In this document: piece by piece, positions 1 to 64,000 of the stretch | Layout of the letters: each line of letters begins with the position of its first letter | Position numbering within the stretch: the stretch's first letter is position 1 | Program-made: the position numbers and the translations under genes | Assembly (NCBI RefSeq): GCF_002020355.1 | Contig: NZ_MPZV01000001.1 | Location: forward strand, 1,054,001 to 1,118,000 | DNA: 64,000 bases | Direction of reading: 5' to 3' | Source: Thioclava sediminum | GTDB lineage: Bacteria; Pseudomonadota; Alphaproteobacteria; Rhodobacterales; Rhodobacteraceae | Notes under the pieces: generated by a model | Told to the model about the DNA's origin: nothing | Database searches by the model: none | The model's input: the letters and a program-made list of their open reading frames with translations, nothing else

Positions 1-564
1 AGCTGCCATGTCGTGACAGCCTTCCCCGATCGTGTGGCGCAGCACCGAGCGATGCGCGAGCAGGTCGTAAATCTCGCCAGTCATGCAGCTCCGGAACCGC
101 TCGATCCGGCCCGCGCGCAGCGCCACCCATTTTGTATGGGTTCCCGGCAGACAGATCGTGCCCTCGAAGCCGGGATTGCGCAGCAGAAAGCCCGCTATCT
201 GGGTCTCTTCGCCGCGCATCACGTCGGGCGGGCTGTCCTGACGCAGGCCGCAGGCGATATAGACCGGGCGCGCCGCGTGATCCGGCACCCGCACGAGGCG
301 CGGTTGGGCGGCGCAGGGCACCGGCGCATAGGGCGCCTCGGCCCAGCCCTGACGCGAACCGACCATGCCGCAGGTCACGACCGGGGCCGCGCCCCAGCCC
401 GCAACGGCGTCTTCCAGCACCGGGCCGAACTCGGGGGGGGTAAGCTTGCCCATCCCCTGCTCCGAGCTCCGTCGGTCGAGCACCTCGCGCCCGCGCATCG
501 CCCAGACGCGCAGATGCGTCGTGCCCCAATCGGCGGCGATCCAGTCGGGAGCCGCGTCACTCAT
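1..564 (-). CDS. dgoK: 2-dehydro-3-deoxygalactonokinase, 3' end beyond the window
   Basis: Phosphorylates 2-keto-3-deoxygalactonate to the 6-phosphate in the De Ley-Doudoroff galactose pathway; cytoplasmic. The first 188 codons are present and the rest lies left of position 1. The N-terminus MSDAAPDWIAADWGTTHLRV carries the DWGTT phosphate-binding loop of this kinase family. Further in are GMVGSRQGWAEAPY and CLPGTHTKWV, both typical of DgoK. The ATG overlaps the stop of the alpha-galactosidase gene as ATGA, so the two are translationally coupled. KDPGal aldolase (dgoA), the usual partner, would be expected next on the left, outside the window. Family assignment is firm; only length and C-terminus cannot be checked. 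Confidence 0.93.
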   Translation of the reverse strand, partial: MSDAAPDWIAADWGTTHLRVWAMRGREVLDRRSSEQGMGKLTPPEFGPVLEDAVAGWGAAPVVTCGMVGSRQGWAEAPYAPVPCAAQPRLVRVPDHAARPVYIACGLRQDSPPDVMRGEETQIAGFLLRNPGFEGTICLPGTHTKWVALRAGRIERFRSCMTGEIYDLLAHRSVLRHTIGEGCHDMAA

Positions 565-2633
565 AGTCTTTCTCCTTCAATCACGTGAATGCGCTCGGGG
601 AAGGTCCAGGGCAGGGTAAGCCCCTGCCCCATCAGCGCTTGCCCGCTGAGCGTAATCGGTCCGGTCTTAAGCGCGGGTGTCCCACGCGACAACCGGGGCA
701 GATCTTCCGCGGTGATCAGCCGCAACCGGTAGCGCGCTGCCCGGTCCAACCCGGTCAGCCGCAGCGGGCGCGGCAGGATCTGCGCAGAGGTTGCCGCCTG
801 ACCTGCGAAGGCCACGAAACGGCTGCCATCCTCGGCCAGCTGCAACTCGGCGATCACGGCCGGGTCGGCGCTGTCGAGCCGCAGGATATCCGCGCGCATC
901 CGCCAGTCGCGGTTGCCCTTCCACCAGCGGGTGACGGAGGTCAGAACCTCTGCCTCCTCCGCGGTCAACTCGCGCGGGTCCATCTCGAAACCCATGTGTC
1001 GTTGCGCCGCGACCCAGGCCCGGGTGCGAATGTCGATCACCCTCCCCGATGTGTGGCAATGGCGCGGGCCGACATGAGAGCCGGTGACGCAGCTCGGCAG
1101 GAACAGCGCTGCATCATGCTGGATGCGCAGACGTTCGAGCGCGTCGTTGCTGTCCGAGAGCCAGACCCGGCCCGTGCGTTCGAGGATGCCGAAATCAATC
1201 CGCCCGCCGCCCGAAGCACAGCTTTCGAACTCCACGTCTGGATGGGCCGCGCGGAGCCGGTCGAGCAGATCGTAAAGGCCGCGCGCCTGCGCGGCGTCTG
1301 GATGCGGCAGCACCCGGTTATGGTCCCATTTGACGTAAGAGATCGCATAGGCCGAGAGCACCGCGTCGATCGCCGCGAAAAGATGATCGCGCACCGCCGG
1401 GTTCGCCATGTCGAGCACGCGCTGCTGGCGGCCTTCGATCTGATCGTGCGGGCCCAGCAGCCAGTCGGGATGGGCGCGGGCCAGATCGCTGTCGCGGTTG
1501 ACCATCTCGGGCTCGAACCAGAGGCCGAACTCCATCCCGAGGCTTTGCACATGATCGACCAGCGGCGTCAGCCCGTCGGGATATTTGCGCGGATCGACCG
1601 TCCAGTCGCCCAGCGACGTGGTGTCGTCGTCGCGCTTGCCGAACCAGCCATCGTCGAGCACGAAACGCTCTGCGCCAAGTGCGGCGGCGCGCTCTGCGAT
1701 GGCTTTCAGCTCGGCCAGATCATGTTTGAAATAGACCGCTTCCCAGCAGTTGTAATGCACCGGGCGCGCCTTGGCCCAAGGGGCGCGTTTGCGCAGGTGG
1801 CGCTGGAAGGCGACCGCGCAGCCATTCGACCCCGCTTCTGAGAAAGCGGCATACAGCGTCGCGGTCTCGAACCGCGTCGCCGGTTCCGGCTCGGAGCCGC
1901 TGGCATGGCCGAACTGGATTTGCCTGCGCCCGTCGGGCAGTTCTTCGGCGACCATCCGATGCCCGCCGGACCAGCCGTAATGGAAGGCGCGGGTTTCGCC
2001 TTGGGTCTTGGTCGCCCCGCGCGCGGGCAGGATCAACCCGGGGAAATGCTCGTGCCCGGTACGGCCCGTATGGTTGTCGCGCACGCGCTGGCCGGGGCGC
2101 CACGGGGTCGGCTCGATCTGGAATTCCCCGATCCAGCGACCGGAGAACTCATGCATCTCGTCGGCCAGTTGCGGGCCGGGAAAGACAGGCGCGGCGAGCC
2201 AATGGAGCGTGATCGGCGCATCGCTCTCCAGCTCGGCGCGGGCCGAGATCAGACCGGTGTCGGGGTCGAGCGTGAAATGCGCACTATAGCGCAGCCCGAG
2301 CGCCGCATCGCGATAGGTAAGCGTCAATTCGCTGCCGGTCTGCGTCTCGCTCTCGAAGCGGAAGGCGGGCCGCAGAGGCCGCCCTGCCCCGTCGCGCGCA
2401 ATCAGACCCGGCTCGCCCGGGAAGCTCTGGCTCGCTTCGGGGCAGATCGAGACCTCCGGCGCGCGGTCGAGCATCCCGCCGGTAACATCCGGCACGCTCG
2501 CCGCGGCCAAGCTTGCGAGGTCTTCCCCCTCGGGCAGCGCCGCGCCCCAATAGACGATCTCGGGAAGCCGGTCGTCGTGACCCGCCAGAACGAGGCTCTG
2601 GCGGGCGTCTTGCAAATGCCACGTGCGGATCAT
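561..2633 (-). CDS. alpha-galactosidase, GH36 family
   Basis: Hydrolyses alpha-galactosides (melibiose, raffinose type) to free galactose; 690 residues with no signal peptide, so cytoplasmic and acting after import. The GH36 core is clear: VLDDGWFGKRDDD, GLWFEPEMVNRDSDL, YVKWDHNR with the nucleophile Asp near residue 437, and ESCASGGGRIDFG followed by WLSDSNDALERLRIQ with the acid/base Asp. I start at MIRTWHLQ because this ATG overlaps the upstream permease stop as ATGA; a longer open frame upstream only shadows the permease gene. Products would feed galactose dehydrogenase, DgoD and DgoK encoded nearby. Confidence 0.93.
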   Translation of the reverse strand: MIRTWHLQDARQSLVLAGHDDRLPEIVYWGAALPEGEDLASLAAASVPDVTGGMLDRAPEVSICPEASQSFPGEPGLIARDGAGRPLRPAFRFESETQTGSELTLTYRDAALGLRYSAHFTLDPDTGLISARAELESDAPITLHWLAAPVFPGPQLADEMHEFSGRWIGEFQIEPTPWRPGQRVRDNHTGRTGHEHFPGLILPARGATKTQGETRAFHYGWSGGHRMVAEELPDGRRQIQFGHASGSEPEPATRFETATLYAAFSEAGSNGCAVAFQRHLRKRAPWAKARPVHYNCWEAVYFKHDLAELKAIAERAAALGAERFVLDDGWFGKRDDDTTSLGDWTVDPRKYPDGLTPLVDHVQSLGMEFGLWFEPEMVNRDSDLARAHPDWLLGPHDQIEGRQQRVLDMANPAVRDHLFAAIDAVLSAYAISYVKWDHNRVLPHPDAAQARGLYDLLDRLRAAHPDVEFESCASGGGRIDFGILERTGRVWLSDSNDALERLRIQHDAALFLPSCVTGSHVGPRHCHTSGRVIDIRTRAWVAAQRHMGFEMDPRELTAEEAEVLTSVTRWWKGNRDWRMRADILRLDSADPAVIAELQLAEDGSRFVAFAGQAATSAQILPRPLRLTGLDRAARYRLRLITAEDLPRLSRGTPALKTGPITLSGQALMGQGLTLPWTFPERIHVIEGERL

Positions 2634-3475
2634 TTCACCGCCCCGAGCGTCAGCCCTGCGATGAAGTGTTTCTGCATCAGGAAGAACATCGCCACCGGCG
2701 GCAGCGCGGCGAGGATCGAGCCTGCCGACACCAGTTGCCACGCCGCGACCCATTGGCCGTTGAGCGATTGCAGCCCGGCTGTGATCGGCTGGGTATCCGC
2801 CCCCGTGGTCAGCACCGTCGCCCAGAAATAGTCGTTCCAGATGAAGGTGAAGATCAGCACCGACAGCGCCGCGATTGCGGGCCGAACCAAGGGCAGCACG
2901 ATATGCCAGAAGATCTGCCATTCGCCAACGCCCTCGACCCGGGCGGCCTCGATCAGCTCTTTCGGCAGTGCCTTGATGAAGTTGCGCATGAAGAGCGTGC
3001 AGAAGCCGGTCTGGAAGGCGACATGGAACAGCGCGAGCCCCGTGATCGTGTCGTAAAGCCCCATCTTCACCGTCAGGTCGCGCACCGGCACCATCAGGAT
3101 CTGGAAGGGCACGAAGTTCCCCGCCACGAAGATGAAGAAGATCAGCAGGTTGCCCTTGAACTTGTAGACGGCGAGCGCAAAGCCCGTGAGGCAGGACAGT
3201 GCGACCGCCCCGATCACCGTCGGGATCGTCACCTTGAACGAGTTCAGCATGTAGCTGGCAAAGGGCGAGTTCTTGAACACGTCGAGATAGTTCGAAAACG
3301 CCAGATAGGACGGTATGCCGAAGTAGTTGCCCTGCGCGAGATCGCTGGAGGGCCGGATCGAGGTAACGGCGACGCCCAGAAGCGGCAGCAGCCAGACCAC
3401 CAGCATCACCGGAAGGGCTATCTGATAGGTCAGCCGGGCGGCGGGGCTCATGGATTGAATGGGTTTGGGAAACAT
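2630..3475 (-). CDS. carbohydrate ABC transporter permease, MalG type (CUT1)
   Basis: Inner-membrane subunit of a CUT1 sugar importer, 281 residues with about six hydrophobic segments. The EAA loop that docks on the ATPase reads ELIEAARVEGVGEWQIFWHI near residue 175. The C-terminus KHFIAGLTLGAVK is the usual MalG-type ending. It pairs with the MalF-type permease just upstream (1 bp gap between stop and this ATG) and shares its stop with the alpha-galactosidase start. Context makes the likely substrate a galactoside or galactose, an inference from the neighbouring glycosidases and DgoK. Confidence 0.92.
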   Translation of the reverse strand: MFPKPIQSMSPAARLTYQIALPVMLVVWLLPLLGVAVTSIRPSSDLAQGNYFGIPSYLAFSNYLDVFKNSPFASYMLNSFKVTIPTVIGAVALSCLTGFALAVYKFKGNLLIFFIFVAGNFVPFQILMVPVRDLTVKMGLYDTITGLALFHVAFQTGFCTLFMRNFIKALPKELIEAARVEGVGEWQIFWHIVLPLVRPAIAALSVLIFTFIWNDYFWATVLTTGADTQPITAGLQSLNGQWVAAWQLVSAGSILAALPPVAMFFLMQKHFIAGLTLGAVK

Positions 3476-3476
3476 C

Positions 3477-4412
3477 TCACAGGCCCCTTTCGTCGCGCCA
3501 CATCTTCCAGATGAAGCCCGAAATGAAGATCATCATGATCGCGAACAGCACCACCGCGATCGCCGCGCCGTAGCCCATGCGATAGCCGTATTCCGAGAGC
3601 GCCTGCTCATACATGTAGTAGGACAGCACCCGCGAAGAGCCGAACGGCCCGCCATCGGTCATGATCGAGACGAGATCGAAGCTGCGCAGCGCACCGATCA
3701 CGGTGACGACGACCGCGATGAAGGTGGCCGGGCGCAATTGCGGCAGCACGACATACCAGAGCATCTTGATGCCCTTAGCCCCGTCGAGACGCGCCGCCTC
3801 GATCTGGTCGGGCGCGACCGCGTTCAGACCGGTCAGATAGAGGATCATGCAATAGGCGATCTGCGGCCACAGACCGGCGGCGATGATCCCGTAGGTCACC
3901 GTGTTCGGGTTGGCGAGGATCGCGATCCCGGTCCCGTCGAGCCATTTCGTCAGCTCGAAGAACAGCCCGAAGCCGGGTGCGTAGAACCACGAGAAGATCA
4001 GGCCGACCACGACCTGAGAGATCACGAAGGGGAAGAAGAACAGCGATTTGTAGATCCGGATGCCGCGCACGGTCTGGTTCAGGAAAAGCGCGATGAACAG
4101 CCCGAACGGGATCGCCAGCATATAGAGCACCAGCCAGATCAGGTTGTTCTTGAGGCTGGTGTAGAAAGCATCGTCATCGAGCAGCTCGAGATAGTTCTCG
4201 ATCCCGATCCAGTGCTTCGCGCTCAGCCCGTCCCATTGGAAGAACGAGATCCACATCGACTCTCCGATCGGGATCAGCACGTAGATCAGGAACATCAGCA
4301 CGCCGGGGGCGAGAAACAGCCAGGGCGCAAGTTTGCGGTTCAACCGGCGGCGGCGCGGTGCGGGCATGCCGGTCTCCGCGCGCGGCTCGGACATAGCGGG
4401 TGAGACGGTCAT
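3477..4412 (-). CDS. sugar ABC transporter permease, MalF/UgpA type (CUT1)
   Basis: Second membrane subunit of the galactoside importer, 311 residues, six predicted membrane spans after a basic N-terminal tail (RRRRLNRK). The EAA loop is DQIEAARLDGAKGIKMLWYV. I take the internal ATG giving MTVSPAMSEP because a GAGGAG ribosome site sits about 7 bases before it; an in-frame ATG 14 codons earlier has none. It follows the binding-protein gene after a 72-base gap that holds a hairpin, as usual when binding protein must be made in excess. Confidence 0.92.
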   Translation of the reverse strand: MTVSPAMSEPRAETGMPAPRRRRLNRKLAPWLFLAPGVLMFLIYVLIPIGESMWISFFQWDGLSAKHWIGIENYLELLDDDAFYTSLKNNLIWLVLYMLAIPFGLFIALFLNQTVRGIRIYKSLFFFPFVISQVVVGLIFSWFYAPGFGLFFELTKWLDGTGIAILANPNTVTYGIIAAGLWPQIAYCMILYLTGLNAVAPDQIEAARLDGAKGIKMLWYVVLPQLRPATFIAVVVTVIGALRSFDLVSIMTDGGPFGSSRVLSYYMYEQALSEYGYRMGYGAAIAVVLFAIMMIFISGFIWKMWRDERGL

Positions 4413-4444
4413 CGTCGCACTCCTCGGATCTGGAAAAACAGGAA

Positions 4445-4474
4445 GGGGCGGCACCCTGCAACAGGCACCGCCCC
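4445..4474 (-). repeat. intercistronic hairpin after the galactoside binding-protein gene
   Basis: GGGGCGG at 4445-4451 pairs with CCGCCCC at 4468-4474, with partial pairing further in. It lies 10 bases past the binding-protein stop and before the permease gene. No T-run follows, so an mRNA 3'-end stabiliser or partial terminator is more likely than a full stop. Confidence 0.6.
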
Positions 4475-4484
4475 TCGGGGAGGA

Positions 4485-5720
4485 TCAGTTCTTGTAGACG
4501 CGCTGACGCACCTTCTCGAGACGCTCGAGGATTGCGTCGAGATGGTCGGGATAGGCCATGAATTCCTGGAAGCCTTCCATGCCCGCCTTCGCCATCTGCG
4601 CCGGTGCGTCACGATCGAAGAACTGCGCGATGCCGCCATCGGCCGTGGACAGGATCTTGAAGCCCGCCTGCAAATAGGGATCGTCGCCCACCGAAGAGTT
4701 CTTGTTGATCGGCAGCTGACCGAGTTCTTCGTTCATCTTGGTCTGCACATCGGCCTTTGCGACATAGGCGAGGAACTTCTTGGCGTCCGCCTTGTTCTTC
4801 GCGCCTGCCGGGATGTGGATCGTATCGGTCGGCGCTTCTTCGGCGCGCGGGATATCCGGGTTGATCGTCGGGAAGTCCATGAAGCCCAGCGTGTCATTGG
4901 TCATCCCGCCATCCTTGAAGGTGGCGACGGCGAAGTTGCCCATGACGTAGTTCGCGGCCTTGCCCTGCACGATATTCGACACCGCATCCTGCCAGTCGAT
5001 CGCGGCGACGTTCTTGGTGGTGTAGGGCAGAACCTTCTTCCACTCCGCGAAGACGGCCTTCACCCGGTCATCGGTCCACGGAATCTCGCCGCTGGTGAGC
5101 TTCATGTGGAAGTCGTAGCCGTTGGTGCGCAGGTCGAGATAGTCGAAAATCCCTGCCGCCGGCCACAGCGCCTTGGTGCCCGTGGTCAGGCAGTCGACGC
5201 CCATCTCCTTGAACTTCTTGCAGTTCGAGATGAACTCGTCCCAAGTCTTGGGCACCTCCACCCCGGCCTTCTTGTAGACGTCTTTGTTATAGTAGATGCC
5301 CCACTGGTAGTAGGTATAGGGCACGCCCCATTGCTTGCCGTCGATGGTCATCGACTTGAGCGCGGAGCCGAGGCTGTCCTTGAGCCCGTTCTCCTCCCAG
5401 ACATCGGACACATCGGTGAACTGCCCGGCATTGACGAAGGGTGCCATGCGGTTGCCCGCATACCAGTTCGCCAGATCGGGGCTGTCGGCGGTCAGGAAGT
5501 TGCGGATCGCGGTCTTGTAGCCCTCGTGATCGAAGGTGTTCACCTCGACTTTCACATCCGGATTTTCGGCCTCGAAGCCTTTCACGAGCTGTTCGAACGC
5601 GGCTTTCGGCGCCGGATCGGACGCGTCGGTGAAGAGCTTGAGCACACGCTGCTCGGCCATCGCCGGAATGGCGATAGAGCCCATCAGCGCCACAAGCGCG
5701 GTGGTTTTCAGGAAATTCAT
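4485..5720 (-). CDS. extracellular sugar-binding protein of CUT1 importer
   Basis: Periplasmic solute-binding protein (family 1, MalE/UgpB-like), 411 residues. A Sec signal peptide MNFLKTTALVALMGSIAIPA ends in AMA before EQRVLKLF. The body has family features such as FEQLVKGFEAENPDVKVEVN and VPYTYYQWGIYYNKDVYKKAG. The start is fixed by GGGAGGAGAA seven bases before the ATG; an upstream in-frame ATG would put 17 odd residues before the signal peptide. It is the first gene of the leftward galactoside operon (binding protein, two permeases, alpha-galactosidase, dgoK) and faces the IclR gene across a short regulatory region. Confidence 0.93.
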   Translation of the reverse strand: MNFLKTTALVALMGSIAIPAMAEQRVLKLFTDASDPAPKAAFEQLVKGFEAENPDVKVEVNTFDHEGYKTAIRNFLTADSPDLANWYAGNRMAPFVNAGQFTDVSDVWEENGLKDSLGSALKSMTIDGKQWGVPYTYYQWGIYYNKDVYKKAGVEVPKTWDEFISNCKKFKEMGVDCLTTGTKALWPAAGIFDYLDLRTNGYDFHMKLTSGEIPWTDDRVKAVFAEWKKVLPYTTKNVAAIDWQDAVSNIVQGKAANYVMGNFAVATFKDGGMTNDTLGFMDFPTINPDIPRAEEAPTDTIHIPAGAKNKADAKKFLAYVAKADVQTKMNEELGQLPINKNSSVGDDPYLQAGFKILSTADGGIAQFFDRDAPAQMAKAGMEGFQEFMAYPDHLDAILERLEKVRQRVYKN

Positions 5721-5766
5721 TCGGTTCTCCTCCCGTTTCAGTAGCACATGGCTCAAAGATTTTAGT

Positions 5767-5800
5767 TTCAAATATTGGAACCATGTTTTACATATTGAAA
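5767..5800. promoter_or_regulatory. probable IclR operator pair between binding-protein and iclR genes
   Basis: The AT-rich divergent region holds an imperfect palindrome TTCAAATATTGGAA (5767-5780, 12 of 14 positions symmetric) and a weaker copy TTTACATATTGAAA (5787-5800, 10 of 14). Both sit where the leftward galactoside promoter and the rightward iclR promoter should lie. Regulator assignment is by position only. Confidence 0.5.
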
Positions 5801-5847
5801 TGCTGCCGCGAATCTCTCATCCTGTCAACAGCCCTGAGGAGGAGCCT

Positions 5848-6651
5848 ATGAACGACGCCACGCCAAAGCCGGAGAAATCCGACGGCACGGTTGGACGCAC
5901 GCTGGCCGTGCTCGACCGCGTTGCCGAATTCGGCCGCCCCGTGCGTTTCGCCGAGTTGCTGCCGGTCTGCGATCTGCCCAAGGCGACCCTGTATCGCTTC
6001 CTGCAGACGCTCACGAACCAGGGCATGCTCGCCTTCGACGAGGATCGTCAGACCTATAGGCCGGGCCTGCGCCTCGTGCGCCTCGCCCATGCAGCTTGGG
6101 CGCAAAGTTCGCTTGCGCCGATTGCGGCGCCCTACCTCGACCAACTGTCGAAGGAGACCGGCCAGACGTTGCACCTCGCGCAGCTCGATCAGGGCATGGT
6201 GCTCTATGTCGACAAGCGCAACGCCTCGCGCCCGGTCGAGATGTTCTCGCAATCGGGCAAGGTCGGTCCGGCCTATTGCACGGGCGTGGGCAAGGCGATG
6301 CTCGCCTATCTGCCGGAGGACGCGCTGCAGAATGCGCTGACGCGGCAGAGCTTTCATCGCTTCACGGAACACACCCTGACCGACGCGACGAGCCTGCGCG
6401 CCGAGCTTGAAAACATCCGCAAGCGCGGTTTTGCCTGGGACGACGAGGAGCACGAGCCCGGCATCCGCTGCATCGCCGCTCCGATCCTGTCGCCGCAGGG
6501 CCGCGTTCTGGGCGCGCTCTCGATCACCTCGGGTCAGCCCGACGGTCAAAAACAACTCGAAACCTATGCCCCGCTGATCCTCGAGACGGCGGAGAAGATC
6601 GCGAAAGCGGCCAGTGACTGGCGCTTTCCGGAACAGAAACGCGCCGACTGA
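5848..6651 (+). CDS. IclR-family transcriptional regulator of the galactose cluster
   Basis: A 267-residue regulator with an N-terminal winged helix-turn-helix (about 15-75, including LPVCDLPKATLYRFLQTL) and the IclR effector domain (about 90-255) with GPAYCTGVGKAMLAYLP and IRCIAAPILSPQGRVLGALS. The start follows GAGGAGG by four bases; a longer frame upstream is the shadow of the divergent gene. It heads the rightward operon and is divergent from the importer genes, so it probably controls both arms. The ligand may be galactose, galactonate or KDGal; many IclR regulators sense such sugar acids, but nothing here fixes it. Confidence 0.92.
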   Translation: MNDATPKPEKSDGTVGRTLAVLDRVAEFGRPVRFAELLPVCDLPKATLYRFLQTLTNQGMLAFDEDRQTYRPGLRLVRLAHAAWAQSSLAPIAAPYLDQLSKETGQTLHLAQLDQGMVLYVDKRNASRPVEMFSQSGKVGPAYCTGVGKAMLAYLPEDALQNALTRQSFHRFTEHTLTDATSLRAELENIRKRGFAWDDEEHEPGIRCIAAPILSPQGRVLGALSITSGQPDGQKQLETYAPLILETAEKIAKAASDWRFPEQKRAD

Positions 6652-6683
6652 ACCCCGGCGCGTAAAAACAGGGAGGAGACCCC

Positions 6684-7745
6684 GTGAGCGGAGTCGCATT
6701 GGAGAAGATCGTCAAACGGTTTGGCGATGCGGAGGTGATCCACGGCGTCGATCTGACGGTCGACCCGGGGGAATTCTGTGTTTTCGTCGGGCCGTCCGGC
6801 TGTGGCAAGTCGACGCTTTTGCGGATGATCGCGGGGTTGGAGGAGACCTCGGACGGTGCGATCCGCATCGGTGGGCGCGAAGTCACGAAGGCCGAACCCG
6901 CCGAGCGCGGCATCGCGATGGTGTTTCAGACCTACGCGCTCTACCCGCATATGACGGTGGGCGAGAATATGGGCTTCGGGCTGAAGATGAACGGCCATCC
7001 GAAGGCCCAGATTAGCGACAAGGTGCAGGAAGCCGCGCGAATCCTGAAGCTGGAACCGCTTCTGGACCGAAAGCCTGCCGCACTCTCGGGCGGTCAGCGC
7101 CAGCGTGTGGCCATCGGCCGCGCGATCACCCGTGGCCCGGAGGTGTTCCTCTTCGACGAACCGCTCTCGAACCTCGATGCCGAATTGCGCGTCGAGATGC
7201 GCGCCGAGATCGCGCGTCTGCACCGTGAGATCGGGGCAACGATGATCTACGTTACCCACGATCAGGTCGAAGCGATGACGATGGCCGACAAGATCGTCGT
7301 GCTGCGCGCGGGAAATATCGAACAGGTCGGAAGCCCGATGGAGCTTTACGACGATCCCGACAATCGCTTCGTTGCGGGCTTCATGGGCTCGCCTTCGATG
7401 AACTTCCTCGCCGCGACCGTGGTGGAGGGCCAGCTCGACGTGCCCGCTTTGGGGCAGCGCGTCGACAGTCCCGTCGCCTTGCCCGCGGACGGCACGAAGC
7501 TGGAAATCGGCATCCGCCCCAACGCGCTGCGCCTGAGCGGCTCGGACGGCAACTTCACCATCGAGATGGCCGAGAACCTTGGCGGCGTCAGCTATGCGCA
7601 TCTCGACGCGGCCTCCGGCGAGCGCGTCGTGGTCGAGACCGATCAGCGCCTCCACGGCGCGGTGGGCGGCAAGACCGGGCTCAGCTTCGATCCGGCTTCG
7701 GTCTATGTGTTCGACACCAGCACGGGCGCACGGGTGCGCGGATGA
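6684..7745 (+). CDS. sugar ABC transporter ATP-binding protein, UgpC/MsmK type
   Basis: Cytoplasmic ATPase of the galactoside CUT1 importer, 353 residues. Walker A is GPSGCGKST (36-44), the Q-loop lies in MVFQTYALYPHM, the signature is LSGGQRQRVAIGRA and Walker B is VFLFDEPLSNLDAE. A C-terminal TOBE/regulatory domain follows residue 240. Starts with GTG five bases after GGGAGGAG. The permeases and binding protein lie on the other side of the divergent promoter, so this importer is split between two opposed transcripts. The next gene overlaps its end by ATGA. Confidence 0.92.
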   Translation: MSGVALEKIVKRFGDAEVIHGVDLTVDPGEFCVFVGPSGCGKSTLLRMIAGLEETSDGAIRIGGREVTKAEPAERGIAMVFQTYALYPHMTVGENMGFGLKMNGHPKAQISDKVQEAARILKLEPLLDRKPAALSGGQRQRVAIGRAITRGPEVFLFDEPLSNLDAELRVEMRAEIARLHREIGATMIYVTHDQVEAMTMADKIVVLRAGNIEQVGSPMELYDDPDNRFVAGFMGSPSMNFLAATVVEGQLDVPALGQRVDSPVALPADGTKLEIGIRPNALRLSGSDGNFTIEMAENLGGVSYAHLDAASGERVVVETDQRLHGAVGGKTGLSFDPASVYVFDTSTGARVRG

Positions 7746-8662
7746 GCCTTGCTATCGGCCTCGTGGGGCTGGGAGCGATCGCCCGCGCCCAGCACCTTCC
7801 CGCGATTGCGGAGACGGACGGCGTGCATCTCGCCGCCATCGCGAGCCGCAATGCCACCCTGCCCGACCTGCCAAGCTATCCCGACCTGCGCGCCATGCTG
7901 GACGCCGAACCCGAGATCGGCGCCGTCTCACTCTGCACACCGCCGCAGGGGCGGTTCGATCAGGCGATGGCAGTGCTGCGCGCGGGTCGTCACCTGATGC
8001 TCGAAAAGCCGCCCGGCATGACGCTGAGCGAGGTCGAGGCGCTGCGCGAGACCGCAGCCAAGGCGGGGCTGACGATCTTCGCGACCTGGCATTCGCGCGA
8101 GGCGGCAGCCGTGGACGCGGCGCGCCAATGGCTCGCCGGGCGCGAGATTTCCGAAATCCGGATCGACTGGCGCGAGGATGTGCGCAAATGGCATCCCGGG
8201 CAGGAGTGGATCTGGCAGCCGGGCGGGCTCGGGGTCTTCGATCCCGGCATCAACGCGCTCTCGATCCTGACCCGCATCCTGCGCCAGCCGGTGCGGCTAA
8301 CAGCAGCCGCGCTTAGCATCCCGCAGGGCCGCCAGACCCCGATCGCCGCTGATCTGGAGATGTGCGCGGGCGCGACCCCGATCACTGCCGCGTTCGACTG
8401 GCGGGAAACGGGTGACGAGCTGTGGCGCATCACCCTTCAGACCGAACGCGGCACGGCCATGCTCGACAAGGGCGGCGCGGAGTTCAGCGTCGATGGCGAG
8501 GTGATCGCCACGGGCGAGAACCGCGAATACGCCAATCTCTACGCCCGGATGCGCGATCTGGTGCGCGCCGGCCAAAGCGATCTCGACCTCGCGCCGATGC
8601 GCCTCGTCGCAGACGCCTTCATCAACGCACGTTTCGCGATCACCGATCCTTTCGACGCCTGA
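7742..8662 (+). CDS. Gfo/Idh/MocA-family oxidoreductase, probable D-galactose 1-dehydrogenase
   Basis: Predicted to oxidise D-galactose (possibly also L-arabinose) at C1 to the lactone with NAD(P)+, the first step of the De Ley-Doudoroff route. 306 residues with N-terminal Rossmann motif GLVGLGAIARAQHLPAI and the EKPPGMTLSEVE motif near residue 90, typical of bacterial galactose/arabinose dehydrogenases of this family. The next motifs are TWHSREAAAV and WIWQPGGLGVFDPGINALSI. It overlaps the ATPase gene by ATGA and is followed by dgoD, which supports galactose. No lactonase gene is visible in the window, so ring opening may be spontaneous or encoded elsewhere. Confidence 0.85.
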   Translation: MSLAIGLVGLGAIARAQHLPAIAETDGVHLAAIASRNATLPDLPSYPDLRAMLDAEPEIGAVSLCTPPQGRFDQAMAVLRAGRHLMLEKPPGMTLSEVEALRETAAKAGLTIFATWHSREAAAVDAARQWLAGREISEIRIDWREDVRKWHPGQEWIWQPGGLGVFDPGINALSILTRILRQPVRLTAAALSIPQGRQTPIAADLEMCAGATPITAAFDWRETGDELWRITLQTERGTAMLDKGGAEFSVDGEVIATGENREYANLYARMRDLVRAGQSDLDLAPMRLVADAFINARFAITDPFDA

Positions 8663-8689
8663 TCGCGCCCACTAACCCTGAGGACCGTC

Positions 8690-9838
8690 ATGAAAATTAC
8701 CGCCATCGAAACCTTCATCGTGCCGCCGCGCTGGTGTTTCGTGAAAATCTCCACCGACGAGGGCATCTCCGGCTGGGGCGAACCGGTGCTGGAGGGCCGT
8801 GCGGCCTCTGTCGCCGCCTGCGTCGAGGAACTGTCGGACTACCTGATCGGCAGGGACCCCGGCCATATTCAGGACCACTGGACGGTGATGTATCGCGGCG
8901 GGTTCTATCGCGGCGGCGGCATCCACATGTCGGCGATCGCCGGGCTCGATCAGGCGCTGTGGGACATCAAGGGCAAGGCGCTTGGCGTGCCGGTCCATGC
9001 GCTTCTGGGCGGCCAGCAACGCGACCGCATCCGGGTCTATAGCTGGATCGGCGGCGACCGGCCCGGCGACACGGCGCGGATGGCGCGCGAGTGCGGCGAC
9101 CGGGGTTTCACGGCGGTGAAGATGAACGGCACCGAGGAGCTGCAATTCATCGACTCCCACGACAAGATCGACGCCGTGCTGGCGCGCGTGCAGGCGATCC
9201 GCGAGGAGATGGGCCCCGATTTCGGCATCGGCGTCGATTTCCACGGTCGCGTCCATCGCCCGATGGCCAAGCAGCTCGCGAAGGAACTCGAGCCCTTCAA
9301 CCTGATGTTCATCGAGGAGCCGGTGCTGAGCGAGAATGCCGAGGCGCTGCGCGAGATCGCGAACCATTGCTCCACCCCGATCGCACTAGGCGAGCGGCTC
9401 TATACCCGCTGGGATTTCAAATCGATCCTGCAGGGCGGTTACGTCGATATCGTCCAGCCCGACCCCTCGCATTCTGGCGGCATCACCGAGACCTACCGCA
9501 TCGCGGCGATGGCCGAAGCGCATGACGTGGCGCTGGCGCTGCATTGCCCGCTGGGGCCGATCGCGCTGGCGGCGAACCTGCAGCTCGATGCGGTCTGCTA
9601 CAACGCCTTCATTCAGGAACAGTCGCTGGGCATCCATTACAACAAGGGCTCGGACCTGCTCGACTATCTGAGCAACCCGTCGGTCTTCGAATATGACGAC
9701 GGCTTCGTTGCGATCCCGCAGGGCCCCGGTCTCGGCGTCGAGGTCAACGAGGAGAAAGTCCGTCAGGCGGCTGCCGAGGGCCACCGCTGGCGCAACCCGA
9801 TCTGGCGCCATGCAGATGGCAGCTTCGCGGAGTGGTAA
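8690..9838 (+). CDS. dgoD: D-galactonate dehydratase
   Basis: Enolase-superfamily enzyme that dehydrates D-galactonate to 2-keto-3-deoxygalactonate. 382 residues, normal for DgoD. Opens with MKITAIETFIVPPRWCFVKI; GFTAVKMN has a catalytic-side Lys; metal ligands fall in GVDFHGRVH, FIEEPV and ALGERLYTRWDF; DPSHSGGITE and LHCPLGPIALAAN complete the active site of the galactonate dehydratase clade. An AGGA site lies just before the ATG. It sits between galactose dehydrogenase and the GH2 enzyme, and its product is the DgoK substrate. Confidence 0.95.
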   Translation: MKITAIETFIVPPRWCFVKISTDEGISGWGEPVLEGRAASVAACVEELSDYLIGRDPGHIQDHWTVMYRGGFYRGGGIHMSAIAGLDQALWDIKGKALGVPVHALLGGQQRDRIRVYSWIGGDRPGDTARMARECGDRGFTAVKMNGTEELQFIDSHDKIDAVLARVQAIREEMGPDFGIGVDFHGRVHRPMAKQLAKELEPFNLMFIEEPVLSENAEALREIANHCSTPIALGERLYTRWDFKSILQGGYVDIVQPDPSHSGGITETYRIAAMAEAHDVALALHCPLGPIALAANLQLDAVCYNAFIQEQSLGIHYNKGSDLLDYLSNPSVFEYDDGFVAIPQGPGLGVEVNEEKVRQAAAEGHRWRNPIWRHADGSFAEW

Positions 9839-9840
9839 GC

Positions 9841-12039
9841 ATGAGAGAGATCAGCAAACTGAACGAAGGCTGGAGTTTCGCGGACGGCTTCGACGCGGCG
9901 AAGGTCGCGGAGCCGCTGCAGGGCGAGACTGTCACCCTGCCCCATAACGCCGCCGACCTGCCGATGAGCTATTTCGACGAAGGCGACTTCCAGCGCCCCT
10001 TCACCTATCAGCGCGAGATTGCGTGGGACGATGCGTGGGCGGGCAAGCTGATGCGTCTGCGGTTCGACGGAGCGATGGCCGATGCCGTGGTCTATGTGAA
10101 CGGCTCGGAAATGCTGCGCCACCGCGACGGTTACACACCCTTCACCGTCGATCTGACGGACCGGTTCGAAGGCGGCACGGCGCTGGTGACGGTGCATATC
10201 GACGGCTCGGAAAACCCCGAGATTCCGCCCTTCGGTGGCCGGATCGACTACCTCACCTATGCCGGGATCTATCGCGACGCGTGGCTGGAAGTGCTGCCCG
10301 AGGCCCATATCGCAAGCGTGAAGATCGAGACGCCCGACGTGCTGGCCGAGACCAAGCGCGTTCTGATCAAGCTCGACGCGCCGGGCACGGTGGAGGCGGT
10401 TCTGTCGGACGCCGACGGCCACGAGATCGCGCGCGGCGAGGGCACCGGCGAGATCACGTTCGAGGGCCTCAGCGGCATCACGCTCTGGTCGGTCGAGACG
10501 CCCGCGCTCTACACCCTCACCCTGATCCTAACTGAGAGCGGCGACCGCCTCACCCAGCGCTTCGGTTTCCGTCACGCCGAATTCACGCCCGAGGGGTTCT
10601 TCCTCAATGGCAAGCGCGTGGTCCTGCGCGGCCTCAACCGACACCAGAGCTTCCCCTATTCGGGTTACGCTCAGGGAAAGCGCAGTCAGGAGCGCGACGC
10701 GGAAATCCTGCGTTACGATCTGGGCTGCAACATCGCGCGCACCTCGCATTACCCGCAAAGCCCCTATTTCCTCGACCGCTGCGACGAGATCGGCCTCATG
10801 GTCTTCGAGGAAATTCCCGGTTGGCAGCATATCGGCGGCGATGTCTGGCAGGACGAGTCCGTCGCCAATGTCGAGCGGATGATCCGGCGCGACTGGAACC
10901 ACCCCTCGATCATCATCTGGGGCGTGCGGATCAACGAGAGCCCTGATGCGGAAGCGTTCTACAAGCGCACCAATGCCTTGGCGCATGAGCTGGATGCGAC
11001 GCGCCCCACCGGCGGCGTGCGCTGCATCACCGACAGCCAACTGCTCGAAGACGTCTACACGATGAACGATTTCATCCTCGGCGACTTCGAACTGCCCTTC
11101 TCGAACCGCCCGCGTACGAGTTTGCGTGACCAGCAGGAGGTGACGGGGCTGCCCAAGCGCGTGCCTTATCTGGTGACCGAATATAACGGGCACATGTATC
11201 CCACCAAGGCGGGCGACCCCGAGCATCGCCAGCACGAGCATGTGCTGCGTCATCTCGACGTGCTCAACGCAGCTCACGATCCCGATGCCGGGCTTGCGGG
11301 CTGTATCGGCTGGTGCATGTTCGACTACAACACGCACAAGGATTTCGGCGCGGGCGACCGGATCTGCCATCACGGTGTGATGTCGATCTTCCGCGAGCCG
11401 AAATTCGCAGCCTACGCCTATGCCAGCCAGCGCGAACCCGACGAGGCGATCGTGATGGAGCCGGTCACCGTCTGGTCACGCGGCGAGCGCAATATCGGCG
11501 GGGTGATCCCGCTGATCGTGCTGACCAATTGCGACGAGGTGGAGCTGTCCTACGCCGATGTGGTCAAACGCGTCGGTCCCGACCGCACCCGCTTCCCGCA
11601 TCTGCCCCATGCGCCGGTGATCATCGATTACGACCATTTCACCTCCGACGAGGTGACCGCCTGGGGCGAGAGCTGGCATGCGGGTCGCCTGCGCGGCTAT
11701 CGCAACGGCGAGCTGGTGATCGAGCGCGACTTCCCCGCCGATGCGATGTTCGACCGGCTCGAAGTAGCGCCCGATGTCACCGAGGCCGAGGCCGATCCGA
11801 GCGAGGAAATCCGCGTGATGATCCGCGCCCGCGATCAGGCGGGCAACAAGCTGCATTTCCTCAACGAGCCCGTTCACCTGACCGTCGAAGGCCCGGCGAA
11901 GCTGATCGGCTCCGACTGTCCGGTGCTCGCCGACGGTGCGACCGGTTGCTGGATTCGCCTGACGGGGACGCGCGGCACGATCAAGGTGACCGCGCGGCTT
12001 CGTGAGACGGTCGAGACAATCGAGATCGCGGTGGAATAA
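9841..12039 (+). CDS. glycoside hydrolase family 2, probable beta-galactosidase
   Basis: A 732-residue GH2 enzyme without signal peptide. The sugar-binding jelly roll comes first (about 15-165, with FDGAMADAVVYVNG and YAGIYRDAWLEV), then an immunoglobulin-like domain, then the TIM barrel with LRGLNRHQSFPYSG and NIARTSHYPQSPYFLDRCDE. Asn365-Glu366 in IWGVRINESPD is the acid/base and Glu447 in PYLVTEYNGHMYP the likely nucleophile. The ATG lies two bases after the dgoD stop. Beta-glucuronidases share this architecture, but location in a galactose-catabolic operon favours a beta-galactoside substrate. Confidence 0.85.
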   Translation: MREISKLNEGWSFADGFDAAKVAEPLQGETVTLPHNAADLPMSYFDEGDFQRPFTYQREIAWDDAWAGKLMRLRFDGAMADAVVYVNGSEMLRHRDGYTPFTVDLTDRFEGGTALVTVHIDGSENPEIPPFGGRIDYLTYAGIYRDAWLEVLPEAHIASVKIETPDVLAETKRVLIKLDAPGTVEAVLSDADGHEIARGEGTGEITFEGLSGITLWSVETPALYTLTLILTESGDRLTQRFGFRHAEFTPEGFFLNGKRVVLRGLNRHQSFPYSGYAQGKRSQERDAEILRYDLGCNIARTSHYPQSPYFLDRCDEIGLMVFEEIPGWQHIGGDVWQDESVANVERMIRRDWNHPSIIIWGVRINESPDAEAFYKRTNALAHELDATRPTGGVRCITDSQLLEDVYTMNDFILGDFELPFSNRPRTSLRDQQEVTGLPKRVPYLVTEYNGHMYPTKAGDPEHRQHEHVLRHLDVLNAAHDPDAGLAGCIGWCMFDYNTHKDFGAGDRICHHGVMSIFREPKFAAYAYASQREPDEAIVMEPVTVWSRGERNIGGVIPLIVLTNCDEVELSYADVVKRVGPDRTRFPHLPHAPVIIDYDHFTSDEVTAWGESWHAGRLRGYRNGELVIERDFPADAMFDRLEVAPDVTEAEADPSEEIRVMIRARDQAGNKLHFLNEPVHLTVEGPAKLIGSDCPVLADGATGCWIRLTGTRGTIKVTARLRETVETIEIAVE

Positions 12040-12073
12040 GCGGCAAAGGCAACGACTCTCGATCAAGGCCATG

Positions 12074-12116
12074 GGGCGCCCCGTTCGCGACATTACATGT
12101 CGTTGAACGGGCGCCC
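12074..12116 (+). terminator. long inverted repeat after the galactose operon, probable terminator
   Basis: GGGCGCC-CCGTTC (12074-12086) pairs with GAACGG-GCGCCC (12105-12116) apart from one bulged C, and CGAC/GTCG extends the stem around an ATTACAT loop. It lies 35 bases past the GH2 stop. The following GCTTTGG gives only a weak T-run. Confidence 0.55.
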
Positions 12117-14542
<2,426 letters not shown>

Positions 14543-14564
14543 TCACCTGTCTTACAGAAAACCG

Positions 14565-14603
14565 CGCCCTTCGCAGGATGACCTGCGGGGGGCGTTTTCG
14601 TTT
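14565..14603 (+). terminator. rho-independent terminator of katG
   Basis: A 13-pair stem (CGCCCTTCGCAGG at 14565-14577, right arm 14582-14594, two G-T pairs) with loop ATGA is followed by TTTTCGTTT. It begins 23 bases after the katG stop. Confidence 0.85.
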
Positions 14604-14640
14604 GGGACAGGAGAGAGCCCACTCCAAGTTCAGACCGACG

Positions 14641-14694
14641 CCCGGGGCGACCAGCCCCGGGCAGCGCCCGACCTCCCCCCGGGAGGGCGCTTTT
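14641..14694. repeat. two adjacent GC-rich hairpins in the katG-ytoQ gap
   Basis: CCCGGGGC-GACCA-GCCCCGGG (14641-14661) is a perfect 8-bp hairpin. Next, GCGCCC (14664-14669) pairs with GGGCGC (14685-14690) around an inner TCCC/GGGA stem, followed by TTTT. The rest of the gap to 14860 is GC-rich with no gene; a further short inverted motif, CGCCCGAGGTCGGGCG, lies near 14770. The style suggests a dispersed intergenic repeat, which one window cannot prove. Confidence 0.5.
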
Positions 14695-14860
14695 GCAGCG
14701 GCACCGCGCGCTCAACAGTTGGTCGGATGTGGCCCGATTCAGCGCAGACCACCCACCTCGTGCCTGCGCCCGCCCGAGGTCGGGCGCCGCCCTTCTTTCA
14801 AAGCCGCTCGTGCTGCCCGGGCCGCTGACGCGGCTGATCCGGGCGGGGCACCGTTCCGCC

Positions 14861-15304
14861 TTACAGCGCCGCCGTCGTCACGTAGCGCAGCGCGCGGGCC
14901 ACCTGTTCGGGCGTGCGCGCGACCGCATTGGCCGCCGCGTCGACCTCCTTGAGCGCATGATCGTGCTCGGGTGGCTGAAGCACGATGATCGGCTTGCCGA
15001 GCGCCGCCGCATAGCCCGCATCAAAAGCCGCGTTCCACTGCTTGTATTTCTCGCCGAAGCAGACAACGAGCACGTCGCAGCGCTCGATCCCGGTGCGGAT
15101 ACGGATCGCGTTGAGCGACGCGCCCTTGCGGTCATGCCAGAACTTGTCCTCTTCCGCGCCGAATATCTCGACCCCACAATCATCCGAGGCCCCGTGATCC
15201 GTCACCGGCCCCGACCATTCGATATCCAGCCCTTCGCAGGCCGATTTCACCGCCTCGCGCCAATCGGTGTGAATTTCGCCGGCCAGATAGACATTCAGTT
15301 TCAT
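14861..15304 (-). CDS. YtoQ-family protein
   Basis: A 147-residue protein of the YtoQ family (named after Bacillus subtilis YtoQ), whose function is unknown; the fold resembles nucleoside 2-deoxyribosyltransferase-like domains. Family hallmarks are MKLNVYLAGEIHTDWRE at the N-terminus, GPVTDHGASDDCG in the middle, and VVCFGEKYKQWNAAFDAGYA, with LGKPIIVLQPPEHDHALKE near the end. The start is the ATG preceding KLNVYLAG, with GAGG just upstream; a longer frame to 15463 adds 53 residues not seen in the family. It stands alone, convergent with katG. Confidence 0.85.
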   Translation of the reverse strand: MKLNVYLAGEIHTDWREAVKSACEGLDIEWSGPVTDHGASDDCGVEIFGAEEDKFWHDRKGASLNAIRIRTGIERCDVLVVCFGEKYKQWNAAFDAGYAAALGKPIIVLQPPEHDHALKEVDAAANAVARTPEQVARALRYVTTAAL

Positions 15305-15544
15305 CGCATCCTCTTTTCGCTGTCGCGTGGGCCCCGCTTCGGGCCGCTTCGCTTTTCCGGCGCGATCCTTGAGGATCGGGACCAGCTTGGCAACCTCTCC
15401 GGTCGTCCAGCCCCCTCCGATCCGCTTCCGAGGCGCTTGATCCGCCAGCAGGCATAGCGACATGTCATTGACGCCGGTCAGTGCGCGAATTCGATCACCT
15501 GATTTGCTGGGAAGTGTTCGAAATCCTGGGAGGAGGAGAAAGCA

Positions 15545-15943
15545 ATGAACGGTGTGGTGATTTCAAGCATGGCAGCGCTCCTGCTGCTGACAACAAACGC
15601 TCTGGCGCAGGAGGATGCCGGTCGCGAGGAATACATGGTCGCCTGCGCTGGATGTCATGGCGAGTCAGCGAAAGGGAATGGCCCGCTGGCAGGGCTGCTG
15701 GATATTCAGACACCCGACCTCACAAGCCTTGCGGCGAAGAAGGGCAACGGCGAATTCCCGTTCGACTACGCGCTTCGCATGATAGATGGGCGAAACGAGA
15801 TGCGGGCGCATGGCAGCAAGATGCCGGTCTGGGGGGACCGTTACGCGGCCTCGGCGACCAGCGAGCGCGGAGAAACGGCGGACATGGTGGCCCGGGGGCG
15901 CATCCTGTCTCTCATCTATTATCTGGCCTCGATACAGCAGTAG
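15545..15943 (+). CDS. small periplasmic c-type cytochrome
   Basis: 132 residues with a signal peptide (about 1-21, ending ALA-QED). The haem-binding motif CAGCH is at residues 34-38, followed by GESAKGNGPLAGLL, the usual class I continuation; Met in SKMPVWGDRY is the likely sixth ligand. A good GGAGGAG site lies before the ATG. Monohaem electron carrier of unknown partner: no oxidase or dehydrogenase that would use it is adjacent. Confidence 0.88.
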   Translation: MNGVVISSMAALLLLTTNALAQEDAGREEYMVACAGCHGESAKGNGPLAGLLDIQTPDLTSLAAKKGNGEFPFDYALRMIDGRNEMRAHGSKMPVWGDRYAASATSERGETADMVARGRILSLIYYLASIQQ

Positions 15944-16103
15944 CGCCCTCGCGCACAGATGGTGTTGGGCCTCGGCATCTGTGCCGGCACTTTGATCGGC
16001 GGGCGCGCGGCCTGTCGCTACCGCTTTGGCGCGATGAAGATGGCGGCCTTCAAACTCGCCAATGCCCTCGGCGCGGCGACGGGCGGGCGGGCGGAAGGGG
16101 TTG
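15944..16103. other. gap after cytochrome gene, no supported gene
   Basis: An open frame from 15961 (VLGLGICAGTLIGGRAACRY and on) has no ribosome site and runs into the hydrolase remnant in another frame. Together with that fragment it looks like debris of one or more lost genes; I cannot name the first part. Confidence 0.35.
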
Positions 16104-16202
16104 ATGATCATCGACGGCGCCGATCACGTCGACCTCTACGGCCAGACGGGCATCATTCCCGTCGACAAGCTGCAGAGCGTCTTCGAAGGCCAGCTGGCCT
16201 GA
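16104..16202 (+). pseudogene. C-terminal remnant of an alpha/beta hydrolase
   Basis: Only 32 codons remain. GADHVDLYGQTGIIPVDKLQ is the usual end of dienelactone-hydrolase-like alpha/beta hydrolases, in which the conserved His of GA-x-HVDLY is the catalytic histidine. The rest of the hydrolase is missing upstream. A ribosome-like GGAAGGGG precedes the ATG, but so short a piece cannot fold into an enzyme. The family call is from memory of the motif. Confidence 0.6.
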
Positions 16203-16293
16203 TCACACACGAGGCAGGAAGCCGGGCCGCGCGTCCGGCTTCTTGATGTCCGCGGTCATGCCAGACGAAACCCACGATGTGGCTTAGTCCACA

Positions 16294-17223
16294 TCAATCG
16301 GCCGAACAGCATGGAGGGCGCGACCCTTCGAGTGGAAATCCTTCCGCCGCACGGTGAACATGCCGCAGCTTCTCGGGGTTTCGGACAATCCATATTGCTT
16401 TGATCTTGCCGGAATGAACCGCGAAGGCCGTGGTTTGCAGGACGCCATTTTCCCGCACCACATATCCTGTTGCTCCGTTGATCAACTGCGGTCTCGGTAC
16501 AGGCCCAGACGTCAGCTTGCCCTTCCGGGCCAAGCCTTCGAAGAAGCGCGCGGCGTTCCGGCTCCCTCTCAGCACGTTGATCGCCGCCGGAACCTTGCCG
16601 CCGCCATCCGTATGCACCTCGATATCTTCAGCGAAGATTTCCAGCAGCCGATCCATGTCGCCCTCGCGGCTTGCGGCCCAGAATGCCGCGACAAGCGGGT
16701 GGGTCTCCTCTGCCCGTTCCGGCGTGCTCTGATCGGCACCGGCAAGCTTGCGTCTTGCCCGCGAGACCAGCTGCCGACAATTTGCGGAAGACTGGCCGAC
16801 GACCGCCGAGATCTCGTCGAAACTGTAATCGAACCCGTCGCGAAGAATGAACGCTGCGCGCATCTCGGGCGATAGTCGATCGAGCGTGAGCAGGAGTGCG
16901 ATCCCCACATCTTCGGTCAGGATCCAATCGCTTTCGGCATCCGCCGCATGGTCGGTGACAATCGGCTCGGGCAGCCACGCCCCCACATAGGTTTCCCGCC
17001 TCTTCTGCGCCGATCGCAGATGGTCGAGGCAAAGGCGCGTGACGACGGTCGACAGCCATTGCGCCGGACGTTCGATGCCGGAGAGTCCGACGGTTTGCAG
17101 TTTCAGCGCCGCATCCTGGAGGATGTCTTCCGTCTCCGAGACTGAGCCGGTCATTCGATAGGCGAGCCCCGCCAAGCGGCGGCGCTCCCTTTCGAAAACC
17201 TGCTGTGTCTCAGGCAACGGCAT
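16294..17223 (-). CDS. sigJ: ECF41-type RNA polymerase sigma factor (SigJ-like)
   Basis: 309 residues: sigma-2 region (about 8-75, with YRMTGSVSETEDILQDAALK), sigma-4 region (about 110-165, with YSFDEISAVVGQSSANCRQL) and a C-terminal SnoaL/NTF2-like domain that in ECF41 proteins replaces an anti-sigma factor and modulates activity. All three ECF41 signature motifs are visible: WLPEP between the sigma regions, DGGGK at about residue 210, and NPEKL near the C-terminus. The gene overlaps the end of its partner carboxymuconolactone-decarboxylase-like gene by 14 bases, the standard ECF41 arrangement. It should drive the promoter just upstream of that partner. Confidence 0.94.
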   Translation of the reverse strand: MPLPETQQVFERERRRLAGLAYRMTGSVSETEDILQDAALKLQTVGLSGIERPAQWLSTVVTRLCLDHLRSAQKRRETYVGAWLPEPIVTDHAADAESDWILTEDVGIALLLTLDRLSPEMRAAFILRDGFDYSFDEISAVVGQSSANCRQLVSRARRKLAGADQSTPERAEETHPLVAAFWAASREGDMDRLLEIFAEDIEVHTDGGGKVPAAINVLRGSRNAARFFEGLARKGKLTSGPVPRPQLINGATGYVVRENGVLQTTAFAVHSGKIKAIWIVRNPEKLRHVHRAAEGFPLEGSRPPCCSAD

Positions 17224-17674
17224 GATCGCGCTCTCTGATCTTGTGGGTCGACCGGAACCCGATCGCGAAACGGTTCCACGCGTTAATCAACGTAACAGCG
17301 AAAGTCAGGTCCACGCATTCGCGCTCCGTGAAAACATTTCTGAGGCGCTGGAAGACTTCCTCCGAGGCGCCCTGTTGCTCGATCCTTGTCAGGGCTTCGG
17401 CCCAATCGAGTGCGGCGCATTCGCGTTCGTCAAACGCAGGGCTTTCCCGCCAGGCCGCCAGCACATCGAGCTTTTGCTGCGACACACCCGCCTCCCGCGC
17501 TGCAGGCGCATGCATATCGAGGCAATAAGCGCATCCGTTGATTTGCGACACGCGCATCTTGATAAGCTCCCGCAGCATAAGCGAAATCGAAAGCTCCTTC
17601 GTCGCCTCCTCGGCCGCCCTCATGGCCTTCATCGTCTCGGGGGCTGCTTCGTAGTAGTTCATTCGGGGCGTCAT
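17210..17674 (-). CDS. carboxymuconolactone decarboxylase / AhpD-like protein, ECF41 partner
   Basis: 154 residues of the CMD/AhpD alkylhydroperoxidase-like fold. The redox motif CAYCLDMH (C-x2-C-x3-H) sits in NGCAYCLDMHAPAAR, with a preceding ELIKMRVSQIN helix. Usual role inferred for the family is peroxide or redox chemistry; the true substrate of ECF41-linked members is unknown. Of two in-frame ATGs six bases apart I take the inner one (MTPRMNYY), since AAGGAG abuts the outer one. It is the main expected target of the adjacent sigma factor. Confidence 0.9.
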   Translation of the reverse strand: MTPRMNYYEAAPETMKAMRAAEEATKELSISLMLRELIKMRVSQINGCAYCLDMHAPAAREAGVSQQKLDVLAAWRESPAFDERECAALDWAEALTRIEQQGASEEVFQRLRNVFTERECVDLTFAVTLINAWNRFAIGFRSTHKIRERDHAVA

Positions 17675-17702
17675 CGGCATCTCCTTGGGTTATATACCAG
17701 AA

Positions 17703-17729
17703 GACGAGACAGCCCCCCGCTTTGTGACA
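17703..17729 (-). promoter_or_regulatory. ECF41 promoter, exact consensus
   Basis: On the minus strand TGTCACA (17723-17729) is followed by exactly 16 bases and CGTC (17703-17706), the published ECF41 consensus TGTCACA-N16-CGTC. It lies 28 bases before the start codon of the CMD gene. This predicts autoregulation of the CMD-sigJ pair. The rest of the gap to 17904 shows nothing further. Confidence 0.88.
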
Positions 17730-17904
17730 GGCGGAAAGAAAATCTCTCTGTTCAGGTCGCCGGGTCTGGAGCCTAAGGGGACCTACGCCTTTTCGCCAAA
17801 GCCATGCGCCGGAAAGGACGAACTCGGTCGAAGCTTTGGTCGCGCGGGGCATTTTAACGTAGATGCAATTCGCGGCGGCTTGTTCGGGCCAGCACCCGCG
17901 AATT

Positions 17905-18825
17905 TCAAACGTCGCGCTGCACGTCTTCAAGCACCTCGGCCAGCACCGACACGGCCAGCAGCCGCGGATCGCGCGCGGATTGGATCAGCCCGATCGGCCC
18001 ATGAACCCGCGCGCGCGTCGCCGCGTCGATACCGCGAGCTTGCAAACCTTCCTGCCGCCGGCTTTGCGTGCGCACGCTGCCTTGTGCCCCGATGTAGAAT
18101 GCGGGGGTTGCGAGCGCCGCCTCGAGAATATCCAGCTCCCAATCGTGGTCGTGAAACAGAAGGATCACCGCCGTGCGCGCGTCGATGGCCACGTCTGAGG
18201 GGATCGCGCTTCGGTCCAACCTGCGCACCGTGCAGCCTGCACCTTCGGCATTGGCGAAAGTGGCATCTTCGGGCGTGAGCAAAAGATGCGGCGCGCCGGT
18301 GGCCCGCACCAGATCGGCGAAGAACACCGCCTCAGCGCCGGCGCCGAAGATCACGAAGCGCGGCTCGGGGCGAAAGGCGATACGCAGTTCTCCCGGCGCG
18401 TCGGGGGTCTCGTCTTCCTGCATCAAACGCAAGCCACCCGAGGCGCTCAGTCCCAAGGCCGCCTCCGCGCGGCGCGCCCGCCTTGCCGCAAGCTCGCGAA
18501 GCAAAGAACGGTCCGGCGCGGGGATCACCGTAACCTCGAGCGCGCCGCCGCAGGGCAGCTTCAGATCGAAAAAGGGCGAACCGGCCCCATAGCGCAGCTT
18601 GCGCACCTGCCCGTCGGCCAGCGCCGCGCGCGCATGTTCGACCACATCTTCTTCGATACAACCTGAGCTGAGCGCTCCGAAGCGCCGACCATCCGGCAAG
18701 ATCGCCATCGCGGTGCCGACATTGCGATAGGCCGGACCTTCGATGGCAGAGATCACCGCGATCGCGCCGGGTACGTCGGACCTTGCCAGTTCGAACCACG
18801 GATCTTGCGCGGCGGGATGGGTCAC
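17905..18825 (-). CDS. xdhC: XdhC-family molybdenum hydroxylase maturation protein
   Basis: 306 residues. The N-terminal XdhC/CoxI domain contains GTAMAILPDGRRFGALSSGCIEEDVVEHA, the typical SGC-E motif. The C-terminal Rossmann domain contains RFVIFGAGAEAVFFADLV, then VILLFHDHDWELDILEAAL and YIGAQGS. XdhC proteins bind molybdenum cofactor and help sulfurate and insert it into xanthine-dehydrogenase-type enzymes. No good ATG is present; the GTG before THPAAQDPW has GAGGGG six bases upstream. It is the last gene of the operon encoding the hydroxylase. Confidence 0.88.
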   Translation of the reverse strand: MTHPAAQDPWFELARSDVPGAIAVISAIEGPAYRNVGTAMAILPDGRRFGALSSGCIEEDVVEHARAALADGQVRKLRYGAGSPFFDLKLPCGGALEVTVIPAPDRSLLRELAARRARRAEAALGLSASGGLRLMQEDETPDAPGELRIAFRPEPRFVIFGAGAEAVFFADLVRATGAPHLLLTPEDATFANAEGAGCTVRRLDRSAIPSDVAIDARTAVILLFHDHDWELDILEAALATPAFYIGAQGSVRTQSRRQEGLQARGIDAATRARVHGPIGLIQSARDPRLLAVSVLAEVLEDVQRDV

Positions 18826-18835
18826 GGCTGGCCCC

Positions 18836-20008
18836 TCAATCGTTCGACCCAGCCAGCGCGCGATGCGCGACCTCGACGAAGAACTGCACGCCCAGCGGCA
18901 GGATCGCATCGTTGAAATCGTAATGTGGGCTATGCAGGTTGCGCCCGCCCTCGGCCGATCCATTGCCGATCCAGCCGTAAGCGCCGGGCACCTTCTCCAG
19001 CAGGAAGGCGAAATCCTCGCTCGCCATGCTGGGTGCGTAATCGACCTGCACCGCGTCGCGTCCCACGATGGCCTCGGCGGCGCGGCGTGCGGTTTCGGCG
19101 GCCTCGGCATCGTTGATCGTGGCCGGGTAGCGACGCTGATAGATCAGCTCGGCCTTGGCATGAAATGCCTCGGCGATCATTTCGGCGCGGCGCGTCATCT
19201 CGGCCTGAACGAAATCGCGCGTCGCGGGGCGCAGGGTGCGCACAGTGCCGTGCAGGGTCACTTCGTCGGGGATCACATTGAGCGTGTGGCCCGCATGGAT
19301 CTGCGTGACCGAGATCACCGTCGCATCGGTCGGATCCACCGCGCGGCTGACGATGGTCTGCCAGGCCATCTGCAATTGCGCGGCCAGCGTGATCGGGTCG
19401 ATCCCCTCATGCGGCATCGCGCCGTGCGAGCCCTTGCCCATCACCTTCAGCTCGAACGTGTCGAATGCGGCCATGACGGGGCCCGCGCGCATCGCGATCT
19501 TGCCCGCCTCGAGGCCCGGCCAGTTATGCAGCGCAAAGGTGCTGTCGAGCGGGAACTGGTCAAGCAACCCATCCTCGATCATCACCCGCGCGCCGCCTTC
19601 GTTTTCCTCGGCGGGCTGGAAGATGAACACCACCGTGCCGGGCCCCGGTGGATCGGCCGCCATTGCCTGCGCGGCGCCCAGCAGCATCGTGGTGTGACCG
19701 TCATGACCGCAGGCATGCATCTTGCCGGGGATCTCGGAGGCATAGTCCGCCCCGGTCAGTTCGGAGATCGGCAGCGCATCGATATCGGCGCGCAGGCCGA
19801 CGGTCGGCCCCTCGCCATTTCGCAGAACGCCGATCACCCCGGTCCCGGCCAGCCCCTCGTGGACCTCAAGTCCGAACGCGCGCAACTCAGCCGCGATGAA
19901 GGCGGCGGTCTCGTGTTCTTCGAAGGCCAGTTCGGGGCGGCGATGCAGCGCGTGCCGCCATTCGACCAACTGGTCTTCCATCGCCTTGATCGCCGGGGTG
20001 ATATTCAT
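18836..20008 (-). CDS. M20 family amidohydrolase (hippurate hydrolase/aminoacylase-like)
   Basis: 390-residue zinc metallohydrolase of the M20D group, which cleaves N-acyl amino acids and related amides. Visible metal and catalytic motifs are GLRADIDALPI, KMHACGHDGHTTMLLGAA, FQPAEENEGGARVMIEDG and FALHNWPGL; the dimerisation domain has GKGSHGAMPHEGIDPI. No signal peptide, so cytoplasmic. Start at MNITPAIK with AAAGGA upstream; the longer frame is shadow. Its presence in a molybdenum-hydroxylase operon suggests that an amide bond is cut before or after hydroxylation; this is inference. Confidence 0.88.
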   Translation of the reverse strand: MNITPAIKAMEDQLVEWRHALHRRPELAFEEHETAAFIAAELRAFGLEVHEGLAGTGVIGVLRNGEGPTVGLRADIDALPISELTGADYASEIPGKMHACGHDGHTTMLLGAAQAMAADPPGPGTVVFIFQPAEENEGGARVMIEDGLLDQFPLDSTFALHNWPGLEAGKIAMRAGPVMAAFDTFELKVMGKGSHGAMPHEGIDPITLAAQLQMAWQTIVSRAVDPTDATVISVTQIHAGHTLNVIPDEVTLHGTVRTLRPATRDFVQAEMTRRAEMIAEAFHAKAELIYQRRYPATINDAEAAETARRAAEAIVGRDAVQVDYAPSMASEDFAFLLEKVPGAYGWIGNGSAEGGRNLHSPHYDFNDAILPLGVQFFVEVAHRALAGSND

Positions 20009-20019
20009 CGCGCGTCCTT

Positions 20020-20610
20020 TCAACCAAAGAGCCAGCAGATCCCAAGCCCGAGGCCAAGACCGACCAGAAGCCACGCCACGCGATCGATCAGCGGGATATG
20101 TCCAGCCGCCGCAGTGGCCACCGCGCCCGTCGGGGCGGCGCCTTCGCTTGACGGAGCGGTCTCTTCAGCCTCGCCGGTCACGACCCGCGAGAAGGCGTTG
20201 AAGAAATCCTCGGCATTCTTGCGCGCCACGCCCTGGATCAACCGCCCGCCGACCGCGGCCAGTTTACCGCCAACCTCGACATCGGCGACATAGGACAAAC
20301 GCGTGCCCTCGCCTTCGGGCGCGAGCTTGATTTCCGCGCCGCCCTTGGCGAAGCCCGCAGGCCCGCCCTGCCCGCGCCCGGTGATCCGGTAGGACACGGG
20401 CGGAACCAGATCGCTCAGCTCCACCTTGCCGCGAAAGCTGGCCGAGACGGGGCCGACCCGCGCCACGACCGTGGCGGTATATTCGGCCTCACCCGTCTGC
20501 TCCATCGCTTCGCAACCCGGGATCGCGCGGCGCAGCACCTCGGGGTCGTTGAGCCCGCGCCAGACCGTTTCGGGATCGGCCGGGATCAGGTGATCGCCTT
20601 CGAACCGCAT
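20020..20610 (-). CDS. CoxG-like SRPBCC protein with C-terminal membrane anchor
   Basis: 196 residues. The first ~145 are the CoxG/SRPBCC domain (MRFEGDHLIPADPETVWRGL, then AIPGCEAME, FRGKVELSDL, and GGRLIQGVARKNAEDFF). A spacer rich in Ala, Thr and Glu leads to one hydrophobic C-terminal segment, VAWLLVGLGLGLGICWLFG. In CO dehydrogenase systems CoxG anchors the enzyme to the membrane, and the tail here fits that role. ATG at 20610 has GGAGG seven bases before it; the GTG one codon earlier is an alternative. The preceding stop overlaps it as TGATG. Confidence 0.88.
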   Translation of the reverse strand: MRFEGDHLIPADPETVWRGLNDPEVLRRAIPGCEAMEQTGEAEYTATVVARVGPVSASFRGKVELSDLVPPVSYRITGRGQGGPAGFAKGGAEIKLAPEGEGTRLSYVADVEVGGKLAAVGGRLIQGVARKNAEDFFNAFSRVVTGEAEETAPSSEGAAPTGAVATAAAGHIPLIDRVAWLLVGLGLGLGICWLFG

Positions 20611-21503
20611 CACCCGGCCTCCGCATGGATCGCGTTATAGGCACGGTAGAGCGCCTGCGTGCCCTCTTCGCCGAAGCCGTCATCCACCAGCTTGCCATAG
20701 AGGCTGCGCGCCAGCGACAGGCCCGGCAGTTCGAGGCCCAGTCTTTCGGCTTCGCTCAGCGCGATGGACATGTCCTTGACGAAGTGGTGGACGAAGAAGC
20801 CGGGCGCGAAATCCTCGTCCACCATCTTCGGTCCAAGCCCGTTGAGCAGGAAGCTCGACGCGGCTCCGGTTCCGATGACTTTGAGAACCTGCATCGGATC
20901 CAGACCGGCGGCGCGCGCGTAGCTGATGCTTTCCGCGACCGCGAGCATGGTCGAGGCGATGGCGATCTGGTTGGCCATCTTGGTGTGCTGCCCAGCGCCC
21001 GCCTTGCCCATCAGCGCGATATTCCCGCCCATCAGCTCCAGCACCGGCAGGACCCGTTCGAACGCCCGCGCATCGCCGCCCAGCATGATCGCGAGCTTGC
21101 CCGCCTTCGCGCCGACATCGCCGCCGGAGACCGGGGCGTCGAGCGCAGAGAGGCCGCGCGCGAGAGCCGCCTGCGCGATTTTCCCGGCCAGGGCGGGGCT
21201 CGAGGTGGTCATGTCGATCAGCACCGAGCCCGGGCGCGCCTTGCCGATGATCCCCTCCTCACCGAGGTAGACCTGTTCGACATCGGCGGGGTAGCCCACG
21301 ATGGTGATCGTGATATCGCTGGCCTCGGCCACGGCGCCCGGGCTGTCACACCACGTCGCCCCCTTCGCGACGAGGGCGTCGCCCTTGGCGCGGGTGCGGT
21401 TGTAGATGTTGAGCGGATGCCCCGCGGCGAGGATATGCCCCGCCATGTGCTGGCCCATGATTCCGAGTCCGATGAAGCCGACGCTGAGTTTCTCTTCTGT
21501 CAC
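20610..21503 (-). CDS. NAD(P)-dependent beta-hydroxyacid dehydrogenase (3-hydroxyisobutyrate dehydrogenase family)
   Basis: 297 residues. Rossmann motif VGFIGLGIMGQHMAGHIL at the N-terminus, the canonical substrate loop LDAPVSGGDVGAKAGKL near residue 120, and the catalytic Lys in GAGQHTKMANQIAIAS. This is the standard form found in tartronate-semialdehyde reductase and 3-hydroxyisobutyrate dehydrogenase. Starts with GTG, overlapping the upstream stop as GTGA, with AAAGGA before it. In this operon it would reduce or oxidise a C3/C4 hydroxyacid semialdehyde from the unknown substrate; exact reaction not deducible. Confidence 0.87.
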   Translation of the reverse strand: MTEEKLSVGFIGLGIMGQHMAGHILAAGHPLNIYNRTRAKGDALVAKGATWCDSPGAVAEASDITITIVGYPADVEQVYLGEEGIIGKARPGSVLIDMTTSSPALAGKIAQAALARGLSALDAPVSGGDVGAKAGKLAIMLGGDARAFERVLPVLELMGGNIALMGKAGAGQHTKMANQIAIASTMLAVAESISYARAAGLDPMQVLKVIGTGAASSFLLNGLGPKMVDEDFAPGFFVHHFVKDMSIALSEAERLGLELPGLSLARSLYGKLVDDGFGEEGTQALYRAYNAIHAEAG

Positions 21504-23878
21504 GGCTGGGTCCTTTTCGTTGAGCTGGGCGCGGCCTCCCGCAGGAGCGCGCGAATGGATTGGGGGGTCAGCGGAAGACGCTCGATCGTCACGCCGCGCG
21601 GCGCGAGCGCATCGCTCACCGCGTTGGCGAGCACGCCGATCGCGCCCATCACGCCGCCTTCGGCCATGCCCTTGATCCCCGCGGGGGTCCGGCGGTTCGG
21701 CGTGTTGTGATGCAGGATTTCGAATTTCGGCAGTTCGTTCGGGGAGGCCACGAGGTAATCGGCGAGCGTCGCGGAGAGGTTCTGCCCCGTGCCGTCGTAG
21801 ATCACCTGTTCGAGCAGCGCGCCGCTCAGCCCCATCGCGATCGCGCCCTGCTGCTGGCCGCGCACGACGATCGGGTTGAGAACGGTGCCGGAATCCTCGG
21901 CAACGAGATAGCGGTCGATGGTGATAGCCCCGGTCTGCGGGTCGACCTCGACCTCGCAGGCATGGGTCGAGTTGGAATAGGTCATCGCGGGCGGGTCGTA
22001 GCTATGCGAGAAATCGAGCCCCGGCGCGATCCCTTCGGGAAGCGCCAGCGGATCGAGATAGGCACGCCGCGCGATATCGACCAGCGCCAGGCCAGTGCCC
22101 TGCCAGTCGTCGCCGATCATCCGTTCGATCTGGCCTGCGCGCATGCGCAGCCCGCCAGCATCGTTGAGATCGAGCATCGAGGCAGCAATCGCGAGCACCC
22201 GCTCGCGCGCCTTGAGCGCACAGAGATAAAGCGTCCCGCCCCCGGCAGTCGCGCCGCGTCCGCCGCGGCTGCCCATGCCGTAGGGTGCGATATCGGTGTT
22301 GCCCATATGGACCGTGACATCTTCCGAGCGCACGCCGAGCCCTTCGGCCACCGCCTGCGAAAGCGGGCTCTCGTAGCCCTGCCCAGTGCCCATCAGCCCG
22401 ACGGAGGCGTTGACCGCCCCGCTCGGTTCGATCCGCACCCAAGCCGATTCATGGCCCGATCCTGGGATGCCGGCGGATTTGTAGAATTCCGAGCCATAGG
22501 TCGTGCTCTCGATCACCGTGCACAGCCCGAGCCCCAGATAGCGCCCCTCAGCGCGCGCCTGCGCCTGCCGCGCGCGGAAAGCCGCGACATCAATCACATC
22601 CACGGCGATCTCGAGCGTTTCCCGTGGGCTGACATCTTCGAGAAGTTCGCCCGTGGGCATCTTGTAGGGCAGATCCTCCGGGCCGAGCGCGTTGATACGG
22701 CGCACCTCGACCGGGTCGAGACCGAGGTCGCGGGCGATGGCGTCGATCGTGCCCTCCATCACCCAGCTCGTGATCGCCATGGGCGCGCGCATCGGGCCTG
22801 CGCCGCATTTATTGGTCAGCGCGACGCGGACCTCATAGGCGTAGTCCTGAATCCGGTAGGGACCGGTCATGATCAGGGCGATGACGCGGGCCATATAGTT
22901 GGCCGGGTAGAAGCAGTAGCCGCCGAAATCCTCGTCGATCTCCAACTCGAGACCGAGAATCCGTCCGGTTTCGCTGACCGAGGCTCGGGTGCGACACTCG
23001 TATTCCCGCGCATGGGCGGCGGACATCAGGTTTTCCATCCGATCCTCGCGCCACCGAACCGGGCGGCGCAGGTGTCGAGACAGAGCCGCGACCGTGAGTT
23101 CCTCGCGATAGAGCGCGATCTTCTGACCGAAGGCGCCGCCCACATCGGGGCTCATCACCGTAACCTGGCTTTCCGACAGACCCAGCCGCGCAGCAAGCTG
23201 GCTGCGCAACGGGTGCGGGACCTGATTGCCGATATGCATGTTCAGATGCGCGCGCCCGTCATCCCAATCGGCGACGCAGCCGCGCGTCTCCAGCGGGACA
23301 TGGGTGTGGCGATGGAGCGAGAAACGGGCCTCGACGACGCGATGCGCCTCGGCCCGGCGCGCGGCAGGATCGCCTACGCACAGGCTTTGATGCGAGACCA
23401 TGTTGCTGGTCAGGCTGTCGTCGACCAGAGCGGCATCGGGTGCGAAGGCCTCGGTGATCGAGGTCACCGCCGGAAGCTGGTCATATTCGACACTGACACA
23501 TTCCGCGGCATCCTCGGCGAGGTAACGATCGGTCGCGACGACGCAGACCACCGGATCGCCGTGGAAGCGGACCTTGTCGATCGGAAGCGTCGTCAGTTCG
23601 GTCGGCTGCAGCCCCTCGATCGGCGGTGCGAGGCGCAGCCGCGTCGTCATCTGATCGAGATCGCGCCCGGTGAAAATCCCCACGACCCCCGGCATTTCAG
23701 CGGCTTCGGCGCTGTCGATGTCGAGGATGCGCGCATGGGCGTGGGGCGAACGCACGAAGCTCACATGCAGCGCGCCGGGAAAGGCGAGGTCGTCGAGATA
23801 ACGCCCGCGACCGGAGACGAGGCGCCGATCTTCCTTGCGCGGCAGGGCGCGACCGATCTCGGTGAAATCGCCGCTCAT
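21500..23878 (-). CDS. molybdenum hydroxylase large subunit (xanthine dehydrogenase family, CoxL-like)
   Basis: 792 residues, the molybdopterin-binding subunit that carries out hydroxylation. N-terminal IGRALPRKEDRRLVSGRGRY is typical of aldehyde oxidase/CoxL-type subunits. The Moco-binding parts include DVGGAFGQK, GMGSRGGRGATAGGG and QQGAIAMGLSGALLEQ. The catalytic Glu is in KGMAEGGVMGAIGVL. The active-site loop reads NKCGAGPMRAP (Cys358) instead of the AYRGAGR of common members or the AYRCSFR of true CO dehydrogenase, so it is not a CO dehydrogenase. The start MSGDFTEIG overlaps the small-subunit stop by ATGA. Confidence 0.93.
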   Translation of the reverse strand: MSGDFTEIGRALPRKEDRRLVSGRGRYLDDLAFPGALHVSFVRSPHAHARILDIDSAEAAEMPGVVGIFTGRDLDQMTTRLRLAPPIEGLQPTELTTLPIDKVRFHGDPVVCVVATDRYLAEDAAECVSVEYDQLPAVTSITEAFAPDAALVDDSLTSNMVSHQSLCVGDPAARRAEAHRVVEARFSLHRHTHVPLETRGCVADWDDGRAHLNMHIGNQVPHPLRSQLAARLGLSESQVTVMSPDVGGAFGQKIALYREELTVAALSRHLRRPVRWREDRMENLMSAAHAREYECRTRASVSETGRILGLELEIDEDFGGYCFYPANYMARVIALIMTGPYRIQDYAYEVRVALTNKCGAGPMRAPMAITSWVMEGTIDAIARDLGLDPVEVRRINALGPEDLPYKMPTGELLEDVSPRETLEIAVDVIDVAAFRARQAQARAEGRYLGLGLCTVIESTTYGSEFYKSAGIPGSGHESAWVRIEPSGAVNASVGLMGTGQGYESPLSQAVAEGLGVRSEDVTVHMGNTDIAPYGMGSRGGRGATAGGGTLYLCALKARERVLAIAASMLDLNDAGGLRMRAGQIERMIGDDWQGTGLALVDIARRAYLDPLALPEGIAPGLDFSHSYDPPAMTYSNSTHACEVEVDPQTGAITIDRYLVAEDSGTVLNPIVVRGQQQGAIAMGLSGALLEQVIYDGTGQNLSATLADYLVASPNELPKFEILHHNTPNRRTPAGIKGMAEGGVMGAIGVLANAVSDALAPRGVTIERLPLTPQSIRALLREAAPSSTKRTQP

Positions 23879-24372
23879 GCCGCCTCTCCACGCATCCGGG
23901 CCGCAGCTTTTAGCACGGCGGCGACGATATTCTGATAGCCCGTGCAGCGGCACAGATTGCCCGACAGGACATCGCGCACCTCTTCTGCGGTGGGGTCCGG
24001 GTTCTCGCGCAGGTAATGCTCGAAGGTCACCACAATACCGGGCGTGCAGAAACCGCATTGCAGCCCATGTTCCTCGTGCAGCGCCTGCTGAAGCGCCGAG
24101 AGCGCATCAGGCCGTCCCGTGGCCTCGACCGTCGTGACCTCGTGGCCCTCCATCTGGGCGGCGAAGGTCAGGCAGGCGCGCGCGGGGCGGCCGTCGATCA
24201 GCACGGTGCAGGCGCCGCAGACGCCGTGTTCGCAGCCGACATGGGTACCGGTCAGGCCGAGGTCGTCGCGCAGCACATCCGAGAGCAGCTTGCGCGCGGG
24301 CACCCGAACGTCGTGGGTTTCGCCGTTCACGCTCAGCGAAAGCGTCAGGGGGTCGTGTGTCGGAGCGGTCAT
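23875..24372 (-). CDS. molybdenum hydroxylase small subunit, two [2Fe-2S] clusters (CoxS-like)
   Basis: 165 residues. The plant-ferredoxin cluster is bound by GCEHGVCGACTVLIDG plus the Cys of ARACLTF; the second cluster by QCGFCTPG and NLCRCTGYQNIV. Electrons pass from the molybdenum centre through these to FAD on the medium subunit. GGGAGGAGG stands before the ATG, which also overlaps the medium-subunit stop. A longer upstream frame is only a shadow. Normal length and complete cysteine set. Confidence 0.94.
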   Translation of the reverse strand: MTAPTHDPLTLSLSVNGETHDVRVPARKLLSDVLRDDLGLTGTHVGCEHGVCGACTVLIDGRPARACLTFAAQMEGHEVTTVEATGRPDALSALQQALHEEHGLQCGFCTPGIVVTFEHYLRENPDPTAEEVRDVLSGNLCRCTGYQNIVAAVLKAAARMRGEAA

Positions 24373-25238
24373 GCACCCTCCTCCCGGGTCAGAGCGGACT
24401 GGAACGCGCGAATGACAAGCGTTTCGGCAAGTTCCCGGCGATAGACCGCGGGCACCTGTTCGCTGTCTTCGGGCGCGATCGCCGCAGCAGTCGCGGCAGC
24501 GAGGTCGCGAATGGTGTCTTCGTCGGCCAGCCTGCCCTGCGCGCGCGCCTCGATCTCGGGCAGGCGCAGCGGGACGGTGTCGACGCCGCCGAGCCCGAGC
24601 CGCAGCGCATCGATCTTGCCCTCCGCGTCGCGCGCGAAACTGAGCGCGACGCTGACCAGCGCGAAATCGCCGTGACGGCGCGAGAAAGCCTCGAAGGCCC
24701 ACCGATCGCCGACGGGGAGCGGAAAGCGCAGCGCGGTGATGAGTTCGCCATCGCGCAGATCTACCGTCATGATCGATTGCAGGAAATCGGCGGCGGCGAC
24801 TTCGCGCGTGCCTGCCGGTCCCGAAATCACCAGCGTCGCACCCAGCGTGACCGCGATCAGCGGCAACTGGGCAGCGGGGTCCGCATGGGCGAGGCTGCCG
24901 CCGATCGTACCGCGCTGACGGATCGCGTAATGCCCGATCGAGGCGGCAGCGGCACCGAGGAGCGGCAAGCTCCGCTGCACTTCCGGCGCATTGGCCAGCC
25001 GGTGATGGCGCGTCAGCGCGCCGATCTCCAGCATGTCCTCCTTCACCCGCACGCGGTCCAACTCGATCAGATCGTTGAGATCGATCAGATGGCCCGGGCG
25101 CGCCAGCCGCATATTCAGCATCGGCCCTAGGCTTTGCCCTCCGGCGATCGGCTTGGCCGCCGGCCCATGCGTGCGCAACAGCGCCAATGCCTCGGCAAGG
25201 CTCGCAGGCCGGTGGTAGGTGAAAGGGGCGGGTTTCAT
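24369..25238 (-). CDS. molybdenum hydroxylase medium subunit, FAD-binding (CoxM-like)
   Basis: 289 residues of the FAD-binding subunit. The flavin motifs are AGGQSLGPMLNMRLARP (about 32-48) and TIGGSLAHADPAAQL (about 112-126). It passes electrons from the iron-sulfur subunit to the acceptor, which is unknown here; a quinone is likely if CoxG anchors the enzyme. It is the first hydroxylase gene, starting four bases after the importer ATPase gene, and overlaps the small subunit by ATGA. Confidence 0.93.
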   Translation of the reverse strand: MKPAPFTYHRPASLAEALALLRTHGPAAKPIAGGQSLGPMLNMRLARPGHLIDLNDLIELDRVRVKEDMLEIGALTRHHRLANAPEVQRSLPLLGAAAASIGHYAIRQRGTIGGSLAHADPAAQLPLIAVTLGATLVISGPAGTREVAAADFLQSIMTVDLRDGELITALRFPLPVGDRWAFEAFSRRHGDFALVSVALSFARDAEGKIDALRLGLGGVDTVPLRLPEIEARAQGRLADEDTIRDLAAATAAAIAPEDSEQVPAVYRRELAETLVIRAFQSALTREEGA

Positions 25239-25242
25239 CGTG

Positions 25243-26352
25243 TCAGGCCGCGTTCCAGATCAGCGACTGACCGGTTTCGCGGTCGAAGACATGCAGGCGG
25301 TTGAGGTCCACCGCGAGGGTGATGCTCTCGCCGAACGCATGGCGCAGATCCTTGCCGACGCGGAAGAACAGCTCCTCGCCGCCGAAATCCATGCCGAGAT
25401 ACTGATCCGAGCCAACCGGAAGCACTGAGTTCACGGTGCCGCTGAGGGCATTGTATCCCGGCTCGGCAGTGCCTTCTGCGACATCCTCGGCCCGGATACC
25501 CAGTCGCACCGCGCGCCCCTCCTGCCCTTTCAGGCGCGCCGCGTGATCTGCCGGCAGCACGAGACGCAACCCATCGCGAACGAAGGCCATCTCGTCATCC
25601 GGCCCGGCCTCGAGCACGCCGTCGAAATAGTTGATCGGCGGGCTGCCGAGGAACGACGCCACGAAGGTGTTCGCCGGGCGCTCGTAGATGTCGTCGGGCG
25701 TGCCGATCTGCTGCACGACCCCGTCATTCATCACGACGATACGATCCGCGAGCGTGAGCGCCTCGGCCTGATCGTGGGTCACGTAGACGAAGGTGGTCTC
25801 CATCGCGCGGTGGAGTTCCTTGATCTCTGCCCGCATCGAGATCCGCAGCGCCGCGTCGAGGTTCGACAGCGGCTCATCCATCAGGAAGACCGACGGGTCA
25901 CGGACCATCGCCCGCCCCAGCGCCACACGCTGACGCTGGCCGCCCGACAGCTGCGACGGACGGCGGTCGAGCAGGTGCGAAATCTCGAGCTTCTTCGCGG
26001 CGTCTTGCACGCGCTCGTCGATCTCTTCCTTCGACGCGTTGCGCATTTTCAGCCCGAAGCCGATATTGTCGTAGACGGTCTTGTGCGGGTAGAGCGCGTA
26101 GCTCTGGAACACCATCGCGACGTCGCGCTTGTGCGGGGGGACGTAGTTCACGACCTGCTCGTCGAAGATCAGATCGCCGTCCGAGACCTCCTCGAGCCCT
26201 GCAATCATGTTGAGGGTCGTGGATTTGCCGCAGCCCGAGGGGCCGAGCAGGACGATGAACTCGCGATCCTCGATATCGAGGTTGAGATCGCGCACGGCAT
26301 GGAAGCCGTTGGCGTATTTCTTGTTTACGTTGGTGAAGCGGATCCGGGCCAA
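25243..26352 (-). CDS. ABC transporter ATP-binding protein, UgpC/MsiK type, TTG start
   Basis: 369-residue CUT1-type ATPase. Walker A GPSGCGKST (about 38-46), Q-loop in MVFQSYALYPHK, signature LSGGQRQRVALGRA, Walker B VFLMDEPLSNLDAA, then the C-terminal OB-fold domain. The start codon is TTG: no ATG or GTG is available before the conserved N-terminus ARIRFTNVNKKYANG, and AAAGGA sits eight bases upstream. It energises the two permeases encoded just before it and is followed within four bases by the hydroxylase genes. Confidence 0.9.
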   Translation of the reverse strand: MARIRFTNVNKKYANGFHAVRDLNLDIEDREFIVLLGPSGCGKSTTLNMIAGLEEVSDGDLIFDEQVVNYVPPHKRDVAMVFQSYALYPHKTVYDNIGFGLKMRNASKEEIDERVQDAAKKLEISHLLDRRPSQLSGGQRQRVALGRAMVRDPSVFLMDEPLSNLDAALRISMRAEIKELHRAMETTFVYVTHDQAEALTLADRIVVMNDGVVQQIGTPDDIYERPANTFVASFLGSPPINYFDGVLEAGPDDEMAFVRDGLRLVLPADHAARLKGQEGRAVRLGIRAEDVAEGTAEPGYNALSGTVNSVLPVGSDQYLGMDFGGEELFFRVGKDLRHAFGESITLAVDLNRLHVFDRETGQSLIWNAA

Positions 26353-26365
26353 GACTTTGTCCTTT

Positions 26366-27331
26366 CTAACCTTTGACAGCCCCGGCGGTCAGACCGGAAA
26401 CGATGTAGCGTTCGAAGACGATGGCGACGATCACCGGCGGCACGACCGCCAGGACGCCAGCGGCGTTGAGGAAGGAGAAGCTCACCGTGAAATCGGAGGT
26501 GAACGAGGCCAGCAGGATCGGCAGGGTCTGCGACGCGGAGGTCTGCGTGAACATCAGCGCGAGCAGGAATTCGTTCCAGCTGGTAAGGAAGGTAAAGAGG
26601 ACCACGGCGACGAGCGAGGGCAGCGAGAGCGGCAGGAACACCTTGATCAGCGCCTGGAGCCGCGAACAGCCATCGACCCGCGCGGCCTTGTCCAGCTCGT
26701 CCGGGAGGCCCTCGAAATACTGGATCAGGATGAAGACCGTGAAGGGCACCGTGATCGCGAGATAGGTGATCACCAGCGATCCGAGCGTATCGAGCATCCC
26801 GAGTTTGCGGATCACCAGGAAGAACGGCACGACCAGCGCGATATCGGGGATCACCCGCGTGATCAGGATGAAATAGACCGACGCGTTGCGTCCCCAGAAC
26901 CGGATTTTCGCGATCGCATAGGCGGCCGGCACCCCGACGAGCAGGTTCAGGATCACCACCAGGATCGAGACGATCAGGCTGTTGGCCATCGACGGCAGGA
27001 GATTCTCTGCGGTGGAGGGGATGAAGTCACCGGCAGCCGGATCGGCGCCCGAGCGCGTCTCGTAGGTGACGGGCTCGTCGTTCCCGGCGGAGAAGATCGC
27101 CTCGAAATTGCGCAGGGTCGGTTCTTCGGGAATCCAGTGCGGCGGGATCGAGACGATCTCGGTCTCGGTCTGGAACGCCGAGGAGACGAGCCAGGACACC
27201 GGGGCGAGAATGTAGGCCGCAAGGACGATCGCGGAAACCACGATCACCAAGCGCTGCACGATGCGCCCGATTTTCTGGCGGCGGCGGTAGTCGATCGTGT
27301 CGACAGGCGGGGTGATAGGCATATCGCTCAT
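26366..27331 (-). CDS. ABC transporter permease, MalG type
   Basis: 321 residues, six predicted spans. The EAA loop is ELDKAARVDGCSRLQALIKV, and the ending RYIVSGLTAGAVKG is typical of MalG partners. A large periplasmic loop (about 65-115) follows span 1. The ATG lies one base after the stop of the companion permease. Belongs to the importer of the molybdenum-hydroxylase operon. Confidence 0.9.
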   Translation of the reverse strand: MSDMPITPPVDTIDYRRRQKIGRIVQRLVIVVSAIVLAAYILAPVSWLVSSAFQTETEIVSIPPHWIPEEPTLRNFEAIFSAGNDEPVTYETRSGADPAAGDFIPSTAENLLPSMANSLIVSILVVILNLLVGVPAAYAIAKIRFWGRNASVYFILITRVIPDIALVVPFFLVIRKLGMLDTLGSLVITYLAITVPFTVFILIQYFEGLPDELDKAARVDGCSRLQALIKVFLPLSLPSLVAVVLFTFLTSWNEFLLALMFTQTSASQTLPILLASFTSDFTVSFSFLNAAGVLAVVPPVIVAIVFERYIVSGLTAGAVKG

Positions 27332-27332
27332 G

Positions 27333-28244
27333 TCAGATCTTGCGCCCCAGCGTTCGGATGAAGAGGTAGGAGAGTGCGAAAGTCGCGATTGCGAGGAGGT
27401 AGGACATCGCAGCACCGCTCCCGAAGGACAGGTTGCGGAAGGTCTCGACATAGATGTGCCACGAAAGCACATGCGACGCGCTGCCGGGCCCGCCCTCGGT
27501 CAGGATGAAGAACAGGTCGAAATGGCGGATCGCCATCATCGTCTCGTAGATCATCACCAGCATGAAACCGGGCTTCATCGCCGGCAGGGTGACATGCACG
27601 AAGCGCTGCCAGACCGTCGCTCCATCGACGCGCGCCGCCGCATAGAGATCGGACGGGATCGACTTGAGCGAGACCAGCAGAAGGATCGTCGCCAGCGGCA
27701 CTTCCTTCCAGACGAAGGCATTGGCAATCAGGAACAGCGTTTTGTCCTGATCCCCCAGCCAGACCATGTATTTGTCGATGAAATCGAGCTGGTAGAGCAG
27801 GCCGTTCAGCGCGCCATAGCTGGAATCGTAGATCCATTTCCACATCAGCGCGTTCGCGACATAGGGGATCGCCCACGGCACCAGAAGGATCGTCGACAGG
27901 ATACGACGCCCGCGGAATTCTTGGTTCAGCAGCAGCGAGACAAGCAAGGCTATGAAAGCAATCGCGGTGACCGAGACGAGCGAGAAACTCACCGTGCGCC
28001 AGACCGCGCCCCAGAACGCCTCATCGCCGAGAAGATCGGTATAGTTCTTCAGCCCGACGAAGGGGGTCCGGTTCGGACGCGTCAGTTTGATGCTGAAGAA
28101 GCTGATATAAAGCGAATAGGCGATCGGGAAGACCGCAACCGCGCCCAGAACGGCCATGACAGGAGCAAGAAACAGCATGGCGCTGCGCTCCTCGTATCCC
28201 ACTCGCCATTTCGGGCGTGTCGCCCGTGTCATTGCATTCGCCAC
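27333..28244 (-). CDS. ABC transporter permease, MalF type
   Basis: 303 residues, six spans, EAA loop DLYAAARVDGATVWQRFVHV. I use GTG at 28244 (MANAMTRATRPK), seven bases after GGGAGAG; an in-frame ATG four codons on is possible. It is separated from the binding-protein gene by 65 bases that hold a perfect 12-bp hairpin. Confidence 0.88.
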   Translation of the reverse strand: MANAMTRATRPKWRVGYEERSAMLFLAPVMAVLGAVAVFPIAYSLYISFFSIKLTRPNRTPFVGLKNYTDLLGDEAFWGAVWRTVSFSLVSVTAIAFIALLVSLLLNQEFRGRRILSTILLVPWAIPYVANALMWKWIYDSSYGALNGLLYQLDFIDKYMVWLGDQDKTLFLIANAFVWKEVPLATILLLVSLKSIPSDLYAAARVDGATVWQRFVHVTLPAMKPGFMLVMIYETMMAIRHFDLFFILTEGGPGSASHVLSWHIYVETFRNLSFGSGAAMSYLLAIATFALSYLFIRTLGRKI

Positions 28245-28275
28245 GTCATGCTCTCCCGTTGCCCTGCCCGACAGT

Positions 28276-28302
28276 CGGCGGGCCTTTTAGAAAGGCCCGC
28301 CG
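28276..28302 (-). repeat. perfect 12-bp hairpin after the binding-protein gene of the hydroxylase operon
   Basis: CGGCGGGCCTTT (28276-28287), loop TAG, AAAGGCCCGCCG (28291-28302), seven bases past the binding-protein stop. The T/A pairs near the loop and lack of a following T-run favour an mRNA-processing barrier or leaky terminator. Confidence 0.7.
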
Positions 28303-28309
28303 CACCTGC

Positions 28310-29641
28310 TCAGTAGCTGTCCTTCAGCTCGTTCCACAGATCGGCAGATTTCTTGACCGCTCCGGCGGGATCGACATTGCCGAGGATCGCCGATTGCCAG
28401 GCCGACCCATTGGTGTCGTTCCACTCGCCGAACCAAGGGGTCACCGTGTCCTTCTTGCGAGCGAGCGCCTGCTGAGCCTGGATCATGTCGACATCGCCAT
28501 AGGAGTCGTAGGCCGCGCGGATCTCGGGATCCTCGAACAGCGGCTTCACGCCGAACCCGGCGCCGATATCGAGGAACAGGAGTTTCTGGAACGTGTAGGC
28601 GCCATCCGCCTTGCCGCCGAACCATTCGATCAGCTTCGCGGCATTCTCGGCGCGTTCTTTGTCTTGTGCAGCCTGCGCCGACATGCCGTGGAAACGCATC
28701 CAGCCGACCGTCGCGTGAGAGCCGTTCGGGCCTTGCGGCATCATCGCCTGCTTCACATTGCCCGCGATCTGCGACTGCTCGGGATCGTTGAGCATCCGCA
28801 GACGGTATTTCGCGACCATCGCGAAGGCGTGGTTGCCCGCTGCGAAGGATTTCAGGCCAGCCAGTTCGCCGGTCTCGACACAGGCGGGCGAGACGATCTC
28901 GTGCTTGTTGACCGCATCGACGACCCAGCTCAGCGCCTCGACGGCCCCCTCTTTGGGGTCCTGCATCACGGCCATGCCGTTGTCGTCGACCAGACGGCCA
29001 CCATGCGAGTAGACCAGCGTCGAGATGAACTCGATCAGCCAGCTTTCCTGCGCCATCGCGAGCATCATCGGATAGTCGGCAATGCCCTTCTCTTTCATGA
29101 CGAGCGACTGCTCGACCAGCTCATCCCAGGTTTCCGGCGGCGCGTCGAAGCCGGCTTCCTTGAGCTTCGCCTCGTCATAGAAGAAGGCCATGTAGTCGGT
29201 GTAATAAGTCAGGCCGTACTGACGACCGCCATAGGTCATGGAGTCGGTGCAGAAATCCTCGGCCTCGGCGTTGTATTTCATCAGGCTGTCGAACTCGTCG
29301 ACCGGGGCGATCCAGCCGGCTTCGGCCCATTCGGGCAGCCAGGAATCCGACACCCACATCGCGTCGAGCGGCGCACCGCCCACGAATTTCGCGACCATGC
29401 CCTCGCGGTATTGGGCCCAGGGCGAGTTACCGTAATTGACCGGAATCCCGGTTTCCTTGGTGAAGGCGCTGAGGTGGCTCTGCACGGTGTCGACCGCGGC
29501 CGACCAGGTGTGCATCGTCAGCGCGGCCGTTTCGGCCTTGGCCGGACGAACCAGACCCGGCGCCATCAGCGCCCCTGCGCCCGCCGCCGAGTAGCGGAGG
29601 AAATCCCGGCGCCCGAGACGGCGCGTCTTATCCTTGAGCAT
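28310..29641 (-). CDS. Tat-exported extracellular solute-binding protein of CUT1 importer
   Basis: 443 residues. The N-terminus RRLGRRDFLRYSAAGAGALM is a twin-arginine signal, ending around RPAKA before ETAALTMHTW. The rest is a family 1 binding protein (VDTVQSHLSAFTKETGIPVN, GLTYYTDYMAFFYDEAKLKE). Tat export means it folds in the cytoplasm, less usual for CUT1 proteins. AAAGGA lies before the chosen ATG; the in-frame ATG 15 codons earlier lacks a site. It is the first gene of the eleven-gene operon and lies downstream of a TetR-type operator. Confidence 0.9.
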   Translation of the reverse strand: MLKDKTRRLGRRDFLRYSAAGAGALMAPGLVRPAKAETAALTMHTWSAAVDTVQSHLSAFTKETGIPVNYGNSPWAQYREGMVAKFVGGAPLDAMWVSDSWLPEWAEAGWIAPVDEFDSLMKYNAEAEDFCTDSMTYGGRQYGLTYYTDYMAFFYDEAKLKEAGFDAPPETWDELVEQSLVMKEKGIADYPMMLAMAQESWLIEFISTLVYSHGGRLVDDNGMAVMQDPKEGAVEALSWVVDAVNKHEIVSPACVETGELAGLKSFAAGNHAFAMVAKYRLRMLNDPEQSQIAGNVKQAMMPQGPNGSHATVGWMRFHGMSAQAAQDKERAENAAKLIEWFGGKADGAYTFQKLLFLDIGAGFGVKPLFEDPEIRAAYDSYGDVDMIQAQQALARKKDTVTPWFGEWNDTNGSAWQSAILGNVDPAGAVKKSADLWNELKDSY

Positions 29642-29757
29642 CTTTCGATTCCTTTTGCATGGCCGCCTCAGCCCGAGCCCGTTCAAAGCCCAACCTGCAG
29701 CAAGCCGTCCCTGTTGATCTTGTTTATGGGAACCGACGCTATTGGCGATTTATTTAT

Positions 29758-29771
29758 TCGTCAACTGACGA
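29758..29771. promoter_or_regulatory. TetR-type operator, copy 1 (molybdenum-hydroxylase operon)
   Basis: TCGTCA-AC-TGACGA, a perfect 6-2-6 palindrome, 117 bases before the binding-protein start codon in an AT-rich gap of 239 bases (29642-29880). The same half-sites recur at 30675-30688 upstream of the tetR gene, which identifies the likely regulator. Confidence 0.78.
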
Positions 29772-29880
29772 CAAACGAAAAAGTGAGGATTTCCCTTCCG
29801 CAACGGAAATCGCACAAAATTTCAGCGCCCGCGGAAGCCTCCGCAGGCGAAATCAGGGAAAATGTAGTGGATTGCAGCGC

Positions 29881-30606
29881 TCAGCGGCCGCTGCACACCT
29901 CGACCATGTCCTCGAATCCCGCGAGGAACACGCGAACATGCATCGTTACCACCTGGTCTTCGGAGAGCGACAGGCTGCTTTGATAGATATGGCGTCGAAT
30001 CGCGTAGTGAGAGATCGCACCGTGCAACGTCCACGCCATTTCGCGGAGCAATGCGGGATCTTCCGGCAGCTCTACGCCCCGCTCATGCGCAACTTCGCGC
30101 ATCACAGTCTCCAGCAACTGCATGACAATCGCCGCGATGTAGTCAGGCGCCATATTCGCCTCGGCCAGCGAGGCATAAAGGAACAGTCGCAACCACTTCC
30201 GGGTCAAGGTAGACTGAAGATAGTCGCGATAGAATGCGTCGAGGCGCACGGCCATGGGCTGCGAACGATCCTGAAGCTCAACGAACCAGACGGCCTTGAA
30301 AGCACCAAGAATCTCTCGGTTATAGACCTCTTTGAGCAGGTCTTCCTTGGTCGGGAAGAAGCGATAGAGAAGACGCTGGGAGATGCCGCATTTCTCCGCC
30401 AATTGGCGCGTCTGCCCCGCAAGCCCGTTCTCCGCAAAGAACTCGGTGGCGACGTCCAAGATCTGAGCGCGACGCTCATTGAACGGCATGCGCACAGCGC
30501 CTTGCGGCGAGCCGGGCTTATTTCCGGCGCCGTTCGTTTTGGACGAACCTTCAGTCATTTTGGGCTTGGTCTGCACGTTTTCCTCTTGGCATCCTTTGTT
30601 GTTCAT
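29881..30606 (-). CDS. TetR-family transcriptional regulator
   Basis: About 241 residues from the chosen ATG (MNNKGCQEEN); other in-frame starts at 30642 and 30558 are possible, as no ribosome site is convincing. After a disordered N-terminal tail of about 30-45 residues comes the TetR helix-turn-helix: RRAQILDVATEFFAENGL then CGISQRLLYRFFPTKEDLLK. The C-terminal ligand domain is all-helical and not assignable. It is divergent from the NIPSNAP gene and lies upstream of, and in line with, the hydroxylase operon. Identical palindromes flank it on both sides. Confidence 0.9.
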   Translation of the reverse strand: MNNKGCQEENVQTKPKMTEGSSKTNGAGNKPGSPQGAVRMPFNERRAQILDVATEFFAENGLAGQTRQLAEKCGISQRLLYRFFPTKEDLLKEVYNREILGAFKAVWFVELQDRSQPMAVRLDAFYRDYLQSTLTRKWLRLFLYASLAEANMAPDYIAAIVMQLLETVMREVAHERGVELPEDPALLREMAWTLHGAISHYAIRRHIYQSSLSLSEDQVVTMHVRVFLAGFEDMVEVCSGR

Positions 30607-30674
30607 TCCGACGCCGGACGCAACGACTTCAGGTTCATACATTAGCCCATTCCGCGCGAAGGCAAAGTATCTTT

Positions 30675-30688
30675 TCGTCACTTGACGA
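30675..30688. promoter_or_regulatory. TetR-type operator, copy 2 (tetR/NIPSNAP divergent promoter)
   Basis: TCGTCA-CT-TGACGA, the same half-sites and spacing as copy 1, and flanked alike (T before, C after). It lies between the divergent tetR and NIPSNAP genes. A further everted palindrome of the same half-site (TGACG-GGA-CGTCA) is at 30734-30746. Confidence 0.78.
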
Positions 30689-30784
30689 CTTATGTGTTGC
30701 GAAAACCCAAAGTTTGGTCGTAGCTTCGGCGCGTGACGGGACGTCAGTGCCCGCGATTTTCTGCCATTCACGCCGGAGTCCAAC

Positions 30785-31096
30785 ATGATCTACGAACAAA
30801 GAACCTACCGCATCACCCCCGGGAAGGCGCCCGAGTTCCTCAAGCTCTATGAAGCCGAGGGCCTGCACATCATCACCCAATACGCGAAGCTTGCCGGATG
30901 CTGGGTCAGCGACAGCGGCGTACTCAACGCGGTCACCTTCCTCTGGGCCTATGAAGATTACGGCCACCGCAGCGCGCAACGCGCCAAGCTGGGCGCTGAC
31001 CCGGAATGGCAGGCTTTCGTGCCCAAGATCCTGCCCTATCTCGTGCATCAAGAGAGCATCTTCCTGCAGCCCGCGGCCTTCTCGCCGCTCGACTGA
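30785..31096 (+). CDS. NIPSNAP family protein
   Basis: 103 residues forming one ferredoxin-like NIPSNAP domain: MIYEQRTYRITPGKAPEFLK at the start, then GLHIITQYAKLAGCWVSDSG and FLWAYEDYGHRSAQRAKL. Bacterial NIPSNAP proteins are often found in catabolic operons for aromatic or heterocyclic compounds, with no established reaction. It leads a two-gene transcript with the MocA-like gene and shares the TetR operator region. Cytoplasmic; complete at normal length. Confidence 0.88.
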   Translation: MIYEQRTYRITPGKAPEFLKLYEAEGLHIITQYAKLAGCWVSDSGVLNAVTFLWAYEDYGHRSAQRAKLGADPEWQAFVPKILPYLVHQESIFLQPAAFSPLD

Positions 31097-31113
31097 TCCG
31101 GGCCCGGGCCACC

Positions 31114-31695
31114 ATGCGCACGCTTGGCATCCTCCTCGCCGCCGGCGCCTCGCGTCGGTTCGGCGCTCGGGACAAGCTTCTTGCAGATTGGAACGGCGCC
31201 CCTTTGGTGCTGGCAGCGGCGCGCGCGCTCGAGGCGTCGGGATGCGATGCGCTCGTGGCGATCGTCTCTTCCGAGAGGGTCGCCGTTTCTCTCCCGCCGT
31301 CGTTCAAGGTGCATCACGTGGCACCGGGCCTGCCGCTCTCCGAGAGCTGGCGAGCGGCGCGCGGCGTCGCAACGAGCCGCCGGGCAGAACGTGCGCTGTT
31401 CGTGCTGGGCGACATGCCTTTCGTTTCAACCGACACGCTCCGCGCCTTGGTAAATAGCGATGGCGGCAGCCGCGCCTGCACCTTCGACGGTATCCCGATG
31501 CCGCCGGCGCTTCTGACCGCGCAGGACTCGAGACACGCACCCGATCAGGACGGAGATCACGGCGCCCGGGAGCTGTTGCGCGCCCTGCCGCCCAAGTCGC
31601 TCATCCCCCTTTCAGCCGAAGAGGCGAGTGACATCGACACGCCCGAAGACCTCCGCCATCATCGGGTTAACGTCAGGCGTGAGGATCGTGCCTGA
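31114..31695 (+). CDS. MobA/MocA-like molybdenum cofactor nucleotidyltransferase
   Basis: 193 residues with the nucleotidyltransferase signature LAAGASRRFGARDKLL at the N-terminus and VLGDMPFVSTDTLRAL (metal-binding GDMP) in the middle; SDIDTPEDL near the end is standard for the family. MocA transfers CMP to molybdopterin to make the cytosine dinucleotide form used by xanthine-dehydrogenase-type enzymes. That fits the large subunit encoded on the opposite strand and suggests a dedicated maturation step. A longer upstream frame overlaps the NIPSNAP gene; the ATG giving MRTLGILL is the family start. Confidence 0.88.
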   Translation: MRTLGILLAAGASRRFGARDKLLADWNGAPLVLAAARALEASGCDALVAIVSSERVAVSLPPSFKVHHVAPGLPLSESWRAARGVATSRRAERALFVLGDMPFVSTDTLRALVNSDGGSRACTFDGIPMPPALLTAQDSRHAPDQDGDHGARELLRALPPKSLIPLSAEEASDIDTPEDLRHHRVNVRREDRA

Positions 31696-31832
31696 CACGT
31701 TCTCCAGGGCGCGTATTGTCGGGAAACTGATCCTGGCGCGGACGCGAGTTCGGCTTGCGTGAGCCCACTCCCCATGCGCTCGGCTCTCAAGACCGACAAG
31801 AGACGACAGCGTCCAACGCCCGTCCGTAATTT

Positions 31833-32921
31833 TCAGCTTTTCGTCCCGATCTCATCGAGTGCGCGGCAGAGCCGTTCCGTAACCTGCTCGGTGCTGGCTG
31901 TGCCGCCGAGGTCGCGCGGGCGACTCTCGGGATCGGCTGTCACGACCTCGATCGCGCGCATCATTTGCGCCTCGGCCTCGGTCTCTCCCAGATGCCCCAG
32001 CATCATTGCAGCACTCCAGAAGGTGCCGATGGGATTGGCGACGCCCTTGCCGGTGATATCGAAGGCCGAGCCGTGGATCGGCTCGAACATCGACGGCGCG
32101 GCGCGTTCGGGGTTGAGATTGGCCGTGGGGGCGATGCCGATGGAGCCCGCGAGCGCCGCTGCCAGATCCGAGAGGATGTCGGCGTGGAGGTTCGTGGCGA
32201 CGATCGTGTCGAGCGAACGCGGGCCGAGCGTCATGCGCACGGTCATCGCGTCGACCAGCATCCGGTCCCATGTCACGTCGGGAAACTCGGTCGCGACCTC
32301 GGCGGCGATCTCGTCCCACAGCACCAACCCGTAGCGCTGCGCGTTGGATTTCGTCACCACCGTCAGACGCTTACGCGGGCGCGCCTGAGCCTGCGAGAAG
32401 GCCACGCGCATGATGCGCTCGACGCCGGTGCGGGTGAAGATGGCGGTCTCGGTAGCGACCTCATGCGGCTGGCCGCGATGGCTGCGCCCGCCCTGCCCCG
32501 CATATTCGCCCTCGGAGTTCTCGCGCACGATCAGCCAGTCCAGATCTTCCGGACCGACACCCGCAAGCGGGCTCGACAGGCCCGGCAGGATACGGGTGGG
32601 CCGCAGGTTCGCATATTGATCGAGCCCCTGACAGATCGCGAGGCGCAGCCCCCAGAGCGTCAGGTGATCGGGCACGTCCGGAGCGCCGACCGCGCCGAAT
32701 AGGATCGAGTCATAGGCTCGCAGTGCATCGACCCCATCTGCGGGCATGAATGTGCCCTCGCGCTGAAAGCGTTTCGAGCCCCAGTCGAAGCGGTCGACCT
32801 CGAGCCGGAACGCGTTGGTCTGGCGGCTCAGGTGGTCAAGCGCCGTCAATGCCGCGTCGACCACCTCCGGCCCGATCCCGTCGCCGGGGATGGCCGCGAT
32901 ACGATGAACCCGGGTCGTCAT
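31833..32921 (-). CDS. isocitrate/isopropylmalate dehydrogenase family, tartrate/D-malate dehydrogenase type
   Basis: 362 residues. The NAD-dependent decarboxylating dehydrogenase motifs are AAIPGDGIGPEVVDAA, IVRENSEGEYAGQGG, a catalytic Lys in VVTKSNAQRYG and the metal site DILSDLAAALAGSIG. The ENSEGEYAGQGG form is that of TtuC/DmlA, which act on tartrate, D-malate or 3-isopropylmalate. In a tetronate cluster it may oxidise a four-carbon 2-hydroxy dicarboxylate. It is the last gene of the leftward operon, seven bases after the SDR gene. Confidence 0.88.
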   Translation of the reverse strand: MTTRVHRIAAIPGDGIGPEVVDAALTALDHLSRQTNAFRLEVDRFDWGSKRFQREGTFMPADGVDALRAYDSILFGAVGAPDVPDHLTLWGLRLAICQGLDQYANLRPTRILPGLSSPLAGVGPEDLDWLIVRENSEGEYAGQGGRSHRGQPHEVATETAIFTRTGVERIMRVAFSQAQARPRKRLTVVTKSNAQRYGLVLWDEIAAEVATEFPDVTWDRMLVDAMTVRMTLGPRSLDTIVATNLHADILSDLAAALAGSIGIAPTANLNPERAAPSMFEPIHGSAFDITGKGVANPIGTFWSAAMMLGHLGETEAEAQMMRAIEVVTADPESRPRDLGGTASTEQVTERLCRALDEIGTKS

Positions 32922-32928
32922 GGCCGCA

Positions 32929-33771
32929 TCACTTCTTCAACCACGCCTTGAAGGCGTCACCGTAATCGGGATGCCAGCGCGACAAGGGCGGGCGGTTCTC
33001 GGTGATGTCGCCCGCCGCCCAGAGGATGCGCTTCACGTCGGTAGCGCGATCCACGTCGTTATCGGGGCACAGAATGTAGAAATCGCCGCGCTCGATCGAG
33101 TCGAAGAGAAACTCCACGACCTGCTCGGGCGTCCATGCATCGGCGGGTTTCTCGGTGCGCCCGCCTGCGGTGAGCGGCGTGTAGACGAAGCCCGGGATGA
33201 ACAGCCGCGCCTCGACCTTGCAGTCCTCACGATTGCGCAGCTCGTGCTGCAAGGCCTCGGTGAAGGCCTTCACGCCAGCCTTCGACACGTTATAGGCCGG
33301 ATCGCCCGGAGGCGTGGTGATGCCCTGCTTGGAGCCGGTATTGACGATCAGGCCCGGCGCGCCCGAGGCGATCATGCGCGGCGCGAAGATCTGGCTGCCA
33401 CGGATGATCCCGCCCATGTTCACGTCGAGGATGCGGTCCCAGTTGCCTTCCGCATCGAAGATCGAGCTGCCGGGCTGCATGCCCGCATTGTTCATCAGCA
33501 GATTGACCGGCCCGAAATGCGCCCAGACCTCGTCGGCGAGCGCCGTGAGCTGCGCCCGGTCCGAGACATCGGTGGCCTGCGTCATCACGTCGGCCGCCGC
33601 CGCGCCCGCAGCGATCAGGGCGTCGTAGGCGGCTTCGAGCGCAGCCCCCGGCAGATCGGCGATGCAGACACGCATCCCCAGCCCGGCGAGGTGGCGGGCG
33701 GCGGCGAGGCCGATACCCGAGGCCCCTCCGGTGACGACTGCGACATTGCCTTTGGCGAGAGCGGGATGCAT
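32929..33771 (-). CDS. SDR family NAD(P)-dependent oxidoreductase
   Basis: 280 residues, classical short-chain dehydrogenase. Cofactor motif VVTGGASGIGLAAA, LLMNNAGMQPG, catalytic Ser in IVNTGSKQG, and YNVSK active-site pair. The C-terminal part (FYILCPDNDVDRATDVKRIL) resembles glucose/ribitol-type SDRs. AAAGGAG precedes the ATG; a longer open frame upstream shadows the LacI gene. The substrate is unknown, likely a sugar or polyol of the pathway imported by the CUT2 transporter. Confidence 0.87.
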   Translation of the reverse strand: MHPALAKGNVAVVTGGASGIGLAAARHLAGLGMRVCIADLPGAALEAAYDALIAAGAAAADVMTQATDVSDRAQLTALADEVWAHFGPVNLLMNNAGMQPGSSIFDAEGNWDRILDVNMGGIIRGSQIFAPRMIASGAPGLIVNTGSKQGITTPPGDPAYNVSKAGVKAFTEALQHELRNREDCKVEARLFIPGFVYTPLTAGGRTEKPADAWTPEQVVEFLFDSIERGDFYILCPDNDVDRATDVKRILWAAGDITENRPPLSRWHPDYGDAFKAWLKK

Positions 33772-33814
33772 GGGATTTCTCCTTTTTTCGTTCGGTGTCC
33801 GAGATCGGCGCGCC

Positions 33815-34840
33815 TCAGGCGGTTGCGCCGGCGAAGACCTCGAAATCAGTGTCGATGATGGTGGGTGTCGACGGGCGCTCGGGCGAGGCCAGAACCTCCT
33901 CGATCGCCTTCTTGCCGATGAGATAACGGTTCGAGCGGACGGTCGAGAGCGGCTGGGGCAGCTCCTTGCCGATATCGAGACCGTTGAAGCCGAATATGGC
34001 GAATTGGTCAGGCAGGCTGATACCTTCGGCAAGGCAGTGGAAGACGCCGCCCACGGCCATGTCGTCGTTGGAATAGACCGCGACGTCGATCTTCGGGGCC
34101 GACGCACGCAGGCGCGCGGTCTGCTCCCGGCCCGTCCCGACCGAGCTGGGTCCGTCGTCGATCGCATGCGCTTCGATCGAGAGTCCCGCTTCGGACAGCG
34201 CCTCGCACAACCCGTCATAGCGCAGCCGCGCCCGGCGGTCGGCGTTCCAGTCATGGCCGACATAGCCGAAATGGCGGTAGCCGCGCGAGATCAGGTGGCG
34301 ACCGATCGCGTGGCCCGCGCGGCGATGCGAGGTACCCACCGCGATGTCGATCGGCGTGCTGTCGATATCCATCATCTCGACGACGCGGATGTCGCTTTGC
34401 TCGAGCATCTTGCGGGTGGCGTCGGTGTGGTCGAACCCGGCGAGCAGGATCGCGGCGGGTTTCCAGCTGAGAATGCCGCGCACGACGGCCTCTTCGCGGT
34501 CGACATTGTAATCCGTGGTCGAGATCACCGGCTGCAGGTCGCTTCCGTCGAGCCCGGCATGGACGCCCTGCAGAACCTCCGGGAACACGATGTTGGAGAG
34601 CGAGGGGATGACGACGCCCACGAGGAAGGAGTCGAGCGAGGCCAGCGAGCCCGCGATGCGGTTGGGGACGTAGCCCATCGCGCGGACCGTCTCCATCACC
34701 TTCTCGCGGGTGGACTCGGCGACGAGCCCCTTGTTGCGCATGATCCGCGATACCGTCGACTCGCTGACATTGGCACGGCGCGCGACCTCGCGCACCGTGA
34801 TCTTGCTTTTGCGGTCAGGCAATCGCTGCTTGGTCCCCAT
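33815..34840 (-). CDS. LacI-family regulator of the tetronate cluster
   Basis: 341 residues. N-terminal helix-turn-helix KITVREVARRANVSESTVSR with hinge helix PNRIAGSLAS, then the periplasmic-binding-protein-like effector domain. The recognition helix and hinge fit operators with a central CpG, and the cluster holds several such palindromes (TGACAGCGCTGTCA) at both divergent promoters. GGAGGAAAG precedes the ATG I use; a start five codons earlier lacks a site. It lies mid-operon, so it would be autoregulated. The effector is unknown; a tetronate or precursor is likely. Confidence 0.9.
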   Translation of the reverse strand: MGTKQRLPDRKSKITVREVARRANVSESTVSRIMRNKGLVAESTREKVMETVRAMGYVPNRIAGSLASLDSFLVGVVIPSLSNIVFPEVLQGVHAGLDGSDLQPVISTTDYNVDREEAVVRGILSWKPAAILLAGFDHTDATRKMLEQSDIRVVEMMDIDSTPIDIAVGTSHRRAGHAIGRHLISRGYRHFGYVGHDWNADRRARLRYDGLCEALSEAGLSIEAHAIDDGPSSVGTGREQTARLRASAPKIDVAVYSNDDMAVGGVFHCLAEGISLPDQFAIFGFNGLDIGKELPQPLSTVRSNRYLIGKKAIEEVLASPERPSTPTIIDTDFEVFAGATA

Positions 34841-34962
34841 GACGCTTTCCTCCAATTCCTTTCGGGCAAGCCCGAGTCAATGACCCAGAAATGCACCTAG
34901 CGGCAGCGTTTTCATAGGCCATACGTGCATGGGCGCTAAAAACATCGCGGGGACCGTGGCGA

Positions 34963-35856
34963 TCATACCTCCACGTATTTGCGCCACGGATGCGCTTCCT
35001 TGAAGCCCAGAACCTCGCGCGCCTTGCGGTTCGAAATCGGCGCCTCGTCGGCGCCCATCTCGCGGGTGATCGGCGTGTTCGGGCAATATTTTTTCAAGAA
35101 CTCGGTGGTCGGCATATCGGCGGTGATCGTGTCGTTGACCGCGTTGAACACCTGATAGCCCAGCCCGTCCTTCTCGATGCACAGATGCACGATCTCACCC
35201 AGATCGCGGGCGTCGATATAGCTCCAGGCGTTGCGCTTGCGGCTCATCGGGTCCTTAAGGAAGCCTTTGAACATGCCGTATTCATCCGGCTCGATCACGT
35301 TACCGATGCGCAGCGCATAGATATCCGCGCCGTAGCGGGCGGCGAAAGCGCGGGCGGTCTTTTCGTTGCAGACCTTGGAGAGGCCGTAGCTGTCCATCGG
35401 ATCGCTGTCGTAATCTTCCTCGAGCGGGAAGGAGTGGAAATCCTTGTCGCCCTCGGCGAAGCACACGCCGTAGGTCGTCTCGGACGAAGCGATGATCACC
35501 TTGCGCACGCCGAGCTTCATTGCCGCCTCGAGCACATTGTAGGTGCTCATGACATTGGCCTGATAGGTCACGTTGTCGGGCTCGATCAGCACGCGCGGGA
35601 TCGCGGCGAAATGCACGATCGCATCGGGCGGCGACGGCGGCGCGCCTTTCTCGAACCCGCCGAAATCGTGGTGGGTGGTGAGCGCGTTGAACACGGCGCC
35701 GCTGTCGGTCACATCGGTGATCAGCGTGTTGACGCCGGGCAGGTCGAGCGGCTTGAGGTCGACGTTGAGCACATCGTAGCCCTTGCTTAGCAGATGCGGC
35801 ACCGCATGACGCCCAGCCTTGCCGGTTCCGCCTGTAAATACTACGCGCTTGGTCAT
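34963..35856 (-). CDS. extended SDR: NAD(P)-dependent epimerase/dehydratase-family protein
   Basis: 297 residues. VVFTGGTGKAGRHAVPHLL gives the GxxGxxG cofactor motif; the catalytic Tyr-Lys pair is SYGLSKVCNEKTAR; IVHFAAIPRVL and IDARDLGEIVHLC are extended-SDR features. The family includes uronate dehydrogenases and sugar 1-dehydrogenases as well as epimerases, so an oxidation of the imported sugar is plausible. GGAG lies six bases before the chosen ATG. It follows the CUT2 ATPase in the same operon. Confidence 0.85.
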   Translation of the reverse strand: MTKRVVFTGGTGKAGRHAVPHLLSKGYDVLNVDLKPLDLPGVNTLITDVTDSGAVFNALTTHHDFGGFEKGAPPSPPDAIVHFAAIPRVLIEPDNVTYQANVMSTYNVLEAAMKLGVRKVIIASSETTYGVCFAEGDKDFHSFPLEEDYDSDPMDSYGLSKVCNEKTARAFAARYGADIYALRIGNVIEPDEYGMFKGFLKDPMSRKRNAWSYIDARDLGEIVHLCIEKDGLGYQVFNAVNDTITADMPTTEFLKKYCPNTPITREMGADEAPISNRKAREVLGFKEAHPWRKYVEV

Positions 35857-35902
35857 TTCAGTCTCCGTTTCGTTCATTCACATTTGGTTCGACGGGACGG
35901 CC

Positions 35903-37405
35903 TCAGCCGGTCGCCGCCAGCATCACGCTCTCCTGCGTGGCGTTCTCTCGGGTCAGTTCACCGCTGATCTTCCCCTCCTTCAGCACGATCACACGGTCGC
36001 TGATCGCAAGGATCTCCGGCAGGTCCGAAGAGACCACGATGATCGACATGCCCTCCTCGGCCATCTTGCCCAGCAACGTGTGGACCTCGGCCTTCGCGCC
36101 AATGTCGATCCCGCGCGTCGGTTCGTCGACGATCAGGATCTGCGGGCGGCGCGCAGCCCATTTCGCCAAGACGACCTTCTGCTGGTTGCCGCCCGACAGG
36201 TTGAGCACCTTCTGCTCGGGCGACGGTGTCTTGATGCCCAGCGCGCGGATGTAATCCGCACAGGCCGCGGTTTCCTTGCGACGGTTCACGAAGTCGAGGC
36301 TGCAATAGTCACTCAGATGCGTCAGCGAGAAATTCTCGCGCACCGACATGCCGAGAACAAGCCCGCGCGACTGCCGATCCTCGGTCACAAATCCGAGCCC
36401 ATGCTCGATCGCGTCCGAGGGAGAGGAAATCCGCGTCGGTTTGCCATTGATCGAAATCTCGCCGCTATGGGGGCGGCTGCCGAAGATCATCTCCATCACT
36501 TCGGTCCGCCCGGCGCCGACCAGACCGAAGAAGCCCAGCACCTCGCCGCGACGCAGGTCGAAATCGACGTCGCGCACGAAGACGCCTTCGTCCTTCACGC
36601 GCTTCTCGGTGAGATTGCGGACCGACATCAGAACCTCGTCGGTCGCGTGGGAGATGTGATGGCCGAACAGCTGGTCGAGTTCGCGATCCACCATCAGGCG
36701 CACCAGCAGGTCGCTCGTCATCTCGGACACGGGCCGGGTATCCACGGTGCGCCCGTCGCGCAGCACGGTGACGCGGTCGGCGATCTCGAAGATTTCCTCG
36801 AGCTTGTGCGAGATGAAGACGATGCCGACACCCTGCGCGGCCAGCTTGCGCGACATGCGCAACAGCGTCGATGCCTCGTGGTGGCTGAGCGACGCGGTCG
36901 GCTCGTCCATGATGATGAGTTTGGAATTGTAGGAGATGGCGCGGGCGATCTCGATCAGCTGTCTCTGGCCGATCGAAAGCGTGCCGACCATCGCTTCGGG
37001 ATCGATTTCCACGCCAAGCTCGTGCAGCACCGCGCGGGTGTCCGCATTCATCTTGGCGCGGTCGATCAGGCCCGTGGGCAATAGCGGCTCGCGCGCGAGA
37101 AAGACGTTCTCGGCGACGGTGAGATTATTCACCACCGCGAGTTCCTGGTAGATGATCGAGATGCCGAGCGACCGGGCATGGACCGGGTTCTTGATGACGA
37201 CGGGTTCGCCCTCGACCCGGATCTCGCCGCCCGGATCCGCGCGCAGCACGCCGGTCATGATCTTCATCAGGGTGCTCTTGCCGGCGCCGTTCTCGCCCGC
37301 CAGCACATGCACCTCTCCGGAATTGAGATGCAGGTCGACGTGGTCCAGCGCCTTCACCCCGGGAAAGGTCTTGGAAATGCCGATCATTTCGAGAAACGGT
37401 TTCAT
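35903..37405 (-). CDS. sugar ABC transporter ATP-binding protein, RbsA type (CUT2)
   Basis: 500 residues with two fused ATPase domains. The first has Walker A GENGAGKST and LSIGQRQLIEIARA; the second has the degenerate FGLVGAGRTEVME loop, LSGGNQQKVVLAKW and VDEPTRGIDIGAK. This double architecture defines the ribose/galactose-type CUT2 importers. It follows the binding-protein gene after a 65-base gap with a perfect hairpin. Together with the permease and binding protein it should import a pentose, tetronate or related sugar acid. Confidence 0.93.
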   Translation of the reverse strand: MKPFLEMIGISKTFPGVKALDHVDLHLNSGEVHVLAGENGAGKSTLMKIMTGVLRADPGGEIRVEGEPVVIKNPVHARSLGISIIYQELAVVNNLTVAENVFLAREPLLPTGLIDRAKMNADTRAVLHELGVEIDPEAMVGTLSIGQRQLIEIARAISYNSKLIIMDEPTASLSHHEASTLLRMSRKLAAQGVGIVFISHKLEEIFEIADRVTVLRDGRTVDTRPVSEMTSDLLVRLMVDRELDQLFGHHISHATDEVLMSVRNLTEKRVKDEGVFVRDVDFDLRRGEVLGFFGLVGAGRTEVMEMIFGSRPHSGEISINGKPTRISSPSDAIEHGLGFVTEDRQSRGLVLGMSVRENFSLTHLSDYCSLDFVNRRKETAACADYIRALGIKTPSPEQKVLNLSGGNQQKVVLAKWAARRPQILIVDEPTRGIDIGAKAEVHTLLGKMAEEGMSIIVVSSDLPEILAISDRVIVLKEGKISGELTRENATQESVMLAATG

Positions 37406-37429
37406 CGCGGCCTCTGGCTGAAGAATGTC

Positions 37430-37455
37430 GGGCGGGGCCGCGTTTGGCCCCGCCC
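37430..37455 (-). repeat. perfect 10-bp hairpin after the CUT2 binding-protein gene
   Basis: GGGCGGGGCC (37430-37439), loop GCGTTT, GGCCCCGCCC (37446-37455), 15 bases past the binding-protein stop and 24 bases before the ATPase start codon. Confidence 0.7.
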
Positions 37456-37470
37456 AGGTCTTGTCGGAGA

Positions 37471-38403
37471 TTACTTGGTGTAGCTGTCGAGGTTGTCGGC
37501 AGTCACAACGGTCACACCGGTGTCGATGTTCTGCGGGTCGGTCTCTTCACCCTTGATCTGGGCCACGAGATGCTCGACCGCCAGCTTGCCCATCGTGATC
37601 GGGCGCTGCACCATGATGCCGTCGATGAAGCCTTCCTTCACGCCTTTGATCGTGTCGGGCAGATCGTCGAAGGCAAAGACCTTCAGCTGGCCTTTCTTAT
37701 CCGCGAATTCCTGCTGTGCGAGAACCTTCGCCACGGCCGGGCCACCGACCTGGCTGATGCCGAAGATGCCCGAGAGGTTCGGGTTGGCGCGCAGGAGCGC
37801 CTCGGTCACCGACACGGCGCGGGCGAGGTCATCCTCGGTGCCTTCGGTCGCGACCAGCTTGATGTCGGGATAGTCCGCCAGCGCTTCCTTCACGCCGTCG
37901 ATCCGCTCGTTCAGGTTCGAGGCGCCGAGCTGACCGGTGACGATCGCCACTTCACCCTTGCCGCCGAGCGCTTCCGCCATGGATTTGCCCATGGTCACGC
38001 CAGCCTGCTTGTTGATCGTGCCGATATACATGCTGCGCGAGCTGTTGGCGCTGTCACTGTCGAAGGTGACGACCTTGATGCCCGCATCGGTGGCCTGCTT
38101 GATGATCCCTTCGACCGATTTCGGCTCGTTGACCGAGATCCCGATCCCGTCGACATGGCGCGCCATCAGGTCCTCGATGATCTTGACCTGCGTCGAACCC
38201 TGCGTGTTCGCGGGCACAACCCACTGATACTTCACGCCCAGTTCATTGGCCGCTTCCGCGCCACCGGTGTTGCAGTCGTCGAAGAACGGAACGGCCACTT
38301 TCGGCACGAGCGCCACGGTGATGTCCTGAGCATAGGACGCTGCGGTCCCCATACCGGTTGCCAGGGCCAGAACCGCAGCGGCGGCTTTCATTGCAATACG
38401 CAT
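37471..38403 (-). CDS. periplasmic sugar-binding protein, RbsB type (CUT2)
   Basis: 310 residues. The Sec signal MRIAMKAAAAVLALATGMGT ends in SYAQ before DITVALVPKV. The periplasmic-binding fold is clear from FFDDCNTGGAEAANELG, DGIGISVNEPKSVEGIIKQA and VTFDSDSANSSR; these Asp/Asn residues usually contact the ligand. Start fixed by GGAGGAGG. It follows the permease gene in the same transcript, after 167 bases containing a small perfect hairpin. The ligand is unknown; context favours a four- or five-carbon sugar acid or sugar. Confidence 0.92.
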   Translation of the reverse strand: MRIAMKAAAAVLALATGMGTAASYAQDITVALVPKVAVPFFDDCNTGGAEAANELGVKYQWVVPANTQGSTQVKIIEDLMARHVDGIGISVNEPKSVEGIIKQATDAGIKVVTFDSDSANSSRSMYIGTINKQAGVTMGKSMAEALGGKGEVAIVTGQLGASNLNERIDGVKEALADYPDIKLVATEGTEDDLARAVSVTEALLRANPNLSGIFGISQVGGPAVAKVLAQQEFADKKGQLKVFAFDDLPDTIKGVKEGFIDGIMVQRPITMGKLAVEHLVAQIKGEETDPQNIDTGVTVVTADNLDSYTK

Positions 38404-38470
38404 CTTGTCTCCTCCTCCGGACCCAACCAACCGCGGCGGGCCCCTGTTGTTGATGCAGTTTCGGTTTCAC

Positions 38471-38485
38471 GCCCCGCACCGGGGC
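38471..38485 (-). repeat. small hairpin between CUT2 permease and binding-protein genes
   Basis: GCCCCG-CAC-CGGGGC, a perfect 6-bp stem with a 3-base loop, in the 167-base gap 38404-38570. Nothing else is seen in that gap apart from the ribosome site of the binding protein. Confidence 0.5.
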
Positions 38486-38570
38486 ATTCTTCGTCCGGAT
38501 CTCGCGCCGCTCTCTCCTCTTCGAGACGCGGTCCGGCTTCTTGATCTTGTTCCTTCCCGGACGGCGCGGC

Positions 38571-39533
38571 TCAGCCGCGCCCGCCCATCCGATTGCGCAG
38601 CACGTCGAGGCTGACCGCGATCAGGATCACGCCGCCGGTAATGGCCTGCTGGGCATAGGTGTTGATGTTGAGCAGCACGACGCCGTTGGCGATCTCACCG
38701 ATCAGGGCAGCCCCGATGACCGCACCGAGCACCGAGCCGATACCGCCCGCGAGGCTCGCCCCGCCGATTGCGGCCGCGGCGATCACTTCAAGTTCCGAGC
38801 CAAAGCCGGACGCCGGTTCCGCCGAAAGATAACGCGAGAAGGCGATGACGCCGGCCAGCGCGGAAATCGTCGAAGACAGGACGTAGACCGCGAGCTTGAC
38901 GCGCTGAACCTTCACCCCGCTCAGACGCGCCGCGTTCTCGTTGCCGCCCGTGGCGTAGACGTGCCGACCGAAGCGGGTCCGGGTCATGATGACCGTGAAG
39001 ATGAGCGTCAGCACGAGCAGGATGACCACCGGCACCGGCACCGGGCCGACATAGCCCTGCCCCAGAAAGCTGAAGCTCTCGGGCGTCTCCGGGGTCAGCG
39101 GCACGCCGTGGGTGATCATGTACATAAGGCCGCGACCGATGCTCAGCGTGCCGAGCGTGGCGATGAACGGCGGCAGGCCGATCGCAGTGATCAGCAGCCC
39201 GTTGGTCAGCCCGAAGGCAAGCCCGACACCGAGCCCCGCAGCCACCGCCGCATATTGCGAATAGCCCGCGTCGAAACAGAGCGCCGTGATCAGACCGGCA
39301 AGCCCCATCGCGGAGCCAACCGACAGGTCGATCCCGCCCGTGATGATGACCATCACCATGCCGATGCTCATGATCGCCGTCAGCGAGAATGCCCGCGACA
39401 CGCCCATCAGGTTCGACACGGTCAGGAAATACGGTGTGAACAGGCTGATCAGCAGCCCCATCAGGATCAACGCGATCAGAACGTTGAATTCACGCATGTG
39501 ACGCAGTTGAAGCAATTGATGCAGGACTCGCAT
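38571..39533 (-). CDS. sugar ABC transporter permease, RbsC type (CUT2)
   Basis: 320 residues, about nine or ten hydrophobic segments. IMSIGMVMVIITGGIDLSVG and AAAAIGGASLAGGIGSVLGA are hallmark RbsC motifs. GGAAAGGAA precedes the ATG giving MRVLHQLLQL; the longer frame to 39746 would run through the operator region. It is the first gene of the leftward seven-gene operon: permease, binding protein, ATPase, SDR, LacI, SDR, TtuC-like. Confidence 0.9.
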   Translation of the reverse strand: MRVLHQLLQLRHMREFNVLIALILMGLLISLFTPYFLTVSNLMGVSRAFSLTAIMSIGMVMVIITGGIDLSVGSAMGLAGLITALCFDAGYSQYAAVAAGLGVGLAFGLTNGLLITAIGLPPFIATLGTLSIGRGLMYMITHGVPLTPETPESFSFLGQGYVGPVPVPVVILLVLTLIFTVIMTRTRFGRHVYATGGNENAARLSGVKVQRVKLAVYVLSSTISALAGVIAFSRYLSAEPASGFGSELEVIAAAAIGGASLAGGIGSVLGAVIGAALIGEIANGVVLLNINTYAQQAITGGVILIAVSLDVLRNRMGGRG

Positions 39534-39680
39534 GGATTTCCTTTCCGATGGCGTGACCGAATTTTCCGACAGTGCCAAAACGCCCCTCCCTTCTCCGCAT
39601 CCCCGACGTTCCACTCGCTCATCCCGGAACCGATCTCGTCGGTGAGGGGCTGGCGGGTCGAACGGGGATACGCCCGAAAA

Positions 39681-39717
39681 TGCTAGCGCTGCCATTTCTC
39701 CGGTGACAGCGCTGTCA
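39681..39717. promoter_or_regulatory. LacI operators upstream of the CUT2 operon
   Basis: TGACAGCGCTGTCA at 39704-39717 is a perfect 14-bp palindrome with central CpG. TGCTAGCGCTGCCA at 39681-39694 is a degraded copy (11 of 14 identical), centred 23 bases away. Both lie about 150-190 bases before the permease start. Confidence 0.8.
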
Positions 39718-39902
39718 TATTGCGAACTGCAAAGACGACTTGTCAATCAGCAAATAACAAAAACTTGTCTCAGGACAGGTGTCGGAACGACGCGCCCTCC
39801 CCGGCGGAACGTAGTTCCGAGCCCCGCCAAAGCGTTTCAAACAAGGGTCTTGAGACATTCCGGCTTGTCATCGAGCCGGGTCCGTGGTGATACTCGCAAA
39901 AC
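39718..39902. other. remainder of the divergent regulatory gap
   Basis: Between the two operator groups lie about 185 bases with no gene. An imperfect inverted repeat ACTTGTC-TCAG-GACAGGT is at 39763-39780, and a short CGGCT/AGCCG dyad lies near 39870. Promoters for both directions must lie in 39534-39964, but I cannot place -35/-10 boxes with confidence. Confidence 0.4.
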
Positions 39903-39918
39903 ATGACAGCGCTGTCAT
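39903..39918. promoter_or_regulatory. LacI operator upstream of the racemase/aldo-keto reductase operon
   Basis: ATGACAGCGCTGTCAT, a perfect 16-bp palindrome, 46 bases before the racemase-family start codon; identical core to the copy at 39704-39717. Confidence 0.85.
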
Positions 39919-39964
39919 AGCCACCGGGGCGAGAGCACCCCGACCGCAACAAAGGAGCCCGCCG

Positions 39965-40648
39965 ATGACCGACGAAAGCTACGAATCACCCCGCCCCCTG
40001 GCGATGATCCACACCGTCGCCGGGCTGATCCCGGAACTCGAAGGTCTGGCGCAGGAGCACCTGCCCGACTGGAAAGTGTTCAACATGCTCGACGAGAGCC
40101 TTCTGCGCCTCACGATCCGCGAGGGATCGGTCAGCCCGATGACGGCGCGACGCCTGACGGGCATGATCTGGTCGGCGGTCGATGCGGGGGCCGAAGCCGT
40201 GCTCGTGACCTGCTCCAGCCTCGGCGGCGCAGTCGAACGTATCGCACCGCTCTGCCCCGTCCCGCTCATCCGTATCGACGAGGGAATGGCGCAGGAGGCC
40301 GTCGCAAAAGGCCGCCGCATCGGCGTGCTCGCAACCCTGCAATCGACCCTGACACCCACCGTCGAGCTGGTCGAACGCGTCAGCCGCGAGGCCGGGGCGG
40401 ACAGCACCATCACGAGCGAGGTCGTCGAGGGCGCCTTCGAGACGCTGCAATCGGGCGACCGGGAAGGACATGACGCGCGGGTGGCCGAAGGCATCGCCCG
40501 GCTCGCCCGCGAAAACGACGTGGTGGTTCTGGCACAGGCCTCGATGGCACGCGCGCTCGAACGGCTCGAACCGAGCGAGGATGACCCGCCGGTTCTGACC
40601 AGCCCGACGCTGGGCATCGCCCATGCCGCAAGACGTCTGGCGCGCTGA
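39965..40648 (+). CDS. aspartate/glutamate racemase family protein
   Basis: 227 residues of the Asp/Glu/hydantoin racemase superfamily. The two catalytic Cys regions would be LVTCSSLGGAVE (Cys present) and VVVLAQASMARALE, where the usual second Cys is replaced by Ala. The second-half site therefore looks altered, suggesting a role other than classical two-base racemisation, such as a decarboxylase, isomerase or lactone-related reaction. AAAGGAG precedes the ATG. It begins the rightward operon under a perfect LacI operator, so it belongs to the tetronate regulon. The reaction is unknown. Confidence 0.78.
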   Translation: MTDESYESPRPLAMIHTVAGLIPELEGLAQEHLPDWKVFNMLDESLLRLTIREGSVSPMTARRLTGMIWSAVDAGAEAVLVTCSSLGGAVERIAPLCPVPLIRIDEGMAQEAVAKGRRIGVLATLQSTLTPTVELVERVSREAGADSTITSEVVEGAFETLQSGDREGHDARVAEGIARLARENDVVVLAQASMARALERLEPSEDDPPVLTSPTLGIAHAARRLAR

Positions 40649-40688
40649 TCGCGCCTGAGGAAACGATACTCAAGAGGAGGAGATATCC

Positions 40689-41744
40689 ATGAAATACAGA
40701 ACCCTAGGACGATCGGGGCTCAAGGTCTCGGTGCTCACGATGGGCACGTTCACCTTCGGCGGTGCAGGCGCTTTCAAGGCCGTCGGCGCCCAAGGCGTCA
40801 GCGAAGCGCGCAAGCTGGTCGACACCTGCATCGACGCCGGTATCAACCTTTACGACACCGCGAACATGTACTCGACCGGCCTCTCGGAAGAGATCCTTGG
40901 CGAAGTGCTCGACGGTCGGCGCGACGACGTGCTGATCTCCTCCAAGGCGCGGATGCGGATCGCCGACGGCCCCAACGACGAGGGTTTCTCGCGCTATCAC
41001 CTGATCCGCGAATGCGAACGCTCGCTCAAGCGGCTGCGCACCGACCACATCGACATCTACCACATGCATGAATGGGACGGCGTGACCCCGATGGAGGAGA
41101 TGGTCTCGGCGCTCGACACGCTCGTGCAACAGGGCAAGGTCCGCTACATCGCCTGCTCGAACTTCTCGGGCTGGCACATCATGAAGGCGCTCGGCGTCAG
41201 CGACCGGAGCCTGCGCGAGCGTTTCGTGGCCCAGCAGATCCACTACACGCTCGAGGCCCGCGAGGCAGAATACGAATTGCTCCCGATCTCGGTCGATCAG
41301 GGGCTGGGCGTGTTGGTCTGGAGCCCGCTCGCCGCCGGCCTCCTGTCGGGCAAGCATCGCCGCGGCAAGGACACTCCGGAAGGCTCGCGTCAGTTCGCAG
41401 GCTGGACCGAGCCGCCGATCCGCGACGAAGAGAAGCTGTGGAACATCGTCGACACGCTGGTCGAGATCGGCGACGCGCATGGGGTCTCTGCCGCGCAGGT
41501 CGCGCTGGCATGGCTGCTGACGCGTCCTGCAGTCAGCTCGCTCGTCATCGGCGGACGCAACGAACAGCAGTTCCGCGACAATTTCCGCGCCGTGGATCTG
41601 GAGCTGAGCGAGGACGAGCTGAAGCGCCTGCACGAGGTCAGCAAGCTGCCCGTGATCTACCCCTACTGGCACCAGCAGCAATTCGCCTCGGACCGGTTCA
41701 GCCCGGGCGACTGGGCGCTGCATCGCGATTACATCGAAAGCTGA
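40689..41744 (+). CDS. aldo/keto reductase
   Basis: 351 residues, a TIM-barrel NADPH reductase. The catalytic tetrad is visible: Asp and Tyr in NLYDTANMYSTG, Lys in ISSKARM, His in IYHMHEWDG. The cofactor-binding end is SSLVIGGRNEQQFRDN. Members of this subgroup reduce or oxidise small sugar aldehydes. AAGAGGAGG precedes the ATG. It is co-transcribed with the racemase-family gene, 40 bases after it, and ends convergent with otnI across a shared hairpin. Confidence 0.9.
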   Translation: MKYRTLGRSGLKVSVLTMGTFTFGGAGAFKAVGAQGVSEARKLVDTCIDAGINLYDTANMYSTGLSEEILGEVLDGRRDDVLISSKARMRIADGPNDEGFSRYHLIRECERSLKRLRTDHIDIYHMHEWDGVTPMEEMVSALDTLVQQGKVRYIACSNFSGWHIMKALGVSDRSLRERFVAQQIHYTLEAREAEYELLPISVDQGLGVLVWSPLAAGLLSGKHRRGKDTPEGSRQFAGWTEPPIRDEEKLWNIVDTLVEIGDAHGVSAAQVALAWLLTRPAVSSLVIGGRNEQQFRDNFRAVDLELSEDELKRLHEVSKLPVIYPYWHQQQFASDRFSPGDWALHRDYIES

Positions 41745-41750
41745 TCAGGG

Positions 41751-41779
41751 GCGCGCCTTCGTCTCAGGCGAAGGCGCGC
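41751..41779. terminator. bidirectional hairpin between convergent aldo/keto reductase and otnI
   Basis: GCGCGCCTTCG (41751-41761) and CGAAGGCGCGC (41769-41779) form a perfect 11-bp stem with a 7-base loop. It overlaps the last codons of otnI. There is no T-run, so termination may be partial or rely on Rho. Confidence 0.6.
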
Positions 41780-42534
41780 ATCCAGCCGAGGCCGCCCTCG
41801 GTCCGACCCGCCGGGCGATATTCGCAGCCCACGAACCCCTCATAGCCCAGCGCGTCCAGCTCACGCAGGATGCGCGTATCGTCGAGCTCGCCGGTTCCGG
41901 GCTCATGCCGATCCGGTACCGCAGCGATCTGCACATGCCCGATGATCGGCGCCATCTCCCGCAGCCCCATCAGCACGTCACCGTGCAGGATCTGGCGGTG
42001 ATAGATGTCGAATTGCAGCTTGAGATTGGGCAGCCCCAACGCCGCGATCAGATCGGCGGCGAAGCTGAAATCATCCAGAAAATAGCCCGGCATGTCGCGT
42101 GTGTTGATCGGCTCGATCACCACGTCGCGCCCCTGCGCCCCGGCCGCCTCGCAGACCCGCCGCAGCGAGTCGCGGTAGGCGCTCAACGCCGCCGCGTCTT
42201 TGCGTGAAGCCAGCCCGCTCATCACATGGACCCGCCCTACCCCGGTCGCCTCTGCGTAGCGCAGCGCGGTATCGATCGAGGCCCGGAATTCCTCTCCGCG
42301 CTCCGGCAGAGCCGCCAGCCCGCGATCGCCTGCCTCCCAGTTGCCGGGCGGCAGATTGAAGAGCGCCTGCGTCAGCCCGTGCTCATGCAGCCGCTCCGCG
42401 ATCGCCTCGGGCGGATGATCATAGGGAAAGAGATATTCGACCGCATCGAAGCCTGCCTTTTTCGCCGCAGCGAAGCGGTCGAGAAAATCGTGCTCGGTGA
42501 ACATCATCGTCAGGTTGGCGGCAAATCTGGGCAT
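41764..42534 (-). CDS. otnI: 2-oxo-tetronate isomerase (hydroxypyruvate isomerase family)
   Basis: 256 residues of the xylose-isomerase-like TIM barrel. Converts 2-oxo-tetronate to 3-oxo-tetronate between LtnD and OtnK. Motifs include FAANLTMMFTEHDFLDRFAA, ALFNLPPGNWEAGDRGLAAL, VIEPINTRDMPGYFL, LQFDIYHRQILHGD and VGCEYRPAG, with the metal-binding Glu, Asp and His of the OtnI/Hyi clade. It lies four bases after ltnD. Hydroxypyruvate isomerase (Hyi) is the alternative; neighbours favour OtnI. Confidence 0.9.
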   Translation of the reverse strand: MPRFAANLTMMFTEHDFLDRFAAAKKAGFDAVEYLFPYDHPPEAIAERLHEHGLTQALFNLPPGNWEAGDRGLAALPERGEEFRASIDTALRYAEATGVGRVHVMSGLASRKDAAALSAYRDSLRRVCEAAGAQGRDVVIEPINTRDMPGYFLDDFSFAADLIAALGLPNLKLQFDIYHRQILHGDVLMGLREMAPIIGHVQIAAVPDRHEPGTGELDDTRILRELDALGYEGFVGCEYRPAGRTEGGLGWMRAFA

Positions 42535-42537
42535 CGT

Positions 42538-43464
42538 TCAGCCCTCACTTGCAGGCGTGGCGGACGGCAATTCGAGACCTGCGATATCTGCCAGCATCCG
42601 CGCCACCGAGGCGTCATCGTCGCGCCCCATCCCGGCGGCTGCCGTCATGACGAACATCTGCATCGCTGTGCTTGCAATCGGGGTCGGGAATTTCATGTCC
42701 CGCCCGATATCCGCCACGATCCCCAGGTCCTTGGTGAAGATATCCACCGCACTGCGCGGGCTGTAATCGCCCTCGAGCACATGCGGCACCCGGTTCTCGA
42801 ACATCCAGGAATTGCCCGCCGAGGCGGTGATCACCTCGTAGACCTTCTCCAGATCCAGATCCATCGCCTTGGCGAAGGTGATCGCCTCGCAGGCCGCCGC
42901 GATATGCACCCCGGCCAGAAGCTGATTGACCACCTTGAAGGCCGCGCCCGTGCCCGCTTCCTCGCCCAGCTCGTAGACCTTGGCCGCGACGCTATCGAGC
43001 GCCGGACGGATGCGCGCAAAGGTAGCGGACGGCCCCGAGCCCATGATCGTCAATTCACCGCTGGCCGCACGCACGGCGCCCCCGCTGATCGGCGTGTCGA
43101 GATATTCCACGCCCACCTCGGCGCAGCGCTTGGCGAAGACGCGCGCCAGATCGGGCGCCATCGTGGCGCAGGACATCACGACGCCGCCTTTGGACATGGT
43201 CGCAACGGCGCCGCCCGGTCCGAAAAGCACCTGCCCTGTCTGATCGGCATTGACGACCACGGCGATCACCAGATCCGCATCTTGCGCACCCGTCGCAGGG
43301 TCGGCCGCAACCGCGCCGCCAAGTGCGGAGAAGCGCGCCATCGCCTCGGCATTCACATCGACGCCCGTCACCGCGAACCCGTCTCGCAGCAAGCTCTCGG
43401 CCATGCCGAAGCCCATCGATCCCAGACCGATGACACAGACCTTCGTCTCTTGGGGTGACTTCAT
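42538..43464 (-). CDS. ltnD: L-threonate dehydrogenase
   Basis: 308 residues of the beta-hydroxyacid dehydrogenase family. Oxidises L-threonate at C2 to 2-oxo-tetronate with NAD+. The cofactor motif is VCVIGLGSMGFGMAESLL, the substrate loop LDTPISGGAVRAASGEL, and the catalytic Lys lies in GAAFKVVNQLLAGVHIAAA. The MGFGMA and HIAAACEA forms fit LtnD. It is the first gene of a two-gene operon with otnI, divergent from otnK, with a LacI operator copy between them. Confidence 0.9.
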   Translation of the reverse strand: MKSPQETKVCVIGLGSMGFGMAESLLRDGFAVTGVDVNAEAMARFSALGGAVAADPATGAQDADLVIAVVVNADQTGQVLFGPGGAVATMSKGGVVMSCATMAPDLARVFAKRCAEVGVEYLDTPISGGAVRAASGELTIMGSGPSATFARIRPALDSVAAKVYELGEEAGTGAAFKVVNQLLAGVHIAAACEAITFAKAMDLDLEKVYEVITASAGNSWMFENRVPHVLEGDYSPRSAVDIFTKDLGIVADIGRDMKFPTPIASTAMQMFVMTAAAGMGRDDDASVARMLADIAGLELPSATPASEG

Positions 43465-43542
43465 GCGGAATACCTCTCAATCGCCGATTTCTAGTCTCAC
43501 TCCGCCCCCTCCCAGCGTCCATCTTGCGCTTGCATTGCTGGA

Positions 43543-43558
43543 ATGATAGCGTTGTCAT
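43543..43558. promoter_or_regulatory. LacI operator between ltnD and otnK
   Basis: ATGATAGCGTTGTCAT differs from the perfect operator at 39903-39918 in two of 16 positions. It lies in the 198-base divergent gap (43465-43662), 79 bases before ltnD and 105 bases before otnK, and extends the LacI regulon to both of these operons. Confidence 0.75.
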
Positions 43559-43662
43559 TACATCGTTAGCCCGAGCCGCAACGGCTTGGCAAGGGCTATG
43601 TGAAATCGCCGTCCCGAGCCGTCGGGGCGATCGGCGATCTGTGGACCGAGGGAGGAATTTCC

Positions 43663-44940
43663 ATGCTGATCGGAGCGGTCGCCGACGATATTACCGGCGC
43701 CACTGACCTGTGCCTGATGCTGTCACGCAGCGGGTTGAAGACGCGGCAGGTCATCGGCCTGCCGGGGCCGCAAATGGACCTGTCGGGCGCCGATGCGGTG
43801 GTGGTCGCGCTGAAGTCGCGCACCGTTCCGGCGGACGAAGCGGTCGAGATGTCGCTGCAGGCCGCGAAAGCCCTGCGCACAGCCGGGGCGCAGCGCCTGA
43901 TGTTCAAGTATTGCTCGACCTTCGACTCCACCGACGAAGGCAATATCGGGCCCGTCACCGAAGCCCTTATGGAGTTCACCGGCGCGACCCTGACCATCGC
44001 CTGCCCCGCCTTCCCGGCGACCGGGCGCACGGTCTACAAGGGCCACCTCTTCGTAGGCGACCGCCTGCTGTCGGAAAGCCCCCTGAAAGATCACCCTCTC
44101 ACCCCGATGCGCGACCCCGATCTGGTGCGGGTTCTGGGACGACAGACGGCGCTGAAAGTGGGCTCCATCGACGTCACGACGATCCGGCAGGGAGAGGCCG
44201 CGCTGCGCGAGGCGCTCGAGGTCGCACGTGCCGCAGGCACCCGCATCGTCGTCACCGACACGATCGACGAATCGGATCTGATGACGCTCGGCGCGGCCTG
44301 CGCGGAGATGCCGCTGATCACCGGCGGCTCGGGCATCGGTCTGGGTCTGGCCGCAGCACTTCGCGACCAGAGCGACGCGTACAGCGCCCCGGATCGGATG
44401 GCAGCCCCGGAGGGCCGCTGCGCGATCCTCGCGGGCTCCTGCTCGGTCGCGACCCGTGGCCAGATCGCGGCGGCGCAAGCGGCGGGCCTGCCGAGCCGCG
44501 CGCTCGACGTGGAAGCGCTGACCGAAGGCAGACAGAGCGCGGATGAGATCGCCGACTGGGCCATCGCGCAGCCCGCCGACAGCACGCCCCTGATCTATTC
44601 CAGCGCCGATCCCGCGCAGCTCAGCAAGATCCAGTCCCGTCTGGGCCGAGACGCCTCCGGCGCGCTGGTCGAAGACACGCTGGCGGCGGTCGCCGAACGC
44701 CTGCGCGACGCCGGGTTCACCCGGATGCTGATCGCGGGCGGCGAGACGTCGGGCGCGGTGACGACGGCGCTCGGCGTGCGCCTGCTCGACATCGGTCCCG
44801 AGATCGACCCCGGCGTGCCGTGGACGATGAGCCTGTCCGGCCCGCGCCTCGCGCTCGCGCTCAAATCGGGCAATTTCGGCGCCGAGGATTTCTTCCTCAA
44901 GGCGTGGGACCTGCTGGAGTCGGAGGTCGAACATGTCTGA
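43663..44940 (+). CDS. otnK: 3-oxo-tetronate 4-kinase (DUF1537 family)
   Basis: 425 residues. The N-terminal domain begins LIGAVADDITGATDLCLML, the family's GAVADDLTGA substrate motif; FKYCSTFDSTDEGNIGPV and ACPAFPATGRTVYKGHLFV follow. The C-terminal nucleotide-binding domain has ILAGSCSVATRGQI and LIAGGETSGAVTTAL. It phosphorylates 3-oxo-tetronate at C4. GGGAGGAA precedes the internal ATG; a longer frame adds 21 residues not seen in the family. The stop overlaps otnC by 8 bases. Confidence 0.93.
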   Translation: MLIGAVADDITGATDLCLMLSRSGLKTRQVIGLPGPQMDLSGADAVVVALKSRTVPADEAVEMSLQAAKALRTAGAQRLMFKYCSTFDSTDEGNIGPVTEALMEFTGATLTIACPAFPATGRTVYKGHLFVGDRLLSESPLKDHPLTPMRDPDLVRVLGRQTALKVGSIDVTTIRQGEAALREALEVARAAGTRIVVTDTIDESDLMTLGAACAEMPLITGGSGIGLGLAAALRDQSDAYSAPDRMAAPEGRCAILAGSCSVATRGQIAAAQAAGLPSRALDVEALTEGRQSADEIADWAIAQPADSTPLIYSSADPAQLSKIQSRLGRDASGALVEDTLAAVAERLRDAGFTRMLIAGGETSGAVTTALGVRLLDIGPEIDPGVPWTMSLSGPRLALALKSGNFGAEDFFLKAWDLLESEVEHV

Positions 44941-45571
44941 CGAAACGCGTCTGCGCGACCAGATCTGCACCATCGGGCGCTCGCTCTTCGATCGCGGCCT
45001 GACCGCAGGGTCTTCGGGCAATATCTCGGCGCGGCTGCCCGATGGCGGTTGGTTGATGACGCCCACCAACGCCTCGCTCGGCACGCTCGACCCGGCCCGG
45101 ATATCGCTCTTCGACCGGGATGGAAATTTCGTCTCGGGCGACAAGCCGACCAAGGAATCCTTCCTGCATTTCGCGATGTATGACGAGCGTCAGGAGGCGG
45201 GCGCGGTGATCCACCTGCACTCGACCCATTCGACGGCCGTCTCGATCCTGCGCGATATCGACCCCGAGGACGTGCTGCCGCCGCTGACCGCCTATCACGT
45301 GATGCGCGTGGGCAAGCTGCCGCTTGTCCCCTACTACGCGCCGGGCGATCCCGAACTGGCCGAGGCCGTGCGCTCGCTGGCCAGCGCGCATCATTCGGTG
45401 CTGCTCGCCAATCACGGCCCCGTCGTCGCAGGCACCAGTCTGTCGAACGCGCAATACGCCGCCGAAGAGCTGGAGGAGACCTCCAAGCTGTTCCTCGCGC
45501 TGCAAGGGCACGCGATCCGCCCGCTCACCCAGTCGCAGGTCGCGGACCTGCGCAAGCGTTTCAATCTCTGA
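44933..45571 (+). CDS. otnC: 3-oxo-tetronate 4-phosphate decarboxylase (class II aldolase family)
   Basis: 212 residues of the class II aldolase/adducin family. It decarboxylates 3-oxo-tetronate 4-phosphate to dihydroxyacetone phosphate. The zinc ligands are in VIHLHSTHSTAVSI and the distal VLLANHGPVVAG; RGLTAGSSGNISARLPDG is the phosphate-binding start, and the catalytic Glu is in SGDKPTKESFLH. It overlaps otnK, so the two are translationally coupled. L-fuculose-phosphate aldolase is the alternative annotation for the fold, but the pairing with otnK settles it. Confidence 0.92.
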   Translation: MSDETRLRDQICTIGRSLFDRGLTAGSSGNISARLPDGGWLMTPTNASLGTLDPARISLFDRDGNFVSGDKPTKESFLHFAMYDERQEAGAVIHLHSTHSTAVSILRDIDPEDVLPPLTAYHVMRVGKLPLVPYYAPGDPELAEAVRSLASAHHSVLLANHGPVVAGTSLSNAQYAAEELEETSKLFLALQGHAIRPLTQSQVADLRKRFNL

Positions 45572-45610
45572 CCCGAATTTCACGACCTACCGACCCAAGC
45601 GGAGTACCCA

Positions 45611-46504
45611 ATGACTAAAACCCAGGAAACCATCGGCTTCATCGGCACCGGCCTGATGGGCCACGGCATGGCCAAGAACATCGTCGAGAAAGGCTATCCG
45701 CTGACCGTGATCGCCCACCGCAACCGCAAGCCGATCGAGGACCTGGTCTCGCGCGGGGCGACCGAGGCATCGTCCTACGAAGACCTCGCGTCACGCTCCT
45801 CAATCATCTTCCTGTGCCTCACCGGCGCGCCCGAGGCCGCCGAGGCGGTCGCGAAGCTGACCCCGGGCCTGAAAGAAGGCAGCGTGATCATTGATTGCTC
45901 GACCGGCGAACCGACCATGACGATGAAGCTCGCACAGGACATGGAGGCAATCGGCGTCGCCTATGCCGATGCACCGCTCAGCCGCACCCCGAAAGAGGCC
46001 TGGGAAGGTACGCTCGATTGCATGGTCGGCGCGGATGAAGAGCTGTTCGCACGCATCGAACCGGTCATCGACACCTGGGCGGGCAAGATCGTGCGCGTGG
46101 GCAGTCTGGGCGACGGCCACCGAATGAAGCTGCTCAACAACTTCATCTCTCTCGGCTATGCCGCGCTTTATTCCGAAGCCCTCGCGCTGTCGCGCAAGGT
46201 CGGCATTCCGGTCGAGCAGTTCGACAAGGTGATCCGGGGCGGCCGGATGGATTGCGGCTTCTACCAGACCTTCATGGGCTACGCGCTCGAGGGTAACCGC
46301 GAGGCGCACAAGTTCACGCTCGCCAATGCCTACAAGGACCTGCGCTACGTCGAGACGATGGCCAATGCCGTCACGGTCGCGACCCCGCTCGCCAGCACCG
46401 CCAAGAATGCCTTCGCGATGGCGATGGCAACCGGTGGCGACGGCTCTGAAGATTACGTGCCGCATCTCGCGGATTTCGTTGCACGCGCGAACGGGCTCGA
46501 CTAA
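45611..46504 (+). CDS. NAD(P)-dependent beta-hydroxyacid dehydrogenase with YihU-like substrate loop
   Basis: 297 residues, Rossmann motif IGFIGTGLMGHGMAKNIV and catalytic Lys173 in GHRMKLLNNFISLG. The usual SGG substrate loop is replaced by DAPLSRTPKEAWEGTL, with Arg125. Arg125, Asn176 and Ser180 sit exactly where E. coli sulfolactaldehyde reductase YihU has its sulfonate-binding Arg, Asn and Ser, as far as I recall that structure. A charged terminal group on the substrate (carboxylate, phosphate or sulfonate) is likely. Third gene of the otnK operon; not needed for the known threonate pathway. Confidence 0.85.
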   Translation: MTKTQETIGFIGTGLMGHGMAKNIVEKGYPLTVIAHRNRKPIEDLVSRGATEASSYEDLASRSSIIFLCLTGAPEAAEAVAKLTPGLKEGSVIIDCSTGEPTMTMKLAQDMEAIGVAYADAPLSRTPKEAWEGTLDCMVGADEELFARIEPVIDTWAGKIVRVGSLGDGHRMKLLNNFISLGYAALYSEALALSRKVGIPVEQFDKVIRGGRMDCGFYQTFMGYALEGNREAHKFTLANAYKDLRYVETMANAVTVATPLASTAKNAFAMAMATGGDGSEDYVPHLADFVARANGLD

Positions 46505-46530
46505 GCCCACGCACCTCCCGAAAGCGACGT

Positions 46531-46560
46531 CTCAGCCCGGCCAGAAATGGTCGGGCTGAG
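46531..46560 (+). terminator. terminator hairpin after the otnK operon
   Basis: CTCAGCCCGGCCA (46531-46543), loop GAAA, TGGTCGGGCTGAG (46548-46560): a 13-bp stem with one G-T pair, 27 bases past the dehydrogenase stop, followed by CATTTACC. Confidence 0.72.
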
Positions 46561-46574
46561 CATTTACCGGCTCC

Positions 46575-46620
46575 ACCTGAGGCGGCCGTTTTGCGTGTTC
46601 GTGCATGGCCGGCCTCAGGT
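46575..46620 (-). terminator. inverted repeat serving the end of the GH32-type operon
   Basis: ACCTGAGGCGGCC (46575-46587) and GGCCGGCCTCAGGT (46607-46620) pair apart from one bulge, around a 19-base loop. It lies 40 bases past the ATPase stop of the leftward operon; no T-run is present on that strand. Confidence 0.5.
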
Positions 46621-46660
46621 CCTTCGGGAGGATATTTTCGGGGCTGATGAGCGCCACCCC

Positions 46661-47731
<1,071 letters not shown>

Positions 47732-47732
47732 G

Positions 47733-48725
47733 TCATTTCCCTCCCTGCTCGGCATCCGCGTCGATGTGCAGATAACCCTCTGCGTCCACGAGAACGGGCT
47801 CCGGGTCGCGGATCTGGCCGACGAAATGGTCGTGGCCGTTGTCGTCGAACCCCATGATCACCAGCCCCTCGGCGGTCTCGAGGATGCGTGCGGCATAGCG
47901 CCGGCACGGGTTCGCGCCATCGAGGAAGCCGGGGGCGATCCGCCACGGCCCGCGCGGGTCGTCTGCGATCAGGTAGTGGTTGCCGGTCACCGGGGTCATG
48001 CCGGTTTCCGCGATCCGCGCGCGGCTCCAGTGCTCGGCGGCGGTGCAGAACAGGCAATACCAGCGCCCGTTCTCCTCGAAGACCTGCGGCACTTCGAGCT
48101 GACCGAACCCGCCGACGAAGACCGGCGGCTGGAGGTCCCAGTGGATCAGGTCGGGCGAGGTGGCGAAGCCGATGGCCCCGGCCGCGTTCGCCTCTTCGAT
48201 GCCGGGGGCGCGGGCGGTGAAATACATCAGCCAGCCATCGCCTGCGGGGTCGCGCATCACCCAAGGGTCGCGCATCGCCCGGTCGTGCCAGTGACCGACC
48301 ATGTGTTCGGCCTCGTACTGCGCGGCATTGGGGCCGGTCAGGTCGAGGCAGAGCCCGTCGCCCACGCGGTCCCAATTGTGCATGTCGTGCGAGGTCGCGT
48401 GACCGATGCGCTGATAGAGCCCGTCTTCGGACTGCCGACCGCCCGTGTAGAACAGGTGCCACAGCCCGTCATCGTCGCACAGCACCGACCCGGTCCAGGT
48501 GACCAGATCGTCCCAGGCCGGGGCCGGCGCCGGGGCGAGCGACGTTCCCAGATGCTGCCAGCTTATCAGGTCGTCCGAGACCGCGTGGCCCTGGCTCACG
48601 TTGAAGTGGCGCAGGTCCGGATCGCCGAGCGACTTGTCGGCCTTGAGGAACCAGGCATGCCAGCGTTCGCCATCATGGGCATACCAGCTGTCCCAGACCC
48701 ATTGCTTATCGAGTGCGAGAACCAT
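47733..48725 (-). CDS. five-bladed beta-propeller glycosidase, GH32/GH43-like
   Basis: 330 residues, no signal peptide. WVWDSWYAHDGERWHAWFLK at the N-terminus carries the likely nucleophile Asp; MRDPWVMRD matches the RDP transition-state motif; GGFGQLEVPQVFEENGRWY gives an acid/base Glu in the place of the GH32 E-C-P motif. Repeated bladelike stretches (WHLFYTGG, WLMYFTAR, WYCLFCTAA) fit a five-bladed propeller. The likely substrate is an oligosaccharide such as a fructoside or arabinoside imported by the adjacent CUT1 system. GH32 vs GH43 vs GH68 cannot be settled by eye. Confidence 0.75.
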   Translation of the reverse strand: MVLALDKQWVWDSWYAHDGERWHAWFLKADKSLGDPDLRHFNVSQGHAVSDDLISWQHLGTSLAPAPAPAWDDLVTWTGSVLCDDDGLWHLFYTGGRQSEDGLYQRIGHATSHDMHNWDRVGDGLCLDLTGPNAAQYEAEHMVGHWHDRAMRDPWVMRDPAGDGWLMYFTARAPGIEEANAAGAIGFATSPDLIHWDLQPPVFVGGFGQLEVPQVFEENGRWYCLFCTAAEHWSRARIAETGMTPVTGNHYLIADDPRGPWRIAPGFLDGANPCRRYAARILETAEGLVIMGFDDNGHDHFVGQIRDPEPVLVDAEGYLHIDADAEQGGK

Positions 48726-48731
48726 GTCGGA

Positions 48732-49610
48732 TTATCCTTTCACGCCGGTAGAGGCGATGGAGGCGATGAACGCCTTTTGAAGCACGAGATAGAAGGCGAG
48801 AACTGGCACCGTGATCAGCGTCAGGTAAGCCATGATCTCCCCCCAAGCGGGGTTGAGTTGGAAGAAATACTGCAGGCCGACCATCACCGGGCGATACTGC
48901 TCTTGCTGGACCACGATCAGCGGCCAGAGATACTGGTTGTACATGATCAGGAATTTCAGGATCGCGGCGGTCGCGATGACAGGCCCCGAGAGCGGGATCA
49001 CCACGCGGCGATAGATCTGGAACCAGCTTGCGCCCTCGACGCGGGCCGCTTCGATCAGCTCACCGGGCAGGCCTTTGAAATACTGCACGAAGAGGAAGAT
49101 CGTCAGCCCGTCCGCGATCCACGGGATGATCTGCACGCGGTAGCTGTCGAGCCAGCCCCAACTGAGCCCGTCGAGCCCCAGCCACGGCAGTTTCGACACT
49201 TCCAGCAGAAGCGGGATCGCGATCGTCTCGAAGGGCACGATGAAGGTCGCGAGAATGATCGAGAGCATCACGTCGCGCCCGCGCCATTGCAGGAAGACGA
49301 AGGAGAACCCGGCGAGCGAACAGATCACCAGCGACAGTAGCACCGTCGTCCCGGTCACGAAGATCGAGTTGAAGACGAAGAGCCCGACCGGGGCGCGCTC
49401 GAAGGCGCCGGTGTAATTGTCGAGGCTGAGCTGGCCCACCGGCAGGAAGGCGCGCAGGCTCGACGTGTCGCGCAGCAGCTCGTCGCTGGGCTTGAAGCTG
49501 GACATCACCATGAACAGCAGCGGCAGGACGAAGATCAGCGCGATCAGGATCAGCACGAGATAGCGCACACCCAGCCGCAGATTGCGGTTATCGGAACCAA
49601 TGACACTCAT
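48732..49610 (-). CDS. carbohydrate ABC transporter permease, MalG type
   Basis: 292 residues, six spans, EAA loop ELIEAARVEGASWFQIYRRV, ending KAFIASIASTGVKG. The ATG is one base past the MalF-type stop, so translation is coupled. Membrane component of the importer that supplies the neighbouring propeller glycosidase. Confidence 0.92.
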   Translation of the reverse strand: MSVIGSDNRNLRLGVRYLVLILIALIFVLPLLFMVMSSFKPSDELLRDTSSLRAFLPVGQLSLDNYTGAFERAPVGLFVFNSIFVTGTTVLLSLVICSLAGFSFVFLQWRGRDVMLSIILATFIVPFETIAIPLLLEVSKLPWLGLDGLSWGWLDSYRVQIIPWIADGLTIFLFVQYFKGLPGELIEAARVEGASWFQIYRRVVIPLSGPVIATAAILKFLIMYNQYLWPLIVVQQEQYRPVMVGLQYFFQLNPAWGEIMAYLTLITVPVLAFYLVLQKAFIASIASTGVKG

Positions 49611-49611
49611 T

Positions 49612-50679
49612 TCAGCGCTCCCTCGTCAGCCAGCGTTGGATCATCGAAATCACCAGAACGATCAGGAACAGGATCACCGAGATCGCCGAGCCACCCGCGA
49701 TGTTCTGCATCCCGTAGCCGCGTTGCACGGCCTGGAAGACAAGCGTCTGGGTGGAGTCGAGCGGGCCGCCCTTCGTCATGACGTCGATCTGGGCGAAGAT
49801 CGCGAAGGCCTGCATGGTGATCACGATCAGCACCAGCACCGCGGTGTGGCGCAGCCCCGGCCAGGTGACATAGCGGAAGGTCTGCCATTTCGACGAGCCT
49901 TCGATCGCTGCGGCCTCGTAAAGCGTGGGCGGGATCGTCTGCAGCCCGGAGAGCCAGATCACCATGTGGAAGCCCACCGCCTGCCAGATCGACATCGTGA
50001 TGATCGCGCCAAGCGCGGTATGTGGGTTGCCCAGCCAGTCGACGGGCTGGAAATGCGCGAAACTCAGGAAGGACAGCATGTTGTTCAAGAGCCCGTTCTG
50101 TCCCGAATAGATGAAACGCCAGAGCAGCGAGACGACGACGATCGAGACGACGACGGGCATGAAATAGATGGTGCGGAAGATCGTGATCCCGCGCAGTTTC
50201 TGATTGATCAGTAGCGCGAGACCCAGCGCGATCGCGGCCTGGATCGGTGCGACCATCAGCACGAAGATGCAGGTGTTGAGCAGCGCTTTCCAGAAGACGA
50301 CGTCGCTTGCGATCACCACATGCGCCGTGTCGCCCGAGACCCAGCGGAACCATTCCTGCATACCGTGATATTGCGGCGTGTCAGGGTTGCGCGTGATGGA
50401 GCGCAGGCGGGGAAATTCGGCCTGTCCATCGGCATCGGTGACGGTCTTGCCCGCGCTATCGGTCTTTGCCTGAAGGTCGACCACCGCGATGTTGAGCATT
50501 TCCCGGTAGTTCTCGAGACCGACAAAACGCGTGGCATTGGGCGAGATCAGCCGCTGGTTGGTCAGCGAGAAGCCGACGCCCAGAAAGAAAGGTGTGATGA
50601 TGAAGGCGAGGATCAGCACGATGCCCGGCAGGGCAAAGGCCCATCCCGCCCGATTGGCGGAAGTCAGTGACGAGCGCAT
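49612..50679 (-). CDS. sugar ABC transporter permease, MalF type, with large periplasmic insert
   Basis: 355 residues, longer than the usual ~300. The extra length is a hydrophilic periplasmic region (about 65-115, with VVDLQAKTDSAGKTVTDADG) between span 1 and span 2, recalling the P2 loop of MalF. EAA loop: TLYEAAAIEGSSKWQTFRYV. GGGAGA lies before the chosen ATG. Such a loop may contact the binding protein; that is an inference from E. coli MalF. Confidence 0.9.
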   Translation of the reverse strand: MRSSLTSANRAGWAFALPGIVLILAFIITPFFLGVGFSLTNQRLISPNATRFVGLENYREMLNIAVVDLQAKTDSAGKTVTDADGQAEFPRLRSITRNPDTPQYHGMQEWFRWVSGDTAHVVIASDVVFWKALLNTCIFVLMVAPIQAAIALGLALLINQKLRGITIFRTIYFMPVVVSIVVVSLLWRFIYSGQNGLLNNMLSFLSFAHFQPVDWLGNPHTALGAIITMSIWQAVGFHMVIWLSGLQTIPPTLYEAAAIEGSSKWQTFRYVTWPGLRHTAVLVLIVITMQAFAIFAQIDVMTKGGPLDSTQTLVFQAVQRGYGMQNIAGGSAISVILFLIVLVISMIQRWLTRER

Positions 50680-50710
50680 GGCGCGGTCTCCCGGTCTGAA
50701 GTTGGAGGTG

Positions 50711-50735
50711 GGGGGCGCGGCAATCGCGCGCCCCC
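50711..50735 (-). repeat. 9-bp hairpin after the CUT1 binding-protein gene
   Basis: GGGGGCGCG (50711-50719) and CGCGCCCCC (50727-50735) with a 7-base loop, 13 bases past the binding-protein stop and before the permease gene. Confidence 0.65.
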
Positions 50736-50748
50736 GCGGCACAGCGCC

Positions 50749-52011
50749 TCAGTTCTTCTTGTAGCCGTCGTTGCGCTTGATATCGGCGTTGATCTGGTCG
50801 GTGGCGGAATCGAGCGTGTCGATCACGTCAGCCCCGTCCGCGATATCCGCGGCGGCCTTCTGGAACACCTTGGAGTCGACGACGTAGCCGGGCGTCACCG
50901 GACGTTTCTCGGCTTGCGCCTCGGACAGGCCGTAGAACACTGCAAGCGGACCGCCCGTCTTGTAGTTCTTGGTCATCTGCGCGGCCGACTTGGTGGCCGG
51001 GATCAGGCCGAGCGCATCCGAGAACTCCGCCAGGTACTTGTCCTGCGTCGCGAACTTGATGAACTCCGCCGCACCCTCGGGAGCCGTGGAGCTGGCCGAG
51101 ATGCCGAACTGCCAGGACGCGCCGCCGATCTTGGAACCGTTGCCGAAATCAGGCGCGGGCAGGAACTCGACATCGTCGACCTTGTCCATCGTCTTGACCG
51201 CATTCCAGTTGCCGTTCCACGAGAAGGCATATTTGCCGTCGATGAAGCCGGTTTCATGGGCTGCCGGGTCCTGGCTCGTGCCGGGCGCCAGCTTGTCGGC
51301 AAACAGCGACTGCCACCAGTTGCCCCAGGCGATCGCAGCATCGCCGTTGAGCACGCCCTCTGCGGTGTCATAGGTCTCGCGGTTGACCAGCCCGCCGCCG
51401 AAGCTCTGCAGGAAGGGCAGGAACGCATAGGGATACCACTCGCCCTTGTCCGACATGCCTAGATCGATTGCGTAGTCGAACTTGCCGCTCTTCTTCGCGG
51501 CCTCGAGCGCGCTCATGAACTCGTCTTTGGTCCAGGGTTTGTCGAGCGTGGGCGTGCGCAGCCCGAGCTCTTTCATCGTGGACTTGCGCGCATAAAGCGC
51601 GACCGCCGCGTCCCACAGCCCGATCGAGTAGAGCTTGCCGTCATAGACGCCTTTGGTACCGGGCAGGAAATCCTTGAAGTGATCTTCCGGGATCGGCAGC
51701 GGCTGCAGATAGCCCGACCACGTCCAGTTCGGCATGATCGGCCCGTCCATGTCGAGAATGTCGGGCAGGTTGCCTGCGAGGGCTGCTGCCGTCACCGAGT
51801 CATTGTAGCTGTTCTGCGGGAAGCTCTGCAGCGCGACCTTGTAGTCCGACTGGCTCTTGTTGAAGTCGTCGATGATCTGGTTGACGATCTTGCTCTCCAC
51901 CTTGTTGCCTGCGCCGTGATACCACATCGTCAGATCGGTGGTCGCGAAGGCAGCACTGCAGAACCCGGTGGCGGCAATGACCGCCCCGGCCGTCACATTC
52001 AATAGTTTCAT
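50749..52011 (-). CDS. extracellular sugar-binding protein of CUT1 importer
   Basis: 420 residues. The Sec signal MKLLNVTAGAVIAATGFCSA ends in AFA before TTDLTMWYHG. Family 1 features include VESKIVNQIIDDFNKSQSDY and YDGKLYSIGLWDAAVALYAR. The ATG lies one base after the LacI stop, with AAGGGAGGA just upstream inside the LacI coding end, so regulator and binding protein are co-transcribed. Substrate likely the glycoside cleaved by the propeller enzyme. Confidence 0.92.
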   Translation of the reverse strand: MKLLNVTAGAVIAATGFCSAAFATTDLTMWYHGAGNKVESKIVNQIIDDFNKSQSDYKVALQSFPQNSYNDSVTAAALAGNLPDILDMDGPIMPNWTWSGYLQPLPIPEDHFKDFLPGTKGVYDGKLYSIGLWDAAVALYARKSTMKELGLRTPTLDKPWTKDEFMSALEAAKKSGKFDYAIDLGMSDKGEWYPYAFLPFLQSFGGGLVNRETYDTAEGVLNGDAAIAWGNWWQSLFADKLAPGTSQDPAAHETGFIDGKYAFSWNGNWNAVKTMDKVDDVEFLPAPDFGNGSKIGGASWQFGISASSTAPEGAAEFIKFATQDKYLAEFSDALGLIPATKSAAQMTKNYKTGGPLAVFYGLSEAQAEKRPVTPGYVVDSKVFQKAAADIADGADVIDTLDSATDQINADIKRNDGYKKN

Positions 52012-52012
52012 G

Positions 52013-53083
52013 TCATCCTCCCTTGGATGTCTGGCTTTCGAGTTCGAGGTCGGTCACGGAGGAGCGCCAGAATACGCGTCCCGCCACCCGCACAGGGTCG
52101 TGCGGACGGGATGCCTCCTCCGAGATCAAGGAAAGCAAAAGCTCGGCCGCCTGCCTGCCCATCTCGGCATAGGGCAGTTCGACCGTGCTCAGCGGCGGGT
52201 AGAGGGTCTCTGCAATCGCGCGGTAATTATCGAAACCGGCGATGGAGATATCCTCCGGGACACGGATGCCGCGGGTGCGCAGCAATCCGTAAAGCTGCAT
52301 CGCCATCTCGTCATTGCCGCAGCAGATCACGGTTGGCGGTTCCGGCAGCGCGAGGATCCGGTCGAGCGCCTCGTCGAGCCACCGGTGCAGAAATTCGGTG
52401 TTGATCGGGTAGCCTGTCGATACGAGCGCGGGGTCGTAGGCGATCCCCGCAGCCTCAAGCGCTTCGCGATACCCCTCGATGCGAAGCGGCACCGCATCCA
52501 TCGCGGGATCGAATGTCAGATAGGCAATGCGCCTGTGGCCATGCGCGGTCAGACGCTCGACGAGCCGTTTCTCACAGGCCTTGTCGTCGGGCACGATCGC
52601 CGGGGTGCCATGGGCGTCGTAGCAGTTTGCGAGCACCAGCGGGCAAGCCGGTGTCGCGGTCTCGAAGGCCACCCGCTTGTGATAGTCGGCGACATAGATC
52701 AGCCCCTCGACCCGATGCTCCTGAAACGTGCGCAGGAGTGCGGGAACCTTGTCGATCTGTCCGGCCGTATCCGCGATCATCAAGGTCAGATCGCGCTCGG
52801 CGACGACCTGCTGAATGCCCTGAAGGATGAACAGATCGGGCAGACCCTTGGGGTCGGACAGCTCGGCCGTGCGCGAAATCGCCCCCGTCACGACGCCGAT
52901 CAGCCCCGACCGGTTCGAGCGCATCATGCGTGCCGCGCTCGAGGGGACATATTTCAACTCGCGAATGGCGGTTTCCACCTTCTCGCGGGTCTTTTTGCCG
53001 ACCGGCGCATCCCCGTTCACGACGCGAGAGACCGTTTTCGGCGAAACGCCAGCCAGCTTTGCTACATCGTAAATCGTCGACAC
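52013..53083 (-). CDS. LacI-family regulator, first gene of the CUT1/glycosidase operon
   Basis: 356 residues from a GTG start (STIYDVAKLAGVSPKTVSRV follows), which has GGAGGGG seven bases upstream; a longer frame from 53125 would begin inside the operator region. Helix-turn-helix, hinge YVPSSAARMMRS and ligand-binding domain are all complete. It is transcribed with the operon it should control, and two copies of a TGACATCGATGTCA-like palindrome lie 45-82 bases upstream. The effector is unknown. Confidence 0.9.
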   Translation of the reverse strand: MSTIYDVAKLAGVSPKTVSRVVNGDAPVGKKTREKVETAIRELKYVPSSAARMMRSNRSGLIGVVTGAISRTAELSDPKGLPDLFILQGIQQVVAERDLTLMIADTAGQIDKVPALLRTFQEHRVEGLIYVADYHKRVAFETATPACPLVLANCYDAHGTPAIVPDDKACEKRLVERLTAHGHRRIAYLTFDPAMDAVPLRIEGYREALEAAGIAYDPALVSTGYPINTEFLHRWLDEALDRILALPEPPTVICCGNDEMAMQLYGLLRTRGIRVPEDISIAGFDNYRAIAETLYPPLSTVELPYAEMGRQAAELLLSLISEEASRPHDPVRVAGRVFWRSSVTDLELESQTSKGG

Positions 53084-53126
53084 GACGGCCCCCCTCCAAC
53101 GCAGAGAAAACTCCGCGACTCCCAAA

Positions 53127-53164
53127 AGACATCGATGTCATAATCAGAAATGTCATCGATGTCA
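53127..53164. promoter_or_regulatory. tandem LacI operators upstream of the second lacI operon
   Basis: AGACATCGATGTCA (53127-53140) and TGTCATCGATGTCA (53151-53164) each match the palindrome TGACATCGATGTCA at 13 of 14 positions, with centres 24 bases apart. Both have the central CpG expected for a LacI operator. Confidence 0.78.
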
Positions 53165-53448
53165 AATTGAGTTGGAAGGCGACCCTTAGGCCCTGCCCCG
53201 TGCGCCTTGGAAGTGCGATCTCCCGAACTGGAGCTCTCCCAGAGCCCTCAGCACCACCACGAAGTCCGGGTGATCGATAAGCGGTTCAATATCTTCGGAA
53301 TGCATATTCCGCGCAAGTGAAGCGCAGGGCCCGCACGCACGCGATGTTCTCGGGCCGATTGTAGCCGCGCAGCACGACAAGATCGACGCCGAGCGACGAC
53401 AGGCCGCTCCCCCATGCCTTGAGGATCACATGCGCCGCAGCCCGGCAG
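53165..53448. other. gap with no supported gene, possible decayed coding sequence
   Basis: About 280 bases between the LacI operators and the alcohol dehydrogenase stop. On the minus strand two frames give coding-like stretches (GVDLVVLRGYNRPENIACVR, then after a frame change EDIEPLIDHPDFVVVLRALG), which suggests a frameshifted remnant. I recognise no family. Confidence 0.35.
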
Positions 53449-54624
53449 TCAGCGGGCGGCCCGCAAGATCTGCTCGACCCCTTCCGCGTCCAAACGGATC
53501 GGATTGCCTCCGGCACAGGGATCGCGCAACGCATCGGCGATCAGAGCGGGAATATCACCGTCATCAACCTTGACGCCCATCTCGCTCAGCGTCGAAGGCA
53601 TGTCGATGCGCGCCTGCAACGCCTCCAACCACGCAAGAACCGCCGCGCCGGGATCGTCGCCCTCGAGCCGCAATTCATGCGCGAGCGTCGCCATCTGCTC
53701 TCTCACGGCAGGCAGGTTGAAGCGAAGCACATGGGGCATCAGCACCGCATTGAGCATTCCGTGATGCGCATCGTAACGCGCGCCCAACGGATGCGCCAAG
53801 GCATGCACCGCGCCGAGCCCCTTTTGCAGGGCCGTGCAGGCCATCGCGGAGGCGACGATCATGTTCGAGCGCGCCTCCAGATTTTCGGGCTCCCAATAGG
53901 CTGTCGCGAGGGCTCCGTCGATCATCTTCAATGCCGTCAGGGCCAAGCCATCGGCCATCGGGTGCCAGCCCGGCGCACAGAGCGCCTCGAGCGCATGCGA
54001 AAGCGCATCCATACCGGTTGCGGCCGTCAAAGTCGGCGGCAGGCCAACGGTCAGCTCGGGATCGAGGATGACCAGCTCCGGCAGCATCTCGGGGTGGAAG
54101 ATGATGACCTTGCGATGGGTCTGGGTATCGGTGATCACCGACGATCTGCCGAATTCGGAGCCCGTCCCTGCCGTTGTCGGGATCGCGATGACAGGCACCA
54201 TTCCCTCGGTCTGAACGCGCCGGAAGTTGTCACCGACATCCTCGAAATCCATCAGCGGGCGCGACTGCCCCGCCATCATCGCGACCGCCTTGGCAGCATC
54301 CATCGCGGAGCCCCCGCCAAGCGCAATGACGCAATCATGGCCGCCTTTGCGCAAGACCTCCCGTCCCGCCATGACATTTTCCACGGTGGGGTTCGGCTGC
54401 ACATCGCGGAAGAATCCGGGCTCCATGCCGGCAGCTTTCACGATCTCCAGCGCCTGCGTTGCGATCGAAGACGTGGCGAGACCTCTGTCGGTGATCAGCA
54501 GCGGTGCCTTTGCGCCGATCTCTGTCAAGCCTGCGGGAAGATCGGACAGGCGCCAGGCTCCGAACCAGACTTGCGTCGGGAAGCTCCAGCGCGCGTGGAG
54601 GCTCGCAAAATCGAATTCACTCAT
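53449..54624 (-). CDS. iron-containing alcohol dehydrogenase (group III)
   Basis: 391 residues. GGGSAMDAAKAVA binds NAD(P); PTTAGTGSEFG is the family motif; the metal ligands are Asp and His in GMDALSHALEAL, His in AVHALAHPLGARY and the downstream His of DAHHGMLNAV. Oxidises a primary alcohol or reduces an aldehyde in the cytoplasm. It is the last gene of the Pot-type operon, 21 bases after the permease, so the substrate is probably an alcohol formed from the imported amine or amino alcohol. Confidence 0.92.
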   Translation of the reverse strand: MSEFDFASLHARWSFPTQVWFGAWRLSDLPAGLTEIGAKAPLLITDRGLATSSIATQALEIVKAAGMEPGFFRDVQPNPTVENVMAGREVLRKGGHDCVIALGGGSAMDAAKAVAMMAGQSRPLMDFEDVGDNFRRVQTEGMVPVIAIPTTAGTGSEFGRSSVITDTQTHRKVIIFHPEMLPELVILDPELTVGLPPTLTAATGMDALSHALEALCAPGWHPMADGLALTALKMIDGALATAYWEPENLEARSNMIVASAMACTALQKGLGAVHALAHPLGARYDAHHGMLNAVLMPHVLRFNLPAVREQMATLAHELRLEGDDPGAAVLAWLEALQARIDMPSTLSEMGVKVDDGDIPALIADALRDPCAGGNPIRLDAEGVEQILRAAR

Positions 54625-54645
54625 GGGAAGGTCCTGTCGAAGTGA

Positions 54646-55479
54646 TCAGCTCTCGGCAATCGCGCTCAGGCGGCGACGGGCGGCGCGTTTGCGCAACCTG
54701 TCGACGGCGAAGATCAATACCAAGGCGGGGATGAAGGTCAGCGTTGCGAGGGCCGGGTAGATCGGGGACGACCCCACAGCGATCCCCGAGAAGACGAAGG
54801 TCGGGAGCGTGCGCGTCGAGCCCGAGAGGCTGTAGGTGATGTAGAAATTCCCCCACGACAGCAGGAAGGCGAAGATCGCGGCCGAGAAGATCCCCGGCCA
54901 GATCAGGGGAAGCGTGATCTCCCGCAGGATCTGCCAGCGGGTCGCCCCTGCATCCTCGGCGGCATAGTCGAGCGTGTTGTCATAGCCCTGCATCTGCACC
55001 GAGATGATCACGATGCAGAACGGCGTGATGTAGATGACATGCCCGATCACCGCAGACCAAAGCCCGGGCGACATGTTCAGCCAGCCGGCCAGCACCGAGA
55101 ACCACAAGAGCATCACGACGCCCAGCAGAAGCTGCGGGAACAGAAGCGGCGCGAAGGTCAGGATGCGAAAGCCCCATTGGAAGCGGAACTTGTAGCGGCT
55201 CCAGGCGAAGGCGCCCCCGATGCCGAGAAGCGTCGCGAAGACCGTCGCGAGCACCGCGAGAAGCGCCGAATTGCCAAGCGCGGACCAGAAATCGCGATCC
55301 GCCAGCAACTCGCCATACCAGCGGGTCGAGAATTCGGGGATCGGCCAGGACAGGAAGCGGCTCTTGGTGAAGGAGAACAGCACCAGCGTAGCAATCGGGA
55401 TGTAGAAGAAAATCAGCGCGGCGAACACGGAGCCGTAAAGCAGGACATCCGCAATTCGCTTTTCCATGCGATCAGTCAT
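54646..55479 (-). CDS. ABC transporter permease, PotC type
   Basis: 277 residues, six spans, with the EAA loop NTLDYAAEDAGATRWQILREI. Typical of spermidine/putrescine-class importers. The start overlaps the PotB-type stop by eight bases. Partners: PotB, PotA and PotD-like genes immediately upstream. Confidence 0.92.
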   Translation of the reverse strand: MTDRMEKRIADVLLYGSVFAALIFFYIPIATLVLFSFTKSRFLSWPIPEFSTRWYGELLADRDFWSALGNSALLAVLATVFATLLGIGGAFAWSRYKFRFQWGFRILTFAPLLFPQLLLGVVMLLWFSVLAGWLNMSPGLWSAVIGHVIYITPFCIVIISVQMQGYDNTLDYAAEDAGATRWQILREITLPLIWPGIFSAAIFAFLLSWGNFYITYSLSGSTRTLPTFVFSGIAVGSSPIYPALATLTFIPALVLIFAVDRLRKRAARRRLSAIAES

Positions 55480-56344
55480 TTACCACCCTCCGCGCCTGCC
55501 AGAGCGCGACCGCTCCGGCCACCGTCAAAGCCGCCGCCCCGATCACGATCAGCACGAGCGTCAGCGCCGCGCCCAGGGGCCAGTTCACGCGGGTCTCGAA
55601 ACTCTGTCGGATCAGTTCCGCCGCGAGCGGAGAGGTCCCGCCCCCCATCACCTTCGGCTCGAGAAAGACGCCGAGGCTGAGGACGAACACCAGAACCGCC
55701 CCCGCCCAGATACCGGGCTTGGCAAGCGGCAAGGTCACCTCGATGAAGGCGCGCAGCCGGGACGCACCCGCGTCACGTGCCGCGAGCACCAGATCTCCGT
55801 CGATCCGCGCCATGGAGAGCGCGATGGTGAAGATCGTGTAGGGCAGCAGGTTGTAGACCATGCCGATCATCGTCGCGTTCGGCGTGAAGAGCACGTTCAC
55901 CGCGGCCGGTGGGAACCCGATCGCCTCGAGCGTGCCATTCAGCACGCCGGAACGGTCGAGAAACAACACCCAGCCGAAGGTCTTCAGGACTGCATCGGTG
56001 AGAAAGGCGAAGACCATCAGCAGCGTGATATGGTCGGACCAGCGCGACAGTCGATGCAGCATGCCATAGGCGATCGGGATCGCGAGGATGGTGCAGAGCA
56101 CCGTGCAGACCAGCGCCATCATCAAGGTGCGCCACATGATCGTCCAGTAATGGACTTGGCTGAACACGTCGGTCCAGACCTTCAGATCCCATGTCCAGAC
56201 AAGCCGGTAGTATTGCGTGCCCTGAAAGCTCAGGAGCGCCGTCATGATCAGCGGGATCACGAAGAACAGCCCCATCAGCAGCAAGAGAGGCAAGGTCGAC
56301 AGGCGCAATGCCCCGTCCCGCCAGGATTTCTGTATCTCGGCCAT
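55472..56344 (-). CDS. ABC transporter permease, PotB type
   Basis: 290 residues, six spans. EAA loop DLVLAARDAGASRLRAFIEV and the PotB-like segment GVFLEPKVMGGGTSPLAAEL. It follows the ATPase by three bases. Forms the inner-membrane channel with the PotC-type protein. Confidence 0.92.
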   Translation of the reverse strand: MAEIQKSWRDGALRLSTLPLLLLMGLFFVIPLIMTALLSFQGTQYYRLVWTWDLKVWTDVFSQVHYWTIMWRTLMMALVCTVLCTILAIPIAYGMLHRLSRWSDHITLLMVFAFLTDAVLKTFGWVLFLDRSGVLNGTLEAIGFPPAAVNVLFTPNATMIGMVYNLLPYTIFTIALSMARIDGDLVLAARDAGASRLRAFIEVTLPLAKPGIWAGAVLVFVLSLGVFLEPKVMGGGTSPLAAELIRQSFETRVNWPLGAALTLVLIVIGAAALTVAGAVALWQARRVVND

Positions 56345-56347
56345 CGC

Positions 56348-57436
56348 TTACGCCTCCACGGCGAACAGGTCGCCCAGCGCGAGACCGAGCTTCACCGGAT
56401 CGCCCTGCTTCGCCGGCAATGTGGAGGTGCCAGGAATATCCATCACGATCTCGGTTTCTGCCGCCGCGATCCGATACTGGATTGATGCGCCGCGGATGAA
56501 GAACTCGTTCACCGTCCCGCTGATGGTGCAGTCGGCGCTTTCGCCCTGCGCAAGCAGGCGCAGCATTTCCGGACGGATCATCAGCGCCGCATCGGCCCCC
56601 GCCGCGACACCGGGCGCGACCTGATCGGCGGCAATGATCGGGTTTGCGCAGTCGAGGACGTCGCAGGCGAACCGGAATGCATCGCCCTCTCGCGTGACCT
56701 TGGCGGGCAGCAGGTTGGTATCCCCGATGAACCCGGCCACGAAGGCATTCGCGGGGCGGTAATAAATCTCGGACGGCTCGCCCAGTTGCACGATCTTCCC
56801 CGCGCGCATGACACAAATCCGGTCGGCGAGCATCATTGCCTCTTCGAGGTCATGCGTGACGTGGACGAAGCTCGTCCCGACATGGCGATGCAGGTGCTTG
56901 AGTTCAGCCTGCAGGGATTTCTTCAGCTTTGCATCGAGCGCGCTCATCGGTTCGTCCAGCAGCAGCACCGGCGGCTGCGACACCATCGACCGCGCGAGCG
57001 CCACGCGCTGTTGCTCCCCGCCCGACAGCTCATGCGGATAGCGGTTGAGATAGCTCTCCTTGAGATGCATCAGCTCCAGCATCCGGCGCACGGCGGCGTC
57101 GATCTCGGGCTTCGGGCGTTTGGCCAGATGAAGCGGGAAGCCGATATTCTGCGCGACGGTTTTGTGCGGGAAAAGCGCGAGCTTCTGGAACACCATCCGC
57201 GTCGGTCGGGCCGAGGCGGGGATCTCCGTCATATCCTCCCCGTCGATCACGAGGCTGCCTGCCGACAGGTCCTCGAAACCGGCCAAGATCTTGAGCAACG
57301 TGGTTTTGCCGCAGCCCGAAGGCCCGACGAGGGCCAGAAACTCCCCGTTGGCGACTTCCAATGAGATATCGGTCAGCGCGCGATAGGTGCCGTAGTATTT
57401 ATCGATTCCGGTGGCTTTGATGATGGGAGAAACCAA
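56348..57436 (-). CDS. ABC transporter ATP-binding protein, PotA type, TTG start
   Basis: 362 residues. Walker A GPSGCGKTT, Q-loop MVFQKLALFPHK, signature LSGGEQQRVALARS, Walker B VLLLDEPMSALDAK, then a TOBE_2 domain. The start codon is TTG; AGGAAG lies six bases upstream and no ATG precedes the conserved ATGIDKYYGTYRAL. It follows the binding-protein gene across a perfect hairpin. Confidence 0.9.
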   Translation of the reverse strand: MVSPIIKATGIDKYYGTYRALTDISLEVANGEFLALVGPSGCGKTTLLKILAGFEDLSAGSLVIDGEDMTEIPASARPTRMVFQKLALFPHKTVAQNIGFPLHLAKRPKPEIDAAVRRMLELMHLKESYLNRYPHELSGGEQQRVALARSMVSQPPVLLLDEPMSALDAKLKKSLQAELKHLHRHVGTSFVHVTHDLEEAMMLADRICVMRAGKIVQLGEPSEIYYRPANAFVAGFIGDTNLLPAKVTREGDAFRFACDVLDCANPIIAADQVAPGVAAGADAALMIRPEMLRLLAQGESADCTISGTVNEFFIRGASIQYRIAAAETEIVMDIPGTSTLPAKQGDPVKLGLALGDLFAVEA

Positions 57437-57462
57437 GGGGGACTTCCTGTCTCAGAAAGGGA

Positions 57463-57487
57463 GCAAGGGCGGCGAAACCGCCCTTGC
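57463..57487 (-). repeat. perfect 10-bp hairpin after the PotD-type gene
   Basis: GCAAGGGCGG (57463-57472), loop CGAAA, CCGCCCTTGC (57478-57487), 11 bases past the binding-protein stop and 26 bases before the TTG start of the ATPase. Confidence 0.72.
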
Positions 57488-57498
57488 AAATCGGGAGA

Positions 57499-58608
57499 TC
57501 AACGCGCGGCGGCCAGTTCCTGAGACCAGATCTCAAGCATCTGGTCGATATTCGGCGCCACGTTGTGGAAGTGGGATTTGTCCCAGGCCTCCCACATGTA
57601 ATCCATCTGCAGCACGTCCTTCTGCTCGTCGGTGAACAGAGCTTCGGCTTCCTGCGAGGGCACGAGGTTGCAGGTCGCTTCCGTCCAGGCGAGCTTGACG
57701 GCCACTTCCGGCGAGGTCAGGTCGCGAAGAAGCGCCTTGGCCTTGGCGTCGTCCACCGGGTCTTTCACGACCCCGCCCGCTTCCATCCAGATGATACCCT
57801 GGTTCAGGCCGTCTTTCGGCTCGGGCACGATCGACATGATCTCTTTCTGACCATCCTTGCGCAGCGCCGAGGTGCAGTATGTGCCGCCGCCGATCAAGGT
57901 TCTGAACGAGCCGTCCATCAGGCCTTTCTGCGCGACCGACAGGTCACCGACGATCGCCCGCGTGTTCTTAAAGAGCGCGCGCAGCACGAGGCGGATTTCG
58001 TTGAGCTCGGCGTCGTCGAGCTCTTTGTAGGGATCGATCCCGGCATAGAGCGCCATCGGCATGATCGGCCAGTCGCCCCAGTCGAGCACACAGATCTTGT
58101 CCTTGTAGGCCGGATCGAAACAGGGCGCGTAGCTGCTCCAGTTCTCGAGCTTGTCATACTTCGTATTGACGGTCGGCCCGACCCAGCCCCAGCGCGTCGG
58201 CAGGCCCGTCGTCTTCCCGTCGAAATCCAGCGGCGCGAAGGGGGCGCGGAACTGCGGATAGAAGCTCTCGTAGACATCGGCGAACTCGGCATCGTCGAGG
58301 AATTCCCCGATATCGGCCGGCCCCATGCGCTGCACCCACGGGCTGTCGGTGGCCACGACGTCGAAATCGCGCCATGCGCCGGCTGCGAGCTTGGCGAAAC
58401 CGCCGGGGCTGTCGGTGATGAGGTCGATCGAGATCGAAACGTCGTTCGCCTCCTCGAAGGGCTTGATGATGTCGGGGCTGTCATAGCCCTCCCAGCACAT
58501 GAATTTCATGGAAGTGGCAGCATGAGCCTTTCGCGGCATCAACCCTGCCCCCGCGAGCCCTGCCGCGCCCATGCCTTGCAGGAACGTGCGGCGATTGGGT
58601 GAAAACAT
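57499..58608 (-). CDS. Tat-exported polyamine-type binding protein, PotD-like
   Basis: 369 residues. The N-terminus NRRTFLQGMGAAGLAGAGLM is a Tat signal, ending RKAHA. The mature part begins SMKFMCWEGYDSPDIIKPFE, typical of PotD/PotF-like proteins, which bind amines. Later features include WGWVGPTVNTKYDK and QGIIWMEAGGVVKDP. AAGGGAA precedes the ATG chosen; an in-frame ATG eight codons earlier is weaker. Ligand unknown: the ring of aromatic and acidic residues that binds putrescine cannot be checked by eye. Confidence 0.9.
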   Translation of the reverse strand: MFSPNRRTFLQGMGAAGLAGAGLMPRKAHAATSMKFMCWEGYDSPDIIKPFEEANDVSISIDLITDSPGGFAKLAAGAWRDFDVVATDSPWVQRMGPADIGEFLDDAEFADVYESFYPQFRAPFAPLDFDGKTTGLPTRWGWVGPTVNTKYDKLENWSSYAPCFDPAYKDKICVLDWGDWPIMPMALYAGIDPYKELDDAELNEIRLVLRALFKNTRAIVGDLSVAQKGLMDGSFRTLIGGGTYCTSALRKDGQKEIMSIVPEPKDGLNQGIIWMEAGGVVKDPVDDAKAKALLRDLTSPEVAVKLAWTEATCNLVPSQEAEALFTDEQKDVLQMDYMWEAWDKSHFHNVAPNIDQMLEIWSQELAAAR

Positions 58609-58682
58609 CGGTATTCCCTTGGACTTTGTCATCTCTCTTTACTCCCGGTTGGTTGGATCAAGGCCAGCTTTGTTTTCTTGTT

Positions 58683-60044
58683 TCAGACGACCTCTAGGTA
58701 TCTTTCGCGTTCCCAAGTGCTCACATGGCGAAGGAAAGAAGCGTATTCGTGGCGCCGCGCGCGCACGAAACTGTCGATGAACACGTCGCCGAAAATCGCC
58801 CGAGCGACTTTGCTTTCGTTCAGCCGCTCGGCGGCCATGCCAAGATCGCTCGGGAAACGGGTGTCGGGCGACGGTTCCAGAAGATACTGATCGCCCGAGG
58901 CAGGCGGGCCCGGGTCGAGCTCGTTCTCGATCCCCCACAAGCCGGCCCCGAGGCACATCGCCAGGGCCAGATGCGGGTTCGTATCTGCTGACGGCACACG
59001 GAACTCCACACGGGTCGCGTCGGGGCTGTCATTCATGACCCGCGCCGCGACCGTGCGGTTCTGGATCGCCCATGAGGCCGCCGTGGGCGCCCACATGCCC
59101 GGAACCATCCGGCGATAGGCATTCACCGTCTGGCTGCACAGCGCGAGCATCTCCGGCATCAGAGCGACCAGCCCGGCGATGAAATGCCGGGCGGTCTGGC
59201 TCAATCCATCTGCATCGCCGGGATCGACGAAGGCGGGGCTGTTGTCGGTCAGGTTGCGCAGCGAGACATGCAGGTGCCCGGACTGCCCCGAGAGGTTCTC
59301 ACTCAGCTTCGACATGAAACAGGCGGTGAGCCCGTGGCGGCGGAAATAGGTTTTCGCGAAGTTCTTGAACAAGGCCGCATCGTCGGCGGCTTTCACACCG
59401 GGCGCATGGGTCAGCGGCACTTCGAGACAGCCGGGACCAAGCTCCGTATGCAGCGCGTCGAGACCGATCCCGAGGCTCTCCATCATCGCCACGAGCCCAT
59501 CGAGCAGACCGTGCTCATTCGCCAGCGTCTCGAGCGAGTAGGTCTTGTTGCCCAGCGCGTAATGCTTGGGCTCGGCAAACCCGCCTTCGCGCAGGCTCGC
59601 CGCGTCCTCGTCCAGCAGGTTGAACTCGAACTCAAAAGCCGAATGGACCGAGAAGCCCATGTCCCGCGCTTTCTCGAGCTGGCGGATCAACTGATTTCGC
59701 CCCGACCGCTCTCCGAAGGGCATCGCGTAATCGGCGATGCAGATCGCCTGATCGCCCTCGAAGGGCCACGCGCGCACCGTCTCGGGGAAAAGCTGCGCTG
59801 GCACGTCGGTATAGTCGCCGCTCCCATAGGTTTCCTCGGCGCTGTCCCAATTGTAGAGCACATCGCAGAACGGGTAGCCGCCCTTGGCCAGCTTCTCCGC
59901 CTTGGCACGCGCGACCCGTTTGACGCGGAACATCCCGTCCTGATCGAAAATCCCGATATGCACATGTTGTGCGCCGATCCGATCGAGCATTTCGTGCATA
60001 TCGACATGATGGGGGGTATCAGCTTGCATTCCGCAGCATTCCAT
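58683..60044 (-). CDS. glutamine synthetase family protein, probable gamma-glutamylamide synthetase
   Basis: 453 residues, group III glutamine synthetase-like as in PuuA, IpuC and GlnT. SAFEFEFNLLDE holds metal-binding Glu residues, GQSGHLHVSL replaces the GSGxHxHxS loop, and NAYRRMVPGMWAPTAASWAI carries the glutamate/ATP site. Such enzymes join glutamate to an amine, the first step of gamma-glutamylated amine breakdown. It heads the operon with the Pot-type importer and iron alcohol dehydrogenase. AGGA lies five bases before the ATG. No gamma-glutamylamide hydrolase is seen nearby. Confidence 0.9.
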   Translation of the reverse strand: MECCGMQADTPHHVDMHEMLDRIGAQHVHIGIFDQDGMFRVKRVARAKAEKLAKGGYPFCDVLYNWDSAEETYGSGDYTDVPAQLFPETVRAWPFEGDQAICIADYAMPFGERSGRNQLIRQLEKARDMGFSVHSAFEFEFNLLDEDAASLREGGFAEPKHYALGNKTYSLETLANEHGLLDGLVAMMESLGIGLDALHTELGPGCLEVPLTHAPGVKAADDAALFKNFAKTYFRRHGLTACFMSKLSENLSGQSGHLHVSLRNLTDNSPAFVDPGDADGLSQTARHFIAGLVALMPEMLALCSQTVNAYRRMVPGMWAPTAASWAIQNRTVAARVMNDSPDATRVEFRVPSADTNPHLALAMCLGAGLWGIENELDPGPPASGDQYLLEPSPDTRFPSDLGMAAERLNESKVARAIFGDVFIDSFVRARRHEYASFLRHVSTWERERYLEVV

Positions 60045-60089
60045 TTTTTCCTGATCCGGTTCAGCTTAGAGCCTTGGCTGAGCCTACCA

Positions 60090-60107
60090 ATACCCCCCGA
60101 GGGGTAT
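60090..60107. promoter_or_regulatory. palindrome in the GS-like/luxR divergent region
   Basis: ATACCCCCCGAGGGGTAT, symmetric at 14 of 18 positions (ATACCCC arms intact), 46 bases before the GS-like start and 50 bases before luxR. It is the best candidate operator for the LuxR protein. Confidence 0.55.
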
Positions 60108-60156
60108 GCCGCGTTCCCCGCAACGGGCGCCGCGGATCAAAGCGAGACCGGGAACG

Positions 60157-60972
60157 ATGTCAGGATGGAATGAGCGCATCGCGGATGCGATCACTGCGAT
60201 GGGAACCGAAGAGTTCGCCCGAACGCTCGACCGGGCGACGGAGACGCTGTTTCCCTACAAGATTTGCATGGTCTTTGCCTATGAGGGCAACGCGACGCCG
60301 CAATCTCTCTACCACAATCTGCCGCCGGATGCGGCGCGGATCGTGATCTGGGATTACTGCACCGGTCCGTATCTGCTCGACCCGTTCTACGCCGAGACCG
60401 AACGGCGGCGCTCGGGGATGGCCGGTCTTCGACAGATGGCACCGGACAAGTTTTTCCAGTCGGAATATTACGCCAAGCATTACAGCCGCACCGGCATTCG
60501 CGACGAGATCGGCATCTTCGCCGCGATCGGGCCGGAGCGGGTCGCGGTGATCAGCTTCGCCCGGGAACGCGGCCAGCCGGTTTTCAGTGCGCGCGAGCGG
60601 ACACGGCTCGCTGAGGTGGGCCCCGTCATCGAAGCCCTGATGCGCGGCCATTGGGGCGTCACGGCAGCGCGCGAGGCGCGCGACGATGCGGCGGAGACCG
60701 CCCTGCCCCCTCTGCAGGTCCTGCTCGACCGAATTGCCGGAGGGGTGCTGACCCCACGCGAGACAGAGGTGATCGCGATGGTGCTGCGTGGGTATTCGAC
60801 GACCGCGATCGGCGCAAATCTCGAGATCAGCGACGAAACGGTGAAAGTCCATCGCAAGAACGCCTACCGGAAGCTGTCGATCTCGTCCCAGGCGCAGCTT
60901 TTCTCGCTGTTCCTGAAGGCTTTGGACGAAAGTTCGGTGGCAGGTCAGTTGCAGCAGCGTCGATCCGGGTAG
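60157..60972 (+). CDS. LuxR-family transcriptional regulator
   Basis: 271 residues from the chosen start (MSGWNERIAD); an upstream ATG at 60106 falls inside the proposed operator. N-terminal sensory region of about 170 residues, no receiver-domain phospho-Asp motif, not recognised. The C-terminal GerE helix-turn-helix is LTPRETEVIAMVLRGYSTTA then LEISDETVKVHRKNAYRKL. Divergent from the GS-like operon, so probably its activator with the amine substrate or a derivative as ligand. Confidence 0.88.
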   Translation: MSGWNERIADAITAMGTEEFARTLDRATETLFPYKICMVFAYEGNATPQSLYHNLPPDAARIVIWDYCTGPYLLDPFYAETERRRSGMAGLRQMAPDKFFQSEYYAKHYSRTGIRDEIGIFAAIGPERVAVISFARERGQPVFSARERTRLAEVGPVIEALMRGHWGVTAAREARDDAAETALPPLQVLLDRIAGGVLTPRETEVIAMVLRGYSTTAIGANLEISDETVKVHRKNAYRKLSISSQAQLFSLFLKALDESSVAGQLQQRRSG

Positions 60973-61004
60973 CCCTGCGCCCAGCGCCGACGTCTCCGAG
61001 ACGG

Positions 61005-62843
<1,839 letters not shown>

Positions 62844-62846
62844 GGA

Positions 62847-63722
62847 TCAACTCGCGGCTGCGGCAGCGCGGCGGACGCGTGCCTCGGGGTGGTCGGCGAA
62901 GGACGGCAGCGGGGGCGTCCAGCGGCGATGGCGGGGGGTGGTCTCGAAGGAGAAGGGATCGTCGCCCACGACCTCCCAGCGGAAACTGTCGCCCAGTTCG
63001 ATCATCCCCATCGCGCCGGCGGGCTCGCCCTCGGTGGTGAAGCTCTCGGTCAGCGATTGCTGGGTCAGATGGGTGATGCCGTCGACCGTGGTGACGGTGT
63101 TCCAATGCACGTGACCGGCAAGACAGACGACCGGCACCTTCGCGCGAGACAGGGCGGCACGGGCGCGCTCGGCCATCGGATAGGTCGAACTGGCCGGGTT
63201 GTTCTCGAAATAGTAGTTGCCCAGCTGCGAATGGCCCGAGATCGGCACGTGGCTGACCACGAGCGTCGGACGGTCGCTCGCCTGCATGGTGCGCGAGAGC
63301 CAGACCACATCGGGCTCGGTCAGCACGAAGCCGGAATAGTCGGGCATCCGGCGGATACGCGTATCGGCGCGCCACAGGACGATGCGCCAGCCGCCGATAT
63401 CGACGACCCCGTGATCGAGCGTCTCGCCGAGGATCCCTTCGTTATCCGAGACCTCCAGATGATCGCGGTCATGGTTGCCGTTGAGATGCAGGATCGGGGC
63501 CTCGACGGCGCGGAACGCCTCGGCCACTTCGGCTTCCAGACGCAGGTCGGTGTCGCGGTTCTCATCCGAGATCCGGTCCCCGAGATCGAGCACCAGATCG
63601 GCGCCGCCGTCGCGAACGTAACGGGCGAAGTCTTCCATCAGGGGCAGCGCCATGTCGCCGCGCTTCGCGGTCGAGGGCTTGCCATGGTGGATATCAGTGA
63701 CGATGGCGATACGGGTGGACAT
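62847..63722 (-). CDS. metallophosphoesterase (calcineurin-like)
   Basis: 291 residues with the full metal-binding set: IVTDIHHG (Asp, His), LDLGDRISDEN (Asp), NGNHDRDH (Asn, His), VVSHVPISGH (His) and CLAGHVHWN (two His). No signal peptide. Fold resembles cyclic-nucleotide and glycerophosphodiester phosphodiesterases. Encoded between the binding protein and ATPase of an Opp-type importer, so it may cleave an imported phosphodiester. GGAAAG lies before the chosen ATG; five extra residues are possible from 63737. Confidence 0.88.
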   Translation of the reverse strand: MSTRIAIVTDIHHGKPSTAKRGDMALPLMEDFARYVRDGGADLVLDLGDRISDENRDTDLRLEAEVAEAFRAVEAPILHLNGNHDRDHLEVSDNEGILGETLDHGVVDIGGWRIVLWRADTRIRRMPDYSGFVLTEPDVVWLSRTMQASDRPTLVVSHVPISGHSQLGNYYFENNPASSTYPMAERARAALSRAKVPVVCLAGHVHWNTVTTVDGITHLTQQSLTESFTTEGEPAGAMGMIELGDSFRWEVVGDDPFSFETTPRHRRWTPPLPSFADHPEARVRRAAAAAS

Positions 63723-63753
63723 GCTGAAACTTTCCAAAGAGTTGGGGGAAGGT

Positions 63754-63783
63754 GCCCGCCGCCGCGCATAAGCGGCGACGGGC
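63754..63783 (-). repeat. hairpin after the Opp-type binding-protein gene
   Basis: GCCCG-C-CGCCGC (63754-63765) pairs with GCGGCG-A-CGGGC (63772-63783), one mismatch, 6-base loop; nine bases past the binding-protein stop and 31 bases before the metallophosphoesterase start codon. Confidence 0.62.
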
Positions 63784-63791
63784 GGGGAGCG

Positions 63792-64000
63792 TTAGTTGGA
63801 GGCGAAGGAGATCGCCCCGGCGCGGAAGTCGAGCACATAGGGGATGTGGCCGGGCTTCGGCGCCCAGGCGATATCCTTGCGCATCGCCCAGCTCTCATAG
63901 GGGCGATAGAGCGGCAGCACCGGCGGGTCCTGCTTGATGCGATCCATCAGCTCGGCATAGGCGGCGCGACGATCCGCGACATCCTTGGAGAAGCGGAACT
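63792..64000 (-). CDS. Opp/Dpp-type peptide-binding protein, C-terminal fragment at the window edge
   Basis: The last 69 codons of a periplasmic binding protein; the rest lies right of position 64000. The part RAAYAELMDRIKQDPPVLPL followed by YRPYESWAM is the usual C-terminal helix and strand of family 5 (peptide/nickel) binding proteins. The final residues are DFRAGAISFASN. It starts the part of the Opp-type operon seen here and precedes the metallophosphoesterase gene after a hairpin. Confidence 0.82.
   Translation of the reverse strand, partial: FRFSKDVADRRAAYAELMDRIKQDPPVLPLYRPYESWAMRKDIAWAPKPGHIPYVLDFRAGAISFASN

Follow-up and report, generated by a model that had tools for sequence, protein, structure and literature searches.

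Paired palindromic operators predicted to place an importer/molybdenum-hydroxylase operon and a NIPSNAP gene under one TetR-family regulator in Thioclava sediminum and related bacteria

In Thioclava sediminum, a tetR gene is located between an eleven-gene operon coding for an ABC importer and a molybdenum hydroxylase, and a divergent NIPSNAP gene. An exact palindrome TCGTCA-N2-TGACGA stands on each side of tetR. Very probably, as far as can be judged from sequence comparison, the TetR protein represses the operon, its own gene and the NIPSNAP gene through these two operators and is released by a ligand. The sites, their positions, their conservation in related bacteria and the overlap with promoter-like boxes on the operon side are read directly from the DNA.

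Organisation of the locus

The window, i.e., the whole stretch of 64,000 nucleotides that was analysed, contains both palindromes exactly where the initial annotation had placed them (Table 1). Site 1 lies about 116 bp ahead of the first importer gene and about 110 bp past the tetR stop, and site 2 lies between the starts of tetR and the NIPSNAP gene. The operon proposed in the same annotation is supported by Pfam: eleven co-directional minus-strand genes occupy the stretch between 29641 and 17905, and with the starts given in the table no gap between them exceeds 65 bp. No terminator was found after the XdhC gene, so the end of the operon rests on gene spacing.

Table 1. Genes, predicted operators and promoter-like boxes of the locus (window coordinates)
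Feature	Coordinates	Strand	Basis
XdhC-type maturation factor	17905..18804	-	Pfam XdhC_CoxI, XdhC_C on longer frame
M20 amidohydrolase (HipO / IAA-amino-acid hydrolase type)	18836..20011	-	TIGR01891, 358 bits, cut-off 154; PDB 1xmb
CoxG, C-terminal hydrophobic tail	20020..20613	-	Pfam COXG; translation
Beta-hydroxyacid dehydrogenase	20610..21503	-	Pfam NAD_binding_2/11; NCBIfam below cut-offs; PDB relatives
CoxL-type molybdenum subunit	21500..23881	-	Pfam MoCoBD_1/2; PDB 1t3q, 503 bits
CoxS-type [2Fe-2S] subunit	23875..24375	-	Pfam Fer2, Fer2_2
CoxM-type FAD subunit	24369..25238	-	Pfam FAD_binding_5, CO_deh_flav_C
ABC ATPase (UgpC/MalK type)	25243..26352	-	NCBIfam NF008653, 462 bits, cut-off 432
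ABC permease 2	26366..27331	-	Pfam BPD_transp_1 on longer frame 26366-27472
ABC permease 1 (UgpA-like)	27333..28244	-	Pfam BPD_transp_1; NCBIfam UgpA below cut-off
Extracellular solute-binding protein, RR-motif signal	28310..29641	-	Pfam SBP_bac_1
Inferred -10 box TAGCGT, 17 bp from -35 box	29736..29741	-	T22 A21 G13 C20 G15 T21 of 23 loci
Inferred -35 box TTGACG inside operator 1	29759..29764	-	T before TGACG in 23/23 operon loci
Operator 1, operon side, predicted	29758..29771	.	Exact palindrome TCGTCAACTGACGA; TCGTCA-N2-TGACGA
tetR regulator, 225 aa	29881..30558	-	Pfam TetR_N 1.4e-12; 25 named orthologs
Operator 2, between tetR and NIPSNAP, predicted	30675..30688	.	Exact palindrome TCGTCACTTGACGA
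Inferred NIPSNAP promoter TTGCGA-N18-TAGCTT	30697..30726	+	8 bp beyond operator 2
NIPSNAP protein	30785..31096	+	Pfam NIPSNAP; adjoins tetR in 25/25 loci
MocA-like nucleotidyltransferase (Thioclava addition)	31111..31695	+	Pfam NTP_transf_3 on longer frame 31006-31695

The protein encoded after NIPSNAP scores 61 bits against the curated MocA model TIGR03310, below its cut-off of 186. Since this model is the sole NCBIfam match at 1e-15, we kept the label MocA-like. The signal of the solute-binding protein carries the twin-arginine-like stretch GRRDFL, in which R11, R12 and F14 are invariant in an alignment of 18 sequences. This suggests that the protein may be exported by the Tat system. Stops in the translated stretch led us to drop locus L062 from this alignment and L051 from that of the NIPSNAP proteins; neither alignment includes L065 or several near-identical loci. 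For the solute-binding protein, the structure model reached a pLDDT of just 58 and could not be used; the substrate class is therefore judged from the enzyme families.

The genes flanking the locus look like separate units. At window positions 16294-17680, a SigJ-type sigma factor gene with a SnoaL-like C-terminal domain adjoins an AhpD/CMD-family gene, which is a known pairing. At 31833-37405, a tartrate dehydrogenase (TIGR02089 above cut-off), an SDR protein, a LacI regulator, an epimerase and a sugar ABC ATPase are encoded, and this is a separate sugar-acid cluster.

Conservation of the palindromes in related loci

Nine TetR genes of 64-100% identity came out of a search through 390 genomes of the order, with a clear gap below them to 25 paralogous matches at no more than 41%. 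A profile built from the nine genes led to 25 named loci whose TetR ortholog shows 51-100% identity. These loci span Rhodobacteraceae, Rhizobiales and other alphaproteobacterial genomes; the genera include Thioclava, Maritimibacter, Actibacterium, Aliiruegeria, Thetidibacter, Psychromarinibacter, Antarcticimicrobium, Thalassovita, Roseibium, Ciceribacter and Neorhizobium, besides several MAGs.

The initial annotation had expected palindromes beside the tetR orthologs, and for each flank of tetR we scored the best motif match in the nearest 300 bp or so. An operator-like site was found on both sides in all 25 loci. The operon-side site never has more than one mismatch (23 exact, 2 with one). 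On the NIPSNAP side, 23 of the 25 sites have at most two mismatches (13 exact, 8 with one, 2 with two), and the remaining two, in L045 and L048, have three; as the best of some 300 positions, these two are weak taken singly. The same motif is recovered when no sequence is specified beforehand: when all perfect 6+6 dyads near tetR with spacers of 0-10 are searched for, whatever their sequence, TCGTCA-N2-TGACGA ranks first, with 13 of 25 loci upstream and 23 of 25 downstream of tetR.

We also aligned the operon-side region of 23 loci, which include four close Thioclava and three close Ciceribacter-type loci; L051 and L065, which have no operon, were left out. The operator columns carry 1.7-2.0 bits (0.8 at the first spacer base), and the columns outside the operator mostly carry 0.0-0.7 bits, i.e., the surrounding sequence has drifted. 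The two-base spacing given in the initial annotation holds, but the spacer is not entirely free, as all 23 operon-side sequences have T at its second position. The consensus is also longer than was proposed: A/T-rich flanks extend the palindrome to approximately AAGTCGTCA-N2-TGACGACTT.

Sites were also seen on other replicons. In Burkholderia cenocepacia both are present, one exact and one with a single mismatch. A plasmid of Ciceribacter thiooxidans carries an orthologous unit with both palindromes exact; its CoxL (L084:21788-24156) matches as two overlapping pieces, which points to a frame break or a sequencing error. On a plasmid of Paraburkholderia sp. FT54 (L083:24277-24290), a tetR ortholog (52%) lies among IS elements with a one-mismatch site directly ahead of it. 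An exact palindrome about 9 kb away on this plasmid precedes a set of TonB-dependent receptor, ExbBD and TonB genes, perhaps another regulon under the same regulator.

Occurrence of the palindrome across genomes

In the whole 4.13-Mb genome, the only exact copies of TCGTCA-N2-TGACGA are the two at tetR, and the reversed pattern used as a control has none. With up to two mismatches, one further site is found in the window (7987-8000); shuffling gives 3.4 such sites by expectation, so weight can be placed only on exactness and conservation. Outside the tetR locus, the genome contains six one-mismatch sites, versus three for the reversed control. According to their 2-kb surroundings, five of the six are inside long reading frames; the sixth (G000:C2:102359-102372) falls in the gap between two listed frames and is about 210 bp ahead of one of them. 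The AAG/CTT flanks are absent from all six. We treated these sites as background and not as extra regulon members, the sixth with less certainty.

In a scan of 380 genomes of the order, 45 have at least one exact copy. The nine genomes with a tetR ortholog hold 11 exact copies, and every one is at the tetR locus; two of the nine, G023 and G378, have none. The 371 genomes without the ortholog contain 41 exact sites, or 0.11 per genome. At this frequency, about 3e-6 pairs of exact sites within 1 kb are expected per genome. The palindromes could in principle be chance repeats, or RNA hairpins or terminators with no regulatory role. Site 2 is indeed flagged as terminator-like by a scan, though the number of such hits is at the shuffle level (2 found, mean 1.8). 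That reading has a negligible probability given the low expectation for pairs and the conservation of the sites across divergent loci amid drifting surroundings.

The reversed pattern occurs about 7 times in all 380 genomes (read from the table and summed by hand), so the palindrome is commoner than its control even where this TetR is missing. Another factor, or base composition, may also favour the palindrome there. One-mismatch sites outside the tetR loci of the nine tetR genomes are likewise more numerous than for the control (31 versus 16, hand count). The argument is built on location and conservation and not on rarity alone.

The distant TetR paralogs were compared as well, and 21 of the 25 matches were fetched for their neighbourhoods (L012-L032; 32-41% identity). 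Seventeen of the 21 loci are within 1.5 kb of CoxM/CoxS-like genes. GATCA-N2-TGATC dyads were found in 4 of 11 divergent intergenic regions of these paralogs, and another of the 11, in L016, has GACCA-N2-TGGTC. Apparently, the paralogs belong to a TetR subfamily tied to molybdenum hydroxylases, for which the dyads suggest a common two-base spacer. Such a spacer is also present in the RutR operator, on whose spacing no paper was found in the open-licence literature searched. Against solved TetR structures, the TetR profile gives weak matches (best E 2.5e-9).

The surplus of exact copies in genomes without this TetR would fit a second explanation, in which an unlinked factor binds the palindromes and TetR binds elsewhere. 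We consider this very improbable: in the tetR genomes all exact sites are at tetR, the sites co-occur with tetR and the operon, and among the distant paralogs, other dyads share this two-base spacing. The preferred reading remains that the linked TetR acts on both sites.

Promoter-like boxes

On the operon side, the invariant T at the second spacer position and the -10-like block downstream of it (Table 1) suggest that the operon's -35 box probably falls within one half of the operator. A sigma-70 consensus scan did not report this promoter. The NIPSNAP side differs between groups of loci. By eye, 13 of 15 Rhodobacteraceae-type loci have TTGnnn about 8 bp beyond the operator and TAnnnT 17-18 bp further on, so that the operator abuts, rather than covers, the inferred -35 box. 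In all six Rhizobiales-type loci (L055-L060), the operator itself carries TTGACG-N17-CATnnT and overlaps the box (by eye).

An operator placed just upstream of promoter-like boxes, as in those 13 loci, could be that of an activator, and TetR might be an activator or a mixed activator/repressor, at least towards NIPSNAP. This is improbable, since the operon-side operator contains the inferred -35 box, the classical position for a repressor, and so does the NIPSNAP-side operator in the Rhizobiales-type loci. Repression therefore remains the favoured direction. Considering the weaker NIPSNAP-side site and the abutting -35 box of the Rhodobacteraceae-type loci together, the control of NIPSNAP could nevertheless be partial or even positive.

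Conserved unit and its inheritance

The conserved unit consists of NIPSNAP, tetR, four importer genes and a CoxMSL-type enzyme, nearly always with a beta-hydroxyacid dehydrogenase and CoxG, and usually with M20. NIPSNAP is beside tetR in 25 of 25 loci, although broken in two. The start of the operon adjoins tetR in 23 of 25 loci, three of which (L061-L063) end at contig ends. All 20 loci reaching far enough have the solute-binding protein, both permeases, the ATPase, CoxM, CoxS and CoxL in the same order. The beta-hydroxyacid dehydrogenase comes next in 19 of these 20 and was not seen in L064. CoxG is found in 18; it was not seen in L050, and L064 has a CoxG-like gene beside NIPSNAP instead. 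By coordinate continuity, M20 adjoins the unit in 15 of 19 genomes, in 14 at the operon end and in one (L063) beside NIPSNAP; it is not beside the unit in L047, L048, L052 and L064. On the Burkholderia cenocepacia replicon, a porin gene, NIPSNAP and M20 come after the unit, all in the operon's direction. The porin-like gene there (L082:25737-26876) lies between CoxG and NIPSNAP.

The initial annotation had joined NIPSNAP and the MocA-like gene as a regulated pair and described the cluster as a self-contained unit with its own cofactor genes. NIPSNAP, the importer and the enzyme stand as conserved members. Just 4 of 25 loci, all of them Thioclava, have the MocA-like gene after NIPSNAP. Among six operon loci fetched beyond M20, one of which (L038) ends 1.3 kb past it, XdhC forms the operon end in two Thioclava loci only. 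The cofactor part of the claim therefore holds for Thioclava. In Aliiruegeria (L037), XdhC and MocA homologs are nearby on the other strand together with a second molybdenum hydroxylase. When 23 fetched loci, some of them overlapping, were compared with each other and with the window, no gene family outside the unit recurred in more than four of the compared sets; the commonest, found in four loci, was that of ABC ATPase paralogs.

The CoxL ortholog is present in 7 of the 390 genomes of the order, and all seven have the TetR ortholog; no genome with CoxL and without TetR was seen among the 390. In the class at large, CoxL was found in 1 of 385 genomes, which is our own genome, so that count is uninformative. 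The pairwise identities of TetR and CoxL correlate with r = 0.92 (120 pairs of 16 loci chosen for complete TetR and CoxL stretches), and none of 2000 permutations gave a value as high. This indicates that regulator and enzyme were inherited together. Taken with the conserved sites, the comparative evidence supports the co-regulation of the operon, tetR and NIPSNAP that had been predicted.

Two loci have this arrangement only in part. The Defluviimonas MAG (L051, genome G020) and Allgaiera indica (L065, genome G023), which belong to one genus, keep tetR and both sites, and the importer/hydroxylase operon is absent there; neither is among the seven genomes with a CoxL match. The NIPSNAP gene has an in-frame stop in the first (L051:9357-9671) and a frame break in the second (L065:9360-9680). 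Apparently, NIPSNAP loses its use along with the operon. The decay in the two loci may be one event.

Enzyme classes and possible substrate

The molybdenum, FAD and two [2Fe-2S] domains of xanthine-oxidase family molybdenum hydroxylases were all found by Pfam. The division into separate molybdenum, FAD and [2Fe-2S] subunits is shared with CoxMSL/XDH-type hydroxylases such as quinoline 2-oxidoreductase (1t3q), CO dehydrogenase and 6-hydroxypseudooxynicotine dehydrogenase (7dqx). Unlike these, the Thioclava CoxL stays far short of the curated cut-off in all 13 NCBIfam models listed, and it reads TNKCGAGPMRAP at the alignment position of the CO dehydrogenase Cys loop. Assignment of CoxL as a form I aerobic CO dehydrogenase was rejected on the scores (544 versus 950 bits for NF040766, 493 versus 991 for TIGR02416) and on the differing loop. 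CoxG proteins tie molybdenum hydroxylases to the membrane. The dehydrogenase is of the tartronate-semialdehyde / 3-hydroxyisobutyrate / 2-hydroxymethylglutarate type, with 3cky among its PDB relatives.

We favour an N-heteroaromatic or aryl-amide compound as the substrate, a reading held only tentatively, since the importer type points to sugars. Under the same regulon, the unit could instead import and oxidise an amide sugar or a sugar-like aldehyde: its importer belongs to the maltose/glycerol-phosphate type, and the best NCBIfam matches of CoxM and CoxS, although below cut-off, are glyceraldehyde dehydrogenase subunits. The nearest solved relative of CoxL is, however, quinoline 2-oxidoreductase (503 bits, the next 434), and the M20 enzyme is of the IAA-amino-acid / hippurate hydrolase type. 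Sugar chemistry is somewhat less likely, and the N-containing substrate remains favoured by a small margin.

The fermentation of nicotinate by Eubacterium barkeri reportedly uses a molybdenum hydroxylase, a ring-opening amidohydrolase and 2-hydroxymethylglutarate dehydrogenase. The trio of enzyme classes is similar here, and the Thioclava dehydrogenase matches that last enzyme (3cky) among others. In contrast to that pathway, Thioclava has M20 and not an amidohydrolase-superfamily enamidase, and the unit has no ring reductase. We rejected a nicotinate-type pathway because Pfam found neither a ring reductase nor an enamidase in the unit. Nicotine clusters with molybdenum hydroxylases are regulated by the TetR proteins NicR2 and HpoR, and nothing was found on them in the open-licence literature searched. 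Common to them and the present locus would be a TetR regulator for a molybdenum-hydroxylase pathway acting on an N-heterocycle, but the gene sets differ.

Proposed mechanism and significance

That TetR binds the two sites, that it represses and that a ligand acts on it are points we infer from the arrangement of the locus and its conservation. In the proposed mechanism, without ligand a TetR dimer (or dimer pair) on operator 1 would cover the -35 box and keep the eleven-gene operon off. TetR on operator 2 would damp tetR itself and the divergent transcript of NIPSNAP (plus the MocA-like gene). The pathway substrate or an early intermediate would then bind TetR, and both operators would be freed. 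The chemistry that follows is, as a whole, a guess of limited confidence: the ABC importer would take up an N-containing compound, CoxMSL would hydroxylate it and pass electrons to the membrane through CoxG, M20 would cleave an amide, the beta-hydroxyacid dehydrogenase would act on a semialdehyde or hydroxyacid, and NIPSNAP would serve the pathway as a dedicated enzyme or accessory.

Control of this kind is well known. As with autoregulated TetR-family repressors, there is a two-fold symmetric site, a divergent gene, a site over a -35 box (here a predicted one) and an adjoining catabolic operon; unlike them, the system has its own extended operator, and its regulon joins a molybdenum-hydroxylase unit with NIPSNAP. 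A Bradyrhizobium system, that of B. diazoefficiens blr7984, was considered and dropped, since it concerns another TetR, beside a glutathione transferase gene (PMC5017801).

The controlled catabolic unit of importer, molybdenum hydroxylase and NIPSNAP was not found described in the open-licence literature searched, in agreement with the initial annotation, which had recognised no known pathway. Perhaps, and at somewhat less than even confidence, the unit represents an undescribed pathway that moves as one block among alpha- and betaproteobacteria with its own importer, membrane-linked molybdenum hydroxylase, amidohydrolase and repressor, in which NIPSNAP would be catalytic and TetR would belong to a molybdenum-hydroxylase-dedicated subfamily with a common dyad spacing. 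A catalytic role of NIPSNAP is suggested by its presence in all 23 operon loci, its orientation in the operon's direction in Burkholderia and its decay in the two operon-less loci.

The predicted operator, its overlap with the inferred promoter and the predicted regulon open this catabolic unit, found in marine and soil bacteria, to direct testing, and the operator could be used as a reporter for finding the inducing compound. The NIPSNAP family, of unclear function, spans bacteria to mitochondria. The tie of NIPSNAP to a molybdenum-hydroxylase pathway would thus be a handle on the role of bacterial NIPSNAP proteins.
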